Positions 1-64,000 of a stretch of DNA of 64,000 bases are shown one piece after another. Within the stretch, counting starts at the first letter, position 1. The number at the start of each line of letters is the position of its first letter. The stretch is from Achromobacter seleniivolatilans. GTDB lineage: Bacteria > Pseudomonadota > Gammaproteobacteria > Burkholderiales > Burkholderiaceae_B. A program made the translations under genes and the position numbers. The notes beneath the pieces are model-generated. The model did no database searches and had not been told where the DNA came from. It worked only from the letters and a program-made list of their open reading frames with translations. Location of the stretch: contig NZ_CP132976.1 of the NCBI RefSeq assembly GCF_030864005.1, positions 3,968,001 to 4,032,000 on the forward strand, read 5' to 3'.

Positions 1-168
1 CAGAACGCCGCGCTGGTGGAACAGGCAGCGGCGGCTGCCTCGTCGTTGGAAGATCAGGCCAAGCGGCTCGCGGCCACTGCGGCCTTCTTCAAGGTGCCGG
101 CCGAAACCATCATCGATGTCACAGCACAGCCCGCGCCGGTCATTTTGCGCCCTGCCTACGCCAGCTGA
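1..168 (+). CDS. Methyl-accepting chemotaxis protein, C-terminal end (partial)
   Basis: This is the last 55 codons of a gene that begins before the window, read in frame 1 to the TGA at 166-168. The first residues, QNAALVEQAAAAASSLEDQA, are the typical end of the cytoplasmic coiled-coil signalling domain of methyl-accepting chemotaxis proteins, followed by a variable tail ending in AYAS. There is no C-terminal NWETF-type CheR/CheB-docking pentapeptide. The ligand-binding part lies outside the window, so the stimulus cannot be inferred. Confidence 0.85.
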   Translation, partial: QNAALVEQAAAAASSLEDQAKRLAATAAFFKVPAETIIDVTAQPAPVILRPAYAS

Positions 169-337
169 GCACGGCGCTGCGGACGCGCTGCGCCGTGGAT
201 TCGGCCCGGTTTTGCGTCATCCTTTTGTACGAGCACTTTCGTCCTAGGGCTTTTCGATGACTTAAGAGTTGGCCCGCCAGGCCGTTGTCTAAGGGCAAGG
301 CGCCAAGTTCCGCACGGCGCCGTCCGCCCTCCCGACG

Positions 338-640
338 ATGAGCCTCCGCATGAACCGCGCACTCGCCTGTATGTTTTGCCAATCCACGCTGGCCCAAGGC
401 GCGCCGTTGCTGGAAAAGAACGGCGCCGCCATCTGCAAGCCCTGCGTGGACCAGTTCTCGGATCGCTTCGCCGAACGCGCCTGGGCCATGGCGACAACAC
501 TTCAAGAGCAGCTCGACGTGCTCCTTGACGAAAGCAGGCGAGCCCTGGAGCAAAGCGAAACTCTGGCCGAACGCGCTCGATCCTGCGGCTTTAGCCTGCA
601 CGATCTGTCGGCCTCGCTGCCGGATCGCCCCCTATCCTGA
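338..640 (+). CDS. Small stand-alone ClpX-type zinc-finger protein
   Basis: The 100-residue product carries C11-X2-C14-X18-C33-X2-C36, the same cysteine spacing as the N-terminal zinc-binding domain of ClpX (C15/C18/C37/C40 in E. coli), including an IC..C ending. Residues about 45-85 are rich in E, Q, L and A and probably form a helix or short coiled coil. There is no AAA+ domain, so it is not an unfoldase. The start could be the ATG at 338 or the one at 350; neither has a strong ribosome binding site. Function is unknown. By analogy it may dimerise, or bind adaptors or substrates as the ClpX domain does, but this is inference. Confidence 0.6.
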   Translation: MSLRMNRALACMFCQSTLAQGAPLLEKNGAAICKPCVDQFSDRFAERAWAMATTLQEQLDVLLDESRRALEQSETLAERARSCGFSLHDLSASLPDRPLS

Positions 641-676
641 CTCGGATTCAGCCATTCCGATGGCGCGGTTGTTTGC

Positions 677-1693
677 CTATTGATAATCAAACGTAAAAAC
701 CATGGCGCCATTCACAACACCGGGGCTTGGCGTAGCAGTAAGGCCATAGTAGCGAATGGCATATTGATAGGTCGACTGCAAATTGGCTGCAATCGAACCC
801 AATGCTGTACGCGTTTGCAGTGGGACAGGAGCATGGGTGACTGCGTTGACGAGCTGAACGCCAACGCCGCTGGCCACACCCGGGGCTCCTTCATTCAGAA
901 TGCCAAACACTCCCGCCGCAGCTGCGTTGATTGGCGTTCCTACGGCGCCGTCGAACGTAATCCCTACTACCGCAGCGCCATCGCAAGTCAGGCCGATCGA
1001 AAAGGGCGTTGGTAAAGCCGTGCTTCCGACCCCGGATATGCTTTTTGCGGCGACAGCAGCCAAGGACACAGTCGGCGGATAAGTTACGTTGCACGCGATC
1101 TGCCGCGTCACGATGTTGCCGCTGAATCCCATGTAGTTAATTCCCCCGCCACCCAAAGTCGAGGCAGCGCCACCATTGTAGACACCGAAGCCAAACCAGG
1201 TCTGGGATTGGTCCAGATTCCCGCCAAGTATTGCACCCGTCTTCACAAACTCGATCGATATCGTGATGGAGTAAGTGAGGTCCGCGTTCAGAGTTCCCAA
1301 GCGGGCCGCCCTTGTGTCGCAATTCACTCCCGAAGCGTTCGTCATCGGTTGTCCGGCAGCGTTGCGCAAACGAATACCGACACCCCCAACACCGGTGGAA
1401 TAGATGCCCGGCATCACTTCCGTACCGCTGCCGTAGTAGCACGAGACAACCGGTGCTCCGGAGTAGTTGGCTCCCGAAGCGGTACATTGCCCCGAAAGTG
1501 TGTAGTGCCGCATCGAGCCCGGGATGGTCTCACCGACGGCCAGATTGGAAGCCACCGCCATATTGTTCATCGTCTGCAGGTACGGCATCGCGGGCGAGGC
1601 CGAGCAACTTGCGTGGGCCAGGTGCGGCAGAAACAGCAAAGCCAGCACACATAGCAAATTCTTGAACGTTCCAAAGATCTCATACCGTCTCAT
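677..1693 (-). CDS. Fimbrial tip adhesin / minor pilin (two-domain)
   Basis: The 338-residue product starts with a signal peptide (residues 1-28, cleavage near AHA-SCS). Residues about 30-190 form an N-terminal region with several cysteines, expected to be the receptor-binding domain. From about residue 200 a pilin-type domain follows, with a cysteine pair (IACNVTYPP and LTCDGAAV) and the C-terminal alternating pattern ending FTFDYQ that donor-strand pilins use to contact chaperone and usher. It is the last gene of the leftward fimbrial operon, 148 bp after the usher. Length and two-domain layout are those of MrkD/FimH-type tip adhesins. The ligand is unknown. Confidence 0.8.
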   Translation of the reverse strand: MRRYEIFGTFKNLLCVLALLFLPHLAHASCSASPAMPYLQTMNNMAVASNLAVGETIPGSMRHYTLSGQCTASGANYSGAPVVSCYYGSGTEVMPGIYSTGVGGVGIRLRNAAGQPMTNASGVNCDTRAARLGTLNADLTYSITISIEFVKTGAILGGNLDQSQTWFGFGVYNGGAASTLGGGGINYMGFSGNIVTRQIACNVTYPPTVSLAAVAAKSISGVGSTALPTPFSIGLTCDGAAVVGITFDGAVGTPINAAAAGVFGILNEGAPGVASGVGVQLVNAVTHAPVPLQTRTALGSIAANLQSTYQYAIRYYGLTATPSPGVVNGAMVFTFDYQ

Positions 1694-1841
1694 GATTTAC
1701 CGCCAATACCAATAGTTGAAGAGAACGCAACGCTGGCAATCTGGCCGGCTTGCAAGTCAATGTTCGTGTGCGTCTTGTGGCAATAGCCGTTCGGAGCTTC
1801 ATATCGACGCGCCCTATTACCCAATACCTTTCTTCGCGGTT

Positions 1842-4403
1842 TCACTGGCACGTTGCCTCGATCAAAGGCAGATCCACTGCGTTACCGGATTTCAACTCCG
1901 GCAGTTGATATTCGATCTTGCATTGCTGCGCCTTTTCACTGCTCAACGACACTGTGAGTGCGCCGCTGCCGCTGTTGAGGCCACGCGCAAGGATGCGCCC
2001 GCCTTGCCCGACCGTGCCTACCGGCTGGCCTTCACCATTGAACACTTCGGCCCCAAACGGCAGCGGCTTGCCATCAACCGTCTTCGCCTGGATGATGGCC
2101 ACACGGCCAGCGTTCTCGGTATCGAACTTCATCTTCACCACCGCACCCGAGGTCGGCGCAACCTGCTGCAACGTCGACTTCAGCTCCACGCTGAGCGGCA
2201 GCCCCTTGGGATCGATTTCGATCTGGTTGCGCGCAAACGGCGTCAGGTTCGATACCACCGCGTGGCCCCAAGGGTCGACCCGCAGGCCGCTACTGTTCGT
2301 CAGGCGCGCGCCCGCGGCGTCCTTGGCTTCCACAATCGCCACGGTGTCGCTCATGGACGGGGCGAAAGCGACACCACCGTTGTACGCAACCACACCTCCG
2401 GAGATTCCGGCGCTGGCCTGCGTATATTTGTTGGCCTTGCTGGCGCTTGCGCTCAACGTTGCCACGGGTGACACATACGCGGCATTGGCGCCCAGACTCG
2501 TGTTGCTGCCAGCGTTTCCGCCGACGGAGCGCCCGGCGTTCATGCCATAGCTGACAGCATTGTCGGTACCCAGCGATCCCGTGACCGCCTCGTTGACCGT
2601 GGCGCCCCCCGAAGAACTGCTTTGCAAGCTGGTCATCGAGTACGGCGCCTGCGGGCTTTTGCCCAGCGGAATGCCGATGTTCAACATGACCCGGTTTTCC
2701 CAGCTGGAGGTGCCGACATTGAACTGGCGAGCCGCCGAAACGCCGTAGTTCACTCGCTTGTACGAATTGTTGTAGCCAACCTGGTATTGCGTGTCGCGGC
2801 CACCGCGGTTCCAGTAGTCTTGCGTGGAACCCGATAGATAGACGCTGCCGTAACCGGCCGGCAAGCCCTGGTTGACTGTCATTTGCAAACGGCCACGCTG
2901 AATGCTTCTGACTGACGACGCGCCATTGCGCTGCTCCGCATCGCGCAGCGCCACGGCATCCGACTGGCTCAGAAAGCCGCTGGTGGAGTAACGGTAAGCC
3001 GCCAGCGTAAGGTTGGTATTGGTGGGCGCCACCAGCTTGCTATAGCTCAATCGAACGCTCTGCCCGCTGCGGTCTGGCTCTGTACTCAACTTCGTTGTGG
3101 CGTGCGTGACGTCCAAACCGAATGCGCCGAAGTCCGTGTTCAATGCCGCGCCGGCCACGGCAGCCGCATAGCCCTGCGCCGCCGTCACCCCGCCGTAACC
3201 CGTTACCAGATTGGTGAAGCCATGCTGCACGGTGGCCTGAAGCATCTCAGGCGTACTGCGAACCGTGGCATTGCGATACTTGCCAGCAGTGACGGTGTAA
3301 CGCGTCACGCCAGGGCGCAGCGCATTGACTGCCGCGGCATAAGGCATCTTCGACACGTGAACGCTGCCATCGGCCTCGGTGACCACCACTTCAAGGTCGC
3401 CGCCGTACCCGGTCGGATAGAGGTCGTTAATTTCGAAGGCGCCAGCCGCCACCGTCGTCTCATAGATGACGTTGCCGTTCTGGCGGACTTGCACGCGCGC
3501 GTTGCTGTTGGCGATACCGCGGATGGTCGGCGCGTATCCGCGCTGCGACTCGGGAAACATGCGGTCGTCGCTGGCCAGTTGCACACCGCGAAATCCCACG
3601 CTATCAAACATCGTGCCGTCGGTAAACGCGTCACCAATCACCAACTGACTCTTGATTGGGGCGATCGAGCGCTGCAGATTGGTCTGCATGCTCTGGTAGC
3701 GGCTACCGGTCTGGTCGTTGTGGGTCAGGCTGCCGCTATGGCGAAAACGCCACGAACCGATGTTGACACCTGCATTCAGCCCGACATAAGCCTGCGTCGA
3801 GGAAAAACCCTGGCCTTCGTTGCGATAGGCATTGGCGTTGTACTGCAGGCGCGCGGCAGTAATGCCGTCGTCCCAGTATTTTGGATCGACATAGTCGCGA
3901 GCCTGCCGGCTCATGACGATCTGCGGCAAGCTCACATCCAGCCGCTGCTCGCCATTGTCGAAGCTTGCGGTGGCGTCGGGGATCAGTTCCGAAAGGACCA
4001 TACAGGCGGCGCCTTGATCCTGCAGACGCTCGCTGGCTTGCGGCGTCAGCTTGGAAAGGTCCACGCCAATACGTTCCAACAAGCTACGGTCAAAGCACGG
4101 CTGCACATTTCGGGGGTCATTGCCCGCCGCACGTAACATCACGTCAGCACGGCCCAGCCATGCATCATTGACGTAGATTTCTGACCGGTAGTTGCCCGCC
4201 GATGCACCGTTGCCCTTGCTGAACCGGCTGATGTCGATGGGCGAGCCCCCCGACTTCTGCAGAAAGGTATCGTCGAATTCGACGTCGGCTACCGTGACGG
4301 CGGCCGGCGTAGCCGCCCACGTCGCTGCGCCTGAAAACAACAGCATGACGATGGCACTGGCAGGGCGTAAAGGAAACGGGAACGGCCGTATTGACTTAAG
4401 CAT
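1842..4403 (-). CDS. Outer-membrane fimbrial usher (FimD/PapC family)
   Basis: This is an 853-residue usher. The chosen start (ATG at 4403) gives a normal signal peptide (MLKSIRPFPF... to AATWAA). The frame stays open upstream to 4520, but that extension has no signal-peptide character. After the periplasmic N-domain (VEFDDTFL...) comes a pair of cysteines (QPCFDRSLL, GAACMVLSEL), the beta-barrel with plug region (LYPTGYGGDLEVVVTEADGS is typical), and a C-terminal domain with a second cysteine pair ending EATCQ. Its role is assembly and secretion of the pilus. No Shine-Dalgarno sequence is visible; the mRNA reads CACCUCC just before the start. It lies between the chaperone and adhesin genes. 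Confidence 0.93.
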   Translation of the reverse strand: MLKSIRPFPFPLRPASAIVMLLFSGAATWAATPAAVTVADVEFDDTFLQKSGGSPIDISRFSKGNGASAGNYRSEIYVNDAWLGRADVMLRAAGNDPRNVQPCFDRSLLERIGVDLSKLTPQASERLQDQGAACMVLSELIPDATASFDNGEQRLDVSLPQIVMSRQARDYVDPKYWDDGITAARLQYNANAYRNEGQGFSSTQAYVGLNAGVNIGSWRFRHSGSLTHNDQTGSRYQSMQTNLQRSIAPIKSQLVIGDAFTDGTMFDSVGFRGVQLASDDRMFPESQRGYAPTIRGIANSNARVQVRQNGNVIYETTVAAGAFEINDLYPTGYGGDLEVVVTEADGSVHVSKMPYAAAVNALRPGVTRYTVTAGKYRNATVRSTPEMLQATVQHGFTNLVTGYGGVTAAQGYAAAVAGAALNTDFGAFGLDVTHATTKLSTEPDRSGQSVRLSYSKLVAPTNTNLTLAAYRYSTSGFLSQSDAVALRDAEQRNGASSVRSIQRGRLQMTVNQGLPAGYGSVYLSGSTQDYWNRGGRDTQYQVGYNNSYKRVNYGVSAARQFNVGTSSWENRVMLNIGIPLGKSPQAPYSMTSLQSSSSGGATVNEAVTGSLGTDNAVSYGMNAGRSVGGNAGSNTSLGANAAYVSPVATLSASASKANKYTQASAGISGGVVAYNGGVAFAPSMSDTVAIVEAKDAAGARLTNSSGLRVDPWGHAVVSNLTPFARNQIEIDPKGLPLSVELKSTLQQVAPTSGAVVKMKFDTENAGRVAIIQAKTVDGKPLPFGAEVFNGEGQPVGTVGQGGRILARGLNSGSGALTVSLSSEKAQQCKIEYQLPELKSGNAVDLPLIEATCQ

Positions 4404-4535
4404 GATGGAGGTGACAGTAAATTCTGGACAGCCCCATCCCTGCCATGCAATCGCATTGGCAAATGTGCAACTCAGGATCAGGCTTGGGGATGTGATCGAT
4501 ATGACGCGAAGGTGCGTCACATCGACAGGCAGGGT

Positions 4536-5288
4536 CTATCGAACCGGAACCGCTTCGCCGACAGTGGCGCCGCCTTGGTCATTGATGGCTTGGTAGTGGA
4601 TCTTGATATCCGAAGTCAGATTCAGCTCGCCCGCAAGCGGAAATGTTTTGGTCTCTCCCGGGCGAACCATGCCACCGTCGTCAAACTTGGCTGTCTTGCC
4701 AGCGCTGGTGACTTCCATTCGGGCAAACGAAACATGGTAGGGCGTGGGATTGCGGGCTTCGACACTCAGGGACTTGCCACTTTGAACAATGCGCCACGTA
4801 ATCTGCGCCGGAGCCTCTTGCGGGCTGCCCTTTAGGGCGGCCGGGCGGAAGAAAAGTTTGATGCGCGAGCGAAACGCCAGTTGCAGCTTATTCGCGTCCG
4901 CCTCATTGGCGCTCTGTTTGGGCGGGATCTCCAGCACATTGAGCCAGAACACGGATTCCACGTCCTGCGGCAGCGCCTCGCCGGTATAGAGAATGCGCAG
5001 GGTCTGCCCCTTGGCCGGATCGATACGCGTAACGGGCGGAGTCACTGTGAAAGGGACATTGATGCTGGCCGGAGCAGCTGCCGGATCACCCTTGTCGATC
5101 CAAACCTGCGTCAATGCGGGAGCCTTCCCTTCATTGGTCAACTTGATCGTGATCTCGCGCTCCTGCGCGTTGTAGATCACACGGGTGCCAGCGATCACGA
5201 CCGAGGCGTGCGCGTTCAGCGCTCCCGCAAGGCCCATGACAAGCAAGCCTGCGGCTAGCACGGAGTGGAACTTTCGCCTGGTATTCAT
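4536..5288 (-). CDS. Periplasmic fimbrial chaperone (PapD family)
   Basis: The 250-residue product has a signal peptide (MNTRRKFHSV to about ALNAHA) followed by the PapD fold. Visible hallmarks are the first strand ASVVIAGTRVIYNAQEREITIKLTN, the proline-rich edge, and the subunit-binding strand SVFWLNVLEIPP followed by LQLAFRSRIKLFFRP, which is the classic pili-chaperone signature region. It binds pilins in the periplasm by donor-strand complementation and delivers them to the usher. An in-frame ATG nine bases earlier (5297) is an alternative start. It is separated from the pilin gene by a hairpin and from the usher by 132 bp. Confidence 0.93.
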   Translation of the reverse strand: MNTRRKFHSVLAAGLLVMGLAGALNAHASVVIAGTRVIYNAQEREITIKLTNEGKAPALTQVWIDKGDPAAAPASINVPFTVTPPVTRIDPAKGQTLRILYTGEALPQDVESVFWLNVLEIPPKQSANEADANKLQLAFRSRIKLFFRPAALKGSPQEAPAQITWRIVQSGKSLSVEARNPTPYHVSFARMEVTSAGKTAKFDDGGMVRPGETKTFPLAGELNLTSDIKIHYQAINDQGGATVGEAVPVR

Positions 5289-5328
5289 GATCGTCATTAA
5301 AAAAAGAAGTTGTTCTGGGGAGATAAGA

Positions 5329-5349
5329 GTGGAGCCGCAAGAGCTCCAC
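5329..5349 (-). terminator. Intercistronic hairpin between pilin and chaperone genes
   Basis: A perfect 7-bp stem (GTGGAGC / GCTCCAC) with a 7-nt loop lies between the pilin stop (5361) and the chaperone start (5288). On the mRNA it is followed by UCUUAU rather than a clean U-run. It is best read as a partial terminator or RNA-stabilising hairpin that makes the major pilin more abundant than the downstream assembly proteins, an arrangement common in fimbrial operons. That role is inferred. Confidence 0.55.
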
Positions 5350-5360
5350 CCAACTGCTTA

Positions 5361-5900
5361 TTACTGGTAGGCGATCGTGTACATCACGCTCGAATTGGCG
5401 GCGCCGGCAGTAGCGGCACCGGTCGCCACGTATTGGGCGTAGTAGGGCAAGGTCGCCGAGCCAGCGGAAATGGCGACTGACTTGGAGTTCTGCGCGGCAT
5501 CAGCGAAACCGGCCTTGATATCGGTTTGGTCTGCGCCGTTTTGCAGGCCGATCTGCACATTCATGGCGCCGCCTTGCGCCACAATCAGGTGGCCCGTCGT
5601 CAAGTCAGTGGTCGGGCCAGACTCAAAAAAGGTGTGCACGTTGCCGCTGGTCGGCGAGCAGTTGGTCAGCTCGATGCTGAACGGCGTGCGGCCTGCGGTT
5701 TGGCCGGCGGCAGCCAGCGAGCTTGTCGAAACCGTGGGCAGCGTCACAGCGAAGTTCGAGGCGGCGCCACCACCGTTGATGGTGCAGGATTGGGCGGTAA
5801 CGTTGCCATTGAACGTGATGGTGCCATCCGCAGCGGATGCCATTTGCGAAGCCATCGCGGTACCAGCGATGATCAGGGCGGTAAGAAGCTTGTGTTTCAT
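5361..5900 (-). CDS. Major fimbrial subunit (type 1 pilin family)
   Basis: This 179-residue pilin has a signal peptide (MKHKLLTALIIAGTAMASQM to about ASA), the N-terminal strand ADGTITFNGNVTAQSCTING, a cysteine pair (QSC... and ELTNCSPT) and the C-terminal beta-zipper ending SVMYTIAYQ with the penultimate tyrosine. The frame is open to 5951, but the ATG at 5900 gives the proper signal sequence. It is the first gene of the leftward operon and should be the shaft subunit. The leader lacks a clear Shine-Dalgarno sequence. Upstream lies the inverted-repeat element at 6038-6184. Confidence 0.92.
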   Translation of the reverse strand: MKHKLLTALIIAGTAMASQMASAADGTITFNGNVTAQSCTINGGGAASNFAVTLPTVSTSSLAAAGQTAGRTPFSIELTNCSPTSGNVHTFFESGPTTDLTTGHLIVAQGGAMNVQIGLQNGADQTDIKAGFADAAQNSKSVAISAGSATLPYYAQYVATGAATAGAANSSVMYTIAYQ

Positions 5901-6037
5901 GTCGGTTCTAACTAAGTAGGAGAATAAAAAATCGGAAGTTGTATGCGCCAAGGCGCCTGGGAGGTATCCGCAACAGTCTTCATCACTGCCGAGAGTGGGA
6001 AGCAGAGCTGAACGGCTGCTACGAATCCTTGAGCAGT

Positions 6038-6184
6038 AGATTAGGAGTTACGACGCGCGGGCGACATAGAACTACCTCTATTTTTGGGTGCAGCCGCGAG
6101 CAATACGCCGGACACGGCCAAGCCGTGGCTTGCCGCTTTTATCGACATCGTTCTATGTCGCCCTCTCCGCGCAGAATCTAATCT
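6038..6184. repeat. 147-bp element bounded by 35-bp imperfect inverted repeats
   Basis: The arms are 6038-6072 and 6150-6184. The innermost 14 bp (GGGCGACATAGAAC / GTTCTATGTCGCCC) and outermost 7 bp (AGATTAG / CTAATCT) are perfect, and several of the 14 middle positions also match without a gap. The 77-bp core holds two mutually exclusive small hairpins (CACGGC-CAA-GCCGTG at 6113-6127, CAAGCC-GT-GGCTTG at 6119-6132). It sits between the divergent pilin and EAL genes, so it could be an invertible promoter element, paired regulator sites or a MITE. No flanking target duplication is obvious. Confidence 0.7.
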
Positions 6185-6231
6185 GGCGTAGAGGGCATGC
6201 GCTACGCGTCGACCCAAATGCCGCATTCTTT

Positions 6232-6236
6232 GGGAG
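6232..6236 (+). promoter_or_regulatory. Ribosome binding site that fixes the EAL gene start
   Basis: GGGAG lies 7 nt before the GTG at 6244. No upstream in-frame ATG, including the one at 6088, has a comparable site, and translating from 6088 would read through the inverted-repeat element. The GTG is therefore the chosen start. Confidence 0.6.
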
Positions 6237-6243
6237 TGACCTA

Positions 6244-7065
6244 GTGACCGCCACAAGCTCGACGCCGCGCATGCGATGCGCGCCTACCGAAGCCGTTGCC
6301 GGTGATGCGCAGCTGGAAAGAACGCTGCAAGACGCCATTACCCGAAACGAAATGTTCGTCGAATATCAACCGGTGTTCCGGCTTCAAACTGGGGACATGA
6401 TCGGCGTCGAAACCCTTTTGCGATGGCGTCACCCGGAACGTGGCGTCCTATCACCCAGCGCATTCATTCCACTTGCCGAAACTAGCGGCCTCATCGTGCC
6501 GATTGGGGAGTTTGTGCTGGAAGATGCATGCCGGGTGCTGCGCGAATGGCGATCGGCCGCCATGCGTGGCCTATCAGTGTCGGTAAACGTCTCTGCGGCA
6601 CAGCTCGCGTACGGAGATTTTGTGCGCGTGGTGCGTGAATGCGTCGACGAATATGGCGTCGATGTACGGCGCCTGCAGCTTGAGATTACCGAGACAGTGC
6701 CGTTCAAAGATAGACAGCTTGTCCTCAAGCGGCTTATCGAGCTGCGGCGGCTTGGCCTGCGCATCGTGCTCGACGATTTTGGGTGCGGCTACATGACGCT
6801 GCAGCACCTGACCACCCTGCCCGTCGACGGCATTAAAATTGACCAGTGCTTCACCACCGCACTGCCGGACGAGCCGCGCGCGGTGGCGGTCGTCTCATCG
6901 ATGGTAGAGTTGGCCACGCGCCTCAAGCTGTCCATCGTGATCGAAGGTGTCGAAACACCCCGCCAAGCGTCGTGGCTGAGTGCTTACGACAACGTCTGCG
7001 TGCAAGGCTGCCTGTACGCGAGGCCGCAGCCTATCCTTCGCGAACCACTCAGAATCCGCCCATAG
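6244..7065 (+). CDS. EAL-domain cyclic-di-GMP phosphodiesterase
   Basis: The 273-residue protein is a single EAL domain with a 20-residue lead and no GGDEF, receiver or membrane segment. Catalytic features are retained: ETLLRWRHP (residues 56-64, EAL changed to ETL but the glutamate kept), N115 in SVNVS, LEITE (146-150), DDFG with D177/D178, K198 in GIKID, E234 in IEGVET and Q254 in VQG. It should hydrolyse c-di-GMP to pGpG in the cytoplasm. It is divergent from the fimbrial operon and convergent with the sensor kinase gene, so it probably lowers c-di-GMP to control fimbriation, as MrkJ and PvrR do. Confidence 0.9.
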   Translation: MTATSSTPRMRCAPTEAVAGDAQLERTLQDAITRNEMFVEYQPVFRLQTGDMIGVETLLRWRHPERGVLSPSAFIPLAETSGLIVPIGEFVLEDACRVLREWRSAAMRGLSVSVNVSAAQLAYGDFVRVVRECVDEYGVDVRRLQLEITETVPFKDRQLVLKRLIELRRLGLRIVLDDFGCGYMTLQHLTTLPVDGIKIDQCFTTALPDEPRAVAVVSSMVELATRLKLSIVIEGVETPRQASWLSAYDNVCVQGCLYARPQPILREPLRIRP

Positions 7066-7128
7066 AACAATGAATCCGATGCCTGATTCTGACGCTCCAA
7101 GCGCTCGGTGACGGCGCTCTCTTTCCCC

Positions 7129-10100
7129 CTACTTCTCGCCGGGGGATTCTGCTAGTTCCAGCATCTGTTCAAACTCCTGGCCCAATGCGCGCGCCAGCGC
7201 TTCTATGTCGCTGTTCCACTGTTTGCTATCTGCGATCAGCGCACGGAGTTCCTCGCACCCTTCGTGCAGCATCGACGGCCCCAGCACGCACAGCGCGCCC
7301 GAGACACAGTGCGCCCACCGGTCAAGCTCTTCGATGTCACAAGATTTGATTGCACTGTCAAGCGTGTCGATGTCGCGATGAGCCTGTTCGACAAAGATGC
7401 TGGTGTAAGCCGCAGGCAGCAACGGGAAACGCGGCAGACCGGTATCCTCGACCGCGTCTGCCATTGGTGAGTTCGCAACCGGCCCCGTCGCACCGGCATT
7501 ATCCGGATCATCTCGCAGGGCTTGATCCGGGTTTGCCGCATCATCAAGAACGCGGGCGAGCGCTGCCAGCGCCACCGGCTTGCTCAAATAGTCTGTGAAG
7601 CCATGTTCCCGGCCCTGCGTGACGTCCTCGGGGCGCACATTCGCGCTTACCGCGTAGATCCGTAGCGAGGGGTCGCGCTGCCGAGCCGCCGCCAGCAGCT
7701 CGTAGCCGCTCATCCCGGGCATGTTGATATCCGTAAGCACGATATCAACGTGCATAGCGTCAAGTTTCGCAAGCGCCTGATTACCATCCGCAGCTTCAAC
7801 CACCTTCGCGCCCAAGGTACTCAATTGGTCGCGCAATAAGCCGCGGTTGAGAAGATTGTCTTCTGCGATCAGCACGGTCAGGCTGCCGTAATTGCGCCCG
7901 CCAGACGGCCGGTCTTTGGGTGAAGGCGCGGCCGCCCCGCCTGCAGTGGTGGTTCCGGGCAAAGCGCGCAGCAGCTGCGTGGCAGCGCGTATACCGGCAA
8001 GGCTGTAAATACTGACTTCGACGCTGCCGGTTTCGCGCAGCACGGGCACAAGCGGTCCGTCCTGGCGCAACCACACGACGTTGTGCCATGGCCCCCACAG
8101 CGTCAGCACCTCTTGCGCCGTATATTCGTCCGTGACAAGCAGGAAGTCCGCACCCGCCTGCGGCTGCGCCTTCGAATCCGCGGCGAGCAACGCCGGAGGA
8201 TTTTTCTGGGCATCGAACAAATTTGCGAGCCACTCCTGGTTCTCAATGGCTCGGCATAGAATCGCCACACGTGAGTCGGGCAACGTCCATCCATCACTCG
8301 CCAGACCGGCATCGCTGCCTTGCAGCGGCAGCGTGACCGTGATCCGCGTACCGACGCCCGGCGTGGATTCGAGATCTATCCGGCCATGCATCAGAGTACA
8401 TAGCCGCGCACATATCGACAGCCCCAGCCCGGTGCCGCTGGAGCGCGTCAGACGTTGGTCATCCCCTTGCGTGAAAGGACGAAACAGCCGCCGTTGCAGA
8501 TCTTCATCGATCCCGACTCCGGAATCGGCAACACTGATCTTGAGCTCGCTATTGACCCATAGCGCGCGCACAACGATCTTGCCGGATGCCGTGAATTTGA
8601 ACGCATTGGAGAGCAGATTTTCAACGATCTGCGCCAGACGCACGGCGTCGAACTTCAACTGTGCGGGAATCCCGCGGTCCATGACAAAGTAGAAACTCAA
8701 GCGCTGCCGCACGGCCAGCGGCGCGTGGGCAAGCACAATGCGGTTGAGCAAGTCCGTCACCGATGACCATTCCTCGCTCAGCCGCATTTGGCTGACGTCC
8801 ATTTTGGAAAAATCGAGCACGTCATTGACGATCTGCAGCAGACTGGTGGCGGACGCCCGCATCGCTTGCACGCGAGCCTCCTGCTCGGGCACAAGCGGAC
8901 CCAGCGCAACCAACTCCAGATTGCCCACCAGCGACGAGAGTGGCGTGCGAATCTCGTGGCTCATCGATGCGAAGAAGCGCACCTTTTCGCGCGCGGCCTC
9001 GTCGCTGGTGCGCTTTGCCTCACGCAACAGTTGCGCGGCTTCGTAGTGCTCAGATATGTCATTGATCGCGCAAAAGAGCACGCTCTCACCATATATCTGC
9101 GCCGGAGCATACGTAATCTCAAGGTGCATGTTGTCGCCGCCGACACATGCAAGGGTGAACACGAACTGGTGGATGGGCGGCTCGTCGGCGCCCGTAACCG
9201 TATCCGCAGGCGACAAGCGCGGCGCGAGCGCCTCGCAAAGCGTATCGGGCAACTTCGTCGCCAGGTCGCCCAGGCCGAACATGCGGCGGGCGATCTGGTT
9301 GGCGACGACCATTTCGAAGTCGCGCTGGCGCACCACGCACAGGCCGACCGGCGTGGCATGAACAAGAAGATGATTGATCAATTCACCTTCGAGCGCACGC
9401 TGCGCTTGTGCGTAGGTGCGTGTCAGGAAACGGTAATTCCAGTAACGCGCCATCGCGAACAGCAGCGAAATCAGCGCAAATGTCGTGAAGAGGATGATCA
9501 GCAGCGGGACACGGATCAGGGCAAGGAATTGATGCCACGGAATGGCAATCATGTAGCGGCCGAAGTCAAAAGCGAGTGGATTTTGCGTCGACACCCAGCC
9601 AAAGCCCGAGACCTGATGAAACACCTCCTCTTCCCTGCTTGTGAGGTTTCTCTCGATATTCTGCACGGCTTCGGCCGACAACGGACCCGCTAGCCGCTGC
9701 CCATCCGGACCGAGCAGCGTCGGCACCGGCGCGTCGGTTGCCATCGCGGCCGGAGGCAAAAGTTCGCCAGCGTCGACCGCAGTAATGATCAGGGTGTCAG
9801 GCTCCTCATTGAATTGGACAAGCTGTGCACCGAGTACCAGCGTCGGCGCGAATCCAAGTGCCACGGGCGCTCTGAACCAATGGACGGCACGCAGATCATT
9901 GTCGATGGGCGGGGGGAGATTCGCCTTGTCCGCGGCAATCTTCTTGAGCGCGGCATTGGTCAGCTCTCGCAGAGCCGAGGCCGGCTCCACAGGCGCGTTG
10001 CCCGGTTGCGCAACTGGGGCGATCTGGTAGCTGTAGGCCGCCTTGCCGTCCAGGCGCACGAACATCATCGGCACCCGGGCCGAAAATGGCGTGAAAAGTT

Positions 10101-10488
10101 GCACAGCCCGGTCGCATAGCCTGCGCAGATCAGGAGACTCGGGAACTCCCTCAAATGTCGGGCTGCACGCTTCCGATAATGGCGTCGCGCCATGCACCAG
10201 CAGACCTCGTTCCTGAAGGCCGAACAACATCCGCGCGCCCATCAGCAGGCTAAAGCGGCGCAGCAACAGCTCATTGCTCTTACTTTCCGTGCGGTGCACC
10301 TGATGCATCTGCAGCAACAACGCGTTCGTGCCAACGCTGACTATCGTGAAGCCCGCCGCACACAGCGCCGCAAACACGAGCAGCACGATCACCATCGAAA
10401 ACACCCGGCGCTCGCGCTTGAGACTTGCTTCGAGCGCATGCAGTGTCTTGAGCGGCGACGAAGGCGACGACCGAAGCAGGCGTTCCAT
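7129..10488 (-). CDS. Hybrid sensor histidine kinase with receiver and Hpt domains (RcsC/RocS-like)
   Basis: The 1119-residue protein has transmembrane segments at about 31-51 and 326-346 enclosing a 270-residue periplasmic sensor region, then a PAS-like region (370-480), HisKA with H511 in SHEIRTP, HATPase with NLLSNAFKF, DSGVGI and GTGLGL, a degenerate receiver-like region (740-845), a true receiver (871-985; acidic E876/D877, phospho-acceptor D920, K970) and a C-terminal Hpt domain with H1060. The phosphorelay would run H511-D920-H1060 to the adjacent regulator. The start overlaps the regulator stop as TGATG, implying translational coupling. The ligand is unknown. Confidence 0.92.
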   Translation of the reverse strand: MERLLRSSPSSPLKTLHALEASLKRERRVFSMVIVLLVFAALCAAGFTIVSVGTNALLLQMHQVHRTESKSNELLLRRFSLLMGARMLFGLQERGLLVHGATPLSEACSPTFEGVPESPDLRRLCDRAVQLFTPFSARVPMMFVRLDGKAAYSYQIAPVAQPGNAPVEPASALRELTNAALKKIAADKANLPPPIDNDLRAVHWFRAPVALGFAPTLVLGAQLVQFNEEPDTLIITAVDAGELLPPAAMATDAPVPTLLGPDGQRLAGPLSAEAVQNIERNLTSREEEVFHQVSGFGWVSTQNPLAFDFGRYMIAIPWHQFLALIRVPLLIILFTTFALISLLFAMARYWNYRFLTRTYAQAQRALEGELINHLLVHATPVGLCVVRQRDFEMVVANQIARRMFGLGDLATKLPDTLCEALAPRLSPADTVTGADEPPIHQFVFTLACVGGDNMHLEITYAPAQIYGESVLFCAINDISEHYEAAQLLREAKRTSDEAAREKVRFFASMSHEIRTPLSSLVGNLELVALGPLVPEQEARVQAMRASATSLLQIVNDVLDFSKMDVSQMRLSEEWSSVTDLLNRIVLAHAPLAVRQRLSFYFVMDRGIPAQLKFDAVRLAQIVENLLSNAFKFTASGKIVVRALWVNSELKISVADSGVGIDEDLQRRLFRPFTQGDDQRLTRSSGTGLGLSICARLCTLMHGRIDLESTPGVGTRITVTLPLQGSDAGLASDGWTLPDSRVAILCRAIENQEWLANLFDAQKNPPALLAADSKAQPQAGADFLLVTDEYTAQEVLTLWGPWHNVVWLRQDGPLVPVLRETGSVEVSIYSLAGIRAATQLLRALPGTTTAGGAAAPSPKDRPSGGRNYGSLTVLIAEDNLLNRGLLRDQLSTLGAKVVEAADGNQALAKLDAMHVDIVLTDINMPGMSGYELLAAARQRDPSLRIYAVSANVRPEDVTQGREHGFTDYLSKPVALAALARVLDDAANPDQALRDDPDNAGATGPVANSPMADAVEDTGLPRFPLLPAAYTSIFVEQAHRDIDTLDSAIKSCDIEELDRWAHCVSGALCVLGPSMLHEGCEELRALIADSKQWNSDIEALARALGQEFEQMLELAESPGEK

Positions 10489-11150
10489 CAGCAGAATCCG
10501 TGATCGGCCGCATAGCGAATCAGATCCGCGTTGGTTTCGACATGAAGCTTGCGCATAGCTATGCGCTTTTGCGTTGCAATGGTCGTCACCGCGCGCTTCA
10601 GACGCTTCGAAATATCGGTGACCGACAATCCCATCGCAAATAGACGTACCACTTCAAGCTCGCTCGGCGATAGCGGCGTCATAGCACTGAAGTCTTTAGT
10701 GGTGCTTCCTTCTTCTGCCAGACGTGCCTCGATCTTTGGAGAGAGCACAACATGGTTCGCGCCAAGCGCGCGCTGGCAGACCTGCGCAAGGGTGTTGCGC
10801 GGTTCTTCCTTGCTGACGATCGCAGCCACGCCAAGGCTGCAGAGCCGGTTCAAGATAGCGCCGTTTGTGAGCATCGTGAAAATGACGATGGGCGTATCGG
10901 GATAGAGGCGCTGCAGGCGGCCAATCAGACGCAAGCCATCGACTTCGTCATCTTTGCCTTTCATCGTGAAATCAGTGACGATCAGCCCAAAGGGCCCATT
11001 GCGGGCCAGCTCATCAAGCAGCTCAGCGCCTGAACGCACTGTGGCTCGCACGACAAAGCCGAGCTCACCAAGCGCATGCGCGACCGCCGATAAGATGATG
11101 GGATGGTCGTCCGCAACGACGACTTCCAGCTTATGAAGAACGTTCGTCAT
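10488..11150 (-). CDS. RcsB-like LuxR-family response regulator
   Basis: The 220-residue regulator has a receiver domain (acidic D14/D15, phospho-acceptor D60, K114) and a C-terminal LuxR-type helix-turn-helix. The stretch LSPSELEVVRLFAMGLSVTD followed by ISKRLKRAVTTIATQKRIAM closely resembles the E. coli RcsB DNA-binding domain, including the TI..QK motif. The start at 11150 (MTNVLHKLEV) is chosen because the domain begins there; the frame is open to 11210. It is the first gene of a two-gene operon with the hybrid kinase and is the likely end of the phosphorelay. Probable targets are the neighbouring fimbrial or EAL genes (inference). Confidence 0.9.
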   Translation of the reverse strand: MTNVLHKLEVVVADDHPIILSAVAHALGELGFVVRATVRSGAELLDELARNGPFGLIVTDFTMKGKDDEVDGLRLIGRLQRLYPDTPIVIFTMLTNGAILNRLCSLGVAAIVSKEEPRNTLAQVCQRALGANHVVLSPKIEARLAEEGSTTKDFSAMTPLSPSELEVVRLFAMGLSVTDISKRLKRAVTTIATQKRIAMRKLHVETNADLIRYAADHGFC

Positions 11151-11322
11151 ATTTGCCCCGATCGCCGTCGGACACAACGATGCCGGACACACCCGCCACA
11201 GGCATCCCACATTTGCTCGGTGGTTGCCTCCGCCGACAGGAGCACCACATTGGAATTCATTCTAGATGAGTCAATGCCAAAGTGGAATTCGGCAAAACAT
11301 GGCAATTGCGCAACGCAGCAAA

Positions 11323-11826
11323 TCAATGGGCGCTTACGACTTCCGGCGCGCTGCCGGCATCGATCGCGGCCGCCGTATCCGGCACGCCAGCGCAGTGCGG
11401 ATGAAAGCAATCGACCGAAAATTGGCTCCCGCCACAGCATGATCCCCGGCAAGTGCGTGTCGGCATTTGCTTAAAGCGGATCGGCGCCGCGGCAAAGGGG
11501 GCAGGCGCCACGGAGGCGGACTCCGGAGTGGAAAGCCATGCGTTGATTTCAGGCGTGCGGCAAGCAAGGCTGGCGACCATAAACGCGATCGTAGCGGCCG
11601 CCATGATGAATATGACAATGGGAGCAAGCCAGAGGCCCAGGGTTGCTTGCTGCCAGATGAGAAAGAGCACTGCGAAGGACAACAGGAAGCAGATTGGCAA
11701 AATCCAGAGTGCGAAATGACAGATTCGCTCGCACAGACGCACGAAGGACAGCCCGATAGGGAGGTGTTGGTAAGCGGTCACGCAGTGTGGCTTGGCGAAT
11801 ATTGTCTCGGAGGCATGTTGATGCAT
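11323..11826 (-). CDS. Hypothetical membrane protein with two transmembrane helices
   Basis: The 167-residue product has two hydrophobic segments (about residues 37-60 and 64-90), then an Ala/Pro-rich stretch and a cysteine-rich tail (TCRGSCCGG, VDCFHPHC) that could bind metal. I do not recognise the family. The start at 11826 lacks a strong ribosome binding site. Support for it being real comes from the clean double-helix topology and from the 20-bp palindrome 32 bp upstream. It may belong with the adjacent two-component system, or it may be an unrelated small gene. Confidence 0.45.
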   Translation of the reverse strand: MHQHASETIFAKPHCVTAYQHLPIGLSFVRLCERICHFALWILPICFLLSFAVLFLIWQQATLGLWLAPIVIFIMAAATIAFMVASLACRTPEINAWLSTPESASVAPAPFAAAPIRFKQMPTRTCRGSCCGGSQFSVDCFHPHCAGVPDTAAAIDAGSAPEVVSAH

Positions 11827-11858
11827 GCCAGCAATTTATTGGCTAAGCGAAGTGGCCT

Positions 11859-11878
11859 ATATAGAAGGACTTCTATAT
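11859..11878. promoter_or_regulatory. 20-bp palindrome upstream of the small membrane protein gene
   Basis: ATATAGAAG-GA-CTTCTATAT is a perfect 9-2-9 inverted repeat, AT-rich in a GC-rich genome, 32 bp before the start at 11826. It has the form of a dimeric regulator site. The cognate protein is unknown; the RcsB-like regulator next door is one possibility, without direct evidence. Confidence 0.45.
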
Positions 11879-11932
11879 TCCGGGAAATGGGTTGCCAACG
11901 GGAATCGCTGGCCAACTCTCGGAGCCCAAACG

Positions 11933-11959
11933 AAAAACGCCGCTAGTAATAGCGGCGTT
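11933..11959 (-). terminator. Rho-independent terminator of tRNA-Lys
   Basis: A perfect 10-bp stem (AACGCCGCTA / TAGCGGCGTT) with a GTAA loop lies 24 nt downstream of the tRNA 3' end. On the minus strand it is followed by UUUUU, encoded by the A-run at 11933-11937, which overlaps the base of the stem. Confidence 0.85.
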
Positions 11960-11982
11960 AATTTCGATACTGCGGTATTAGG

Positions 11983-12058
11983 TGGTGGGCTGAGCGAGAC
12001 TCGAACTCGCGACCAACGGATTAAAAGTCCGCTGCTCTACCGACTGAGCTATCAACCC
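11983..12058 (-). tRNA. tRNA-Lys (anticodon TTT)
   Basis: This is a 76-nt cloverleaf read on the minus strand. The acceptor stem GGGTTGA pairs with TCAGCCC, the D arm is AGCTCAGTCGGTAGAGC, the anticodon arm is CGGACTTTTAATCCG with anticodon TTT, and the T arm contains GTTCGAGTC. The CCA end is encoded. It has its own promoter and terminator. No integrase gene or duplicated 3' end is visible nearby, so there is no sign of an integrated element. Confidence 0.97.
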
Positions 12059-12072
12059 GACCGAAGCCAGAA

Positions 12073-12101
12073 ATTATGGCGGATTTAGAAAGTTTTGTCA
12101 A
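12073..12101 (-). promoter_or_regulatory. Sigma-70 promoter of tRNA-Lys
   Basis: On the minus strand, TTGACA (12096-12101) and CATAAT (12073-12078) are separated by exactly 17 bp. Transcription would start about 8 nt before the tRNA 5' end at 12058. Confidence 0.8.
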
Positions 12102-12141
12102 AAAAAATACGCATAAGGGGGACATGCCGCCCCGACTGCGC

Positions 12142-12169
12142 AAAAAAACGGCCGCTTGCGGCGGCCGTT
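12142..12169 (-). terminator. Rho-independent terminator of metNIQ
   Basis: A 9-bp GC-rich stem (AACGGCCGC / GCGGCCGTT) with a 5-nt loop lies 24 bp after the metQ stop. On the minus strand it runs into a U-run encoded by the A-tract at 12142-12148. Confidence 0.85.
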
Positions 12170-12192
12170 GCTGGTGTCGGATGACCCTGGAT

Positions 12193-12990
12193 TTACCAGG
12201 CGGCCACCACGGCGCCCTTGTACTTGGTCTCGATGAACTGCTTGACTGCCGGGCTGTGATAAATGCTGATCAGCTTGGCGTACTCAGGACGGTCCTTATC
12301 CTTTTCGCGCACAACCAGCACGTTGGCGTACGGCGAATCCGGCGATTCCTGGGCGATGGCATCCTTGGTGGGATTCAAGCCTGCTTCCAGTGCGAAGTTG
12401 GTGTTGATAGCCGAAGCGTCGGTGTCATCCAGCGAACGCGGCAGTTGGGCGGCGTCCAATTCGATGAAGCGCAGCTTCTTCTTGTTCTCGACGACGTCGA
12501 TCGGCGTGGCCTTCAGGCCGGCTTCCGGACGCAGCTTGATCAAGCCGTTGGCTTGCAACAACAACAGGGCGCGGCCGCCGTTGGTCGGGTCATTCGGCAA
12601 GGCGATACGCGCGCCGTCCTTCAGGTCGGCCAGCGACTTGATCTTCTTGCTGTAGATGCCGATCGGGAAGATCACCGTCTTGGCGATGCTGACCAGCTTG
12701 TAGCCGCGATCGGCGTTGGCGTTGTCCAGGTAGGGCTGGTGCTGGTAGCTGTTCACGTCCAGGTCGCCAGCGGCCAAGGCCACGTTGGGCTGCACATAGT
12801 CGGTGAACTCGATGATCTGAATGTTCAGGCCTTGCTTGGCGGCTTCAGCCTTCACCACATCAAAGATCTGGGCGTGCGGGCCGGCGGTAACGCCAACCTT
12901 CAACGGCTTGTCTTGTGCCAGCGCGGGCTGGGCCAGAACGGAGGCGCCCAGGGCGAACGCGGCCAAGGACTTCAAAAGCTTGATGCTCAT
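12193..12990 (-). CDS. metQ: Methionine ABC transporter substrate-binding protein
   Basis: The 265-residue protein is a NlpA/MetQ-family periplasmic binding protein (KPLKVGVTAGPHAQIFDVVK, then ALAAGDLDVNSYQHQPYLD). It captures D- or L-methionine for MetNI. The start at 12990 (MSIKLLKSLAAF) gives a normal signal peptide ending ALAQ. No lipobox cysteine is present, unlike E. coli MetQ, so it is probably a soluble periplasmic protein instead of a lipoprotein. It is the last gene of metN-metI-metQ, 56 bp after metI. Confidence 0.9.
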   Translation of the reverse strand: MSIKLLKSLAAFALGASVLAQPALAQDKPLKVGVTAGPHAQIFDVVKAEAAKQGLNIQIIEFTDYVQPNVALAAGDLDVNSYQHQPYLDNANADRGYKLVSIAKTVIFPIGIYSKKIKSLADLKDGARIALPNDPTNGGRALLLLQANGLIKLRPEAGLKATPIDVVENKKKLRFIELDAAQLPRSLDDTDASAINTNFALEAGLNPTKDAIAQESPDSPYANVLVVREKDKDRPEYAKLISIYHSPAVKQFIETKYKGAVVAAW

Positions 12991-13046
12991 GTTGCGATAT
13001 CCCGAATAACGGATGTAGAGAGAAGAATGAAAAAGCGCCGGAGCGA

Positions 13047-13700
13047 TCAACGATGCGACAGGCGGCGCACAAAGCGGTCGCCAAGGCTTTGAATCGCCTG
13101 GACCAATACGATCAGCACAATCACGACCGCGGCCATAACGTCTGACTGGAAACGCTGGTAGCCGTAGCGGATGGCCAGGTCGCCCAGACCGCCGCCGCCA
13201 ATGGCGCCGGCCATGGCCGAATAACCGATCAGGCTGACAACCGTGACGATGGTCGCGGCGATGAGACCGGGCAAGGCCTCGGGCAGCAGCACCTTCAAGA
13301 TGATCTGCATCGGCGATGCGCCCATGGCGCGCGCCGCGGTGATCAACCCTGGGTCCACTTCACGCATGGCGTTCTCGGCGATACGGGCCATGAACGGGAT
13401 CGCGGCCACCGACAACGGCACCATGGCGGCAGTGGTGCCAATCGACGTCTGCGCCACCAGGCGCGTGAACGGAATGATGGCAACCATCAAAATCACGAAC
13501 GGCACCGAGCGGGTCGCATTGATGACCGCGCCCAGCACGTGATTGACCGGTTGGTTTTCCAGCATATTGCCGCGAGCGGTCACGGTAAGCGTAACGCCCA
13601 AAGGAATGCCGATGAGCACCGCAATCGCGCTGGCCACACCCACCATCAACAGGGTGTCAAGCAGCGACGTAATAAGGAGATCGATCAGTTGCGGACTCAT
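13047..13700 (-). CDS. metI: Methionine ABC transporter permease
   Basis: The 217-residue inner-membrane protein has about five transmembrane helices and the ABC permease EAA-loop region (ARAMGASPMQIILKVLLPEA), characteristic of MetI. It pairs with MetN ATPase and MetQ for methionine import. Its start (ATG at 13700) lies 44 bp inside the end of metN, an unusually long overlap that suggests translational coupling. Confidence 0.92.
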   Translation of the reverse strand: MSPQLIDLLITSLLDTLLMVGVASAIAVLIGIPLGVTLTVTARGNMLENQPVNHVLGAVINATRSVPFVILMVAIIPFTRLVAQTSIGTTAAMVPLSVAAIPFMARIAENAMREVDPGLITAARAMGASPMQIILKVLLPEALPGLIAATIVTVVSLIGYSAMAGAIGGGGLGDLAIRYGYQRFQSDVMAAVVIVLIVLVQAIQSLGDRFVRRLSHR

Positions 13701-14745
13701 GAGCTATTTCTTCAACGGTAATGTCACGGGCGGTCAACGCGGCAATCGCGTCCTTGACCGCAGCGGGCGCGCCTTGGGCCAGCACGAACAGCGTGCCCAC
13801 GGCCACGCCTTGGATATCTTCAACGCGGGCCTGCACCAGGCCCACATCCAGCGAAAACTGCTTTGACAGATCAGACAGGAACGAACCCGACGCATCGGTG
13901 CCCGTCAGCGACAAGCGCAACAGGCGAACAGCCTGGCCCGGCTTGGCGGCAGCCAGCGTTTCTATGCGCTGCTTGACGGCGGCCAGCGTGGCGTCGGTCA
14001 AGTCAGAAGCCGTAGCCGCCGACACCATGCCGCGCGTCACATCGTGACGCGGCTGCGCGAACACTTCACGCGTGCTGCCCACTTCAACCACTTCGCCTTG
14101 CGACAGCACGGCAACACGGTCGCAGACTTCGCGCACGACTTCCATCTGGTGCGTGATCATGACAACCGTCACACCCGTCTTGCGATTGATATCGCGCAGC
14201 AACGCCAGAATGGTGTGGGTGGTTTCCGGGTCCAGCGCGGATGTGGCTTCATCGCTGAGCAACACGTCCGGGTTGTTGGCCAGGGCGCGGGCGATGCCCA
14301 CGCGCTGCTTCTGGCCGCCACTGATCTGGCTCGGGTAGCGGTCGCGCAGATGCTCCAGGCCCACCAGCGCCAGCAAGCGCTCGACGCGTGCCGGAATCTC
14401 GGCCTTGGCCACGCCAGCAATCTCAAGCGGCAACGCGACGTTGCCGTAGACGGTGCGGCGCGACAGCAGGTTAAAGCCTTGGAACACCATGCCGATACGG
14501 CGGCGTTGGGCGCGCAGTTGCGCCTCGTTCAGGCCGGTCAGCTGTTGGCCGCCGATGGCGATAGAGCCTTCGTTCGGGCGTTCGAGCAAGTTGATGCACT
14601 GGACCAGCGTGCTTTTACCGGCCCCGCTGGGGCCGATGATGCCAAAGACCTCGCCCTGCTCGATATGCAGGTTGATGCCTCGCAGCGCCTGGAATTGTCC
14701 ATGCGGCGTGGCATAGGTCTTGGATAGGTTCTCGATGTGAATCAT
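13657..14745 (-). CDS. metN: Methionine ABC transporter ATP-binding protein
   Basis: The 362-residue ATPase has Walker A GPSGAGKST (about 38-46), the signature ISGGQKQRVGIARAL, Walker B VLLSDEATSALDP and the H-loop MITHQME, followed by a C-terminal ACT-like NIL domain that senses methionine and inhibits transport in MetN proteins. It is the first gene of the operon. It is slightly longer than the usual 340-345 residues, because the reading frame runs 44 bp into metI. A 17-bp palindrome lies 21 bp upstream. Confidence 0.93.
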   Translation of the reverse strand: MIHIENLSKTYATPHGQFQALRGINLHIEQGEVFGIIGPSGAGKSTLVQCINLLERPNEGSIAIGGQQLTGLNEAQLRAQRRRIGMVFQGFNLLSRRTVYGNVALPLEIAGVAKAEIPARVERLLALVGLEHLRDRYPSQISGGQKQRVGIARALANNPDVLLSDEATSALDPETTHTILALLRDINRKTGVTVVMITHQMEVVREVCDRVAVLSQGEVVEVGSTREVFAQPRHDVTRGMVSAATASDLTDATLAAVKQRIETLAAAKPGQAVRLLRLSLTGTDASGSFLSDLSKQFSLDVGLVQARVEDIQGVAVGTLFVLAQGAPAAVKDAIAALTARDITVEEIAHESATDRSPYYVAA

Positions 14746-14765
14746 GGCAAGCGATTTTGTATCTT

Positions 14766-14782
14766 TTCTCTTCTAAAGAGAA
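14766..14782. promoter_or_regulatory. 17-bp palindrome in the metN leader
   Basis: TTCTCTT-CTA-AAGAGAA is a perfect 7-3-7 inverted repeat 21 bp before the metN start. It could be an operator or a small leader hairpin. It matches neither the MetJ box (AGACGTCT) nor a recognisable SAM riboswitch. Confidence 0.4.
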
Positions 14783-14898
14783 CGACCGTTTTTTCCATTT
14801 TTAATAGCTAGAAGTAATATAGAGCGCCATCATCGCCTTACGGCGTCCCCGATGGGGCCTACAGCATTCCCTGCAATCTGGTGTCAGGCAGAAGGCGG

Positions 14899-14940
14899 AA
14901 AGGGCAGTCAGGAAGGAAAGCCTTCCTGACTGCCCTTTTT
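14899..14940. terminator. Strong bidirectional terminator between the GH31-like gene and metN
   Basis: A perfect 15-bp stem (GGGCAGTCAGGAAGG and its complement, extended to 18 bp by AAA/TTT) has an AAAG loop and a T-run at 14936-14940. A second hairpin (GTGGCCG/CGGCCAC) lies between it and the GH31-like stop. It ends leftward transcription before the metN promoter region. Confidence 0.85.
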
Positions 14941-14971
14941 AACGGTGGCCGGCTAAGCGGCCACGCAGGCG

Positions 14972-17197
14972 TCAACGAGCGCGAGAAATACGAACTTCCG
15001 CGCCCCGGCGCTTGACCTCAAGACCTTCGGACGGCGAAATACGCAGCCCTTCCAGTCCCTTGATATAGCTGGAGCCCTGCATCTGCATCACGCGGATCTT
15101 GTTGCGCATGACGACCGGGTTATGCACCGGCATGCCGAACATCCAGACTTCGTCCAGGATACGAGCCGAGTTGAACTCACCCGTGTGCTGCGCGGCGGGT
15201 CCCAGACAGAGCATATGCCCTTCACGGCCGAAAACCGGGAACTGGCCCAGTTCGCAGTCGATCGTCCAGGTGGTGCCGCCTTCGTAACGGTGGCCTGTAT
15301 TCAGATCCCACCACGCTTCGCCCTTGGGCAGGTACACACGCACCTGCTTGCCAGGTTCCGTCACCGGCGCCACCAGCAGGGCCGGGCCCAACAGGTATTG
15401 CAGGTCCCATTCGTGCGCATGCGCATCGTTGGGGAAGGACAGCGCCATGGAGCGCTGCACCGGCAAACCAGTACGCGCAGAATCTTCGATGGCGCCCAAC
15501 ACGTAGGGCACCAGGCGATAACGCCACTGCATCCAGGTCTTGGACTGGGCCAACGTGTCTTCGTCGAAATCCCACGGCATCAGACCTTCGACGCCCTGGA
15601 ACGAGAAGTTCGCCGAGAACACGCCTATCGTCAGCCAGCGCAGGTACAGCTCGGACGTCATGCCGGACCGATCGCGGGAAGCCGAACCGATGCCGTGGAC
15701 CTGAACGGGCAAGCCGCTCGCGCCAATCGACAAAGCGGTACGCAAGGTGTGGCGCAAACCGTCCCAGGTGTTTTCCGCTTGCGGCCCCACCTGCCACGGC
15801 AGACGTTGCGCGGCGGGGAACAGATCGGAACTGGGCACAACACCTTCGGGCGGCACCTTCAGGCCGGCAACCGCGTCAAACAACGCGCGGCGCACCAGCA
15901 ACGGATACATGCTGCGCAGCGCCGGGCCGGTTTCGCCATTGCGTGCCGTCACGCCATCAGGGATGGCGATCTGGGCGTCGCAGGCAGGCGCATCCAGGCC
16001 GTCGTCAACGAGTTGGCGATGACGCTCTACCCACAGGTTATAGATGTCGCGGTAAGTCAGATCCAGCAGGCCGTAAGGCTGCCCCGAGGTGGCGGCGTTG
16101 CCGTCGAACACCTGGGCCGAGCCATCGTCCTTGGCCAGCAGCCAGCCGCGGTCTTCCAGTTCCTCGAACAGCGGGCTGGTCTTCAGCACGCCGGGGAAAC
16201 CGGAGGCTGCGACATGCACGTTGTGCTTGTGAAAGAGCGCCAACATCTGCTTGGCATCCGGGAAGCGCTGGGCATCCCATTCAAAAACCGTCTTGTCCGC
16301 CTGAAAACCCCACGCCGCCGGCTGCGCCAGCGTCACGGCGTCCACCGGAATCTGGTTTTCGCGCATGCGGGCAACCAGGGCCACCGTCTGCGTGGGCATT
16401 TCGCCCGCCGCCTGTTGCAGCCACGCGCCCATCGCCCACAACACGGGCTGGCCCGCGCGGCCGGTCAGTGCCGTGTATTGGTTCAGGATTTCGGCAGGCT
16501 CGCCCGCGAACAGGAACACATCCAGCACCACGTCGTCCACAGTCAGCACATAGGCTGAATCTGCGGGGGCTACGCCCACGGAGTGTTCGATGCGGCGCAT
16601 GGTGTTGACGTAGACGCCCCAGCCTCGCGGGCTCCAAGCCAATGGCAAGGCGCGGTGCTCGGGGTCATCGGAAACAACCGATTCCTCGCGGCGATTCAGG
16701 TCGCCCGGGGTCTCGCCCAGGCCGAAGACACGTTCGCCGGCCAGCAAGGTGAACCCTGCCGTCCAGACCGCGTCGTCATCCTGATCCAGCGCGTTATGCC
16801 CAAAGGCAGGCGTATGCGCAGAGACCTCGGACTCGAACACCCGTTCGTCGTTGCGATAGATCGCCACGCGCACGGGGTTGGATTGAATCTCCAGGGCGGT
16901 GTCGCCCTGAGTGATTCGCCAGCCGTCCCCTCCTTCGCGAGGGGCAATGGAAGCTTCGCCCACGGCCTCTTGGCGCGCGAGCAGCATCTCGGCCACGGCG
17001 CGCGCACGCGTGCCGGGCTTATCGTCGGTAAAGTGGTTCGCCGCGCCGCAGCGCAAACGAAAAACACCAGGCGCATGCGCCTCGATTACCAGGTGCAACC
17101 CATCGCCCGCGTCGAAATCGAAGCGACTGGGGCGGGACGTCAGCAGCTCAATATTATCGAGCTGGGTAGTATGGGCAAAGTCGAACTTGGGCGGCAC
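14972..17197 (-). CDS. Glycoside hydrolase family 31-like protein, active site degenerate
   Basis: The 741-residue protein starts at GTG 17197, preceded by GGGGGA. The layout is that of GH31 alpha-glycosidases: N-terminal beta domain (FTLLAGERVFGLGETPGDLN), TIM barrel from about residue 245, and C-terminal beta domain (YLLGPALLVAPVTEPGKQVR, then VYLPKGEAWWD). The usual nucleophile motif KTDFGE is reduced to ACDAQ; the acid/base motif GGD is replaced by GPQ; and the HDIGGF motif reads HGIGSA. The nucleophile aspartate may remain but the acid does not. It is therefore probably a non-hydrolytic or altered-function homologue. It stands alone between terminator and promoter regions. Confidence 0.8.
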   Translation of the reverse strand: MPPKFDFAHTTQLDNIELLTSRPSRFDFDAGDGLHLVIEAHAPGVFRLRCGAANHFTDDKPGTRARAVAEMLLARQEAVGEASIAPREGGDGWRITQGDTALEIQSNPVRVAIYRNDERVFESEVSAHTPAFGHNALDQDDDAVWTAGFTLLAGERVFGLGETPGDLNRREESVVSDDPEHRALPLAWSPRGWGVYVNTMRRIEHSVGVAPADSAYVLTVDDVVLDVFLFAGEPAEILNQYTALTGRAGQPVLWAMGAWLQQAAGEMPTQTVALVARMRENQIPVDAVTLAQPAAWGFQADKTVFEWDAQRFPDAKQMLALFHKHNVHVAASGFPGVLKTSPLFEELEDRGWLLAKDDGSAQVFDGNAATSGQPYGLLDLTYRDIYNLWVERHRQLVDDGLDAPACDAQIAIPDGVTARNGETGPALRSMYPLLVRRALFDAVAGLKVPPEGVVPSSDLFPAAQRLPWQVGPQAENTWDGLRHTLRTALSIGASGLPVQVHGIGSASRDRSGMTSELYLRWLTIGVFSANFSFQGVEGLMPWDFDEDTLAQSKTWMQWRYRLVPYVLGAIEDSARTGLPVQRSMALSFPNDAHAHEWDLQYLLGPALLVAPVTEPGKQVRVYLPKGEAWWDLNTGHRYEGGTTWTIDCELGQFPVFGREGHMLCLGPAAQHTGEFNSARILDEVWMFGMPVHNPVVMRNKIRVMQMQGSSYIKGLEGLRISPSEGLEVKRRGAEVRISRAR

Positions 17198-17466
17198 AGA
17201 GCATCCCCCGGCTTAAGCCAAAAACCATCAAAAGACGCTATTTTGACGGATTTGAGCTTTGAAATAAACTCGGTCCCTCTTTTGGACGCCAATCTCATCC
17301 AAAAAAGGGGTCATAAAGCCCTCGGCAAGCGCTCAAAAGCCTAGATGCCAGTGAGCTGCCGAAACGCCAGTTTGAGGCCAATGCGGCCTATTTGGCGCCA
17401 AATCCTGGCAATTACCGCAATTCTACGCCACCTGGCCGTAGGGCCAGACACCCGCCCTAATTTTTT

Positions 17467-19338
17467 TCATCGCGGTGAAATAAGTTTGGACAGATCGGTT
17501 TCAAGCGGAGCGGGTTCGCCGCACAGCCGCGCGCCGATCAAATCCCCCATCAGGGCGGACCAGGAAAGCCCGCGCGACGCATAACCGATGGCCAGCCACA
17601 GGCCTTTCGCCTGCGGCAATTCGCCCACAGCGGGCAAGCGGCCCGGCAACACCGCCCGCCAGCCCGCCCATCCTGGCAGGCTGCCCGGCTCCAGAGCATC
17701 GAATGCAGGGAAGTGACCACTCATTAACAGCCCGGCCGCCTTGTCCAGGGTCACGCGCTGCCCTTCAGCGCCAATGCTCGCTACGGTGGCGCCGTGCACA
17801 TAGGTGCTGCCAACCACGCAGCCCTCGCCCACATCTGGCAGCAGGTATCCCTCTCCGCCAACAATGCAGCGCGGGCCGCCCGCCAGCGCCTTTGCCGGAA
17901 CCAACGTCACTTCGCCCGCCAATGCATGCATCTGCGCCACACGCGGCAAGGCATCCAGCAGACCACTTGCGGCCAGCAAGCCATGCGCGCCGGCCGCATT
18001 GGCCAGCACGACGGTATCGGCTTGCACCAGTTCGGCGTCATGCTCATCCAGTACCCGCCAGCCCTGACCCGCCTGCTCTACCCGGGCAACCTTTGCCGGC
18101 AGCGCAGTCACGCCGGCAGTCCGCAGCAAAGCGTCAATCAGACGGTTCGGCCGCACCAGCATGCCTTGAGCAAAAAACACCCCGCCGCGCGCCAAAGGCA
18201 AACCCGCCAAGGCGCTGGCTTCGTCCCGGTCTACCTGGCGAACCCATTCAGCCGGAAACGCCAACGTTTCCAACGTAACCGCCAAGGCGGCCGATTTGCC
18301 CGCATCGCGCTCCACCTGAACGGTGCCGCACACACGCGGCGCCGCCCCGTCCGACAAACCTTGCCAACGGGCCAATGCGCGCTGGCTGCCCGCTCGCGAC
18401 AACCGTGCCCGCGCATTGTCGTCCCGGGCCACAACCGGGGTCAGCGCCGCAGCCAGATGGCCCGCATGCGCCGGCGCGCCCGCCGCACGGCCTGCGTCGA
18501 CCACTGTGACGCGCCAACCGCGCATGGCCAGCGCCTGCGCAATTCCCGCCCCCGCCAGACCCGCGCCCACCACGACAGCATGCCCGGCGCGGGCGCGAGG
18601 CGGAGCCGCCGCGCTGCCCGCCTCCCTGGCTGTACCCACCGTCATATGCCACTTGCCGCCGTATCCCGGCGCACGGCGCACCTCGAATCCCGCATCCTGT
18701 AAAGCTTGGCGCAACGCGCCTGAGCATGCCCACGTGGCAAGCGTTGCGCCCGGCGCCGCAAGTTTCGCAAGATCGCGCAGCAGGGGAACGGTCCACATTG
18801 CCGGATTGCGCTCTGGAGCAAATCCATCCAGGAAAAAGGCATCGGCCCTTACGCTCAACCGCGGCGCCAGGACTTGGGCATCGCCAAACCCGAGCGTGAG
18901 CGTGACAGCGCCACCTTCAAATTCCAAGCGATGCAAGCCGGGCAGCAACAGCGGCCATTGGGCTAGCAATTGCCGCGTCTGACCTGCCCACGATTCCGGC
19001 GCCAGGCGCTCCAGCAAGGCCGCCAGATCGTCGCGCTCGAACGGATGCGCCTCTACCGACACCATATGCAGCGAGGCAGGCCGCTGCGGGTCATCCAGCC
19101 AGGCCTTCCAAAGCGCCAGAAAATTGAGTCCAAGACCAAAGCCCGTCTCGCAAACCGTGAATACGTCATGTCCGCGCCACCGCTCGGGCAGGCCGTTACC
19201 CCGTAGAAAGACATGTTCAATTTGTCCCAATGCCCCCGCCGGCGAGTGATAAACATCGCTATATACGGGGCTATAAAGCCTGCCGTCAGCGTCGAAACCG
19301 GCCACGGCAGGGGTCAAAGGGGAGTAAGACACGGACAT
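17467..19338 (-). CDS. mnmC: Bifunctional tRNA mnm5s2U methyltransferase / FAD-dependent oxidoreductase
   Basis: The 623-residue protein has the two-domain MnmC layout. The N-terminal SAM-dependent methyltransferase (residues 1-240) contains [19 protein letters not shown] and [14 protein letters not shown]. The C-terminal FAD oxidoreductase starts with the dinucleotide motif [20 protein letters not shown] (about residue 255) and ends with [16 protein letters not shown]. It completes 5-methylaminomethyl-2-thiouridine at the wobble position of tRNAs such as tRNA-Lys, which is itself encoded in this window. It is transcribed alone, divergent from the phosphatase gene at 19482. Confidence 0.93.
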
Positions 19339-19481
19339 GAAATCCTGGGGAACAATCAGCGTTGAGACGAGCGTGAATTATCAGGCGTTCAGCACGAAGG
19401 CGTTGGATGCGCGCCACGCGCAGCAGGCGTTTGCCCCGCCATGCCACCGGATTGACGCATACATAGGCTTACACTGGTTTT

Positions 19482-20357
19482 ATGGACACCTACGATCGGC
19501 CTCGCCCGCTGGCACCGCCCATTGACCTGTGCGCCGCGTTAGATGCGGCAGTCACCGCAGCTCATGGTGGCGCAGCCATCCTGCAATCCTACGCGCATCA
19601 CCGCGCGGATCTCGTGATCGATCGCAAAGCGCGCAATGATCTCGTATCCCAGGCGGATCGCGAAGCCGAAGCGGTGATTATCCAGGAGCTGCAGACGCGC
19701 ACGCCAAAGTTCGGCATCGTCGCAGAAGAAACTGGCGGCAAGGCCCAAGGCAGCGCCACCTGGTATATCGATCCGCTGGACGGCACCACCAACTTTCTTC
19801 ACGACATTCCGCATTACGCGGTGTCGATCGCCTTGATCGCCCATGCGGGCACCGCCGTATCGGCCACCGAAACACTGACTGTCGATACCCCAGTGGTCGG
19901 CGTGGTCTACGACCCCAACCGCGAAGAACTGTTTACGGCGGTATATGGAATCGGCGCGTTTCTCAACGGCCGGCGCATCAAGTGCTCACGCACTCAAACG
20001 ATTGAAGACTCTGTGCTGGCCACTGGTTTTCCATTCCGCGATTTTTCGTTTGCCGGGCAATACATGCCCATGTTGAATGACGCCATCCAACGCGCACGCG
20101 GTGTACGGCGTATGGGCGCGGCCGCGCTGGATCTGGCATGGACTGCCTGCGGCCGCTACGACGGTTACTGGGAAATGGGCCTGGCGCCCTGGGATGTTGC
20201 TGCCGGTACGGTAATCCTGCGGGAAGCAGGCGGCACATGTTCAGACATGCACCTGCAAGACCCTTGGCCGATCGGCGGACGCGTCGTGGCGGGCAACCCC
20301 GCAATCGAACGCGCCCTGCATGACATGATCGCGCCGCACCTCAACAAACCGGGCTGA
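19482..20357 (+). CDS. Inositol monophosphatase family protein
   Basis: The 291-residue protein carries the family's metal-binding motifs: EETGG (about residue 82), WYIDPLDGTTNF (about 92-103), and WDVAAGTVILREAGG near the C-terminus, with RRMGAAALDLAW between them. It is a Mg2+-dependent sugar- or inositol-phosphatase of the SuhB type. Whether it acts on inositol phosphate or also binds ribosomal antitermination factors like SuhB cannot be told from sequence. It is convergent with the acyl-CoA ligase gene, 23 bp away. Confidence 0.88.
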   Translation: MDTYDRPRPLAPPIDLCAALDAAVTAAHGGAAILQSYAHHRADLVIDRKARNDLVSQADREAEAVIIQELQTRTPKFGIVAEETGGKAQGSATWYIDPLDGTTNFLHDIPHYAVSIALIAHAGTAVSATETLTVDTPVVGVVYDPNREELFTAVYGIGAFLNGRRIKCSRTQTIEDSVLATGFPFRDFSFAGQYMPMLNDAIQRARGVRRMGAAALDLAWTACGRYDGYWEMGLAPWDVAAGTVILREAGGTCSDMHLQDPWPIGGRVVAGNPAIERALHDMIAPHLNKPG

Positions 20358-20380
20358 GGCCGCCCTATTCCTGACGTCGG

Positions 20381-22084
20381 CTACCCATTTGCCGCAGCAG
20401 CAGGCGCCGCAGCGGGTGCGTCGGGACGCAATTCACGGCGCAGAATCTTGCCCACATTGCTCTTGGGCAGTTCTTCACGGAATTCCACAAAGCGCGGGCG
20501 CTTATAGCCCGTCAGCTTTTCCCGGCACCAATCCTGCACCTGGGCCTCGGTCAGCGACGGATCGCTTTTCACAACGAACACTTTGACCGCTTCTCCGGAG
20601 TGTTCATCCGGCACGCCAATTGCCGCGCATTCCAGCACGCCGGGCAACTGCGCCACAACGGCCTCGACCTCGTTCGGATAAACCTTGAAGCCCGACACCG
20701 CAATCATGTCCTTTTTGCGGTCCACGATGCGTGTGTAGCCCTTGTCGTCCATGATGCCGATGTCGCCCGTGCGGAAGTATCCGTCTTCCGTCATGGACTG
20801 CCGTGTTTCCTCGGGCTTTTGCCAGTATCCCAACATAACCTGCGGCCCCCGGATGCCCACTTCGCCGCGCTCACCCAGCGGCACCTCGTGCCCCGCGTCA
20901 TCCAAGATAGCCACATCGGTAGACGGCAGCGGCAGACCAATAGACCCGGAATATGCCGTGGCGTCGGTGGGGTTCACCGTTGCCACGGGCGAGGTCTCGG
21001 ACAAGCCATAACCTTCAATCAGCGGCCTGCCGGTGATCTTCAGCCAACGTTCGGCCACAGACTGCTGCACGGCCATGCCGCCGCCCAAGGTCAAGCGCAA
21101 GGCGGAAAAATCCAACCGGGCAAAATCCGCGTTATGCGCCAGGGCGTTAAACAGCGTATTGACGCCAGGGAACAAATTAATGGGCACCTTGCGCCACGCA
21201 TTGATCAAGGAAGGCTGATCACGCGGATTGATGATGAGCACATTGCGCATGCCCGCATGCAGGCCATACAGACCGCAGACCGTCATCGCAAACACGTGAT
21301 ACAGCGGCAATGCGCTGATGATGGTGAGCTGGGTTTGCGCCAGATCGTGCACCACGGGTTGCGCCACCGCTTCCGTCTGCAACACGTTGGCCGCCAGGTT
21401 GCGGTGCGACAGCATCGCGCCCTTGGGCACGCCGGTGGTGCCGCCGGTGTATTGCAGCACCGCCAGATCGTCCATCGTCAATGACGGCGGATTGAATGGC
21501 AGGCGCGCGCCCTCACGCAGCACGGCGGGCAACGTGTGCGCGCCGTCGATCTGCCAGGCAGGCACAATTTTCTTGATGTAGCGGGCGGCAAAGTTGACCA
21601 CCGGCGCTTTCAGGCCACCCAGCAGATCGCCAGGCCCTGTCACCACGATGTGTTTGAGCTGCCCGCGATTCTTCACGTTCTGCAACGTATGCGCGAAGTT
21701 TTCCAGGATCAAAATGACGGATGCGCCGCTGTCCTGCAATTGGCGCTCAAGCTCGTCTGCGGTGTAGAGCGGGTTCACGTTCACCACGACCAGTCCCGTG
21801 CGCAACGTGGCCAACATGCCGACCAAATAGGCCGGCACGTTCGGCATCATCAGCGCCACGCGCGAGCCTTTGGGCAGGCCCAGGCTTTGCAGCCAGCCTG
21901 AAAATGCGCGCGCATGCTGATCCAATTGCGCATAGGTGATGTCGCTGCCCATGGCCGTGCAGGCGATGCGCGATGCGTACTGCTTGCAGGCCCGGTCCAG
22001 CAAGTCGGCCAGCGAGGAATAACCCTCGGTGGAGATCTCGGCTGGAACCCCCTGCGGGTAATGGGCAAGCCACGGACGCGTCAT
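20381..22084 (-). CDS. fadD: Long-chain fatty-acid-CoA ligase
   Basis: The 567-residue AMP-forming ligase has the P-loop-like motif YTGGTTGVPKGAMLSHRN, GYGLSETSP and the FRTGDIGIMDDKGY / KKDMIAVSGFKVYPNEVE hinge of the ANL superfamily. It activates fatty acids to acyl-CoA for beta-oxidation or lipid synthesis. The ATG at 22084 (MTRPWLAH) is preferred over that at 22099, because GGAG lies 10 nt before it. The protein ends in an Ala-rich tail. It is divergent from the M20 amidohydrolase. Confidence 0.9.
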   Translation of the reverse strand: MTRPWLAHYPQGVPAEISTEGYSSLADLLDRACKQYASRIACTAMGSDITYAQLDQHARAFSGWLQSLGLPKGSRVALMMPNVPAYLVGMLATLRTGLVVVNVNPLYTADELERQLQDSGASVILILENFAHTLQNVKNRGQLKHIVVTGPGDLLGGLKAPVVNFAARYIKKIVPAWQIDGAHTLPAVLREGARLPFNPPSLTMDDLAVLQYTGGTTGVPKGAMLSHRNLAANVLQTEAVAQPVVHDLAQTQLTIISALPLYHVFAMTVCGLYGLHAGMRNVLIINPRDQPSLINAWRKVPINLFPGVNTLFNALAHNADFARLDFSALRLTLGGGMAVQQSVAERWLKITGRPLIEGYGLSETSPVATVNPTDATAYSGSIGLPLPSTDVAILDDAGHEVPLGERGEVGIRGPQVMLGYWQKPEETRQSMTEDGYFRTGDIGIMDDKGYTRIVDRKKDMIAVSGFKVYPNEVEAVVAQLPGVLECAAIGVPDEHSGEAVKVFVVKSDPSLTEAQVQDWCREKLTGYKRPRFVEFREELPKSNVGKILRRELRPDAPAAAPAAAANG

Positions 22085-22159
22085 GGTAGTTGTCTCCATT
22101 AAATAGATTTTTGATTGATGATAACCTTGTTGCGTTCCCTAATTCCGCCTGACCTTCCC

Positions 22160-23356
22160 ATGAAACTTCTCGAACCCATCGTCGCCTGGCATCACGATAT
22201 TTCCCAGATCCGGCGCGACATCCACGCGCACCCTGAATTGGCTTTCGAAGAATTCCGCACCGCCGATGTCGTGGCGGCCAAGCTTGAAGAATGGGGCATT
22301 GAAGTTGACCGCGGCCTTGGCGGCACGGGCGTGGTCGGCATCATCCGCGGCAATCAGCCGGGCGACCGCGCCGTGGGCCTGCGCGCCGATATGGACGCGC
22401 TGCCCATGCAAGAGGTCAACACCTTTGCGCATGCCAGCCAGAACCAAGGCAAGATGCATGCTTGCGGCCACGACGGCCACACCGCCATGCTGCTGGCCGC
22501 GGCGCAATACCTGTCGCAGCATCGCGACTACGCGGGCACGGTCTACGTGATTTTCCAGCCCGCCGAAGAAGGCGGCGGCGGCGCCAAGCGCATGATCGAC
22601 GACGGCCTGTTCAAGCGTTTCCCCATGGAAGCCGTGTTCGGCATGCACAATTGGCCCGGCATGAAGCCCGGCCAATTCGGCCTGACGCCGGGACCCATCA
22701 TGGCGTCGAGCAACGAGTTCTCGATTGTCGTGAAGGGCAAGGGCACGCACGCCGGCATGCCCAACCTGGGCATCGATCCGGTCATGGCGGCAGTCCAACT
22801 GGCGCAATCGCTGCAAACCATCATCACGCGCAACCGCAATCCGCTGGATGCGGCAGTACTCAGCATTACGCAGATTCACGCTGGCAGCGCCGACAACGTG
22901 GTGCCTAACCATGCAGAATTGCGCGGCACCGTGCGCACCTTTACGCTGGATGTGCTGGACCTGATCGAACGCCGTATGGAAGAGATCACCCGCCACACCT
23001 GCGCAGCCATGGATTGCGAGGTGGAATTCACGTTCCAGCGCAACTACCCGCCCACCATCAATCACGCTGAAGAAGCCGCGTTCTGTGCCGATGTGCTGCG
23101 CGATATCGTGGGCGAAGCCAACGTCAACGACAACGTGCAACCCACCATGGGCGCCGAAGACTTCGCCTTCATGCTGCAAGAGCTGCCGGGCTGCTACGTC
23201 TGGATCGGCAACGGCACGGGCGACCACCGCGACAGCGGCCATGGTCTGGGCCCCTGCATGCTGCACAACGGCAGCTACGACTTCAATGATGAACTGCTGC
23301 CGCTCGGCGGCACCTATTGGGTCCAACTGGCGCTCAAGCGTCTGGCCAAAGCCTGA
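22160..23356 (+). CDS. M20 family amidohydrolase (hippurate hydrolase-like)
   Basis: The 398-residue metallopeptidase-fold hydrolase has the M20D signatures RRDIHAHPELAFEE, GLRADMDALPM, MHACGHDGHTAMLL and VIFQPAEEGGGGAKRMIDDG, with metal ligands C/H/E in those motifs and a final GAEDFAF. Such enzymes cleave N-acyl amino acids (hippurate, acetyl-amino acids, IAA conjugates). The start MKLLEPIVAWH at 22160 is chosen by family length, with no obvious ribosome binding site. A paralogue lies at 61768-62961. Confidence 0.9.
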   Translation: MKLLEPIVAWHHDISQIRRDIHAHPELAFEEFRTADVVAAKLEEWGIEVDRGLGGTGVVGIIRGNQPGDRAVGLRADMDALPMQEVNTFAHASQNQGKMHACGHDGHTAMLLAAAQYLSQHRDYAGTVYVIFQPAEEGGGGAKRMIDDGLFKRFPMEAVFGMHNWPGMKPGQFGLTPGPIMASSNEFSIVVKGKGTHAGMPNLGIDPVMAAVQLAQSLQTIITRNRNPLDAAVLSITQIHAGSADNVVPNHAELRGTVRTFTLDVLDLIERRMEEITRHTCAAMDCEVEFTFQRNYPPTINHAEEAAFCADVLRDIVGEANVNDNVQPTMGAEDFAFMLQELPGCYVWIGNGTGDHRDSGHGLGPCMLHNGSYDFNDELLPLGGTYWVQLALKRLAKA

Positions 23357-23380
23357 TAGCCGGGCGTCTTCCCCAGACGC

Positions 23381-24277
23381 CTAGTCCCCGCCGTCCGCCT
23401 CGCCGATTGCCAGGCACATTGCCAGGAATCGGCCGGCGGCGCGGGCCGCCGCATCAGCATGGGGCACCAGAATGCTCAAGGTGCGCGTCAACGGCCTGGG
23501 CAACAGGCGCAACGCCGCCAAGGCCCCGTCCTCGTGCCGCATCGACATGACGGACACAAAACCCACCCCCAGCCCAGCGCGCACGGCCTGCTTCACCCCC
23601 TCTACCCCTGCAAGTTCCAGCCCGACCGACGGCGCCAAGCCCGCATCCGAGAATGCGCGCTCTACCAGCCGGCGCACACCGGAACCGGGTTCGCGCATGA
23701 CCAGCGGCGATCCCGCCAGATCGCGCAGCGTCACCGCCCCCTTACCTGCCAAGGCGTGATCCGCGCGCACAATCGCCACCACCTCATCTTGCCGCCACGC
23801 ATGAACTGCCGTATCGGCAGGCAGACCAGATGGAACATCGCCTTCAATGAACGCCAGATCCAACGCAGGCAGGCGTTCCACGATTTCGCGCGTGTTGCCG
23901 TCCGACAAATGCAGGCTGACCGCAGGAAATGCGTGGCGAAAATCAGCAACCAGGCCGGGCAGTAAGTAGCTGGCTGGCGTGGTGCTGGCGCCCAGGCGCA
24001 ACGCACCGGTTTCCAGCCCCCGCCAGGATTCGCGCACGGCCTGCGCCTGCCGGTATACCTGCCGCAACTGACGGGCCTGTTCGGCCAGCCGCTCGCCAGC
24101 GTCGGTCAGCGCAATGCCGTGGCCGCTGCGGCGGTACAAGGGTTCGCCAAACCAGTCCTGCAGCATGCGTAGCTGGCCCGACACGGCTGGCTGAGACAAG
24201 TGCAGCACTTCTGCAGCCCGGCTGATGTTGCCGGTATCGGCTACGCAGGCAAAGGTAAGCAACTGATCGGGCGTCAT
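23381..24277 (-). CDS. LysR-family transcriptional regulator
   Basis: The 298-residue regulator has an N-terminal winged helix-turn-helix (SRAAEVLHLSQPAVSGQLRM) and a LysR substrate-binding domain. It is divergent from the YeiH-family gene and shares its intergenic region, which contains a palindrome of LysR type. The pair recalls E. coli yeiE-yeiH, where YeiE responds to sulfite; whether this regulator has the same effector is inference. Confidence 0.9.
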   Translation of the reverse strand: MTPDQLLTFACVADTGNISRAAEVLHLSQPAVSGQLRMLQDWFGEPLYRRSGHGIALTDAGERLAEQARQLRQVYRQAQAVRESWRGLETGALRLGASTTPASYLLPGLVADFRHAFPAVSLHLSDGNTREIVERLPALDLAFIEGDVPSGLPADTAVHAWRQDEVVAIVRADHALAGKGAVTLRDLAGSPLVMREPGSGVRRLVERAFSDAGLAPSVGLELAGVEGVKQAVRAGLGVGFVSVMSMRHEDGALAALRLLPRPLTRTLSILVPHADAAARAAGRFLAMCLAIGEADGGD

Positions 24278-24288
24278 TGGCGGGTAAC

Positions 24289-24305
24289 TATCAGAATTTC
24301 TGATA
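24289..24305. promoter_or_regulatory. LysR-type operator between lysR and yeiH
   Basis: TATCAGAA-T-TTCTGATA is a perfect 8-1-8 palindrome and contains the T-N11-A pattern of LysR sites. It lies 12 bp from the regulator start and about 88 bp before the YeiH-family start, as expected for an autoregulated divergent pair. Confidence 0.65.
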
Positions 24306-24392
24306 TTACATATCCAAATTAAAGATTTTTCAAATAACGAGCCCAGAACTAATATTTCGTCTAGTTATTTAGATATGCCCAAAGGGCCAGTC

Positions 24393-25493
24393 ATGAGCAC
24401 CTCCACCAGCACCACCGCGCCCCTCTCCGCTGCACCGGCAGCCGCTCACTCGGCAACGGCCGCGACCTCCGCCGCAGCCACGCCCTGGCGCGACAAGCTG
24501 AACGGCGTGCTGTTCGTCGGCTTGATGGCAGCAGCAGTGATGCAACTGGCCGACCTGCCGGCCATCCGTCAAATGGGCTTCTCCCCGCTGGTGGTCGGCA
24601 TTGTGTGCGGCATGCTCTATGGCAACTTTCTTCGCGGCACCATGCCGGCCGACTGGGGCGTGGGCGTCAACTTCACCGCGCGGCGTCTGCTGCGCATTGC
24701 CGTGGCCTTCTACGGCCTGAACATCAGCATCCAGCAGATTGCAGCCGTCGGCTTGCCCGGGCTTGCCGTATCGGTAGCGGTGGTGCTGGGCACGTTGCTG
24801 ATTGGCACCGTGGTGGGCCAGCGCATGCTGGGCCTGGACCGCGACACCGCCATGCTGACGGCGGCAGGCAGCGCCATCTGCGGCGCCGCCGCCGTGCTGG
24901 CCTTCGAACCCACCTTGCGGGCCGCTCCGCACAAAAGCGCGGTGGCCGTAGCAACGGTGGTGCTGTTCGGCACCCTGTCCATGTTCCTGTACCCCATCCT
25001 GTATCACGCCGGCTGGCTGAACTTGGACACGCAGGCGCTGGGCATTTATATCGGGGGCACCATCCATGAAGTCGCGCAGGTCGTGGGCGCCGCGAGCAAC
25101 ATCGACCCCGCCACTACGGAAGTCGCCACCATCGTCAAAATGACCCGTGTCGCCCTGCTGGTGCCGGTTCTGCTGGTGCTGGGCATGTATCTGCGCAGCG
25201 CCGCCAAGCAGGCTGGCGGCGAGGCCAAGGGCGCCAAGCTGCCCATTCCCTGGTTCGCGGTGGGCTTTCTTGTCCTGGCCATCATCAACTCGTTGAACAT
25301 CATCCCCGCCGACGCCATTGCCGCCATCCGCCGCCTGGACGTCTTTGCGCTGACCATGGCCATGACCGCGCTCGGTATCGAAACCCGCTTCGCTCAGATC
25401 AAGAAAGCCGGCCCCCGCGTCATGGCCCTGGGCCTGATCCTGTACGCCTGGCTGTTGGTTGGCGGCTACGCCATCGTCAAGTTGGCGACCTGA
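24393..25493 (+). CDS. YeiH/UPF0324-family membrane protein (putative anion exporter)
   Basis: The 366-residue protein has an Ala/Thr/Ser-rich N-terminal tail and about ten hydrophobic segments. Typical family motifs include GFSPLVVGIVCGMLYGN, LLRIAVAFYGLNISIQQI, GSAICGAAAVLAFEP and GGTIHEVAQVVGAAS. The start at 24393 is chosen because AAAGGG precedes it; an in-frame ATG at 24375 is less likely. Members are inner-membrane proteins, some proposed to export sulfate or sulfite. Control by the divergent LysR protein fits that idea. A terminator follows directly. Confidence 0.88.
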   Translation: MSTSTSTTAPLSAAPAAAHSATAATSAAATPWRDKLNGVLFVGLMAAAVMQLADLPAIRQMGFSPLVVGIVCGMLYGNFLRGTMPADWGVGVNFTARRLLRIAVAFYGLNISIQQIAAVGLPGLAVSVAVVLGTLLIGTVVGQRMLGLDRDTAMLTAAGSAICGAAAVLAFEPTLRAAPHKSAVAVATVVLFGTLSMFLYPILYHAGWLNLDTQALGIYIGGTIHEVAQVVGAASNIDPATTEVATIVKMTRVALLVPVLLVLGMYLRSAAKQAGGEAKGAKLPIPWFAVGFLVLAIINSLNIIPADAIAAIRRLDVFALTMAMTALGIETRFAQIKKAGPRVMALGLILYAWLLVGGYAIVKLAT

Positions 25494-25498
25494 TCACC

Positions 25499-25532
25499 GG
25501 CCCGCCGCGAGAAAGCTTCGCGGCGGGCCTTT
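25499..25532 (+). terminator. Terminator after the yeiH-family gene
   Basis: A perfect 12-bp stem (GGCCCGCCGCGA / TCGCGGCGGGCC) with a 7-nt loop is followed by TTT, 6 bp after the stop codon. Confidence 0.75.
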
Positions 25533-25599
25533 GCCGCGTACGCCGCGGCCGCATTTTTCCTGCATAATCGGCTGGTTCCCTTGCATTGGAGTCGGCCGC

Positions 25600-26010
25600 A
25601 TGACCTCCAGCACCAAAACCCCGTTTACCTCTTTGCCCGCCAATCGCGACGTGGTGTTGCGCGTCATGCCGATGCCGGCGGATGCGAATATCCACGGGGA
25701 CGTTTTTGGCGGCTGGATCATGGCTCAGGTAGATATCGCCGGTTCCATTCCCGCCGCGCGCCGAGCCGCTGGCCGCGTGGCCACCATCGCGGTCAACGCC
25801 TTCCAGTTCAAAGAGCCCGTATTCGTGGGCGACCTTCTCAGCTTTTACGCATCCATCGTCAAAACCGGCAAGACGTCGATCACCGTCTCGGTCGAGGTCT
25901 ACGCCGAACGCCAACGCTTGGACGCCGAAGTCGTCAAGGTTACCGAGGCCACGCTTACCTACGTCGCGACAGACGAAGCGCGGCGCAGCCGCCCTCTCCC
26001 CATTCTTTGA
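25600..26010 (+). CDS. Acyl-CoA thioesterase (YciA-type hotdog fold)
   Basis: The 136-residue protein matches the YciA/BACH hotdog family: MPMPADANIHGDVFGGWIMA at the N-terminal helix, then AVNAFQFKEPVFVGDLLSFY and KTGKTSITVSVEVYAER. It hydrolyses acyl-CoA in the cytoplasm. The start at 25600 follows GGAG at a 9-nt spacing. It lies 10 bp upstream of mgtE and is probably cotranscribed with it. Confidence 0.9.
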   Translation: MTSSTKTPFTSLPANRDVVLRVMPMPADANIHGDVFGGWIMAQVDIAGSIPAARRAAGRVATIAVNAFQFKEPVFVGDLLSFYASIVKTGKTSITVSVEVYAERQRLDAEVVKVTEATLTYVATDEARRSRPLPIL

Positions 26011-26020
26011 GCCGTAACGC

Positions 26021-27493
26021 ATGACGCAGTCCGCCGCCGCGCAGAAACCGCCCGCGACGCCCCGCCGCCTCGACCCGGAAGATGCCCAGACCGCCCTGGC
26101 TGAAGTGCAGGAGCGCCTGCGCCGTCAGCAATTGGTAGCCGACCTGGTGCATCGCCAAGAAGAAGGCGACGCCAAGGCCACGCTGGTTGAAGATCTGGTG
26201 CACCGCCAGCACGAGGCTGAACTCAAGACCTTGCTGGATGGCCTGCACCCGGCAGATATCGCCTTCATCCTGGAATCGCTGCCCAAGGATGAACGCCAGA
26301 CGATCTGGAAGCTGGTCAGCCCCGAGCACGACGCGGACGTCCTGCTGGAAGTTGAAGATTGGGTCCGCGAATCGCTGATCGAAGCGATGGACCGTCAGGA
26401 CCTGGTTGCCGCCACCGGCAGCATGGACGCCGACGAGCTGGCCGACCTGGCGCCCGACCTGCCGCCCGACGTGGTGGCGGAAGTGCAGAAAGGCCTGACC
26501 GAAGAAGAACGCGCACAACTGCTGGAAGCCATGGGCTATCCGGAAGACAGCGTGGGCGCGATCATGGACTTCGAAATGGTCCGGGTGCGCGAAGACGTAA
26601 CCCTGGAAGTGGTGCTGCGCTATTTGCGCCGCCTGCACGAACTGCCCGACCATACCGACCAGATTTTCGTCGTTGACCGCCAAGACAAGCTGCAAGGCAT
26701 TCTGCCGCTGTCGCGTCTGCTGGTCAGCGAGCCCGAAACCGAAGTGCGTGCCGTCATGAACTCGGACTTTCTGGCGCTGAACCCGCTGGATTCCGATGCC
26801 GATGCCGCAGGCGCTTTCGAACGCTACGACTTGGTGTCCGCCCCCGTCATGGACGATCAGGGCCGCCTGATTGGCCGCGTCACGATTGCCGAAGTGGTGG
26901 ACGTGATGCGCGAAGACTCGCAGGAACAGGCGCTGTCGCGAGCCGGTCTGCAAGAAGAAGACATCTTCGCTCCTGTCTCTACCGCCTTGCGCAACCGCGC
27001 CCCCTGGCTGCTCCTGAACCTCTGTACCGCCGCCACGGCTTCCTTCGTGGCGTCGCAATTTGAAGGCACGGTCAGTCACATCGTGATCCTGGCCTTCCTG
27101 ATGTCGATCGTGGCCGGCATCGGCGGCAACTCGGGCAATCAGACGATGACGCTGATCATCCGGGCGCTGGCCATGGGCCGGATCACGGGGCGCAACCTGT
27201 GGCAGCTGGTCAAGCGCGAACTGCTCGTAACGTTGCTGGTGGGCTTGTGCGGCAGCCTGGTCGCCGCACTGTTCGCCTGGGTAATTTCGCACTCGCTGTC
27301 GATCGCGCTGGTCATGATGGCCGCCATGATCTGCAATATGCTGGTCGGCGCAAGCGTCGGCGTGCTGGTGCCGATGGTGCGCGCCCGCTTCGGCAAGGAC
27401 CCAGCGATGGGGTCTTCGGTGCTGCTGACATTCGCCACGGACTCCCTGGGTTTCTTCATCTTCCTGGGTTTGGCGACGTTTTTCCTGCTGTAG
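26021..27493 (+). CDS. mgtE: Magnesium transporter MgtE
   Basis: The 490-residue protein has the MgtE layout: N-terminal superhelical domain (residues about 40-165, HPADIAFILESLPKDERQTI), two CBS domains (about 170-300) that gate the channel by binding Mg2+, and five transmembrane helices from about residue 325 (LCTAATASFVASQF, GIGGNSGNQTMTLIIRALA). The GNSGNQ motif lines the ion-selective pore. It mediates Mg2+ uptake at the inner membrane and follows the thioesterase by 10 bp. Confidence 0.95.
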   Translation: MTQSAAAQKPPATPRRLDPEDAQTALAEVQERLRRQQLVADLVHRQEEGDAKATLVEDLVHRQHEAELKTLLDGLHPADIAFILESLPKDERQTIWKLVSPEHDADVLLEVEDWVRESLIEAMDRQDLVAATGSMDADELADLAPDLPPDVVAEVQKGLTEEERAQLLEAMGYPEDSVGAIMDFEMVRVREDVTLEVVLRYLRRLHELPDHTDQIFVVDRQDKLQGILPLSRLLVSEPETEVRAVMNSDFLALNPLDSDADAAGAFERYDLVSAPVMDDQGRLIGRVTIAEVVDVMREDSQEQALSRAGLQEEDIFAPVSTALRNRAPWLLLNLCTAATASFVASQFEGTVSHIVILAFLMSIVAGIGGNSGNQTMTLIIRALAMGRITGRNLWQLVKRELLVTLLVGLCGSLVAALFAWVISHSLSIALVMMAAMICNMLVGASVGVLVPMVRARFGKDPAMGSSVLLTFATDSLGFFIFLGLATFFLL

Positions 27494-27527
27494 CCCCGCC
27501 GCAACAGCCTGAAATCGTTTTTCACCG

Positions 27528-27547
27528 GCGCGTCCCTGGGGACGCGC
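27528..27547 (+). terminator. Hairpin after mgtE without a U-run
   Basis: GCGCGTCC-CTGG-GGACGCGC forms an 8-bp stem with a tetraloop 34 bp after the mgtE stop. No U-run follows, so termination is uncertain; it may only stabilise the mRNA end. Confidence 0.4.
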
Positions 27548-27584
27548 GCGGTTGACAGCAAGCCGACAGGGAAAGCAGTGATCG

Positions 27585-27603
27585 TTCCATTACAGTAATG
27601 GAA
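27585..27603. promoter_or_regulatory. Perfect 19-bp palindrome in the pagP upstream region
   Basis: TTCCATTAC-A-GTAATGGAA is a perfect 9-1-9 inverted repeat 29 bp before the pagP start. A TTGACA hexamer lies upstream at 27552-27557, although no good -10 sits 17 bp after it. The position and symmetry suggest an operator for a dimeric regulator controlling lipid A palmitoylation. The regulator is not identified. Confidence 0.6.
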
Positions 27604-27632
27604 TTGTCATCTTCTTTCCTTTAGTTCCTGCA

Positions 27633-28187
27633 ATGACCGCCAAACTCCGGGCAGCGCTGCTCTGCCTGCTGCTCTCGACGTTCACCGTCACCGCGCAAGC
27701 CTGTGACAACATGCCCTCTTGGGCGCAGTCGGCCTGCAATCGCCTGGACCAGATCTGGACCGAAGGCGGCCACGACCTCTACATGACGGGTTATGCCTGG
27801 CACAACCGCGCCATGTACAGCAAAGAAAAGATCGACAGCTTTAACGAGCTGGCGTGGGGAGCAGGCTATGGCCGCAGTATCTATGACGAAGATGGCGACT
27901 GGCAGGGCCTGTACGCCATGGCGTTCCTGGACTCGCACAGCAAGGTGCAACCCATCGCCGGATACGGCTTCCTGAAAATGGGTAAGGTCAGCGACAACTT
28001 TCGCTTGGGCGCGGGTTACACGGCCTTTTTGACAGCGCGGCACGACATCATGAGCTACGTCCCTTTTCCCGGCATCCTGCCGCTGGTAGGCGCGGGCTAT
28101 AAGAATTCCATGCTTTACGCGACCTACATTCCCGGCTCAAGCGGCGCGGGCAACGTGCTCTTCGTATTTGGCCGCTGGCAGTTCTGA
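27633..28187 (+). CDS. pagP: Lipid A palmitoyltransferase PagP
   Basis: The 184-residue outer-membrane protein has a signal peptide (to about residue 23), then the PagP beta-barrel. The catalytic residues correspond exactly: H57 in AWHNR and D100/S101 in FLDSHSK equal H33, D76 and S77 of mature E. coli PagP with an offset of 24. It transfers palmitate from phospholipid to lipid A in the outer leaflet, raising resistance to antimicrobial peptides and altering TLR4 recognition. In Bordetella its homologue is under BvgAS control. Here a perfect palindrome lies upstream. Confidence 0.95.
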   Translation: MTAKLRAALLCLLLSTFTVTAQACDNMPSWAQSACNRLDQIWTEGGHDLYMTGYAWHNRAMYSKEKIDSFNELAWGAGYGRSIYDEDGDWQGLYAMAFLDSHSKVQPIAGYGFLKMGKVSDNFRLGAGYTAFLTARHDIMSYVPFPGILPLVGAGYKNSMLYATYIPGSSGAGNVLFVFGRWQF

Positions 28188-28193
28188 CCCGCC

Positions 28194-28217
28194 GCGCAGG
28201 CGCTAAAACGCCTGCGC
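28194..28217. terminator. Shared hairpin at the convergent pagP/chaC ends
   Basis: GCGCAGGCG-CTAAAA-CGCCTGCGC is a perfect 9-bp stem. The chaC stop codon sits in its loop, and the stem starts 7 bp after the pagP stop. There is no strong U-run on either side. Confidence 0.5.
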
Positions 28218-28814
28218 CAACTTACGGACCAGATCGCCCAGACGGCAGTCGTCGATGCCGTGCGCACGCAGCGCGCGCTCAGTTTCCACCACGTAGTCCA
28301 GGCAAGGGCCCGAATGCCCCACGGCATTGCGCACGGACGCCAGCAGGCGATCGTCGCTGATATCCGCCGCATATTCGTTGCAGGCCCGGTTCAGCAAAAA
28401 CACCAGTCCACGTACGGGCGATGCCTCGGTATGGCAGGTCAGCCAACGGGGGGTATAGGCGCCGGTGACCATTTCGCGGCGCCACAGCGCCTGAAACACG
28501 CCCGGCACATCGCTGGCCGCGATTTGAAACGCGACGCCGCGGCAGCAGCCGCCGCGGTCCAGCCCAAACACCAGGCCGGGATTATCGGGAGAACCACGGT
28601 GGTCATGCGACCACAGGCACAAGGAGCGGTGATAACCGCGTACCGTCGCCAGACGGCGCTCGCGCCACGCGAAACCGGGATGCCAGATCAGGGAACCGTA
28701 GGCGAACACCCACAAATCGTCGACGCCGTTCCATCCGGCCAGAAGATCGTCCACCGACAGCGCGTGCCGCTTATTTGCCATACCGGCGCAGCCGGCGGGT
28801 ACTGCCAACGACAT
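28203..28814 (-). CDS. chaC: ChaC-family gamma-glutamylcyclotransferase
   Basis: The 203-residue protein has the ChaC nucleotide-like motif VFAYGSLIWHPGF near residue 36 and the RACNEYAADIS segment. It degrades glutathione to 5-oxoproline and Cys-Gly in the cytoplasm. The start at 28814 (MSLAVPAG) is supported by AGAGG 5 nt upstream; the frame is open to 28913 without a better site. An interrupted palindrome lies just upstream. It is convergent with pagP. Confidence 0.9.
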   Translation of the reverse strand: MSLAVPAGCAGMANKRHALSVDDLLAGWNGVDDLWVFAYGSLIWHPGFAWRERRLATVRGYHRSLCLWSHDHRGSPDNPGLVFGLDRGGCCRGVAFQIAASDVPGVFQALWRREMVTGAYTPRWLTCHTEASPVRGLVFLLNRACNEYAADISDDRLLASVRNAVGHSGPCLDYVVETERALRAHGIDDCRLGDLVRKLAQAF

Positions 28815-28824
28815 AGGGTCCTCT

Positions 28825-28861
28825 GATATCCCGTCATTCCATAGCAGGAATGAGCGATATC
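28825..28861. promoter_or_regulatory. Interrupted palindrome upstream of chaC
   Basis: Nested inverted repeats GATATC (28825-28830 and 28856-28861) and CATTCC/GGAATG (28835-28840 and 28847-28852) lie 10-47 bp before the chaC start. They could form a leader hairpin or a composite operator. Confidence 0.4.
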
Positions 28862-28972
28862 CTACGCCCTCGGCCGCGCAAAAGATTTGCGAGATTGGGC
28901 TCTTGCAACGCATAGAAAGAAATTTGCATCCGCAGCGGCCCCAGTACCAGGAAAAAATTTGCGCGCTGGTGG

Positions 28973-29431
28973 CTACACAGCGTCCAGCGGCAGTTCCGTC
29001 GTGCTTTTAATGACTTCCATCGAGAAGCTGGCGCTGACGTCCAGCAGATCCACCGCAGCGATCAGGCGACGGTAGAAGCGGTCATAGGCTGCCATGTCTT
29101 CGACCACGACCTTCAACAGGTAGTCGATATCGCCCGCCATGCGGTGAAACTCCACCACATTGGGCAGCGCCATCACCGCATTGATCAGGCTCTGCGTCCA
29201 CTTTTCGTTGTGCTGGCTGGTCTTGATAGACACAAAGACGGTCAGATTCAGCCCCAGCGCACGCGGGTCCAGCAGGATGGCATTGCGCGCGATGACGCCG
29301 TCGTCTTTCAACTTCTGGATGCGGCGCCAGCACGGCGTGACAGACAGGTTGACCTGTTCCGCGATTTCGGCGACCGAACAGGTGGCATCCTTTTGCAGCA
29401 ACGCCAGTATCTTGATGTCCGTCTGGTCCAT
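28973..29431 (-). CDS. Lrp/AsnC-family transcriptional regulator
   Basis: The 152-residue protein has an N-terminal helix-turn-helix (MDQTDIKILALLQKDATCSV, then NLSVTPCWRRIQKLKDDGVI) and a RAM/AsnC ligand-binding domain (HRMAGDIDYLLKVVVEDMAA). It senses an amino acid and forms octamers in this family. The ATG at 29431 is chosen because AGGA lies 6 nt upstream; upstream reading frame is not conserved-looking. Its target is unknown; chaC lies 158 bp downstream in the same direction. Confidence 0.9.
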   Translation of the reverse strand: MDQTDIKILALLQKDATCSVAEIAEQVNLSVTPCWRRIQKLKDDGVIARNAILLDPRALGLNLTVFVSIKTSQHNEKWTQSLINAVMALPNVVEFHRMAGDIDYLLKVVVEDMAAYDRFYRRLIAAVDLLDVSASFSMEVIKSTTELPLDAV

Positions 29432-29511
29432 GGATTTCCTCAAGTCGGTCGGCCTCAGTCTTGTCCGTTCGTTCCGCCCGCGCCCAGCCAAGGCCGGTGC
29501 AGGCATCCCGC

Positions 29512-30291
29512 TTAATACGTGCCGGGGTATCCACCGCCGTCGATCAGAATATTCTGCGCGGTCATATAGCCAGAATGTGCCGAGCAGATATAGGCGCACA
29601 AGGCCCCCATCTCTTCGGGCTGGCCATACCGTCCCGCCGGATTGGCTCGGCCGCGCTCGTCCCACAGTTGCTCAAAGCTCTTGCCGCTGGTTTCCAGCAT
29701 GCCTTGAATGTGACGCACCTGCGCATCGGTCGCGAACGCCCCCGGCAGCAGATTGTTGATGGTGACGTTGTGACGCACGGTCTGGCGCGCCAGACCGCCC
29801 ACAAACCCGATCAGCCCGGAACGCGCGCCGTTGGACAGCCCCAGCTCCGCGTGCGGCGCTTTCACGCTGCGCGACACAATATTCACGATGCGGCCAAAGC
29901 GCCGCTCGATCATGCCGTCCACCACCCGGCGGATCATATCGATCGGACCCAGCATCATGGAGTCCAGCGACGCAATCCAGTCCTCGCGCGACCAATCCCT
30001 GAAGTCGCCCGGCATGGGGCCATCGGCATTATTGATCAGGATATCGGGATGCGGGCAGGCGGCAATTGCCGCGTCACGGCCAGCCTCCTGCGTCAAATCT
30101 GCGGATACCCAACCCACCCCGACGCCGGTTTCACGGGAGATCTCGGCCGCGGCCTGCTCCAGTGTCTGCGGATTGCGGGCGGCGATAGTCACGGCCACCC
30201 CTTCACGCGCCAATTGCAGGGCGCACGCCCGGCCCATGCCGCGGCTGCCGCCAAACACCAATGCCTTCTTGCCGCTGATCCCCAAATCCAT
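29512..30291 (-). CDS. SDR-family protein lacking the catalytic Tyr/Lys
   Basis: The 259-residue protein has a Rossmann N-terminus (KKALVFGGSRGMGRACALQL), the NADG-type motif (LINNADG, about residue 85) and IVNIVSRS. Where classical SDRs have YxxxK it reads SNGAR in LGLSNGARSGLIGF, so both the catalytic tyrosine and lysine are missing. This resembles the BKR-like SDR subgroup known to deviate from the catalytic tetrad. The start at 30291 follows GGGAG. It is the last gene of the GntR-Bug-TPP cluster, 146 bp after the TPP enzyme. Confidence 0.82.
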   Translation of the reverse strand: MDLGISGKKALVFGGSRGMGRACALQLAREGVAVTIAARNPQTLEQAAAEISRETGVGVGWVSADLTQEAGRDAAIAACPHPDILINNADGPMPGDFRDWSREDWIASLDSMMLGPIDMIRRVVDGMIERRFGRIVNIVSRSVKAPHAELGLSNGARSGLIGFVGGLARQTVRHNVTINNLLPGAFATDAQVRHIQGMLETSGKSFEQLWDERGRANPAGRYGQPEEMGALCAYICSAHSGYMTAQNILIDGGGYPGTY

Positions 30292-30437
30292 GTCTGAATC
30301 TCCCGTTGGGTGCTGCGCACGGCAGCGTCTTCTAGCCGCCTGCCATGCCAAAGCGAGTCAGTATAGGAGCGCAGACAGCCGAAGGGCATGGATTTTTTCT
30401 AATCCATGCCCCCTTTCATTCCCAGCGCTTCAGCAGA

Positions 30438-32132
30438 TCAGCCCATCCACTGGCTGACCGGCGCCGCAGCGTCCTGCAAGGGTTGGGACACCACATCGAT
30501 CAACGCCGGGCCGTCGTGTTCCATGGCGGCCTTGATGGCGGCATCCAGCTTGGACGGGTCTTCCACTCGCCACGCCTTCACGCCATACGCTTCAGCAATG
30601 CGGGCATGGTCGGTGCGGTTGAAGTCCACGCTGTAATAGCGCTGGTCGTAACCGGCCTTCTGGCTGGCCTTGATCCAGCCGTAGACCGAATTGGAAAACA
30701 CAATCAACAGGAGCGGCGCTTTGTGCCGCACGATGGTTTCCAGCTCGCCCACGGTAAAGCCAAAGCTGCCGTCGCCCATCACCGACACGCACTTGGACTG
30801 CGGGCGGCCGACCCAGGCGCCCAACGCGGCCGACATCGAAAAGCCCAGCGCGCCATGAGCACGGTTGGTAATGAAGTGGCGGCCCGGACGCGACACGTCG
30901 TAGTAAGCCGAGAAGTACGGGCACGGCGTGCCCGGATCGGCGCACACGATCGCATCATCGGGCAACAGGCGGTTCAGGGACTGCACGACACGCTCGGGGC
31001 GAATCGGGGAGTCCAGACTGTTGGCCAGCGGCTCCAGCTGTGCCAGGCGCGCGGCCTTGGCGCGGCTGGCCAGGATTGCCCCGTCCACCGCATCGCTGTT
31101 CCGGTGAGCCAAACGCGCCTGCACTTCGGCGCCCAGCGCCTCAAGCGCAAGCTTGGCATCGCCCGCCATGCCCACTTCGGTCAGGTAGTTGGCGCCGATC
31201 ACCATGGGGTCGATGTCAATGTGCAGGATCGGCACATCGCGGTTCGGGAAACGCCAGTGTTCGGTCGACGTAGAACCCGCGCGGCAACCCACGAACAGCA
31301 CCACGTCGGCCGCAGCGACCACATCCCGCGTTGCCATCACGCCGCCGTTGGAACCCACGACACCCGCGTTCAACGGATGCGTGTCGGCAAGACTGCCCTG
31401 CCCGCTGACCGTCACGCACACCGCCGCCTTCAGCGATTCGGCCAATTCTTGCAAGGCGCCGCTGGCGCCCGCGATAACTACGCCGCCGCCGCAAATAATC
31501 ACGGGCGAACGCGCGCCAATCAAACGTTGCGCGGCACGTGCCACGTCAGCGGGATCAGGCGCAAAACGCATCGCCGGAAAACGGCCATGTTCCGGCTGCG
31601 CCCAGATGTCGGACGCATCCACTTGCTGCTTCATCACGTCATACGGAAAGCACAGATGCGCCGAACCGGGCTTGCCGGTTGTCATGGCGCGGAATGCTGC
31701 CCGCACCATGCCGGGAATCTGATCCGCGCGGTCAATCGTGCGGTTCCATTTCGTCAACGGGCGGTACAGCGCTTCTTGGTCGAGTTCAGTCAGCGGGTAC
31801 TTTCCGCGTGAACCGACCGCCACATCCGACGTGATGCCCAGTACGGGAATCGAGGACTCATTGGCCTCAACCAGGCCAGGCAGCAGATACGTTGCGCCAC
31901 CGCCGCTGGGGCCTTCGCACACGCCCACCTTGCCCGTCACGCGAGCATAGGCATCCGCCATATATCCCGCGCTGCGTTCATCGCGGGTCAGCACGTGCTG
32001 CATGCCGTGATCCAAGCGGTACAGCGCGTCGTAAAACGGCAAGCTGGTATCGCCGCACAAACCAAAAATATGTTTGACGCCGTTGTGTTGCAGCATCCGC
32101 ACCATCGCTTCGGCGCCGTTCAGGTTTTCCAT
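30438..32132 (-). CDS. Thiamine-diphosphate-dependent enzyme, acetolactate synthase-like
   Basis: The 564-residue protein has the three-domain POX/AHAS fold: Pyr domain with catalytic glutamate in TRDERSAGYMADAYARVTG (about residue 52), central domain (ARSPVIICGGGVVIAGA), and PP domain with the ThDP/Mg2+ motif GDGSFGFTVGELETIVRHKA (about 442-461). It would join or cleave 2-oxo acids. The exact reaction (acetolactate, glyoxylate carboligase, sulfoacetaldehyde and others) cannot be decided. The cluster with a Bug receptor and GntR regulator suggests catabolism of an imported carboxylate rather than branched-chain amino acid synthesis. Confidence 0.85.
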   Translation of the reverse strand: MENLNGAEAMVRMLQHNGVKHIFGLCGDTSLPFYDALYRLDHGMQHVLTRDERSAGYMADAYARVTGKVGVCEGPSGGGATYLLPGLVEANESSIPVLGITSDVAVGSRGKYPLTELDQEALYRPLTKWNRTIDRADQIPGMVRAAFRAMTTGKPGSAHLCFPYDVMKQQVDASDIWAQPEHGRFPAMRFAPDPADVARAAQRLIGARSPVIICGGGVVIAGASGALQELAESLKAAVCVTVSGQGSLADTHPLNAGVVGSNGGVMATRDVVAAADVVLFVGCRAGSTSTEHWRFPNRDVPILHIDIDPMVIGANYLTEVGMAGDAKLALEALGAEVQARLAHRNSDAVDGAILASRAKAARLAQLEPLANSLDSPIRPERVVQSLNRLLPDDAIVCADPGTPCPYFSAYYDVSRPGRHFITNRAHGALGFSMSAALGAWVGRPQSKCVSVMGDGSFGFTVGELETIVRHKAPLLLIVFSNSVYGWIKASQKAGYDQRYYSVDFNRTDHARIAEAYGVKAWRVEDPSKLDAAIKAAMEHDGPALIDVVSQPLQDAAAPVSQWMG

Positions 32133-32191
32133 GTCATCTCCACGCGTTTCGTGTGCAGAGCCGGGCGGCGCGCCGCCCGGCTATCCGCCAC

Positions 32192-33178
32192 TCAGTTATC
32201 CAGATTGATATTGCTGCTCTTGATGAAGGCGCTCCAGCGGTCGTACTCCGACTTCACGTACGCATCCAGCGCAGGGCCGTCAGACGCCACGATTTCGAAG
32301 CCCGCTTCCGTCACCTTCTTCTTGATTTCCGGGTCGGCCAGCACCGCCTTGAAGTCTGCCGTCAACTTCTTGACGGTCGCCTCCGGCGTGCCCTTCGGGG
32401 CGAACATGCCGCTCCACGAATACGCCACAAAACCCGGGAATCCAGACTCGGCCACGGTGGGCACATTGGGCAATTCCGGCAGGCGCTTCTCGCCAGCCAC
32501 CGCCAGTGGCTTGATCTTGCCCCCCTGAATCTGACCGCGCAGCGCGGCGAAACTCAGCCACGTCATGTTGGCCTGTCCGCCCACCACCGCCTGAATGGCC
32601 GGTCCGCCGCCGCCATAGGGAACGTGCAGCAGTTCCACCTTCGACAAGCGCTTGAGTTCTTCAGGCGCCAAATGGTTCAGCGATCCGACACCGGTGGACG
32701 CGTAGTTGAATTTGTTCGGCGGCTGCTTGGCGGCAGCGGCCAGGAACTCTTTCAGGTTGTCCCCAGGCACGCTCGGGTTTGCGCCGATCACCAAAGGAAA
32801 GCGCACCGTCTGCGAAATCGCGACAAAGTCCTTGAACGTGTCGTAGGGCAACTTGGGCTTCACGGCGGGATTGATGCCGTGGTTATCAAAGCTGACCAGC
32901 AAGGTGTTGCCATCCGGTTCCGCACGCGCCACGAAAGCCGTTGCGATCTGGCTGGCGGCGCCGGGGCGGTTTTCCACCACCACTGCGCGCCCGCCCAGTT
33001 GCTGCGACAGACGCGGCTGCAAAATGCGCGCCAGAATGTCGGTGCTGCCGCCCGGCGGATAGGGCACGACCAGGATCAACGGCCGTTCCTCGGCGATGGC
33101 GGGCGCGGCGATAACTGCGCCCCCTGCTGCGGCCAGCGTGCATAACCCCGCCAGTACCCGCTTCATTGTGTGATTCAT
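32192..33178 (-). CDS. Bug-family tripartite tricarboxylate transporter receptor
   Basis: The 328-residue periplasmic binding protein has a signal peptide (to about residue 28) and the Bug motifs RPLILVVPYPPGGSTDILAR, VVVENRPGAASQIATAFVAR and HVPYGGGGPAIQAVVGGQ. Bug proteins bind carboxylates; no TctA/TctB membrane genes are adjacent, which is common for these orphans in Bordetella and Achromobacter. The start at 33178 overlaps the GntR stop as ATGA and has GGGGA upstream. The ligand is unknown, probably a carboxylate linked to the TPP enzyme. Confidence 0.9.
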   Translation of the reverse strand: MNHTMKRVLAGLCTLAAAGGAVIAAPAIAEERPLILVVPYPPGGSTDILARILQPRLSQQLGGRAVVVENRPGAASQIATAFVARAEPDGNTLLVSFDNHGINPAVKPKLPYDTFKDFVAISQTVRFPLVIGANPSVPGDNLKEFLAAAAKQPPNKFNYASTGVGSLNHLAPEELKRLSKVELLHVPYGGGGPAIQAVVGGQANMTWLSFAALRGQIQGGKIKPLAVAGEKRLPELPNVPTVAESGFPGFVAYSWSGMFAPKGTPEATVKKLTADFKAVLADPEIKKKVTEAGFEIVASDGPALDAYVKSEYDRWSAFIKSSNINLDN

Positions 33179-33930
33179 TTATTTTCCCCTGCTGTTGTGG
33201 TGTTGGCCGGCGCTGCCGTGGCGGGTTCGGCCTGGTCCCGCATGTAAATCGTTGAAAAACCGGTGCGTATCACGTCGGTAATCTGATCCAGGCGCCGGCC
33301 GATATGCGCGGCCATCAGGCCGGGCAACGCGTCAATATCGCGCCGCTCCAGCGCCTGCACGATGCGCAGGTGTTCGCCCTGGGTATGACTGCGCCTGCCC
33401 TGCTGCATGTCGATCCAGCGCACGAAATGAATGCGGGCATTGACGCTTTCCAATGCGCGCACGAATTCCTCGTTGCGTGAATAACGGGCAAGTGTCAGAT
33501 GAAAGGCTTCGTCCAATTCCAGCAAGCGCGTGGCATCGCTGTCTTCGGGCACATCGCGGGACCGCTCGACGAAATCGCGCAGACTGGCTAATTCTTCGTC
33601 GGTGGCGCGCTCGCACGCGGCGCGCACAATGCCAGCCTCCAACACGGCGCGGTATTCGTACAGGCTGTGGATCTGCTTGGCGTCCAACAGACGGGTAATG
33701 AATCCGCGATTCACGGATCGGGTAAGAAACCCTTCCACCATCAGTTGGTTCAGCACTTCGCGCAATGGCGTGCGGCTGACGTTCAAGCGGCGGGCAAGTT
33801 CGACCTCGTTGATGCGCTCGCCCGGCTTGAACTCAAAGCGCACCGCCATGGCCTTGACCGCGCCATAGAGCTCGGCTTGCCCGGCAGACGTGCGAGCAGC
33901 GGGACGGATAGCAGAAGGTGATTGCGTCAT
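33175..33930 (-). CDS. GntR-family (FCD/FadR subfamily) transcriptional regulator
   Basis: The 251-residue regulator has an N-terminal winged helix (GERINEVELARRLNVSRTPL, then REVLNQLMVEGFL) and a helical FCD ligand-binding domain (YEYRAVLEAGIVRAACERA, LDEAFHLTLARYSRN, HTQGEHLRIVQALERRD). The FCD metal/effector histidines are present. It is the first gene of the operon with the Bug receptor, TPP enzyme and SDR, and its own promoter region carries palindromic sites, so autoregulation with carboxylate induction is likely. Confidence 0.92.
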   Translation of the reverse strand: MTQSPSAIRPAARTSAGQAELYGAVKAMAVRFEFKPGERINEVELARRLNVSRTPLREVLNQLMVEGFLTRSVNRGFITRLLDAKQIHSLYEYRAVLEAGIVRAACERATDEELASLRDFVERSRDVPEDSDATRLLELDEAFHLTLARYSRNEEFVRALESVNARIHFVRWIDMQQGRRSHTQGEHLRIVQALERRDIDALPGLMAAHIGRRLDQITDVIRTGFSTIYMRDQAEPATAAPANTTTAGENK

Positions 33931-33965
33931 ACCGGATCGAAAACGGGAGAATTCGCTGTGGAATG

Positions 33966-33992
33966 AAGTGCATACTAAAGTGCATACACTTT
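33966..33992. promoter_or_regulatory. Candidate GntR operator (palindrome plus half-site)
   Basis: AAAGTG-CATA-CACTTT (33977-33992) is a 6-4-6 inverted repeat. An extra half-site AAGTGCATAC lies at 33966-33975, giving a direct repeat with 12-bp period. It is 36-62 bp before the gntR start, which fits autoregulation by an FCD-type GntR protein. Confidence 0.6.
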
Positions 33993-34063
33993 GTCAGGCA
34001 AGCAGGGTTTGCCCGGAATTGATGCGAGGATCGCCCAGCACCCGTCCGTGAAATTCCAACGCC

Positions 34064-34149
34064 AAACGCACGAAACCCATCAAGTAACGGTGAAAGGTGT
34101 GACTGATCGAGCCACAGCATCACCACCGCTTGATGGGTTTCGCGCGTTT
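34064..34149. repeat. Intergenic palindromic repeat with 21-bp arms
   Basis: Arms at 34064-34084 and 34129-34149 are inverted copies differing at one position (CTTGATGGGTTTCG is the core). The 44-nt middle is GC-balanced and structured. It lies between the VOC gene and the gntR promoter. The look is of a dispersed intergenic palindrome (REP/BIME-like) that may also end transcription; other copies are not present in this window. Confidence 0.6.
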
Positions 34150-34199
34150 TAATGGGTGTTCAGGCGTCCATGCACAAGGACTCGCGCACCGAGTCCAGC

Positions 34200-34919
34200 C
34201 TACAGACCAGTATCCAGCGTGTAGTGGGCGCCGTCGCGGTTTTCCAGCGTGAGCGTGGACAGCACAGGCGTATCGGCCTCGGCATCCTGCTGCACATGAA
34301 TGCGCAGATTCGCCAGGGGCACATCCCAGCCGCCGTTGGCAGCCTCGGCGGTCACGCCGGCCACGAGCGCCAGGCGTTCGGCAACACCACGGGCATCCGC
34401 TGCACGAGCGTCGATGCGCAACAGATTGCGCGCGCCATTAGGGTGAGCCATCAATTCTGGCGACCAGACGCACTCGGGCGTCAGGTGCCGGCAAAAATAC
34501 ATGCGGATGCCGGGCAAAGGCTGCTCGGCAAAACGCACGGTATGAAAACGGGCTTGGACTTCCTGCCCATCCAACATGGCGGGGCGGGTCAGTTCCTGCA
34601 CCGGATTCACGGCGAAACCCGCCGCGAGCAGACGTTGATACGTTGCGTCCGCGTCATAGGTCCGGAAGACCAGCGCTTCCAGCCCAAATGGAGAATCAGC
34701 AATTTCCTTACGGGCGGGCGGCGCGCCGGGCGGCCAGCCCAGCAGCTCGACATACGTGCCTTCCAGCACGATAAGACGGTTGCACGAACCCAGGTTGTGC
34801 ACCGCTTTGTCGCTCAAGTGAAAACCTTGGCGCTCGAAATGGGGCGCCAGCGCATCCAGCCGGTCGCGCACCATCACGACAGCGTGGTCGAATTCGGTGC
34901 GGCCGACAGCATGCAGCAT
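34200..34919 (-). CDS. VOC-superfamily (glyoxalase-like) domain protein
   Basis: The 239-residue protein begins FDHAVVMVRDRLDALAPHFE, the first beta-alpha unit of a glyoxalase-like domain, with a second-strand VELLGWPPG and later MYFCRHLTPECVW. Conserved H and E residues could bind a metal ion. The substrate is unknown. It may catalyse a small-molecule isomerisation or dioxygenation, or bind without catalysis. Its start is 15 bp after the secA stop and it is read in the same direction, so secA readthrough is likely. Confidence 0.75.
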   Translation of the reverse strand: MLHAVGRTEFDHAVVMVRDRLDALAPHFERQGFHLSDKAVHNLGSCNRLIVLEGTYVELLGWPPGAPPARKEIADSPFGLEALVFRTYDADATYQRLLAAGFAVNPVQELTRPAMLDGQEVQARFHTVRFAEQPLPGIRMYFCRHLTPECVWSPELMAHPNGARNLLRIDARAADARGVAERLALVAGVTAEAANGGWDVPLANLRIHVQQDAEADTPVLSTLTLENRDGAHYTLDTGL

Positions 34920-34934
34920 GGCGTTATTTCCTGA

Positions 34935-37670
34935 TCAGACGAGCTTGCCGTGGCACTGCTTGAACTTCTTGCCGCTGCCGCATGGGCACGGGTCATTACG
35001 GCCGACCTTGGGCAGCACATTGCGCACGGGCTGCGCGCCATCTTCCGATTCCGTCTGGGCCAAGGCTTCGTCGTAGTCGGAGTGGTGATACTGCACGTTC
35101 TGCACGTGCGGTTGCGCAGCCTCGGCTTCGGCCTGCTCGACCTGTTCCGGCGACTGCACACGCACCGTCATCAGCACACGCACCACGTCGTCGCGAATGC
35201 GATCCAGCATGCCCGAGAACAATTCGAAAGCTTCGCGTTTGTACTCTTGCTTGGGATTCTTCTGCGCATAACCGCGCAGATGGATGCCCTGACGCAAGTA
35301 ATCCAACGCCGACAGATGCTCGCGCCAGTGCGTATCGATGGCTTGCAACATGATCGAACGTTCGAATTGCGACCACGATTCCGTGCCCACCTGATCGACC
35401 TTCGCCTGGTAGGCGTCGCGAGCGGCAGCCACCACGCGTTCGCGCAGTTCTTCGTCCGTCAGGTTGGGTTCTTTTTCCAGCATCTCGGTCAACGGCAGAT
35501 GCAGGTGCCAGTCACCTTCCAGCGCATTTTGCAGACCAGGAATGTCCCACTGCTCTTCGACCGATTCCGGCGGCACATAGGTGTTGAACAAGTCCGTCAC
35601 GGCAGCGTCGCGCAGGTTTTGCACGGTTTCGCCCACGCTTGCGGCTTCCAACACGTCATTGCGCTGCGAGTACAGCACCTTGCGCTGGTCGTTGGCCACA
35701 TCATCGTATTCCAGCAATTGCTTGCGGATATCGAAGTTACGGCCTTCCACCTTGCGCTGCGCGGTCTCGATCGAACGCGACACCATGCCCGCCTCGATCG
35801 GCTCGCCTTCCGGCAGCTTCAGGCGTTCCATGATGGCGCGCACGCGGTCGCCCGCGAAAATGCGCATCAGCGAATCTTCCAGCGACAGGTAGAAACGGGA
35901 CGAACCCGGATCGCCCTGGCGGCCGGCACGGCCACGCAGCTGGTTGTCGATACGACGCGACTCGTGGCGCTCGGTGCCGATGATGCGCAGGCCGCCTGCG
36001 GCCTTTACCTGCTCGTTCAGCGGCTTCCAGTCGGCGCGCACCTTGTCGATACGCGCGGTCTTTTCGGCTTCGGATAGCGATTCGTCGGCGCGGATCAGAT
36101 CGACTTGCTTGTCAACGCTGCCGCCCAGCACGATGTCGGTACCACGGCCGGCCATGTTGGTGGCGATGGTGATGTGACCCGGCTTGCCCGCTTCAGCAAC
36201 GATCTCGGCTTCGCGAGCGTGTTGCTTGGCGTTCAGCACTTCGTGCGGCAGCTTGGCCTTTTTCAGCAGGCCCGACAGCAGCTCCGAATTCTCGATGCTG
36301 GTCGTACCCACCAGCACGGGCTGGCCGCGTTCGTGGCAGTCGCGAATGTCTTCCAGAATCGCGTTGTACTTTTCCGCATCGGTCTTGAAGACCTGATCGT
36401 TCTGATCCTTGCGGATCATGGGCTTGTTGGTCGGAATGATGACCGTTTCAAGCCCGTAGATTTCCTGGAATTCGTACGCTTCCGTATCCGCCGTACCGGT
36501 CATGCCGGACAGCTTTTCATACATGCGGAAGTAGTTCTGGAACGTGATCGATGCCAGCGTCTGGTTCTCGTGCTGGATCTTCACGCCTTCCTTGGCTTCG
36601 ACAGCCTGGTGCAGGCCATCGGACCAACGGCGGCCCACCATCAGGCGGCCCGTGAATTCGTCAACAATCACGACCTCGCCGTCTTGCACGACGTACTGCT
36701 GGTCGCGGAAGAACAGGTTGTTAGCGCGCAGAGCCACCATCAAATGGTGCATCAGCGCGATATGGCGGGGGTCGTACAGCGATTCGCCGTCCGGCAAGAT
36801 GCCCAGGCGCGCCAGAATGCCTTCGGCGTTCTCGTGCCCGGCTTCGGACAGATACACCTGCTGGCTCTTCTCGTCGACCCAATAGTCGCCTTCGGGTTCC
36901 GGCTCCTGCGGCTTGGGTTCGCTCGCCATGCGCTTGAGCAACGGCGGCACCGCATTCATGCGGATGTAGAGTTCGGTGTGATCTTCGGCCTGGCCGGAAA
37001 TGATCAGCGGCGTGCGGGCTTCGTCGATCAGGATCGAGTCCACTTCGTCGACGATGGCATAGAACAGCACGCGTTGGCGGCGGTCCTCAACACGGAATTC
37101 CATGTTGTCGCGCAGGTAGTCGAAACCGAATTCGTTGTTGGTGCCGTAAGTGATATCAGCGGCATAAGCCGCCTTTTTCTCTTCGTTAGGCTGCTGCGGC
37201 ACGACCACGCCCGTGCTCATGCCCAGGAAGTGATAAAGACGACCCATCCATTCCGCGTCGCGGCGGGCCAGATAGTCGTTCACTGTGACGACGTGTACAC
37301 CCTTGCCAGCGATGGCATTGAGGTAGACGGGCAGTGTCGCCATCAGCGTTTTGCCTTCCCCCGTGCGCATTTCAGCGATCTTGCCGCTGTGCAGGGCGAT
37401 ACCGCCCAGCATCTGAGCGTCGAAGTGGCGCATGCCAAACACCCGCTTGCCCGCTTCGCGCACGACGGCGAAAGCCTCGGGAAGCAAGTCGTCCAGGGAG
37501 GTGCCCTGAGCGTGACGGGATCTGAATTCGTCGGTTTTGGCCGCCAGCTCCGCATCAGAAAGCGCGGAAATCTTGGGCTCTTGCCCATTGATCTGGGTTA
37601 CCAGCTTGCGATACTGCTTAAGCAGCCGGTCATTGCGGCTACCTATGAGTTTTTTGAGCAGAGAAACCAT
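34935..37670 (-). CDS. secA: Preprotein translocase ATPase SecA
   Basis: The 911-residue motor protein has [20 protein letters not shown] (Walker A), [20 protein letters not shown] (DEAD-like Walker B), [14 protein letters not shown] and [20 protein letters not shown], a helical scaffold, and the C-terminal zinc/SecB motif [17 protein letters not shown]. It drives protein export through SecYEG. Start [14 protein letters not shown] at 37670 is chosen by family homology; the frame is open 24 bp further. It is a conserved neighbour of the lpxC/dcw region in related bacteria. Confidence 0.98.
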
Positions 37671-37847
37671 GCGTATGTCGGCCGCACGTACCACGCCGCG
37701 CCTGCATAAGGCCTGGGCAGCGTCGCCCGTGACTTTTGATGTTATTGGTTGAGCGGGGGTCCGCTGGGAAACGAACCAGTTTAACGCACCTGGAGCGTAA
37801 TAGCCTGGACCTATAGCCAGGGTAGCACTGTTGGCCAGTTTGACCGG

Positions 37848-38849
37848 TCAGCGCGGCGCAGGTTCACTGACTGCGGCTTGCGCCATTGCGGGCGGCGCAT
37901 GTTGCTGGGCGCCCAGAAACAAGCGGGGGTCCAGCGGCTGTCCGGCAAGGCGGACTTCAAAGTGCAGATGCGGGCCGGTAGAACGGCCAGAACTGCCCAC
38001 GCGGGCCACTTGCTGGCCGCGCTCTACCAACTGCCCCTGCTTGACCATCAAGGACGAAGCATGGGCGTAGCGGGTGATCAGGCCGTCGCCATGATCGATT
38101 TCCACCATATTGCCGTAGCCCGGTTGAAACTTGGATTCCAGCACCACTCCGCCGGACGCCGCCAGAATTGGCGTGCCCGGAGGCGCGGCAAAATCCAGCC
38201 CTTCGTGCATGGCGGTGCGCCCGGTGACCGGATTGCGGCGCCAGCCATATGAAGAACTCAAATAGGGGTAGTCCGTAATCGGCATGGCCGTCGGCATGCG
38301 AGCCTGATCCGCCGACCGCTTGGTCAGCGCGGCATCGAGCAGCTTCAGGTTGTCGGTCTGCTGCGAAAGCCTGGCCTGGATTTCGTCCAGTTGTCGGCCC
38401 AGAGCTTCGGCCGACGCCGCGCTGGGAGGCGGATGATCCGTGAACAAATCGTCCATGACCTGAGTGGCTTCTGGTTGCGTCATGGCTTCAGGCTGCGCCA
38501 TCGCCAGTTGCTTGGCTAGTTCCGGGTCGGTGTATGCCACGCCAGCGACCTTGGCCACGCGCTGGCCCAAGCCGTCGATACTGACCAGCTTCGCCTGCAA
38601 CGTGCCCACCTTGGCCGCCAGCAAGTTCATGTTTCCACGCAGGAAATCGGCGTCCCGTCCCGGCTGATCGGCCAAGGGCCAGCCCACAGTGTGAACCGCC
38701 GGCAAGATCGGAGTAATGTATCGTTGTAGCGCGGCGCCAAAGATGGCCGCCGTCATCAGGGCGCCCCCCAGAAACAACGCCAACCTCGCGCCGCCCAGGG
38801 TGAGATGCCCGTCCCGCCCATCGCGGGCGTGCATAATCACGATTTTCAA
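37848..38849 (-). CDS. M23 (LytM-type) peptidase with N-terminal membrane anchor
   Basis: The 333-residue protein starts at TTG 38849, favoured by AGGAAAG upstream. One transmembrane segment lies at about residues 20-42, then a coiled-coil-like region (residues 95-180), then an M23 domain with MHEGLDFAAPPGTPILA, YAHASSLMVKQG and TGPHLHFEVRLAG. The zinc ligands H and D (HEGLDF) and HxH (HLHF) are intact, so it should be an active DD-endopeptidase acting on peptidoglycan in the periplasm. It lies between secA and the dciA-like gene and is probably part of cell-wall maintenance. Confidence 0.9.
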   Translation of the reverse strand: MKIVIMHARDGRDGHLTLGGARLALFLGGALMTAAIFGAALQRYITPILPAVHTVGWPLADQPGRDADFLRGNMNLLAAKVGTLQAKLVSIDGLGQRVAKVAGVAYTDPELAKQLAMAQPEAMTQPEATQVMDDLFTDHPPPSAASAEALGRQLDEIQARLSQQTDNLKLLDAALTKRSADQARMPTAMPITDYPYLSSSYGWRRNPVTGRTAMHEGLDFAAPPGTPILAASGGVVLESKFQPGYGNMVEIDHGDGLITRYAHASSLMVKQGQLVERGQQVARVGSSGRSTGPHLHFEVRLAGQPLDPRLFLGAQQHAPPAMAQAAVSEPAPR

Positions 38850-38878
38850 GATTCTTTCCTAATACTTTTAGAGCCGGG

Positions 38879-39370
38879 ATGAATAGACCCACTTCATACC
38901 GTCAACGTTCCAGTTCCAGCCGGCGGAAAGAAAATACCGCCCTGGGATGGCTGGGTCATGACATGCAGGGCGCCGGTGTGTTGGCGACTGCCCGCAAGCA
39001 CTTGCAAATTCAGTACGCGGTGGCGGCGGTTCTGCCCGCCCCGCTAGGTGCTGTCTGCCAGGTAGGCAAACTGGAAAACCAGTGCCTGCATCTGGTGGTG
39101 CCTAGTGCCGCGCATGCGGCCAAGATGCGTCAATTGGCGCCGCGCATCGCGCGCTCTCTGGCAGACCAGGGCTGGAACCTTAACGAAATTGCCATCAAGG
39201 TACAAGCGGGTTTGCCCAAGCCCGGCGCCCGCCAGCCGCGTCCTCCCAAAGAGGCGCAGCCACTAGGCGATACCGCCCTGGGCGCGTTTGAGTCGCTACA
39301 CGATAGTCTGCGCCCCGGCCCATTGGCCGACGCGGTTGCCAAGCTCTTGAGGCACCACAAGAGTAGCTGA
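38879..39370 (+). CDS. dciA: DciA-like DUF721 protein
   Basis: The 163-residue protein matches the DUF721/DciA family: GVLATARKHLQIQYAVAAVL, then GKLENQCLHLVVPSAAHAAK and MRQLAPRIARSLADQGWN. DciA proteins load or recruit the replicative helicase DnaB in most bacteria that lack DnaC. It is divergent from the M23 peptidase and convergent with lpxC, as in other Burkholderiales. The C-terminal 50 residues are basic and Pro-rich. The symbol follows the family; the DnaB interaction is not visible in sequence. Confidence 0.85.
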   Translation: MNRPTSYRQRSSSSRRKENTALGWLGHDMQGAGVLATARKHLQIQYAVAAVLPAPLGAVCQVGKLENQCLHLVVPSAAHAAKMRQLAPRIARSLADQGWNLNEIAIKVQAGLPKPGARQPRPPKEAQPLGDTALGAFESLHDSLRPGPLADAVAKLLRHHKSS

Positions 39371-39567
39371 AGCGATCCGGCTTTGTCCGGCGCCAAGGGC
39401 GCCCGGAAACGAAGCGAAACCAAGTCATGGGGCGGATGGCCCGATGGTTTGCGACCGGATTGCGGCTATTGCGCTATCGGATGGCGGCCAGCGTCATCCA
39501 AAAGCAGGAATCCGATACGAATTCGGGGACAGCCCCCGATAATCAGATCCCAATGGGCAGAAAGGCG

Positions 39568-40491
39568 TTATGCCAACTGCCACTCATGACGAAACGCTTG
39601 CGGAGCTTCCGCCTGCGATTCATAGGTGATCAGTTCCCAGGCGTCTTGCTGTGCAAGCAACGCGCGGGCCAGCTGGTTGTTCAAACCATGCCCGGACTTG
39701 CACGCCACATAGCGCGCCACCAGGGGTTTGCCCAACAGATACAGGTCGCCAATGGCGTCCAGAATCTTGTGTTTTACGAACTCGTCGTCATAGCGCAGCC
39801 CGTCGCTGTTCAGCACGCGGTACTCGTCCATGACGATGGCATTGTCCAGGCTGCCGCCGCGGGCCAGGCCCATCGAGCGCAGCGCTTCAACTTCGTTCAC
39901 GAAACCAAAGGTGCGCGCCCGAGCAATTTCGCTGACATACGAGTGCTTCGCAAAATCGATCTCGGCGAAGTTAGCGGTGGAGTCAATGGCGGGATGGCGG
40001 AAGTCAATCGAGAACGCCAGCGCATAACCCTCATGGGGTTCAAGCCGGGCCCATTTCTCGTTGCGGCCTTCACCTTCGCGCACTTCCACAGGCTTCAAAA
40101 CGCGAATGAACTGCTTGGGTGCGTTCTGCTCAACGATGCCCGCCGAGCGCAACAAATAAACAAACGTCGCCGCACTGCCGTCCATGATCGGGACTTCTTC
40201 GGCAGTAAGGTCTACATGCAGGTTGTCGATACCCAGGCCGGCCAATGCCGACATCAGGTGTTCCACTGTCGATACGCGGACATTTCCTTGCTGCAACACC
40301 GACGCCATGCGCGTGTCGCCCACGCCAGTAGCTTGAGCCGGCAAATCCACGACCTGCGGCAAATCAACGCGATGAAAAACAATACCCGTGTTGGGTTGTG
40401 CCGGGCGCAAGGTAAGTTCTACCCGCCGTCCGGAGTGGACGCCGACGCCTGTCGTGCGGACTAGATTCTGAATGCTGCGCTGTCGGAACAT
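39568..40491 (-). CDS. lpxC: UDP-3-O-acyl-N-acetylglucosamine deacetylase
   Basis: The 307-residue enzyme has the LpxC motifs [35 protein letters not shown] (zinc H), [12 protein letters not shown] and [20 protein letters not shown] (zinc H and D). It catalyses the committed zinc-dependent step of lipid A synthesis. Position downstream of ftsZ at the end of the dcw cluster is the standard place for lpxC. The 238-bp gap from ftsZ contains hairpins. Confidence 0.97.
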
Positions 40492-40516
40492 GAGACTTGG
40501 GTGTTAGAGCCAGGAA

Positions 40517-40544
40517 GCCGGCAAGAAGCGAACAAATTGCCGGC
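40517..40544 (-). terminator. Leader hairpin upstream of lpxC
   Basis: GCCGGCAA / TTGCCGGC forms an 8-bp stem with a 12-nt loop, 26 bp before the lpxC start. It lacks a U-run, so it may be a leader structure rather than a terminator. Confidence 0.35.
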
Positions 40545-40655
40545 GTAACTGACGTATTGTAACTCTGTCCGATGCCGGGCGCCATCTGGCGTCTGGATCG
40601 ACCGATACCACCGTCCCTTTTTAATACCGTGCAAGGGAAACACGGACCGCTCCGC

Positions 40656-40689
40656 CTCCGGCTTGTCCGCGGGGACAAACAAGCCGGAG
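40656..40689 (-). terminator. Hairpin downstream of ftsZ
   Basis: CTCCGGCTTG / CAAGCCGGAG is a 10-bp stem whose loop contains a smaller TTGTCC/GGACAA stem. It lies 41 bp after the ftsZ stop and probably limits readthrough into lpxC. There is no clear U-run. Confidence 0.4.
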
Positions 40690-40729
40690 ATGAGGGAGTG
40701 CATTTAGAGCCTGTAATCGGCTCTTTCGT

Positions 40730-41914
40730 TCAATCCGCTTGCTTACGCAGGAATGCCGGGATGTCGAAATGATCCATACCCGAGCTTTCCAGAGCGCGCA
40801 CCTGGGCCGACGCCTGGCTGCGCGGATTGCGCATGACAGACGGCATGTCCAGATTGCGGTAATCGCCGCCATGACCAGCAGGCATCGTGCCCATCGGGAT
40901 GTTGTCGGTACCGGTGCGCAGCACTTCAGCGGTGGTTTGAACCAGTTGCGGACGCGCTTGCGCACGGCCCAGGCCGGTTGCAACCACGGTCACGCGCAGG
41001 TTTTCACCCATGGTTTCGTCGTAAGCCGTACCGAAGATCACGGTCGCGTCGTCCGAAGCATAGCTGCGGATCGTTTCCATGATTTCGCGCGTTTCGCGCA
41101 TCTTCAGCGTGCGGCTGGCGGTGATGTTGACCAGAACGCCGCGAGCGCCGTTCAAGTCCACACCTTCCAGCAGCGGGCAAGCGATGGCGTGCTCGGCGGC
41201 CACACGTGCGCGGTCCGCGCCCGATGCCGACGCCGTGCCCATCATGGCCTGGCCTTGCTCGCCCATGATCGTCTTGACGTCTTCGAAGTCGACGTTGACG
41301 TTGCCTTCGACGTTGATGATTTCGGCGATACCCGCGCACGCGTTGTGCAGGATGTCGTCGGCGGAACGGAAGCAGTCTTCCTGCGTCGCGTCTTCGTCCA
41401 TCAGCTCATACAGGTTCTCATTGAGCACCACGATGAGCGAATGCACGTGCTTGGCCAATTCCGAGATACCGTCCTCGGCCATCTTCAGGCGCTTATTGCC
41501 TTCAAAGGTAAAGGGCTTGGTGACCACGCCTACAGTCAGAATGCCCAGCTCCTTGGCCACTTCGGCAACGACCGGACCAGCGCCGGTGCCGGTGCCACCG
41601 CCCATGCCGGCGGTGATGAAGACCATATGAGCGCCGTTCAGCGCAGCACGGATCTCCTCGCGCGCGGTTTCAGCCGACGCACGTCCCTGCTCGGGCTTGG
41701 CGCCCGCGCCCAGACCAGTACGGCCCAGACGAATCTGCACCGGGGCATTGGTTGCCGCCAGCGCTTGCGCATCCGTGTTGGCGCAGATGAAATCCACGCC
41801 ATGCACGCCGTTGCGAATCATGTGCGCCACAGCATTGCCGCCCGCACCGCCCACACCAACGACCTTGATTACGGTCCCTTTGGTGTTGTTCTCAAGCATC
41901 TCAAAGTTCATCAT
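40730..41914 (-). CDS. ftsZ: Cell division protein FtsZ
   Basis: The 394-residue tubulin homologue has [14 protein letters not shown] at the N-terminus, the tubulin signature [20 protein letters not shown], and a C-terminal tail ending with the FtsA/ZipA-binding peptide [15 protein letters not shown]. It polymerises into the Z-ring. The start is the ATG at 41914 (MMNFEM), which has GAGGGAG upstream; the frame is open to 42097 but the extension is not FtsZ-like. It is the last dcw gene before lpxC. Confidence 0.98.
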
Positions 41915-42100
41915 GATGACTCCCTCACAAGTCCGATTTTGCAAATCACAAAAATTCCCAACTGCCCTTCTTTTGTGAATCGCCTCAAAGCCGATGCCGA
42001 CTACGTAGGTCCGCCACGGGTTTGAGACGCCTCCTCTTTTTGATACGCCCCGCAGAGCAGCCGCGGATCGCATCAAGGAACAGGCCCCAACCTGCACCCT

Positions 42101-43327
42101 TTAATTCATAAACCATTCCTTCATGCGCGCCAGCAGGCTCTTGAAGTTGCCCGTCTGGGCAGCCACCTTGCGGCCGCGCACGCGTTGCATACGAGCTTCC
42201 TGCAACAGACCCATCACCGTCGAAAAGCGCGGATTGCGCATCACGTCGGCCAGGCTGCCTTCATATTCAGGCACGGCAACGCGCACCGGCTTGAGGAACA
42301 CGTCCTCGGCCAGTTCAATCATGCCGGGCAACTGCGCAGAACCCCCGGTCAGGACTACGCCTGAGGCCAACAGATCCTCGTAACCCGAGTCGCGCACAAC
42401 TTGCTGCACCAGCGTAAACAGCTCTTCCACGCGCGGTTCGATGACGGCGCCCAGCGCCTGGCGCTTCACCTGACGCGGGCCGCGGTCGCCCAGGCCCGGC
42501 ACTTCCACGGACTCGTCCGGGCTGGCCAACACCTGCTTGGCCACGCCGTAGCGCAGCTTGATTTCTTCCGCGTCCGGCGTCGGCGTGCGCAGCATGGCCG
42601 CGATATCGTTGGTGATCTGGTCGCCAGCGATCGGCAGCACGGCGGTGTGGCGGATCGCGCCACCGGTGAAGATCGCCACATCCGTGGTGCCCCCGCCGAT
42701 GTCAACCAGCACAACGCCCAGTTCTTTCTCGTCGGCGGTCAGCACGGCAAGGCTGGAGGCCAGCGGTTGCAGGATAAGATCCTGCACCTCCAGGCCGCAG
42801 CGGCGCACACACTTGACGATGTTCTGCGCAGCACTGACCGCGCCCGTCACAATGTGAACGCGCACTTCCAGGCGCAGGCCGCTCATGCCGATCGGCTCAC
42901 GGATGTCTTCCTGGCCGTCAACGATGAATTCCTGGGTCAGCACGTGCAGCACTTGCTGATCCGTCGGAATATTGACGGCCTTGGCGGTCTCGATGACGCG
43001 GGCAACGTCGGTGGCGGTGACTTCTTTGTCCTTCACAGCGACCATGCCGCTGGAATTGAAGCTGCGGATATGGCTGCCGGCAATGCCGGTATAGACGTCG
43101 CGAATCTTGCAATCTGCCATCAGCTCGGCTTCTTCAAGCGCGCGCTGAATGGAATTCACAGTGGTCTCTATATTGACGACCACGCCCTTGCGCATGCCGC
43201 GCGATTCGTGCTGGCCAAGGCCAAGCACTTCGAATCGCCCTTCGGGCAAAATTTCAGCCACCACAGCCACCACCTTGCTGGTGCCGATATCGAGGGCGAC
43301 GATAAGGTCCTTGATGTCACGGGTCAT
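42101..43327 (-). CDS. ftsA: Cell division protein FtsA
   Basis: The 408-residue actin-like ATPase begins MTRDIKDLIVALDIGTSKVV, with VVLVDIGGGTTDVAIF (phosphate 2) and SGVVLTGGSAQLPGM (adenosine) motifs. It ends in the amphipathic membrane-targeting helix NFKSLLARMKEWFMN. It tethers FtsZ to the membrane and recruits later divisome proteins. The start at 43327 lies 4 bp after the ftsQ stop, and the 186-bp ftsA-ftsZ gap may hold a separate ftsZ promoter. Confidence 0.97.
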   Translation of the reverse strand: MTRDIKDLIVALDIGTSKVVAVVAEILPEGRFEVLGLGQHESRGMRKGVVVNIETTVNSIQRALEEAELMADCKIRDVYTGIAGSHIRSFNSSGMVAVKDKEVTATDVARVIETAKAVNIPTDQQVLHVLTQEFIVDGQEDIREPIGMSGLRLEVRVHIVTGAVSAAQNIVKCVRRCGLEVQDLILQPLASSLAVLTADEKELGVVLVDIGGGTTDVAIFTGGAIRHTAVLPIAGDQITNDIAAMLRTPTPDAEEIKLRYGVAKQVLASPDESVEVPGLGDRGPRQVKRQALGAVIEPRVEELFTLVQQVVRDSGYEDLLASGVVLTGGSAQLPGMIELAEDVFLKPVRVAVPEYEGSLADVMRNPRFSTVMGLLQEARMQRVRGRKVAAQTGNFKSLLARMKEWFMN

Positions 43328-43331
43328 GGCG

Positions 43332-44156
43332 TTAGCGTTTCTTGGGAGGTTTCGGTGTGGATTTGGATTTGGCTTCTGACGCGGGCAACGGGGCCAGCGC
43401 CAGGGCGAAACCATTGGGATAGCGCAGGTCGGCCTGCGTGATGGTGCGCCCTTCCAGGCGCCCCGCCACGGCGGGCCACGCCTGCACAAAGCGTTGAATA
43501 CGAGCCCCGAACGGCAAAGCGCCGGGCAAGCCGTGCGGGTCCGGCGCATCGGCGCCCGGATCGCGGCCCAGGTCCAGCAACATGCCGTTGGACAGCACCA
43601 CGCGCCAGGCGTAGCGCGGACTCAGTTCCAACTGTTTGACATGCATGTCCAGCGGCGCGAACCAGCGCGCCAGCTCGGCATAGCGCTGCACGACCAGCGA
43701 CTCGGTGCCCTCGGGCCCCGAGAACTGCGGCAGCACGGTTTCGTCGTCCACCTCGCCCGTGTTCGCCGTGAACGCTTCGCCCCAGGTATTGATCATCTGG
43801 TTCTCGTTCCACAGCGCCAAGGGCTGCTGTTCCTCGATGCGCACGCGCAGCACATTGGGCCAGATCCGGCGCACGGTCGCATGGCGAACCCACGGCACCG
43901 ATTCGAAAATCTCGCGCGCGTCGTCCAGGTCCACCGTAAAGAAATTGCCCTTGAAGCGGCCCGCGATCGCCGATCGCACCGCCGCCGTGGACACGTAGTG
44001 CAGCTCGGTGTCCGGCACCGATTCCAGCTCGATGGCCGACAACGTGAAGAACGGACGTTGCGCTACCCACACCACGCCCGCAATCAGCATGGCGCAGACC
44101 GCCAGCACGGCTAGCGTGTTGGCAATCAGGTTGGTAGTGCGAGCGTCGTTCCACAC
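43332..44156 (-). CDS. ftsQ: Cell division protein FtsQ
   Basis: The 274-residue bitopic protein has one transmembrane helix (residues about 11-32), then the POTRA domain (FFTLSAIELESVPDTELHYV) and beta domain (VPWVRHATVRRIWPNVLRVR, typical FtsQ). The C-terminus is Lys/Pro-rich. It links early and late divisome proteins, bridging to FtsB/FtsL. It lies 12 bp after ddl. Confidence 0.95.
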   Translation of the reverse strand: MWNDARTTNLIANTLAVLAVCAMLIAGVVWVAQRPFFTLSAIELESVPDTELHYVSTAAVRSAIAGRFKGNFFTVDLDDAREIFESVPWVRHATVRRIWPNVLRVRIEEQQPLALWNENQMINTWGEAFTANTGEVDDETVLPQFSGPEGTESLVVQRYAELARWFAPLDMHVKQLELSPRYAWRVVLSNGMLLDLGRDPGADAPDPHGLPGALPFGARIQRFVQAWPAVAGRLEGRTITQADLRYPNGFALALAPLPASEAKSKSTPKPPKKR

Positions 44157-44168
44157 GGAATATCCAGG

Positions 44169-45119
44169 TCAAGCGTTACGAGCCGGGCTGCGCACTTTGC
44201 ACGCCGCTTCGGACAGAATTGCCACGCACAACTCGGCGTAGCTGATGCCAACCGCTCGCGCGGCCATGGGCACCAGGGAATGGCTGGTCATGCCAGGCGA
44301 GGTATTCATTTCAAGCAGCCACGGACGGTTGTCGCGATCCAGGATAAAGTCGGCGCGGCCCCAGCCTTCGCAGCCCAATACCTGGTATGCCTTGACGGCA
44401 ATATCGGAAACCTCGTCAGCCACTTCAGGCGGCAACGTGGCCGGGCAAAAATACTGAGTGTCGTCCGAGAAGTACTTATGTTCGTAGTCGTAGTTGCCGC
44501 CAGGCGCGGCGATCTCGATCACGGGCAAGGCGCGCGCTGACTTGCCTGCGCCAAGCACCGCTACGGTCAACTCGCGGCCAGTAATGAACTGCTCGGCCAG
44601 CACGTCGCTGTCAAAGCGCGCCGCAGCCGCGTAGGCTTCCTTCATGTCGGAATAGCCCATCACCTTGGTGATGCCCATGGTCGAGCCTTCATGCGGCGGC
44701 TTGATGATCAAGGGCAGACTCAGGCGATCCGGCACCAGACGCAATTCCGTGTCGGCATCCAGCACTTCAAAATCAGGCGTCGGCAGTCCATGCTGCAACC
44801 ACACGCGCTTGGTCATGGTCTTGTCCATGGCCAGCGCAGACGCCAGCGGGCCGCTACCGGTATAGGGAATGCCCAGCAGTTCCAGGGCGCCCTGGATCGT
44901 GCCGTCTTCGCCATAGCGGCCGTGCAAGGCGATGAACACGCGGTCAAAACCTTCACCCGCCAGTTCAGACAGGCTGCGTTCACCGGTGTCGAACAGGTGT
45001 GCATCCACGCCAGCGCTCAACAGTGCCTGCTGCACGCCCGTGCCCGACATCAGGGACACTTCGCGTTCTGCGGAACGGCCGCCGTACAACACACCCACTT
45101 TGCCGAATTGCGTGCTCAT
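44169..45119 (-). CDS. ddl: D-alanine--D-alanine ligase
   Basis: The 316-residue ATP-grasp enzyme has [17 protein letters not shown] (Ddl signature 1), [31 protein letters not shown] and [20 protein letters not shown] with the metal-binding R/D/E/N residues. It makes the D-Ala-D-Ala dipeptide used by MurF. The start overlaps the murC stop by four bases (ATGA). Confidence 0.97.
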
Positions 45120-46522
45120 GCCAGCTCTCCTACTTGGCCAGGGACTTTGCTGATCGACCCAGCGCCCATCACAATCACGACGTCGCCGTCACGCACAAAA
45201 TCCACCATCGTTTGCGCCAGGTCCGCCACGTCTTCGACGAACACGGGTTCGACCTTACCGGCCACCCGCAGCGCGCGCGACAAGGCACGGCCATCAGCGG
45301 CAACCAGCGGCGGCTCGCCCGCGGCATAGACCTCGGTCAGCAGCACGGCATCGGCCGTGCCCAGCACACGAACAAAATCTTCAAAGCAATCACGCGTCCG
45401 CGTGTAGCGGTGCGGCTGGAATGCCAGCACGATGCGGCGGTCGGGCCAAGCCCCACGCGCGGCGGCCAACGTGGCGGCCATTTCCACCGGATGATGGCCG
45501 TAGTCGTCGATCACGGTAAACGTGCCGCCGCCATGATTGGCCGGAACGGCGAATTCACCCGTCTGCGTGAAACGCCGGCCCACGCCCTTGAACGAGGACA
45601 ACGCCTCGCAAATGGCGGCATCCGGCACACCCAGCTCGGTCGCCACGGCAATCGCGGCCAGCGCGTTGCGCACGTTATGCAGGCCCGGCAAATTCAGTTC
45701 GACCTGCAGCGGCGGCAACAGCGTATCGCGGTGCGTGCGCTGCACGTTAAAGCGCATGCGCGTGCCTTCCGGCTGCACTTCATAGGCGCGCACTTGAGCG
45801 TCTTCGTTCAGGCCGTAGGTCGTGATCGGCCGCGACACGAACGGCATGATCTCGCGCACATTGGCGTCGTCCGAGCACAGCACTGCGCTGCCATAGAACG
45901 GCAGGCGCTGCGTAAACTCGATAAACGCGCTTTTCAAGCGCGCCACATCATGGCCGTAGGTATCCATGTGATCGGCATCGATGTTCGTCACGATGGCCAT
46001 CACCGGCAGCAGATTCAGGAACGACGCGTCGGACTCATCGGCCTCGACCACGATGTAGTCGCCCTGCCCCAGGCGCGCGTTGGCGCCTGCGGAATTCAAG
46101 CGGCCGCCAATCACGAAAGTCGGATCGAGGTCACCGGCAGCCAATACGCTGGCCACCAAGCTCGTGGTCGTCGTCTTGCCGTGCGTGCCGGCCACGGCGA
46201 TGCCGCGCTTCAGACGCATCAGCTCAGCCAGCATGATGGCGCGCGGCACCACCGGAATGCGCGCGGCGCGAGCCGCAATCACTTCCGGGTTGTCGCCTGC
46301 CACTGCGGTAGACGTCACGATGGCGCCCGCGCCCGTCACATTGCTGCCGTGGTGGCCAATCGCGATCTTCACGCCCAGGCTCGCCAAACGGCGCGTCACG
46401 GCCGACTCGCTCAAGTCGGAGCCGCTGATCGTGTAGCCCAGATTGAGCAGCACTTCGGCAATGCCGCTCATGCCAGAGCCGCCTATGCCTACGAAATGGA
46501 TATGTTGAATTCTGTGTTTCAT
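45116..46522 (-). CDS. murC: UDP-N-acetylmuramate--L-alanine ligase
   Basis: The 468-residue Mur ligase has the N-terminal UDP-binding motif [20 protein letters not shown], the P-loop [12 protein letters not shown], central [20 protein letters not shown] and C-terminal [16 protein letters not shown]. It adds L-Ala to UDP-MurNAc. Start and stop both overlap neighbours by four bases. Confidence 0.98.
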
Positions 46523-47595
46523 GATGAACGCCCCGCTGCTTGTTCACAGACGTCGGCGATATGAGCCGCGGCTTCGGGACGCGCATGCGCGCGGGCCCGA
46601 ACGGCCACGGCTTCCAGTTCTTGTCGGGAGCGCTGGGCAAGCCAGTCCGCCAGCCACTCGGGCGTCATGGCGTTCTGCGGCTGCAACCAAGCGGCCTGCG
46701 CGTCGCTCAAAAAGCGCGCGTTGGCGGTCTGATGATCATCGATGGCATGCGGGAACGGCACGAACAGCGCTGCAACCCCTGCAGCCGCCACTTCGGACAC
46801 CGTCATGGCTCCGGCGCGGCAGATCAGCAGATCGGCGTCACCCATGGCGCCCGCCATGTCATCAATGAATGCGCGGCAGTCGGCCTGCACGCCCGCTTGA
46901 GCGTAGGCCTGCTGCAACGCGGGCAAATGTTGTTCGCCGGCCTGATGGATGACCATCGGACGGCTTTCTTGCGGCAGGCGGGCCAGCGCCTGCGGCACGG
47001 TCGTGTTCAATGCCTGGGCGCCCAGGCTGCCGCCCACGATCAGCACGCGCAATGCGCCGGTGCGCCCGGCATAACGGGCCGCCGGATCGGGCAACGCGCA
47101 CAGGTCGGCCCGCACCGGGTTACCCATCGCTTCGCCCTTGGGCAACACGCCGGGAAAACCGCTCAAGACGCGGCGCGACATCTTGGCCAGGCACTTGTTC
47201 GCGGTGCCGGCCACGGCGTTCTGTTCGTGCACGATCAGCGGAGTGCCCCGCAGCGCGGCAATCACACCGCCCGGGAAGGCAACATATCCACCCATGCCCA
47301 GCACCACGTCGGGGCGGACTTCGGACAAACGCGACCAGGCTTGTGCAAAAGCACGCAGCAACAGGAACGGCAGCTTGAGCAACGCCGAAGCGCCCTTGCC
47401 GCGCACGCCCTGAAAGCGCAACGGTACAAGCGTGATACCGCGCGGCGGCACAAGCTTGCCTTCCATCTTGTCGGGGTTGCCCAGCCACAGCACACGCCAG
47501 CCGCGTTCGCGCAGCACATCGGCCACAGCCAAGCCAGGCATGATGTGGCCGCCGGTGCCGCCGGCCATGATCAAGATGGTGCGGGTCGCGGTCAT
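46519..47595 (-). CDS. murG: UDP-GlcNAc--lipid I GlcNAc transferase MurG
   Basis: The 358-residue GT-B enzyme has the N-terminal glycine motif [40 protein letters not shown], the EQNAVAG motif, and [13 protein letters not shown] with [20 protein letters not shown]. It makes lipid II on the inner face of the membrane. It overlaps ftsW and murC by four bases on each side. Confidence 0.97.
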
Positions 47596-48785
47596 ACCCG
47601 CCCCCCACGCATCATGACGCGGTTTTCCACGTCAACCCGAATCAGCATCGCCAGGGCGCACAGGTTCATCACCACCCCCGATCCGCCATAGCTCATCAGC
47701 GGCAGGGTCAAACCCTTGGTCGGCAACAAACCCAGGCAAACGCCCATATTGATGAAGGACTGAACGCCAAACCACATTGCCACGCCATGCGCCACCAGTC
47801 CCGCAAAGGTGCGTTCCATGGCGATGGCTTGGCGGCCGATATCAAAACCGCGATAGACGATGATGGCGAACAAGGTGATCACCAGCATCACGCCGGCAAA
47901 GCCCAGCTCTTCTCCCACCACGGCCATCAGGAAGTCCGTATGCGCTTCGGGCAGGTAGTGCAACTTTTCGACACTTGCGCCCAAGCCCACGCCCAGCCAT
48001 TCGCCGCGCCCCAGCGCAATCAGCGAGTGCGACAACTGATAGGCGCTGCCGTATGCGTTGTCTTCGTTCCAGGGGTCCAGATAGGCGAACAGGCGCGCAC
48101 GGCGCCATGGCGACAGCCAGATCAGCATCAGGAACGTACCCACCAGCACCGCCAACAGGCTGCTGAAGTATTTACCGTTGATGCCGCCCAGAAACAAGAT
48201 GCCGATCGCAATGGCCACGATCACCATGAAGGCGCCCAGGTCAGGCTCCAGCAACAGCAGCATGCCCACGCCCGCCAGCGCAAAAGCCATCGGCAAAAAG
48301 CCGCGCGCAAACGCCTGCATATGTTCCTGCTTGCGCACCGTGTAATCGGCGGCATAGAGCAGCGCGGCAAGCTTCATCAATTCAGACGGCTGGAAGTTCA
48401 GCGGTCCCAGGGGAATCCAGCGGTGCGCGCCATTGACTTCGCGGCCGATGCCAGGAATCAGCACGGCAACCAGCAATGCGATGGCGACCACAAACATAGG
48501 CACCGCCAGGCGCTGCCAGACACGGATCGGAATCGCCAGCACGATAGCGGCAGCAAGCAGCCCCGCACTGACGAACAGGCCGTGACGAATCACAAAGTAA
48601 TAGCGTCCGTAAGACGCATAGCGCGGGCCATCGGCCAGCGCGATCGATGCCGAATACACCATCAGCAGGCCAAGCAGCAGCAACGTCGATGCCGCGATAA
48701 CCAGCGGCAGGTCGAAATTGCGCATGCGCGTACGGCCGGGCCGTACGGCGTTGACGCTGGCGGTGAGGTCGGCGATCAGGCTCAT
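47592..48785 (-). CDS. ftsW: Lipid II polymerase FtsW (SEDS family)
   Basis: The 397-residue membrane protein has ten predicted transmembrane helices and the SEDS signatures [24 protein letters not shown] segment (VNGAHRWI), [20 protein letters not shown] and [19 protein letters not shown]. It is the glycosyltransferase partner of FtsI at the septum. Start [13 protein letters not shown] at 48785 overlaps the murD stop as ATGA. Confidence 0.97.
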
Positions 48786-50314
48786 GCCACCTCTCCACGG
48801 TCGCGCGCCAGATCCTCGACCTCTTCCACGAACACTTGCCCGCGATGCGGGTAATTGCGGAACATATCGAAACTGGCGCAAGCGGGCGACAGCAACACGG
48901 CATCGCCGGGCTGCGCCAGCTCGGCCGCGCCTCGCACAGCGGCATGCAGGGAATCGGCGGCAACGCAATTGACGCCTGTAGACGCCAGCACGCGGCCAAT
49001 CTCAGGGCCGTCCACCCCAATCAGCATCACGGCGCGCGCATGGCGCGACACCACAGGAATCAGCGGGGAAAAGTCCTGGCCCTTGCCTTCACCGCCCGCG
49101 ATCAACACCACCGGCTGACCCAGGCCTTCCAGGGCAGCCACGGTGGCGCCCACGTTCGTGCCTTTGCTGTCGTTGATGTAGTCCACGCCGCCAATCTGGC
49201 GCACAAACGCCGCGCGATGCGGTTCGCCGGCGTAATCGCGCAAGGCGCGCAACATGGCGCCCCAGCCCAAGTCCAGGCAACGGGCCAGTTGCAAGGCAGC
49301 CAGCGCATTCAAGGCATTGTGTATGCCGCGAATGCGTAAAGCATCCACCGGCATCAGGCGGCTCATGCGTCCATTGGCGCGAACGGGTTCCGGCGCATCC
49401 TTCTTGCGGCGCACAGGGGCCGGCGGTTCATAAAAATCGCTAGGTTCGGATGCGACCAGCCAGGCCACGCCCTGCCCCAATTCCAGGCCCATGTCGCCAA
49501 CCAATTCGGGCATGTCGCGGCCAAAGGTGCGCACATTCAGCGCGTTCACCGCCGGCACCATGTCCAGCGTGTACGCATCGTCGCGATTCACGATCGCGAT
49601 GCGCGCCATCTTCAGCAGTCGCGCCTTGGCCTGCACATAGGCATCCATGCTGCCATGCCAGTCCAGATGGTCTTGCGAAACATTCAGCACTACGGCCGCG
49701 TCCGCCATCAGCGAATGCGTCGTTTCCAACTGGAAGCTGGACAGTTCCAACACCCAAACCTGCGGCAACGCGTCGCCGTCCAGAGCATCCATCAGCGCGG
49801 TCAACGCGGCGGGGCTGATATTTCCGGCCGCCACAACCGACAAGCCGCTTGCGTCAATCAGCTCGCGCGTCAGAGCCGTCACGGTGGTCTTGCCGTTGGT
49901 TCCGGTCACGGCAAGCAGGCGCGGACGGTACTCGCGCGTTTCAGCCAGATCGGCCAGCGCGCGTGCAAACAATTCGATTTCGCCCACAACCTCAATGCCG
50001 CGGGCTTCAGCCTCGCGCAGCAGGTCGGCAGCAGGCGCCTGAGTCGGAATCAGGCCAGGACTCAGCACCACCTGATTCACGCCATCCAGCAGCGCCACGT
50101 CAAAAGACGCGTCGCAACCCAAGCGGTATTCCACTTCGTTTTGCGCCAACGCACTGCGCAACGCTTCTAGCCCTCCCGGCGCCACGCGCGTATCGGCCAC
50201 ACGCAAGCGGGCGCCCAGGCGGGCGCTCCAGCGAGCGGCGGCGACACCCGTCTCGCCCAATCCAAGGATCAGGACAAGCGGCGCGTCAGCGTGAGAGGTT
50301 TCCATCGTGTTCAT
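48782..50314 (-). CDS. murD: UDP-N-acetylmuramoyl-L-alanine--D-glutamate ligase
   Basis: The 510-residue Mur ligase has [20 protein letters not shown], the P-loop [34 protein letters not shown] and the C-terminal [17 protein letters not shown]. An inserted basic segment near residue 295 ([20 protein letters not shown]) makes it longer than the E. coli enzyme (about 438). It adds D-Glu. The ATG at 50314 overlaps the mraY stop; ATG 50305 is an alternative. Confidence 0.96.
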
Positions 50315-51480
50315 CGCAACTTCAGAGTAGAGAGGCCGATCAGCACCAGCATCATGCTGATAATCCAGAAACGCACGACCACTTGGGTTTCTTTCCAGCC
50401 ACCCACTTCAAAGTGATGATGCAACGGCGCCATGCGGAATATGCGTCTACCTGTTCCATAACGTCGCTTCGTGTACTTGAACCAGGTCACCTGAATCATC
50501 ACGGACAGCGTTTCAACCACGAACACGCCGCCCATGATGAACAGCACGATTTCCTGGCGCACGATGACGGCAATGGTGCCCAGCGCGCCACCAAGAGCCA
50601 GGGCTCCGACGTCGCCCATGAACACTTGCGCCGGATACGCGTTGAACCATAAAAACGCCAGCCCCGCGCCCCCGATCGCCGCGCATAACACCATCAGCTC
50701 GGATGCACCGGGGATATACGGGAACAGCAAGTACTTTGAATAGTCGACTCGGCCCACCACGTAGGCAAAGATGCCCAGCGCGCTGCCCACCATTACCGTA
50801 GGCATGATGGCCAGGCCATCCAGGCCATCTGTCAGGTTCACCGCATTGCTGGTGCCCACGATCACGGCCCACGTCAACGCCACGAAACCCAGCACGCCCA
50901 AGGGATAACTCACCGTCTTGAAGAACGGCACGATCAAGTCGGCACGCGTCGGCAATGGCATCGTGAAGCCGCTACCGACCCACGCCTTGAACAAGGGCCA
51001 CAATTCGGTGTTGGCGGGCGCGGAAACCGCGAATGCCAGATACACCGCAGCCACGATGCCGATCGTGGCTTGCCAGAAGAATTTTTGGCGGGCGGGCATG
51101 CCTTCGGGGTCGCGGTGAACAACTTTGCGGTAGTCGTCCATCCAGCCGATCCAGCCGAAGCCAAAGGTCACCAGCAGCACCACCCACACAAAGCGGTTGG
51201 TCCAATCCGCCCACAGCAAAGTGCTGATGGCGATCGAAATCAGGATCAGCACGCCGCCCATGGTCGGGGTGCCGTTCTTGACCAGATGCGTTTCCGGACC
51301 ATAGGCGCGCACGGCCTGGCCGATCTTCATCTCGGTCAATTTACGAATCACACGCGGACCGGCAACCAGGCCGATCAGCAACGCCGTCGCGCACGCCAGC
51401 ACGGCGCGCAAAGTGATGTACTCGAACACGCCCAACGCGCGCACGTCATCGGAAAGCAGACGGGCGATTTCAAGCAGCAT
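50311..51480 (-). CDS. mraY: Phospho-MurNAc-pentapeptide transferase MraY
   Basis: The 389-residue membrane enzyme has about ten helices with the PNPT signatures [40 protein letters not shown] and [20 protein letters not shown], and the final [20 protein letters not shown]. It makes lipid I from UDP-MurNAc-pentapeptide. The start at 51480 is preceded by AGGGAGAG and lies 11 bp inside the murF end. Confidence 0.98.
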
Positions 51481-54328
51481 GGTGCTCTCCCTGCCCTGTG
51501 GCTGCCGACCCTTCATTCGAAGTAAAAACCTTCACTACCCGCTCCATGCGCATAAAGCGCGATCCCTTTATCAATACGCAGGACGGGCGCAAGCCGCGCA
51601 AGGCGGCAACCACTTCGTCTACCGATGCGCAGGCGTGCGCGCCATCGCCGTATGCGGCCGCGGCCGCCCGGCTGGCTTCGCCTAGCGTGATGAGCGCGTC
51701 GAGCCCTTGCTCACGCGCGTAATTGCCCGCCTCGGCATGCAAGGCAGGACCGTTGTCCCCAATTTCACCCATGTCGCCCAACACCAGGACACGCTTGCCG
51801 GCAATGCGCGCAAGCACGTCAATGGCCACACGAACCGAATCGGGATTGGCATTGTAGGTGTCATCAATGAGCAACGTTCCGTCACTCAATTGTTTGTGCT
51901 GCATGCGGCCCGCAACGGGCACAAAGCCCGCCAACGCCCGCACCGCGCTATCCAGCGGCGCGCCTGCGGCGATGGCGCTGGCAATGGCTGCCAATGCGTT
52001 GCGCAGGTTATGCAAGCCAGGCACTGGGAGCGCCAGATCGGCGGAGCCAACAGGCGTGACCACACGGCAGCGCGTTGCGTCCACGCCAGCGTGAATCTGT
52101 TCCGCATACACATCCAGACCCGGCTGCAAACCAAAACGCAGGACGCGGCGCGGTTCAGCCAACGAATCCCAGATGGCCGAATACGGTTCGTCGCCCGGAT
52201 AGACGGCAATACCGTCGTCGGGCAAGGCGCTGATCGCGGCACCGTTCTCGTAAGCCACCGCTTCCACGGTGTGCATGAATTCCTGATGTTCGCGTTGCGC
52301 GTTGGTCACCAACGTGACCGTCGGCGCAGACATCGCCGCCAACTGCGCGATTTCGCCGGGGTGGTTCATCCCCAGTTCAAACACCGCAGCGCGATGATCC
52401 GGGCGCAAACGCAGCAGCGTCAGCGGCACGCCGATATCGTTATTCAAATTTCCGGCAGTAGCCAGACGGGCCGCCTCGCCCTTCCAGTCGGCCAGCATGG
52501 CCGAGATCATTTCTTTGGTCGTCGTCTTGCCGTTGCTGCCCGTCACCGCCACCACGGGCAGTGTGAACCGGGCTCGCCAGGCGGCGCCGATACGCATCAG
52601 CGCAACGCGGGTATCACCCAGCACCAACTGCGGCAAGCGCGAATCGGATACAGCATGTGCGACGATCGCCGCGCAAGCGCCGCGCCCTTCAGCCTGATCC
52701 AAATAGTTGTGCGCATCGAAGTTTTCTCCGACCAGCGCCACAAACAGTTCACCAGCTTCAATACGGCGGGTATCGGTCGACACGCCTTTGACTTGCGGAA
52801 GCAGCAGCGCCAGCCGTGCCCACTCCCGGTCGTCAAAGGGCAGCTTTTCGCCCCCGATATCCTGATAGGTCTCGTGCCCCTTACCGGCCAGCAGCACCAC
52901 GTCTTCAGGCAAGGCGGACCAGATGGTCTGCATGATGGCGCGTGCGCGATCAACCTGAACATCGGCATGCGCCGATTGCGGAATGCCGGTCAGAATCTGT
53001 TCAACAATGGACTCAGGCGATTCGGTGCGCGGATTGTCGCTGGACACCACCACATGATCAGCCAGTTCTGCGGCAATGCGGCCCATTTCCGGGCGTTTGC
53101 CCGGATCGCGCTCACCGCCACAACCAAACAGGCAAATCAGCCGGCCCGAACGCGCAACCGCCACCGCACGCAGCGCGGCCAGTGCTCGAGACAGCGCATC
53201 CGGCGTGTGCGCGTAATCCACCACGACCAAGGGGCCGCGCCCGGAACTGGCCTGCGTGGTAACCGCCACCGATTCCACGGTTTGCAGACGGCCATCCACC
53301 GGATCGGTCGCGGCCAGTTCACGTGCTATCTGCGCAAACGGCAGACCCAGCTTGTACAACACGCCCGCAACCAGCAGCAGGTTCGATACATTGTGCGCGC
53401 CCAGAAGGCGCGTCACGATCTGGGCCTCGCCATGCGGCGAAACCAAGGTGAAGATCTGGCCTTGCGACGTAGCCTGCAAATCCCGCGCACGCATGGCGGC
53501 AGGGATTTCAGGCGAGGCGCTCAGGCTGTAGCCCATCGCGCTCATGTTTGCAGGCATGGAAGCGATCAGACGGCGTCCGGCTTCATCATCGGCATTGACG
53601 ACCGCTGCCGTCAGACCCGGCCAGCGGAACAAGCGCGCCTTGGCAGCTTCGTAGCGTTCCATCGTGCCGTGGTAATCAAGATGGTCACGCGTCAGGTTGG
53701 TGAACGCAGCCAATGCAATGCGTACACCGTCCATGCGGCCTTGCTCGATACCAATCGACGACGCTTCCATGGCGACAGCACGCGCCCCGGCGTCACGCAT
53801 CGCGGCCAGCGTGCGATGCACGGTCAGCACATCCGGCGTCGTCAGGTCGCCGCCCAGCGTCTGCCCATCGGGCAACACGGCGCCCAAGGTGCCGATGGTT
53901 CCGCAAGGCTTGTCATTGCGGCTCAGTGCGTGGGCAATCCACTGCACCGAGGAGGTCTTGCCGTTCGTGCCCGTCACTGCCACCACTGCCAGCGCGGCGG
54001 ACGGCTTGCCGTACCACGTGTCGGCCAGCTCGCCCAACAGAGCGCGCAAACCGGTTACCGGCAACATCGGCGTATCGCCCGCTGCGGCCACAAGGGCCTC
54101 ATCGGCGGGGGCTTCAAACAGCACCGCGCTGGCGCCCAGCGCCAACGCCTTATCTATATAGAGACGTCCATCGCTGGATAGACCCGGGCACGCGACGAAC
54201 ACATCGCCCGGCTCGATATCGCGAGAGTCCAGCTTGAGGTGCGCCGTCAACGAGACGCGCGCATGCAACCACGCCACGGTGTCTTCAACCGTGGCGGCGG
54301 GAGGAGAGAGGAAGCCTTTGGCGCTCAT
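51470..54328 (-). CDS. murE-murF: MurE-MurF fusion: two Mur ligases in one polypeptide
   Basis: The 952-residue protein contains two complete ligases. The MurE half (1 to about 490) has [16 protein letters not shown], the carbamylated-lysine region [20 protein letters not shown] and the meso-diaminopimelate recognition motif DNPRTESPE. The MurF half (from about 505, [20 protein letters not shown]) has [30 protein letters not shown] and [10 protein letters not shown]. No stop or start lies between them. Such a fusion is known in Bordetella. It adds meso-DAP then D-Ala-D-Ala. It overlaps ftsI by four bases. Confidence 0.97.
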
Positions 54329-56055
54329 CTGCCTGGCTCCTTGAGACCAGCAACAATCGTGGATTCAAAAGGCGCGTCCGGACGCACCCCCATCAGCCTC
54401 AAGCTCCCTCCCACGATATGAGAGAACACGGGCGCGGCGATCGCGCCGCCGTAATAACCGCCAACTGTCGGTTCGTCGATGGACACAGCCACGACGATCT
54501 TCGGGTCCGACACCGGCGCGAAGCCCACGTATGAGCTCCGGTAACGCTGCATGCTGTACTTGCCGTCAACGATCTTGCGCGCCGTACCGCTCTTGCCCGC
54601 CACGCGGTAGCCCTGCACCTGAGCAGCCTTCGTGCCTTCGGGGCCCGCGGCGGCTTCAAGCATTGCGCGCACCATGGCGGTCGTCTTGGGCGTGTAGATC
54701 TTGACGCTCGTCGGGTCGCTGTCGCGCTTCACCAGCGTCAGCGAAACCATGTCGCCATTGCGGGCGAACACCGTGTAGGCGCGCGCCACTTGCAGCAGTG
54801 ACACCGACAGGCCATAGCCGTAAGCCATGGTCGCCTTTTCGATCAGGCGCCAGCGATCCCATGGACGCAACCGCCCCGGAGCCGCACCGGGAAATCCCAC
54901 CTGCGGCGCTTGACCCAACCCCAATTCCGTAAAGCGATCCCACATTTCGCGGGAATCCAGCTTCTCCGAAATCATGGTCATGCCGATATTGCTTGATTTG
55001 CGCAGCACGCCAGCCACGTCCAGCGTGCCGTTGCGGCTCACATCGCTGATCGTGCTGCCTTGATAGTTGAAGCGGCCATTGCCCGTTTCGAACAGAGTCG
55101 TTGTGGTGATGCGGCCCAGATCCAGCGCCAGCGCGGCGGTAAAGGGCTTCATGATCGAGCCGGGCTCGAACGTATCGGTGATCGCCTGATTGCGCAGCTT
55201 TGATCCGTGAAAGCTCTCGCGCTTGTTCGGGTCAAAGGTGGGCACATTTGCCAGCGCCAGGATTTCGCCAGTCTGCACGTCCACGACTACGGCGGTTGCG
55301 CCCTTGGCCTGATGCTTGTCCATGGCGTCCTTCAATTCCTTGAACACCAGGTACTGCAAACGAGTGTCGATGGACAGGCGCAGATCGCGGCCATCGACTG
55401 GCAGGGTCACGGCCTGCACGTCTTCAATCACGCGGCCCAGCCGGTCCTTGATGACACGGCGGCTGCCCGGACGGCCTTGCAACTGTTGATTGAAGGTCAG
55501 CTCAACGCCTTCCTGGCCCTGATCTTCTACGCTGTTAAAGCCCACCACGTGAGCCATCACATCGCCGTCAGGGTAATAGCGCCGCGTCTCAGGCTGCTGA
55601 TGCACGCCGGGCAGGCCCAACAGCTTGATCTTGTCGGCCACATCCATCGAGACCTGGCGCTTCAGGTACACAAAATTCTTGTCTTCATCGACCAGGCGAT
55701 GACGCAGGTCGGCAATCGGCGTTTCCAGCAGTTTGGCCAACGCATCCAACTGCGCAGGCGTCGATTGCTTGGCATCTTCGGGAATCGCCCAGATCGCGCG
55801 CGCCGGCACACTCGATGCCAGCACAGCGCCGTTACGGTCCGTGATCTTGCCTCGTGTGGCAGCTAGCGTCAGCGTGCGTTCGTAGCGTCGCTCGCCCTGC
55901 TGCTGCAGGAACTCCGTCGACAACCCTTGCAGGAACAGCGCGCGGCCGGCCAGCACGGTGAATCCGCCAAACAGCAGAATCAACACAAGGCGCGCGCGCC
56001 AGTTGGGCAACTGTCCGCGCAACACGGGATTGTCGAAGAAGGGAACGCGTTTCAT
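54325..56055 (-). CDS. ftsI: Septal transpeptidase FtsI (PBP3)
   Basis: The 576-residue class B penicillin-binding protein has one transmembrane helix (residues about 20-40), the pedestal domain (ATRGKITDRNGAVLASSVPA) and the transpeptidase with active serine in EPGSIMKPFTAALALD, SSN in RKSSNIGMTM and KSGT in VAGKSGTARKIVDG. It crosslinks septal peptidoglycan with FtsW. Overlaps ftsL and murEF by four bases. Confidence 0.98.
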   Translation of the reverse strand: MKRVPFFDNPVLRGQLPNWRARLVLILLFGGFTVLAGRALFLQGLSTEFLQQQGERRYERTLTLAATRGKITDRNGAVLASSVPARAIWAIPEDAKQSTPAQLDALAKLLETPIADLRHRLVDEDKNFVYLKRQVSMDVADKIKLLGLPGVHQQPETRRYYPDGDVMAHVVGFNSVEDQGQEGVELTFNQQLQGRPGSRRVIKDRLGRVIEDVQAVTLPVDGRDLRLSIDTRLQYLVFKELKDAMDKHQAKGATAVVVDVQTGEILALANVPTFDPNKRESFHGSKLRNQAITDTFEPGSIMKPFTAALALDLGRITTTTLFETGNGRFNYQGSTISDVSRNGTLDVAGVLRKSSNIGMTMISEKLDSREMWDRFTELGLGQAPQVGFPGAAPGRLRPWDRWRLIEKATMAYGYGLSVSLLQVARAYTVFARNGDMVSLTLVKRDSDPTSVKIYTPKTTAMVRAMLEAAAGPEGTKAAQVQGYRVAGKSGTARKIVDGKYSMQRYRSSYVGFAPVSDPKIVVAVSIDEPTVGGYYGGAIAAPVFSHIVGGSLRLMGVRPDAPFESTIVAGLKEPGR

Positions 56056-56342
56056 TGCGCGCCTCCGGTAGCGGAGACAGGCGCCTGATTCAGATACAGC
56101 GTGCGATCCGGGACGATCGAAATCATCTTCAGACCATCACGAGCAATGGCGTCCACCCGCGCATTGCGGGCGAGTTCGGCGCGGTCAAGCTGCAACCGCC
56201 GCCAATTGGTTTCCAGGTCGCGCGCCTGGGCCTGATCGCGTCCCAACTCTACAAAGAGCTGGCGCGACTGATACCGGCTGGTGACCAGAGAAATGGCCGA
56301 CAGCATCAGTAAAGCCGCAACGATCAGGTTGACGCGACCCAT
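56052..56342 (-). CDS. ftsL: Cell division protein FtsL
   Basis: The 96-residue bitopic protein has one N-terminal transmembrane helix (VNLIVAALLMLSAISLVTSR) followed by a periplasmic coiled coil (FVELGRDQAQARDLETNWRR). It forms the FtsQBL complex activating FtsWI. Sequence conservation is low, so the call rests on length, topology and position between rsmH and ftsI. Start shares a base with the rsmH stop (TAATG). Confidence 0.93.
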   Translation of the reverse strand: MGRVNLIVAALLMLSAISLVTSRYQSRQLFVELGRDQAQARDLETNWRRLQLDRAELARNARVDAIARDGLKMISIVPDRTLYLNQAPVSATGGAQ

Positions 56343-57439
56343 TACCGGCGCCCCCCCTTGCCACCGCGGCGAGGCGGCGGTGCCAGGTCGCTGCCGGGCA
56401 GCGAGCCGATCTTCACAAACGCAAAGCCGCCCTCGGCGGGCAGCGGCGTTTCAGTGCGTTCGGCAACGCGCAAGACGGCGGATCGGGCGCGGGCATTGGC
56501 CGAGACTTCTTCGTCTTCGGCCAGAATGCGTCCCAGGGAACGCAGGATGGGTTGGGGCATTTCGCTTTCGCGCAGCGGCAAGCGTGCATGCGCAGCAGCC
56601 GGCCGAGCCGCCGCCACGATGCACTGCTTGACCATGCGGTCTTCAAGCGAATGAAAGCTGATCACCGCCAACCTCCCTCCCGGGGCAAGCAGATCTAGAG
56701 CTGCCGCGAGGGTGCGCGCGAGCTCTTCGAGCTCCCGATTGATGTAAATCCGTAGAGCTTGAAAGGTGCGTGTGGCCGGATGTTGCCCCTTTTCGCGCGT
56801 GCGGACGGCGCTGGCGACGCACTCGGCAAGCTCGAGCGTGGTGCACAGCGGCCGTGTTGCGCGGCGAGCAGCAATCGCCTTTGCAACCTGAAAAGCAAAC
56901 CGTTCTTCGCCATAATCCGCTATGACCTCCCGCATCTCATCCACACTGGCTTGCGCCAGCCATTCCGCCACCGTGGGACCACGTGTGGTGTCCATCCGCA
57001 TATCGAGCGGGCCGTCTCTCATGAACGAGAAGCCGCGCTCTGCGTCATCAATCTGAGGCGACGAAACGCCCAGATCCAGCATCACGCCATCGACCTTGCC
57101 GATGCCGAGCTGCTCTAATTCTTCTGCCATGGTGGCAAAGCCCCCATGGACTACGGTGACCCTGGGGTCCGCTGCCGCCAACTCGCGGGCTACGGCGATC
57201 GCCTCGGGGTCTTTGTCGAACACCACCAGCCGGGCGTTTTTACCCAGGCGTCCAAGCAGTTCGCGACTGTGCCCGCCACGCCCAAAGGTGCCGTCGACGA
57301 AGACGCCGCTTTCTGACCGCGTAGCCGCAGCCGGCTCGGTCTGCATATGCGACCGTGTTGCACCCTTGCCGCCGAAGTCGGCCAGCAATAGCGCATCCAC
57401 TGTCGGCTCCAGCAGAACGGGCCGATGTTCGAATTCCAT
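56342..57439 (-). CDS. rsmH: 16S rRNA m4C1402 methyltransferase RsmH
   Basis: The 365-residue methyltransferase (MraW) has [19 protein letters not shown] motif [40 protein letters not shown] and [20 protein letters not shown] with [13 protein letters not shown]. It methylates N4 of C1402 in 16S rRNA. An insertion near residue 25-45 ([20 protein letters not shown]) is longer than in E. coli. It lies 7 bp after mraZ. Confidence 0.97.
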
Positions 57440-57446
57440 AAATTTT

Positions 57447-57875
57447 TCAGAACGAAAACTGATTCAACACATCCGGCATACCCTTGGCCAAGTCCTCAGC
57501 CTCGCGGCTGGCCAGAGTAGCGGCGTCCCACAGCTCGAAGTGCGCGCCCAGACCGAGCAGCATCACATCGCGCGTCATACCGGAAGCGTTGCGCAGTTCA
57601 GGAGCGATCAGAACCCGGCCTGAGCCATCCAGTTCCACATCCTGAGCGTTACCCAGCAACAGCCGCTGCAATGCACGAGCCGTCATGGGAAAAGCCGCGA
57701 TCTGCTCGCGCTTCTTTTCCCACTCCGGCCGCGGATACACCAGCAAGCAGCCGTCGGGGTGGCGGGTCAGGGTCAGCCGGCCATCGGCCTGCGACACCAG
57801 CGCGTCACGATGCCGGGTCGGAATCGAGATCCGTCCCTTGGCATCCAGCGTGAGCGCACTGCTTCCCTGAAACAC
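57447..57875 (-). CDS. mraZ: Transcriptional regulator MraZ
   Basis: The 142-residue protein has two SpoVT-AbrB-like halves: [20 protein letters not shown] and [20 protein letters not shown], each with the DxxGR motif. It is a DNA-binding repressor of its own dcw operon. The GTG at 57875 is chosen by family length (142 residues); the GTG at 57878 and the open frame to 57899 are alternatives. Four MraZ boxes lie immediately upstream. Confidence 0.96.
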
Positions 57876-57883
57876 CACTTTTA

Positions 57884-57919
57884 CCCCACTTAATTGCACA
57901 ATTTCCTACTATTTCCCAC
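57884..57919 (-). promoter_or_regulatory. MraZ operator: four boxes with 10-bp period
   Basis: On the mRNA strand the order is GTGGGA-AATA-GTAGGA-AATT-GTGCAA-TTAA-GTGGGG, four hexamers each separated by 4 bp. This is the known MraZ binding pattern (GTGGGN direct repeats). The first box overlaps the -10 hexamer, and the last (57884-57889) doubles as the likely ribosome binding site of mraZ. Confidence 0.85.
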
Positions 57920-57946
57920 TCTACGGTATGGCACAGGGGCGGTCAA
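57918..57946 (-). promoter_or_regulatory. Sigma-70 promoter of the dcw cluster (mraZ promoter)
   Basis: TTGACC (57941-57946) and TAGAGT (57918-57923) are separated by exactly 17 bp on the minus strand. The -10 overlaps the first MraZ box, so MraZ binding should block polymerase. Confidence 0.7.
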
Positions 57947-58007
57947 GCGCGTGGTTGCAATTTTTTCAATCACAACAAGGACTTAGATCAACATGTAAAT
58001 TCGCAAA

Positions 58008-58037
58008 AAGAAAAACCCCCTAATAAATCAGGAGGTT
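58008..58037 (-). terminator. Rho-independent terminator upstream of mraZ
   Basis: On the minus strand AACCTCCT-GATTTATT-AGGGGGTT forms an 8-bp stem (one G-U) followed by UUUCUUUUU. It lies 185 nt beyond the rnpB 3' end and isolates the dcw promoter from rnpB transcription. Confidence 0.8.
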
Positions 58038-58175
58038 GCAGCAGTATCTAAATGTCCTTCTTCAGAAGTCGCGGCTAACAATGGCTTTGCATTGTTTTAC
58101 GAAGGGCCTTCTTGCGCCGGCTGGCAAGGCTTCGCGGCCCAACGCAGGCAAAAATGCTGCGGCCGATGCCCTGAA

Positions 58176-58196
58176 GGCCAGGCTTTCAGCCTGGCC
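58176..58196 (-). other. Hairpin in the rnpB downstream region
   Basis: GGCCAGGCT-TTC-AGCCTGGCC is a perfect 9-bp stem with a 3-nt loop, 26 nt past the mature rnpB end and before the U-rich terminator. It could be a processing guide or part of a trailer RNA. No U-run follows it. Confidence 0.45.
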
Positions 58197-58221
58197 AGCG
58201 ATTTCGTGGGGAATTCAATGC

Positions 58222-58622
58222 AAGACGGGTCTATAGGCCGGATTCTGTACACCAGGTTTCCCTGGCGGACGATCATTCCTCTGCGCGGATCATTGCTGAG
58301 CCGCTCTAGCCATCTACCCGCATGCTTGGACGGAGCCGCCCTTCGCGACCCGAGGGCCGCACGCATGCCTATTTGATGTTGCTCCGGATAGAGGTTGCCG
58401 CGTTTCACCCTGCGATGCCGACGTTCGTTGCCGAACCCCGCGATACGGAGATAGCCGTATCTGTGCGTGCATGCACGCCCACCCCGCAGTCTCGTCTCTG
58501 TGGCCCTATTCCTCAGCCGCGCCCGAAGACGCAACCGGACGGCCGTTAGCCGTTATCCTGCCCTGTGGAGTCCGGACCTTCCTCGATGAATTTGCATTCA
58601 CCGCGATCGCCCGACCCGCCTT
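58222..58622 (-). ncRNA. rnpB: RNase P RNA (bacterial class A)
   Basis: Minus-strand features are diagnostic: GAGGAAGGTCCGGACTCCAC near the 5' end, the conserved CAGGGTGAAACG and CAACCTCTATCCGGAGCAAC region, and the 3' end ACAGAATCCGGCCTATAG-ACCCGTC. Helix P1 forms between GGCGGGTC (58620-58613) and GACCCGTC (58231-58224) with one wobble pair, which sets both ends within a few bases. A -10-like TAGAAT at 58632-58637 lies just upstream. It is the ribozyme that trims tRNA 5' leaders. Confidence 0.95.
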
Positions 58623-58755
58623 GCGGTTCGTATTCTATTACAGGTCGCGGCTCCGTCCCCAGAAGCCCCCGAATCTGAGGTCCAAAAACGGGCTTCCGAT
58701 GTTCCTGCGACAATACGACTTGATCCGCTTAGAAGCCGCAGACACTACCTACTAC

Positions 58756-60582
58756 ATGGCCATCGCAACTCTCATCACCCTGACCGACATCCAGCTGGCC
58801 TATGGCCACCACCCGCTGCTGGATCACGCCGACTTCGCCATTCAGGCTGGCGAGCGCATCGGCCTTATCGGCCGCAACGGCGCCGGCAAGTCCTCGTTGC
58901 TGCGACTGCTCGACGGCAGAACCCAACCCGACGATGGCGACATCGCCCGCACTTCAGGGCTGCGCGTCGCAACGGTCGAACAAGAACCCGAGCTGGACGA
59001 AAATGCCACCGTGTTCGATGTGGTCTGCAACATCGACGGCGACCACGAAGATTGGCAGCGCCCATCGCGAGTGCGCGCCGTCCTGGAAAAACTGGGTCTG
59101 CCCGCGGATGTGCAAATTGCCGGCTTGTCGGGCGGAACGCGCAAGCGCGTCGCGCTGGCGCGCGCGCTGGTCGAAGAACCGGACCTGTTGCTGCTGGATG
59201 AACCCACCAACCACCTGGACTTCGAAGGCATCGCCTGGCTGGAAGAGATGCTTCTCAGCTGGCGAGGCGCCGCGGTCATCATCACCCACGATCGCCGCTT
59301 TCTGGATGCCGTCACCACCCGCATCGTTGAACTCGACCGCGGCCGCTTGCTGAGCTTTCCCGGCAATTTCTCACAATGGCAAGAACGCAAAGCCCAATGG
59401 CTAGAGTCCGAGCGCTTGGAGCAGGCCCGCTTCGACAAGCTGCTGGCACAGGAAGAAGTCTGGATTCGCAAGGGCGTTGAAGCCCGCCGCACTCGCAACG
59501 AAGGCCGCGTCCGCCGCCTTGAAAGTTTGCGTGTGCAGCGTGCGGAACGCCGCGAACGCGTTGGCGACGTATCGCTGGCGCTGGCTGAAGGCCAACGCTC
59601 CGGCAAGCTCGTGGCCGAACTTGAGCACGTCGGCAAAACCTTCGGCGACAAGATTGTTGTGGACGATTACTCCACAACCATCTTGCGTGGCGACCGCATC
59701 GGCATCGTCGGCCCGAACGGCGCGGGCAAGACCACGCTGCTCAAACTGATCTTGGGCGAAATGCAGCCCGACACGGGCACTACGCGCCTTGGCACCAACG
59801 TCGCCGTCGCCTATTTCGACCAGATGCGCGCGCAGCTGGATGAAAACGCCACGCTCGTCGACATCATCAGCCCGGGCAGCGAATGGGTGGAAATCGGCGG
59901 CACGCGCAAACACGTCATGACCTATCTGGGCGACTTCCTGTTTTCCCCCGCCCGCGCCGGCTCCCCCGTACGCAGCCTATCCGGCGGCGAACGCGCCCGT
60001 CTGCTGCTGGCCCGCTTGTTCGCCCGCCCTGCCAACGTGCTCGTGCTGGACGAGCCCACCAACGACCTGGATATCGAAACGCTGGAGCTGCTTGAAGAGC
60101 TGCTGCAAGAGTATTCCGGCACCGTACTGCTCGTCAGCCACGACCGCGCCTTCCTGAACAACGTTGTCACGCAGACCATCGCCTATGAAGGCGATGGCCG
60201 CTGGCGCGATTACGTGGGCGGTTACGACGAATGGGTTGCCCAGCGCCCGGCGCGCTCCGCTCCTGCCGACGACACCGACAGCGCCCTCAAACCGGTCGAC
60301 GAAAGCGCCGCGCGCGCCAAGGTTGCGAAGCCCAAGCCCGCCAAAGCCACCAAGATGCACGCGTGGGACTTGCGCGAACTTGAAGGGTTGCCAGACGCCA
60401 TCGCCGCACTCGAAGCGCAACAGGCCGAACTTGCCGGCAAACTCGCGGACGGCAGCCTGTATCGCGATGCGCCTGCAGAAGTGGAACGCATCAACGCCGA
60501 ATTAGCCAAGCTGGAAAGCGAGCTCGAAGAACGTTTTGCGCGCTGGGAATTGCTGGAAGCGCGCCGCGAAGGCACGCTGTGA
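58756..60582 (+). CDS. uup: ABC-F ATPase Uup
   Basis: The 608-residue soluble protein has two ABC cassettes: GRNGAGKSSLLRLLDG with LSGGTRKRVALARALVEEPD, and GPNGAGKTTLLKLILGEMQP with LSGGERARLLLARLFARPAN. They are joined by a charged linker and followed by a C-terminal coiled-coil domain (residues about 540-605, ELEGLPDAIAALEAQQAELA) that binds DNA in Uup. There are no membrane segments. It acts on ribosomes or DNA branch structures. The ATG at 58756 is chosen because domain 1 begins there; the open frame upstream to 58471 overlaps rnpB. Confidence 0.93.
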   Translation: MAIATLITLTDIQLAYGHHPLLDHADFAIQAGERIGLIGRNGAGKSSLLRLLDGRTQPDDGDIARTSGLRVATVEQEPELDENATVFDVVCNIDGDHEDWQRPSRVRAVLEKLGLPADVQIAGLSGGTRKRVALARALVEEPDLLLLDEPTNHLDFEGIAWLEEMLLSWRGAAVIITHDRRFLDAVTTRIVELDRGRLLSFPGNFSQWQERKAQWLESERLEQARFDKLLAQEEVWIRKGVEARRTRNEGRVRRLESLRVQRAERRERVGDVSLALAEGQRSGKLVAELEHVGKTFGDKIVVDDYSTTILRGDRIGIVGPNGAGKTTLLKLILGEMQPDTGTTRLGTNVAVAYFDQMRAQLDENATLVDIISPGSEWVEIGGTRKHVMTYLGDFLFSPARAGSPVRSLSGGERARLLLARLFARPANVLVLDEPTNDLDIETLELLEELLQEYSGTVLLVSHDRAFLNNVVTQTIAYEGDGRWRDYVGGYDEWVAQRPARSAPADDTDSALKPVDESAARAKVAKPKPAKATKMHAWDLRELEGLPDAIAALEAQQAELAGKLADGSLYRDAPAEVERINAELAKLESELEERFARWELLEARREGTL

Positions 60583-60586
60583 TGAG

Positions 60587-60606
60587 CCCTCTATATATAT
60601 AGAGGG
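60587..60606. repeat. 20-bp perfect palindrome after uup
   Basis: CCCTCTATAT and its complement ATATAGAGGG form a perfect 20-bp palindrome 4 bp after the uup stop. It can fold as an imperfect short hairpin or act as a cruciform; a true terminator lies 15 bp further. Confidence 0.6.
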
Positions 60607-60620
60607 AGAGGGCATCAATC

Positions 60621-60658
60621 AAAACGGGGTGGATGGCAATAGCCGTCCACCCCGTTTT
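60621..60658. terminator. Bidirectional terminator between uup and pyrC
   Basis: A 17-bp stem (AAAACGGGGTGGATGGC and complement, one wobble) with an AATA loop ends in TTTT on the plus strand and AAAA on the left, so it terminates both convergent genes. Confidence 0.85.
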
Positions 60659-60696
60659 GTTTTATACGAACGGACCACAGCAGGTCCGCATAGGTA

Positions 60697-61761
60697 TCAA
60701 GTGTGGGCGCGCCAGCCCAATGTTTCGCCTGCGGCCAACGGCACGAGCGTCGTATTGCCGAATTCCAGTTCTTCAGGCACCACGTACGTCTCGCGCGTCA
60801 GCGTCAACGTGCCTGTGTTGCGAGGCAGACCATAGAAATCCGGACCATGGAAGCTGGCGAATCCTTCCAGCTTGTCGAGCTTGCCAACCGCTTCGAACGC
60901 AGTGGCGTACAACTCCATGGCATGTAAGCCGGTGTAGCAACCTGCACAGCCGCAAGCGTGCTCTTTCAGGCCACGTGCGTGCGGGGCGCTGTCGGTGCCC
61001 AGGAAGAAACGCGGACTGCCGCTGGTGGCCGCCTCGACCAGCGCCAGGCGATGCACCTCACGCTTCAGAATCGGCAGGCAATACAAGTGCGGCCGCACGC
61101 CACCTTGGAAAATCGCGTTGCGGTTGTACAGCATGTGCTGCGGCGTGATCGTCGCTGCGATCGGCCCTTCGGCGTCGCGCACATACTCAGCGCCCTCTTT
61201 CGTCGTGATGTGTTCAAACACCACTTTCAAGTCTGGAAATGCACGACGCAACGGCTTCATCACGCGATCAACGAAAATGGCTTCCCGATCAAATACGTCA
61301 ATCGCCGGGTCGGTCACTTCACCATGCACCAGCAGCGGCATGCCGCAGCGCTGCAGCGCCTCTAGCGCTGGCGAACATTTGCCCAGCAAATCCGTCACGC
61401 CCGCGTCGGAGTTCGTCGTCGCGCCTGCGGGATACAACTTCACGGCATGAACCTGACCCGACTCATGCGCACGGTAGATTTCTTCCGCAGGCGTGTTGTC
61501 CGTCAGATAGAGCGTCATCAATGGAGTGAAAGCAGCCGGGTTGCCGCCCGACTTGCGCAGCGCCTCCATGATCCGGCCGCGATAGGCCAGCGCTTGCTCG
61601 GTCGTGGTCACCGGCGGCTTCAAGTTGGGCATGATGATCGCGCGCGCAAACTGGCGGGCCGTATCACCGACCACGGCCTCTAGTGCCGCGCCATCGCGCA
61701 AGTGCAGGTGCCAGTCGTCGGGCCGGGTAATCGTAAGCTGAGTGGTATTTTGAGTAGACAT
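60697..61761 (-). CDS. pyrC: Dihydroorotase
   Basis: The 354-residue zinc hydrolase has the metal motif [10 protein letters not shown] (residues 15-24), [13 protein letters not shown] segment ([13 protein letters not shown]), [13 protein letters not shown] and [20 protein letters not shown]. The bridging carboxylated lysine lies in [15 protein letters not shown]. It is the class II (E. coli PyrC type) enzyme of pyrimidine synthesis. It follows the M20 hydrolase gene by 6 bp and is probably cotranscribed. Confidence 0.96.
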
Positions 61762-61767
61762 GGTTTC

Positions 61768-62961
61768 TTAATCTGCCAGCGGCATACCGCGTTCGGCCAG
61801 CGCAGAGAACATCGCGCTGCCCAGCGGAATGACCGCATCGTTGAAATCAAAATGCGAGTTGTGCAGTACGCAGCCCGACTCGGCGCCGCCCTGCCCCAGA
61901 CGGAAATACGCGCCGGGCTTGTTCTGCAACATGAATGAAAAATCTTCGGAACCCATGGACGGCACCAGATCGCGCACGACGTTTTCCTTGCCGATCATCT
62001 CCGTCGCAATATCGGCCACCAGGTTAGCGTGCTGCGGCGTGTTCAGGGTCGCGGGATAAATGCGCTCATAGATCAGTTCCGCAGTGCCGCCAAACGCGCT
62101 GGCAATCGCCGTGACCAATTCACGCATCCGGGTCTCGACCATCTCTTGAACTGACTTGCGGAACGTACGCACCGTGCCAACCATCTTGGCTTCCCGCGGA
62201 ATCACGCTCATTGCACCAGGATGCCCGGCCTGCAACGACCCAATCGACACCACAGCCGAATCCAACGGATTCACGTTGCGCGACACGATGGTCTGCAACG
62301 CAGTGATGATCTGGCCGGCGATCATCACCGGATCAATCGTCTGATAAGGATGGGCGCCATGGCCGCCGCGGCCAGTGATCTGGATCTCGAAGCGGTCCGC
62401 CGCCGCCATCATCGGACCGGGATTGATGCCGATCGTACCTGGCCTCAAACCCGGCCAATTGTGCAACGCGTAGATGGCATCGCACGGAAACGTGTCGAAA
62501 AGGCCATCCTCAAGCATGGCACGCGCGCCGCCTCGGCCCTCTTCGGCCGGCTGGAAGATCAGCACAGCCGTACCGTCAAAGTTTCGCGTTTGCGCCAGGT
62601 ACTTCGCGGCGCCGATCAAGACAGCAGTGTGACCGTCATGACCGCAGCCATGCATCAAACCCGGCTTGGTGGACTTATGGCCAAACTCGTTGTCTTCCGT
62701 CATAGGCAGCGCGTCCATGTCGGCACGCAGACCGATCATGCGGCCGCTGTCGCAGCGCTTGCCGCGGATGACACCAACCACGCCGGTCTTGCCGATGCCC
62801 CGGTGCACCTCGATCCCCAGCGCCTCCAAGGCGCCCGCGACGATTCCCGATGTTCGGACCTCCTCGAAGCCCAATTCAGGGTGTGCATGCAAATCGCGCC
62901 GCAGCGCGGTCAATTCGTCATGAAACAGTCGAATTGATTCCAAAGCAGATCGTGCGTACAT
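61768..62961 (-). CDS. M20 family amidohydrolase (hippurate hydrolase-like)
   Basis: The 397-residue enzyme has RRDLHAHPELGFEEVRTSGI, IGLRADMDALPM, LMHGCGHDGHTAVLIGAAKY, LIFQPAEEGRGGARAMLEDG and GSEDFSFMLQ, the M20D metal and catalytic motifs. It is a paralogue of 22160-23356 and resembles hippurate hydrolases. It lies directly upstream of pyrC in the same orientation, 6 bp apart, which is a likely operon. Confidence 0.92.
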   Translation of the reverse strand: MYARSALESIRLFHDELTALRRDLHAHPELGFEEVRTSGIVAGALEALGIEVHRGIGKTGVVGVIRGKRCDSGRMIGLRADMDALPMTEDNEFGHKSTKPGLMHGCGHDGHTAVLIGAAKYLAQTRNFDGTAVLIFQPAEEGRGGARAMLEDGLFDTFPCDAIYALHNWPGLRPGTIGINPGPMMAAADRFEIQITGRGGHGAHPYQTIDPVMIAGQIITALQTIVSRNVNPLDSAVVSIGSLQAGHPGAMSVIPREAKMVGTVRTFRKSVQEMVETRMRELVTAIASAFGGTAELIYERIYPATLNTPQHANLVADIATEMIGKENVVRDLVPSMGSEDFSFMLQNKPGAYFRLGQGGAESGCVLHNSHFDFNDAVIPLGSAMFSALAERGMPLAD

Positions 62962-63108
62962 AGGAGGTTACAGAATCGCGTGATAGAGGGATCAGTGTGT
63001 GCATTTTAGTTGCTACAGAGGATAAATGCCTTTGTCTTTACCAGAGAGACACGTTATGCTCCGGCCGCAGGACAATTTTTCCAACAGCCAGAGAAGGAGC
63101 GCCGCATT

Positions 63109-63387
63109 ATGGCCACAACCTCCAAACCCGCGACCGCGCGCAAGCCGAACGCTGCATTCATGAAGCCCCTGACCCCCAGCGCCGACTTGGCCGCTGTCAT
63201 CGGCTCGGAAGCCGTGCCGCGTACCGAGGTCACCAAGAAGATCTGGGAATACATCAAGAAGCACGACCTGCAAGATGCCAGCAACAGGCGCAATATCAAC
63301 GCCGACGCCAAGCTGCGTCCGATCTTTGGCAAGGATCAAGTCACGATGTTCGAACTGACCAAACTGGTCAACGCACATCTGAAGTAA
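63109..63387 (+). CDS. SWIB/MDM2-domain protein
   Basis: The 92-residue protein has a basic, Ala/Lys-rich start (MATTSKPATARKPNAAFMKP) followed by one SWIB domain (LTPSADLAAVIGSEAVPRTE, then VTKKIWEYIKKHDLQDASNR and IFGKDQVTMFELTKLVNAHL). SWIB domains are best known from eukaryotic SWI/SNF and MDM2, but also occur in chlamydiae and several proteobacteria. GGAG precedes the ATG at 63109. The basic tail suggests DNA binding. The cellular role in these bacteria is not established. Confidence 0.9.
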   Translation: MATTSKPATARKPNAAFMKPLTPSADLAAVIGSEAVPRTEVTKKIWEYIKKHDLQDASNRRNINADAKLRPIFGKDQVTMFELTKLVNAHLK

Positions 63388-63554
63388 GCAGGCAAAGGGC
63401 GTACCCGGTACGTCCCTGTTGCTTAGATTGTCGCGACGCCCTGGCTCACAACCGGGCGAGCTAGCCTTACGTGCAAGCCCTATTCTCGGCGCGACAGCCG
63501 CCTCCACCTCCGGAGGACTTCGGCAAAATTCTCCACACCTGTACTACCTGATCG

Positions 63555-63713
63555 CTAAGCCTGGCGCGGCTTTCCGAGCATCCTGTCATGAAATTCGATG
63601 GCCTCTGAACGGTTATGCAACCCCACGGCTATCCGCGCTCGACCGCTGCACACGTTCTGCAATGCTTGAGTGAAAGCCGCAATTGGCAATCTCGCTTGCT
63701 GATCATCGAGCAC
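63555..63713 (-). CDS. Possible 52-residue ORF of unknown function
   Basis: A GTG-initiated minus-strand frame (VLDDQQARLPIAAFTQALQN at its start, GKPRQA at its end) is open for 53 codons including the stop, with another frame overlapping. Third-position GC is low for this genome. There is no convincing ribosome binding site and no recognised family, so it may be a remnant. Confidence 0.2.
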   Translation of the reverse strand: MLDDQQARLPIAAFTQALQNVCSGRARIAVGLHNRSEAIEFHDRMLGKPRQA

Positions 63714-63854
63714 CCTCAACGCGCATCAACGCGCCGCACTGTGCCTATTGATGGTGGATAGCAATACAGCCCCAAACCGTTGAACACAACACCGCTTAAT
63801 CAGCCCAAATACACGTCGGTGCGCAGCGGTATTGCCCGTTGCCCCCACCCTAGC

Positions 63855-64000
63855 CTATGCCTCAAAAAGCGCCTGCCGATGCTTTCCAAGAACCTCATCT
63901 AGGTTCCTAATGAGGCGCTCGGTCTCTTGCGTCATGTAGGCCTAGCACTGCGCCATCCAGATCAAGCACTTACTGGCGGCAACTTCAGCAAGCCTGCGGA
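63855..64000 (-). pseudogene. Possible C-terminal gene remnant with in-frame stop
   Basis: Reading leftward from the window edge, one frame gives RRLAEVAASKCLIWMAQC, a TAG at 63942-63944, then AYMTQETERLIRNLDEVLGK and HRQALFEA before the stop at 63855. The continuous amphipathic character on both sides of the TAG suggests a single protein end broken by a nonsense change (CAG to TAG would restore Gln). It runs off the window, so it cannot be confirmed. Confidence 0.3.

Follow-up and report, generated by a model that had tools for sequence, protein, structure and literature searches.

In a window of 64,000 nucleotides from Achromobacter seleniivolatilans (the whole stretch of DNA analyzed here), we observed a locus in which pilin, chaperone, usher, and tip-subunit genes are accompanied by genes for a single-domain EAL protein, an unorthodox histidine kinase, an RcsB-like regulator, and a small membrane protein. 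The locus is best explained, in our judgment with good confidence, as a horizontally acquired cassette for the control of surface adhesion, in which a phosphorelay would be coupled to a shared operator. One short control sequence lies ahead of each transcription unit of the locus and recurs, next to related switches of other bacteria, ahead of genes for adhesins or regulators, suggesting that surface stickiness is under a portable switch. No description of the locus or of its operator was found in the open-licence literature.

Gene content and signaling residues of the locus

Domain profiles identified all four parts of a chaperone–usher fimbrial system, namely the pilin, the PapD-like chaperone, the usher, and the tip subunit, within one operon (Table 1), which is the complete operon that the original prediction had described. 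The tip subunit additionally produced a weak MrkD receptor-like match (22.8 bits, under the cut-off). The gene bounds and orientations initially proposed needed revision. Transcription of the EAL gene runs away from the fimbrial operon and toward the kinase gene, one base is shared by the stop of the regulator and the start of the kinase, GTG 6244 is a more likely start of the EAL gene than GTG 6088, and the functional locus continues past position 11150 to a conserved small gene and a tRNA-Lys gene. The small gene probably starts later than 11826, because a −10-like hexamer lies a few bases ahead of that position. Of 23 related genome loci, 10 have a homologue of it upstream of their regulator, and such homologues were aligned; a DNA search of plasmids with this gene and the region upstream of it returned no match.

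Table 1. Features of the locus, in positions of the window
Feature	Position	Strand	Profile match or remark
Fimbrial tip/adhesin-like subunit, 338 aa	677..1693	-	Pfam Fimbrial 40.9 bits
Outer-membrane usher	1842..4424 (start uncertain)	-	Usher 564.7 bits, PapC_N, PapC_C
Periplasmic PapD-type chaperone	4536..5297	-	PapD_N, PapD_C
Major pilin	5361..5903	-	FimA 80.7 bits, Fimbrial 55.6 bits
-10-like TAATCT, pilin operon	6038..6043	-	22 nt past operator
Putative operator of pilin operon, ATAGAGGTAGTTCTAT	6066..6081	-	
Putative operator of EAL gene, ATCGACATCGTTCTAT	6141..6156	+	
-10-like TAATCT, EAL gene	6179..6184	+	22 nt past operator
Single-domain EAL protein, 273 aa	6244..7065	+	EAL 227 bits
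Unorthodox histidine kinase	7129..10488	-	HisKA, HATPase, REC, Hpt
RcsB/NarL-type response regulator	10488..11150	-	REC-GerE
Weak operator-like site preceding regulator	11250..11265	-	2 mismatches
Small conserved membrane protein	11323..11826	-	Cys-rich C-terminus
-10-like TAAATT, small-gene unit	11833..11838	-	22 nt past operator
Putative operator of small gene-regulator-kinase unit, ATAGAAGGACTTCTAT	11861..11876	-	
tRNA-Lys	11983..12058	-	Border of variable slot

The kinase exhibits a transmembrane segment, a periplasmic domain, a second transmembrane segment, a PAS-like region, HisKA, HATPase, a linker domain, REC, and Hpt. H511, D920, and H1060 were found as first proposed, and an alignment of 43 sequences, that of the window among them, shows no variation at these three; together with D60, the phospho-acceptor Asp of the regulator (in VTDFTM), they supply all the acceptors of an unorthodox HK-REC-Hpt relay. 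The RcsB-like character of the regulator was likewise confirmed by its REC and GerE domains and by its best solved relatives, which are RcsB. The AlphaFold model of the kinase reached a mean pLDDT of 78 and a pTM of 0.40, and among the 50 matches listed in a fold search with this model were kinases, phytochromes, or NifL, which gave no name to the periplasmic fold.

The putative operator–promoter element

A palindrome of the form WTMGAA-N4-TTCKAW, with TANNNT exactly 22 nt behind it, lies ahead of all three transcription units, i.e., the fimbrial operon, the EAL gene, and the small gene–regulator–kinase unit. The window has two copies of the string GTTCTATGTCGCCC-N14-CTAATCT, one on either side of the pilin–EAL gap, and the string was recovered in none of 100 shuffles. 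Across the 6.86-Mb genome, the 14-mer of this gap has two exact places, both there, and one elsewhere with one mismatch, while ATAGANNNNNTTCTAT has three exact places, two of them inside the locus. The weak site preceding the regulator showed no TANNNT 22 nt on in the sequence context inspected. The identical signatures on the fimbrial and EAL promoters support the predicted joint control of both by the local regulator. The RcsAB box of E. coli is background only here.

Beyond the window, the window-derived core with at most one mismatch produced 8 matches in 29 sister loci, where 15 Markov resamples averaged 0.13, and none in 21 control loci. The consensus was broadened once the Caballeronia sites had been seen and the sister loci are related, so that full independence does not hold for the counts. 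Of 59 consensus sites, 49 were intergenic, at an intergenic share of sequence of 17.8% by a crude gene caller, and TANNNT stood at offset 22 in 23 of 43 non-redundant sites, other offsets having a mean of 0.22. In the control loci, TANNNT followed at 22 nt in 1 of 61 weaker sites. Within the sister loci, the element was located ahead of FHA, TpsB, and trimeric-adhesin genes; three Caballeronia loci have diguanylate cyclases facing the kinase, and the list of consensus sites includes none with at most one mismatch ahead of these. Likewise, no such site was detected in a 19-kb stretch that contains the nearest relative of the regulator in its own genome (49–51% identical).

In the mechanism that we propose, the membrane kinase would sense a periplasmic or membrane cue and pass phosphate from H511 to D920, H1060, and finally D60 of the regulator, whose phosphorylated dimer would bind the 16-bp palindrome, centered near −42. 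Binding would activate, rather than repress, the fimbrial operon, the EAL gene, and the regulator's own small gene–regulator–kinase unit together, the last of these as positive feedback. The EAL protein may in turn lower c-di-GMP, by which fimbriation would be tied to a low c-di-GMP state or limited in duration. Beside sister kinases in other Burkholderiales, the same operator code is found ahead of FHA/TpsB, trimeric autotransporter, or other genes.

Distribution and relation to Rcs/Pvr-like clusters

The locus is placed in a tRNA-Lys hotspot, from which it was absent in 16 of the 16 congeners examined, and the kinase sensor was present in one of 43 genus genomes, that being the source genome itself. 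The five nearest kinases of its own genome are 32–33% identical, and relatives of 62–65% identity came from A. marplatensis and Cupriavidus metallidurans. The best A. marplatensis relatives of the kinase, the EAL protein, and the usher each lie on a contig of 599,675 bases. The gene cluster, which is small, is apparently mobile. The original prediction had tied the kinase–regulator pair to the fimbrial and EAL genes, and on this point it failed, as the pair occurs with no fimbriae or EAL detected in Caballeronia and several Paraburkholderia loci. Since the Caballeronia loci retain the operator ahead of FHA/TpsB genes, a portable surface-gene regulator is the more fitting reading of the pair. 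In 11 Paraburkholderia-type loci no adhesin was detected with the queries used, and the kinase had no detected regulator beside it in 8 of 23 genome loci. Two Paraburkholderia-type loci that were scanned carry TonB-receptor and/or PepSY genes downstream.

A resemblance to cupD had also been proposed. In the available parts of the reports, cupD of P. aeruginosa PA14 with RcsCB/PvrSR comprises chaperone–usher fimbriae, an Hpt kinase, an RcsB-like activator, and an EAL protein on a mobile island (PMC2696094, PMC3842833). Compared through NCBIfam models, congener clusters, and published descriptions, the likeness held in part: a chaperone–usher operon beside regulators, an Hpt kinase, an RcsB-like regulator, an EAL protein, and a mobile island are shared, whereas the window has one kinase instead of RcsC and PvrS, with a different sensor, and its EAL protein, unlike PvrR, consists of the EAL domain without a receiver and is encoded divergently from the fimbriae under the same operator.

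Eight Rcs/Pvr-like clusters of congeners (L142–L149) share with the window the RcsB-like regulator (53–55% identical) and, in seven of the eight, the element ahead of it, with TAGATT at 22 nt; in this set, which was retrieved later, 8 of 11 sites had TANNNT at 22 nt. They differ in having two kinases, distantly related to that of the window, and an EAL protein of larger size, with 408–509 aa in its open frames. Since the element precedes regulators of this identity, the operator code seems to belong to the RcsB-like regulator subfamily and not to one kinase lineage. An operator private to the window's kinase lineage is ruled out by the same clusters, which makes cross-talk with other RcsB-like regulators possible. 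The CupD comparison is thereby closer than the kinase alone suggests, and the locus could be a derived CupD/RcsCB/PvrSR member that has an Rcs/Pvr-like regulator and operator, in which a kinase of another lineage replaced both RcsC and PvrS, and in which the EAL protein is a PvrR-like antagonist minus its receiver. The same gene classes, the congener regulators with the operator and spacing common to seven of the eight clusters, and the GAA/TTC core of the window operator, which is similar to the GAA at −78 to −76 described as essential in the available account of the cupD1 promoter (PMC3842833), are consistent with such a descent. We nevertheless regard it as rather unlikely: the closest regulators beside sister kinases (among which identities range over 48–65%) exceed any congener cluster, the kinase is 31–37% identical in its top congener matches, the RcsC, RcsB, and PvrR models scored 360, 114, and 120 bits against cut-offs of 920, 235, and 580, and the 20-kb stretches that hold the eight clusters yielded no fimbrial gene.

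The EAL protein was predicted to be a phosphodiesterase with all catalytic residues, and the nine positions tested, which in this family are the catalytic ones, are canonical in it and intact in its nine nearest listed relatives. EAL enzymes are also among its PDB matches. Beside three sister pairs, catalytic residues are missing from the EAL proteins, so that enzymatic EAL output would not be general across sister pairs. These degenerate proteins raise the alternative that the window protein works via a protein partner or c-di-GMP sensing instead of degradation, which its own intact positions and those of its relatives make improbable. An EAL-based plasmid search retrieved five plasmids, of which the four annotated ones have large EAL proteins and no kinase–regulator pair.

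It could further be argued that another, chromosomal regulator binds the putative operator and that the local phosphorelay controls something else, considering that congeners have related regulators sharing the operator and that three further exact consensus matches lie outside the locus in its own genome. These three, having neither TANNNT at 22 nt nor a clear adhesin, were treated as chance. The operator accompanies the regulator subfamily across genera, and near the pilin starts tested in 13 related fimbrial loci without the pair no site with fewer than two mismatches was found, so that we consider control by another regulator quite improbable. Finally, the perfect 14-bp arms in opposite orientation between the divergent pilin and EAL genes might be read as an invertible phase switch, which we judge exceedingly unlikely, as no recombinase was found among the locus proteins scanned, inversion would merely swap the inner halves of the operators without moving either promoter, and the palindrome with its hexamer recurs singly ahead of other genes in sister loci.

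Related systems in Burkholderia

The conjugative plasmid pRF23 of B. ubonensis resembles the window in carrying the small gene, regulator, kinase, EAL gene, and chaperone–usher operon together, with an identical one-base overlap of regulator and kinase. It differs in gene order and orientations, in a degenerate EAL protein, in an additional YadA-like adhesin, and in a pilin promoter without the operator (best site with four mismatches) despite the whole gene set.

The portable cassette, if correctly read, would make one switch govern fimbriae, adhesins of the FHA-like and trimeric kinds, and c-di-GMP genes, and it would turn a gene-neighborhood guess into a testable regulon, as the operator with its fixed spacing predicts promoters of an uncharacterized regulator in several genera and connects the cassette with the Rcs/Pvr-like clusters found in its genus. 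A broader proposal, to which we give slightly less than an even chance, is that a Burkholderiales-wide RcsB-like subfamily with a fixed code has, with one mobile kinase lineage and on islands and plasmids, captured c-di-GMP genes and adhesins of unrelated types (chaperone–usher fimbriae, two-partner FHA, trimeric autotransporters), and that BCAM0227/BCAM0228 may be a studied member, in which case fatty-acid signals may be what the members respond to.

BCAM0227/BCAM0228 of B. cenocepacia belong to a TAA adhesin cluster in which, according to the available portions of the reports, the kinase performs phosphotransfer to a DNA-binding regulator (PMC3404963, PMC4504480, PMC12838280). BCAM0227 is described there with two transmembrane helices, a large periplasmic loop, and HisKA-HATPase-REC-Hpt (PMC4504480, PMC12838280), which, compared by description, is the same layout as in the window kinase. 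The adhesin type differs, and the portions available name no EAL or fimbrial gene in the BCAM cluster; trimeric adhesins, as beside BCAM0227/BCAM0228, are present in two sister loci (L101 and L107, from B. anthina and B. cepacia). BDSF as a ligand of the window kinase is only a lead by analogy, yet with one possible relative reported as BDSF-sensing in those portions, the comparison offers a route to the signal of this adhesin regulator family.

Components of the locus and its genomic place

All seven genes of the original prediction were found with intact open reading frames and in the order claimed, the fimbrial operon comprising a pilin, a chaperone, an usher and a tip-like subunit. Described as a catalytically complete single domain, the EAL protein has canonical residues at 9/9 tested positions of that one domain; the kinase residues H511, D920 and H1060 were likewise confirmed, showing no variation across a 43-sequence alignment, and RcsB structures are the closest solved relatives of the RcsB-like regulator. 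The regulator stop and the kinase start have one base in common; in pRF23, a B. ubonensis conjugative plasmid, and in four Caballeronia records, the annotated regulator and kinase likewise share a coordinate. One component had been overlooked, namely a small predicted membrane protein without any Pfam or NCBIfam match. In 10 of the 23 related loci from the genome scan a relative of it stands ahead of the regulator, and most of these relatives carry a CFHxxC-type cysteine pattern in the alignment.

The hotspot comparison used 16 fetched genomes out of the 22 other same-genus genomes having the MetQ neighbour. Conservation on the right side starts at about the tRNA-Lys and holds in 16/16 congeners, seven of which show this flank alone. 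The left-flank match extends to window positions 611-641 in six, ends at about 20-35 in two more and at about -2936 in the comparison locus L141. Between both flanks, eight congeners hold 0.3 to 7.1 kb of different DNA, and the locus itself was matched in none of the 16. The most plausible view of the locus is therefore that of cargo carried in a tRNA-Lys hotspot. An integrase-like ORF adjoins the tRNA side in 3/16 congeners; no integrase was seen inside the locus.

Lineages of the kinase and the regulator

The kinase sensor part (490 residues) was found in the window's own genome only, both among 43 genus genomes (E <= 1e-20) and, with up to three candidates per genome scored among the matches listed, among 399 order-sampled genomes (E <= 1e-30). 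Congener kinases reach about 28-40% identity, mostly over the core, among the matches listed. Same-sensor relatives (79 proteins, including the window's own) occur in C. metallidurans (65% identity over the sensor), A. marplatensis (62%), and Paraburkholderia, Burkholderia and others (30-48%). Taking contigs equal in size as one contig, the top-ranking relatives of kinase, EAL protein and usher in A. marplatensis would be linked (599,675 bases), as would one EAL and one usher relative (8,106 bases) and two kinase/EAL pairs (18,722 and 1,815,451 bases). Ten fimbrial loci whose ushers are 47-59% identical (nine from congeners and one own-genome paralogue) were fetched, and none showed a kinase of the window lineage. 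Two congener fimbrial operons (L074, 12184-18556; L075, 12405-18595) are preceded by a different kinase-like ORF pair and a regulator.

The loci with a related kinase (sister loci) number 29, of which 23 came from the genome scan and six were plasmid records, taken from nine covering at least 80% of the kinase. Among the latter, pRF23 has the full gene set with chaperone-usher fimbriae plus a YadA-like adhesin, the four Caballeronia records have FHA/TpsB-type genes, and C. metallidurans CH34, a record without annotation, has a more distant kinase. Three Caballeronia records (L081, L082 and L084) also have, at about 13.3-14.9 kb, a diguanylate cyclase that is turned towards the kinase and takes the place of the EAL protein in the window. 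The kinase is flanked by genes for trimeric autotransporters in L095, L101 (B. anthina) and L107 (B. cepacia), L100 has an HMW1C-like gene, and L102 has ABC transporter and outer-membrane efflux genes. Adhesins are not universal, given that the scanned Paraburkholderia loci (L086, L087, L104) have downstream TonB-receptor, PepSY or DUF2946 genes; L102 and L103 have EAL genes near the kinase and no fimbriae.

A regulator was detected in 15/23 genome loci, and was not detected in L095. Beside the kinases of L086 and L088 there is only a regulator-like 3' end and no intact regulator; since a phage-type integrase ORF precedes the remnant in L086, an island may have integrated into the regulator gene there. 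Regulators adjoining sister kinases are 48-65% identical to that of the window, and those of eight congener Rcs/Pvr-like clusters (L142-L149) 53-55%; by sequence identity, the kinase thus sets the two groups apart much more strongly than the regulator. The order kinase, EAL protein, kinase, regulator holds in 8/8 congener clusters, whose widened stretches gave no fimbrial genes by the queries used. Of three further clusters in the own genome, only L032 has a receiver-like match on its EAL protein; its regulator is the genome's closest to that of the window (51%), and its 19-kb stretch contains no operator with <=1 mismatch.

Positions of features in the window, the own genome and the sister loci
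Locus	Position	Feature
Window	11323-11826	Predicted membrane protein, <=167 aa
L031	near 5.99 Mb, own genome	RcsB-like regulator/kinase/EAL cluster
L032	near 1.53 Mb, own genome	RcsB-like regulator/kinase/EAL cluster
L033	near 6.10 Mb, own genome	RcsB-like regulator/kinase/EAL cluster
L080	13588-14394	Degenerate EAL protein beside kinase-regulator pair
L102	14344-15357	Degenerate EAL protein beside kinase-regulator pair
L103	14488-15504	Degenerate EAL protein beside kinase-regulator pair
L086	8816-9853, 9900-10010	Phage-type integrase ORF, then regulator-like remnant
L088	9900-10010	Regulator-like 3' end adjoining kinase

The operator and its promoter spacing

The pilin-EAL gap carries GTTCTATGTCGCCC-N14-CTAATCT on both strands, outward-facing. 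The 14-mer of this gap has two exact occurrences genome-wide, and its 5' part extends into a 16-bp palindrome that the small gene-regulator-kinase unit also has in front of it. Exact copies of ATAGANNNNNTTCTAT number three genome-wide, two of them in the locus. A core defined from the window alone was searched in the 29 sister loci (627 kb) and in 21 control loci (420 kb), a set that left out the eight congener clusters. Compared with 15 Markov resamples, the sister loci gave 8 matches at <=1 mismatch (resample mean 0.13, maximum 1) and 33 at <=2 (resample mean 2.8, maximum 6), the latter forming 21 context clusters, versus 0 and 2 in the control loci (means 0.07 and 2.0).

A widened consensus (<=1 mismatch) gave 59 sites in window 1-16,000 and the 29 loci, 49 of them intergenic by a crude gene caller that misses some genes. 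After removal of similar contexts, 23 of 43 sites, selected independently of the hexamer offset, had TANNNT exactly 22 nt off on one side, versus a mean of 0.22 at other offsets (5-44 except 21-23). The spacing recurred in 8/11 sites of the congener clusters, fetched later, seven of these eight sites having TAGATT and standing before the regulator gene, in 7 of the 8 clusters; one of 61 weaker control-locus sites had it (mean 0.4 per offset). This geometry would place the palindrome near -42, the position of class II activators. Genes downstream of hexamer-bearing sites are the pilin, the EAL gene and the small-gene unit in the window, and include FHA, TpsB and small genes in Caballeronia, and YadA-like adhesins and small genes in Burkholderia. 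In thirteen related fimbrial loci without the pair, a single pilin start per locus was checked, and no site near it had fewer than 2 mismatches. Against the operator reading count the pRF23 pilin promoter, where the operator is absent (best 4 mismatches), and the pRF23 site upstream of the EAL gene, with 2 mismatches.

Proposed mechanism and known systems

With the components, their residues, and the operator and its spacing established, a phosphorelay from the kinase would reach D60 of the regulator, which would activate three promoters, its own unit presumably being autoregulated, and a predicted c-di-GMP-lowering arm would be co-expressed with the fimbriae. Several catalytic residues have been lost in the EAL proteins of pRF23, L102 and L103, which may therefore have a non-enzymatic role.

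In P. aeruginosa, cupD is reported to be activated by RcsB, with PvrS described as a kinase and RcsC as a phosphatase and relay (PMC2696094, PMC3842833); a GAA motif of cupD1 is reported as essential (PMC3842833). In B. cenocepacia, BCAM0227 is described as sitting in a trimeric-adhesin cluster, autophosphorylating on BDSF and undergoing phosphotransfer to BCAM0228 (PMC3404963, PMC4504480, PMC12838280); another group judged its role in BDSF signalling negligible (PMC3703271). The architecture described for BCAM0227 is that of the window kinase.
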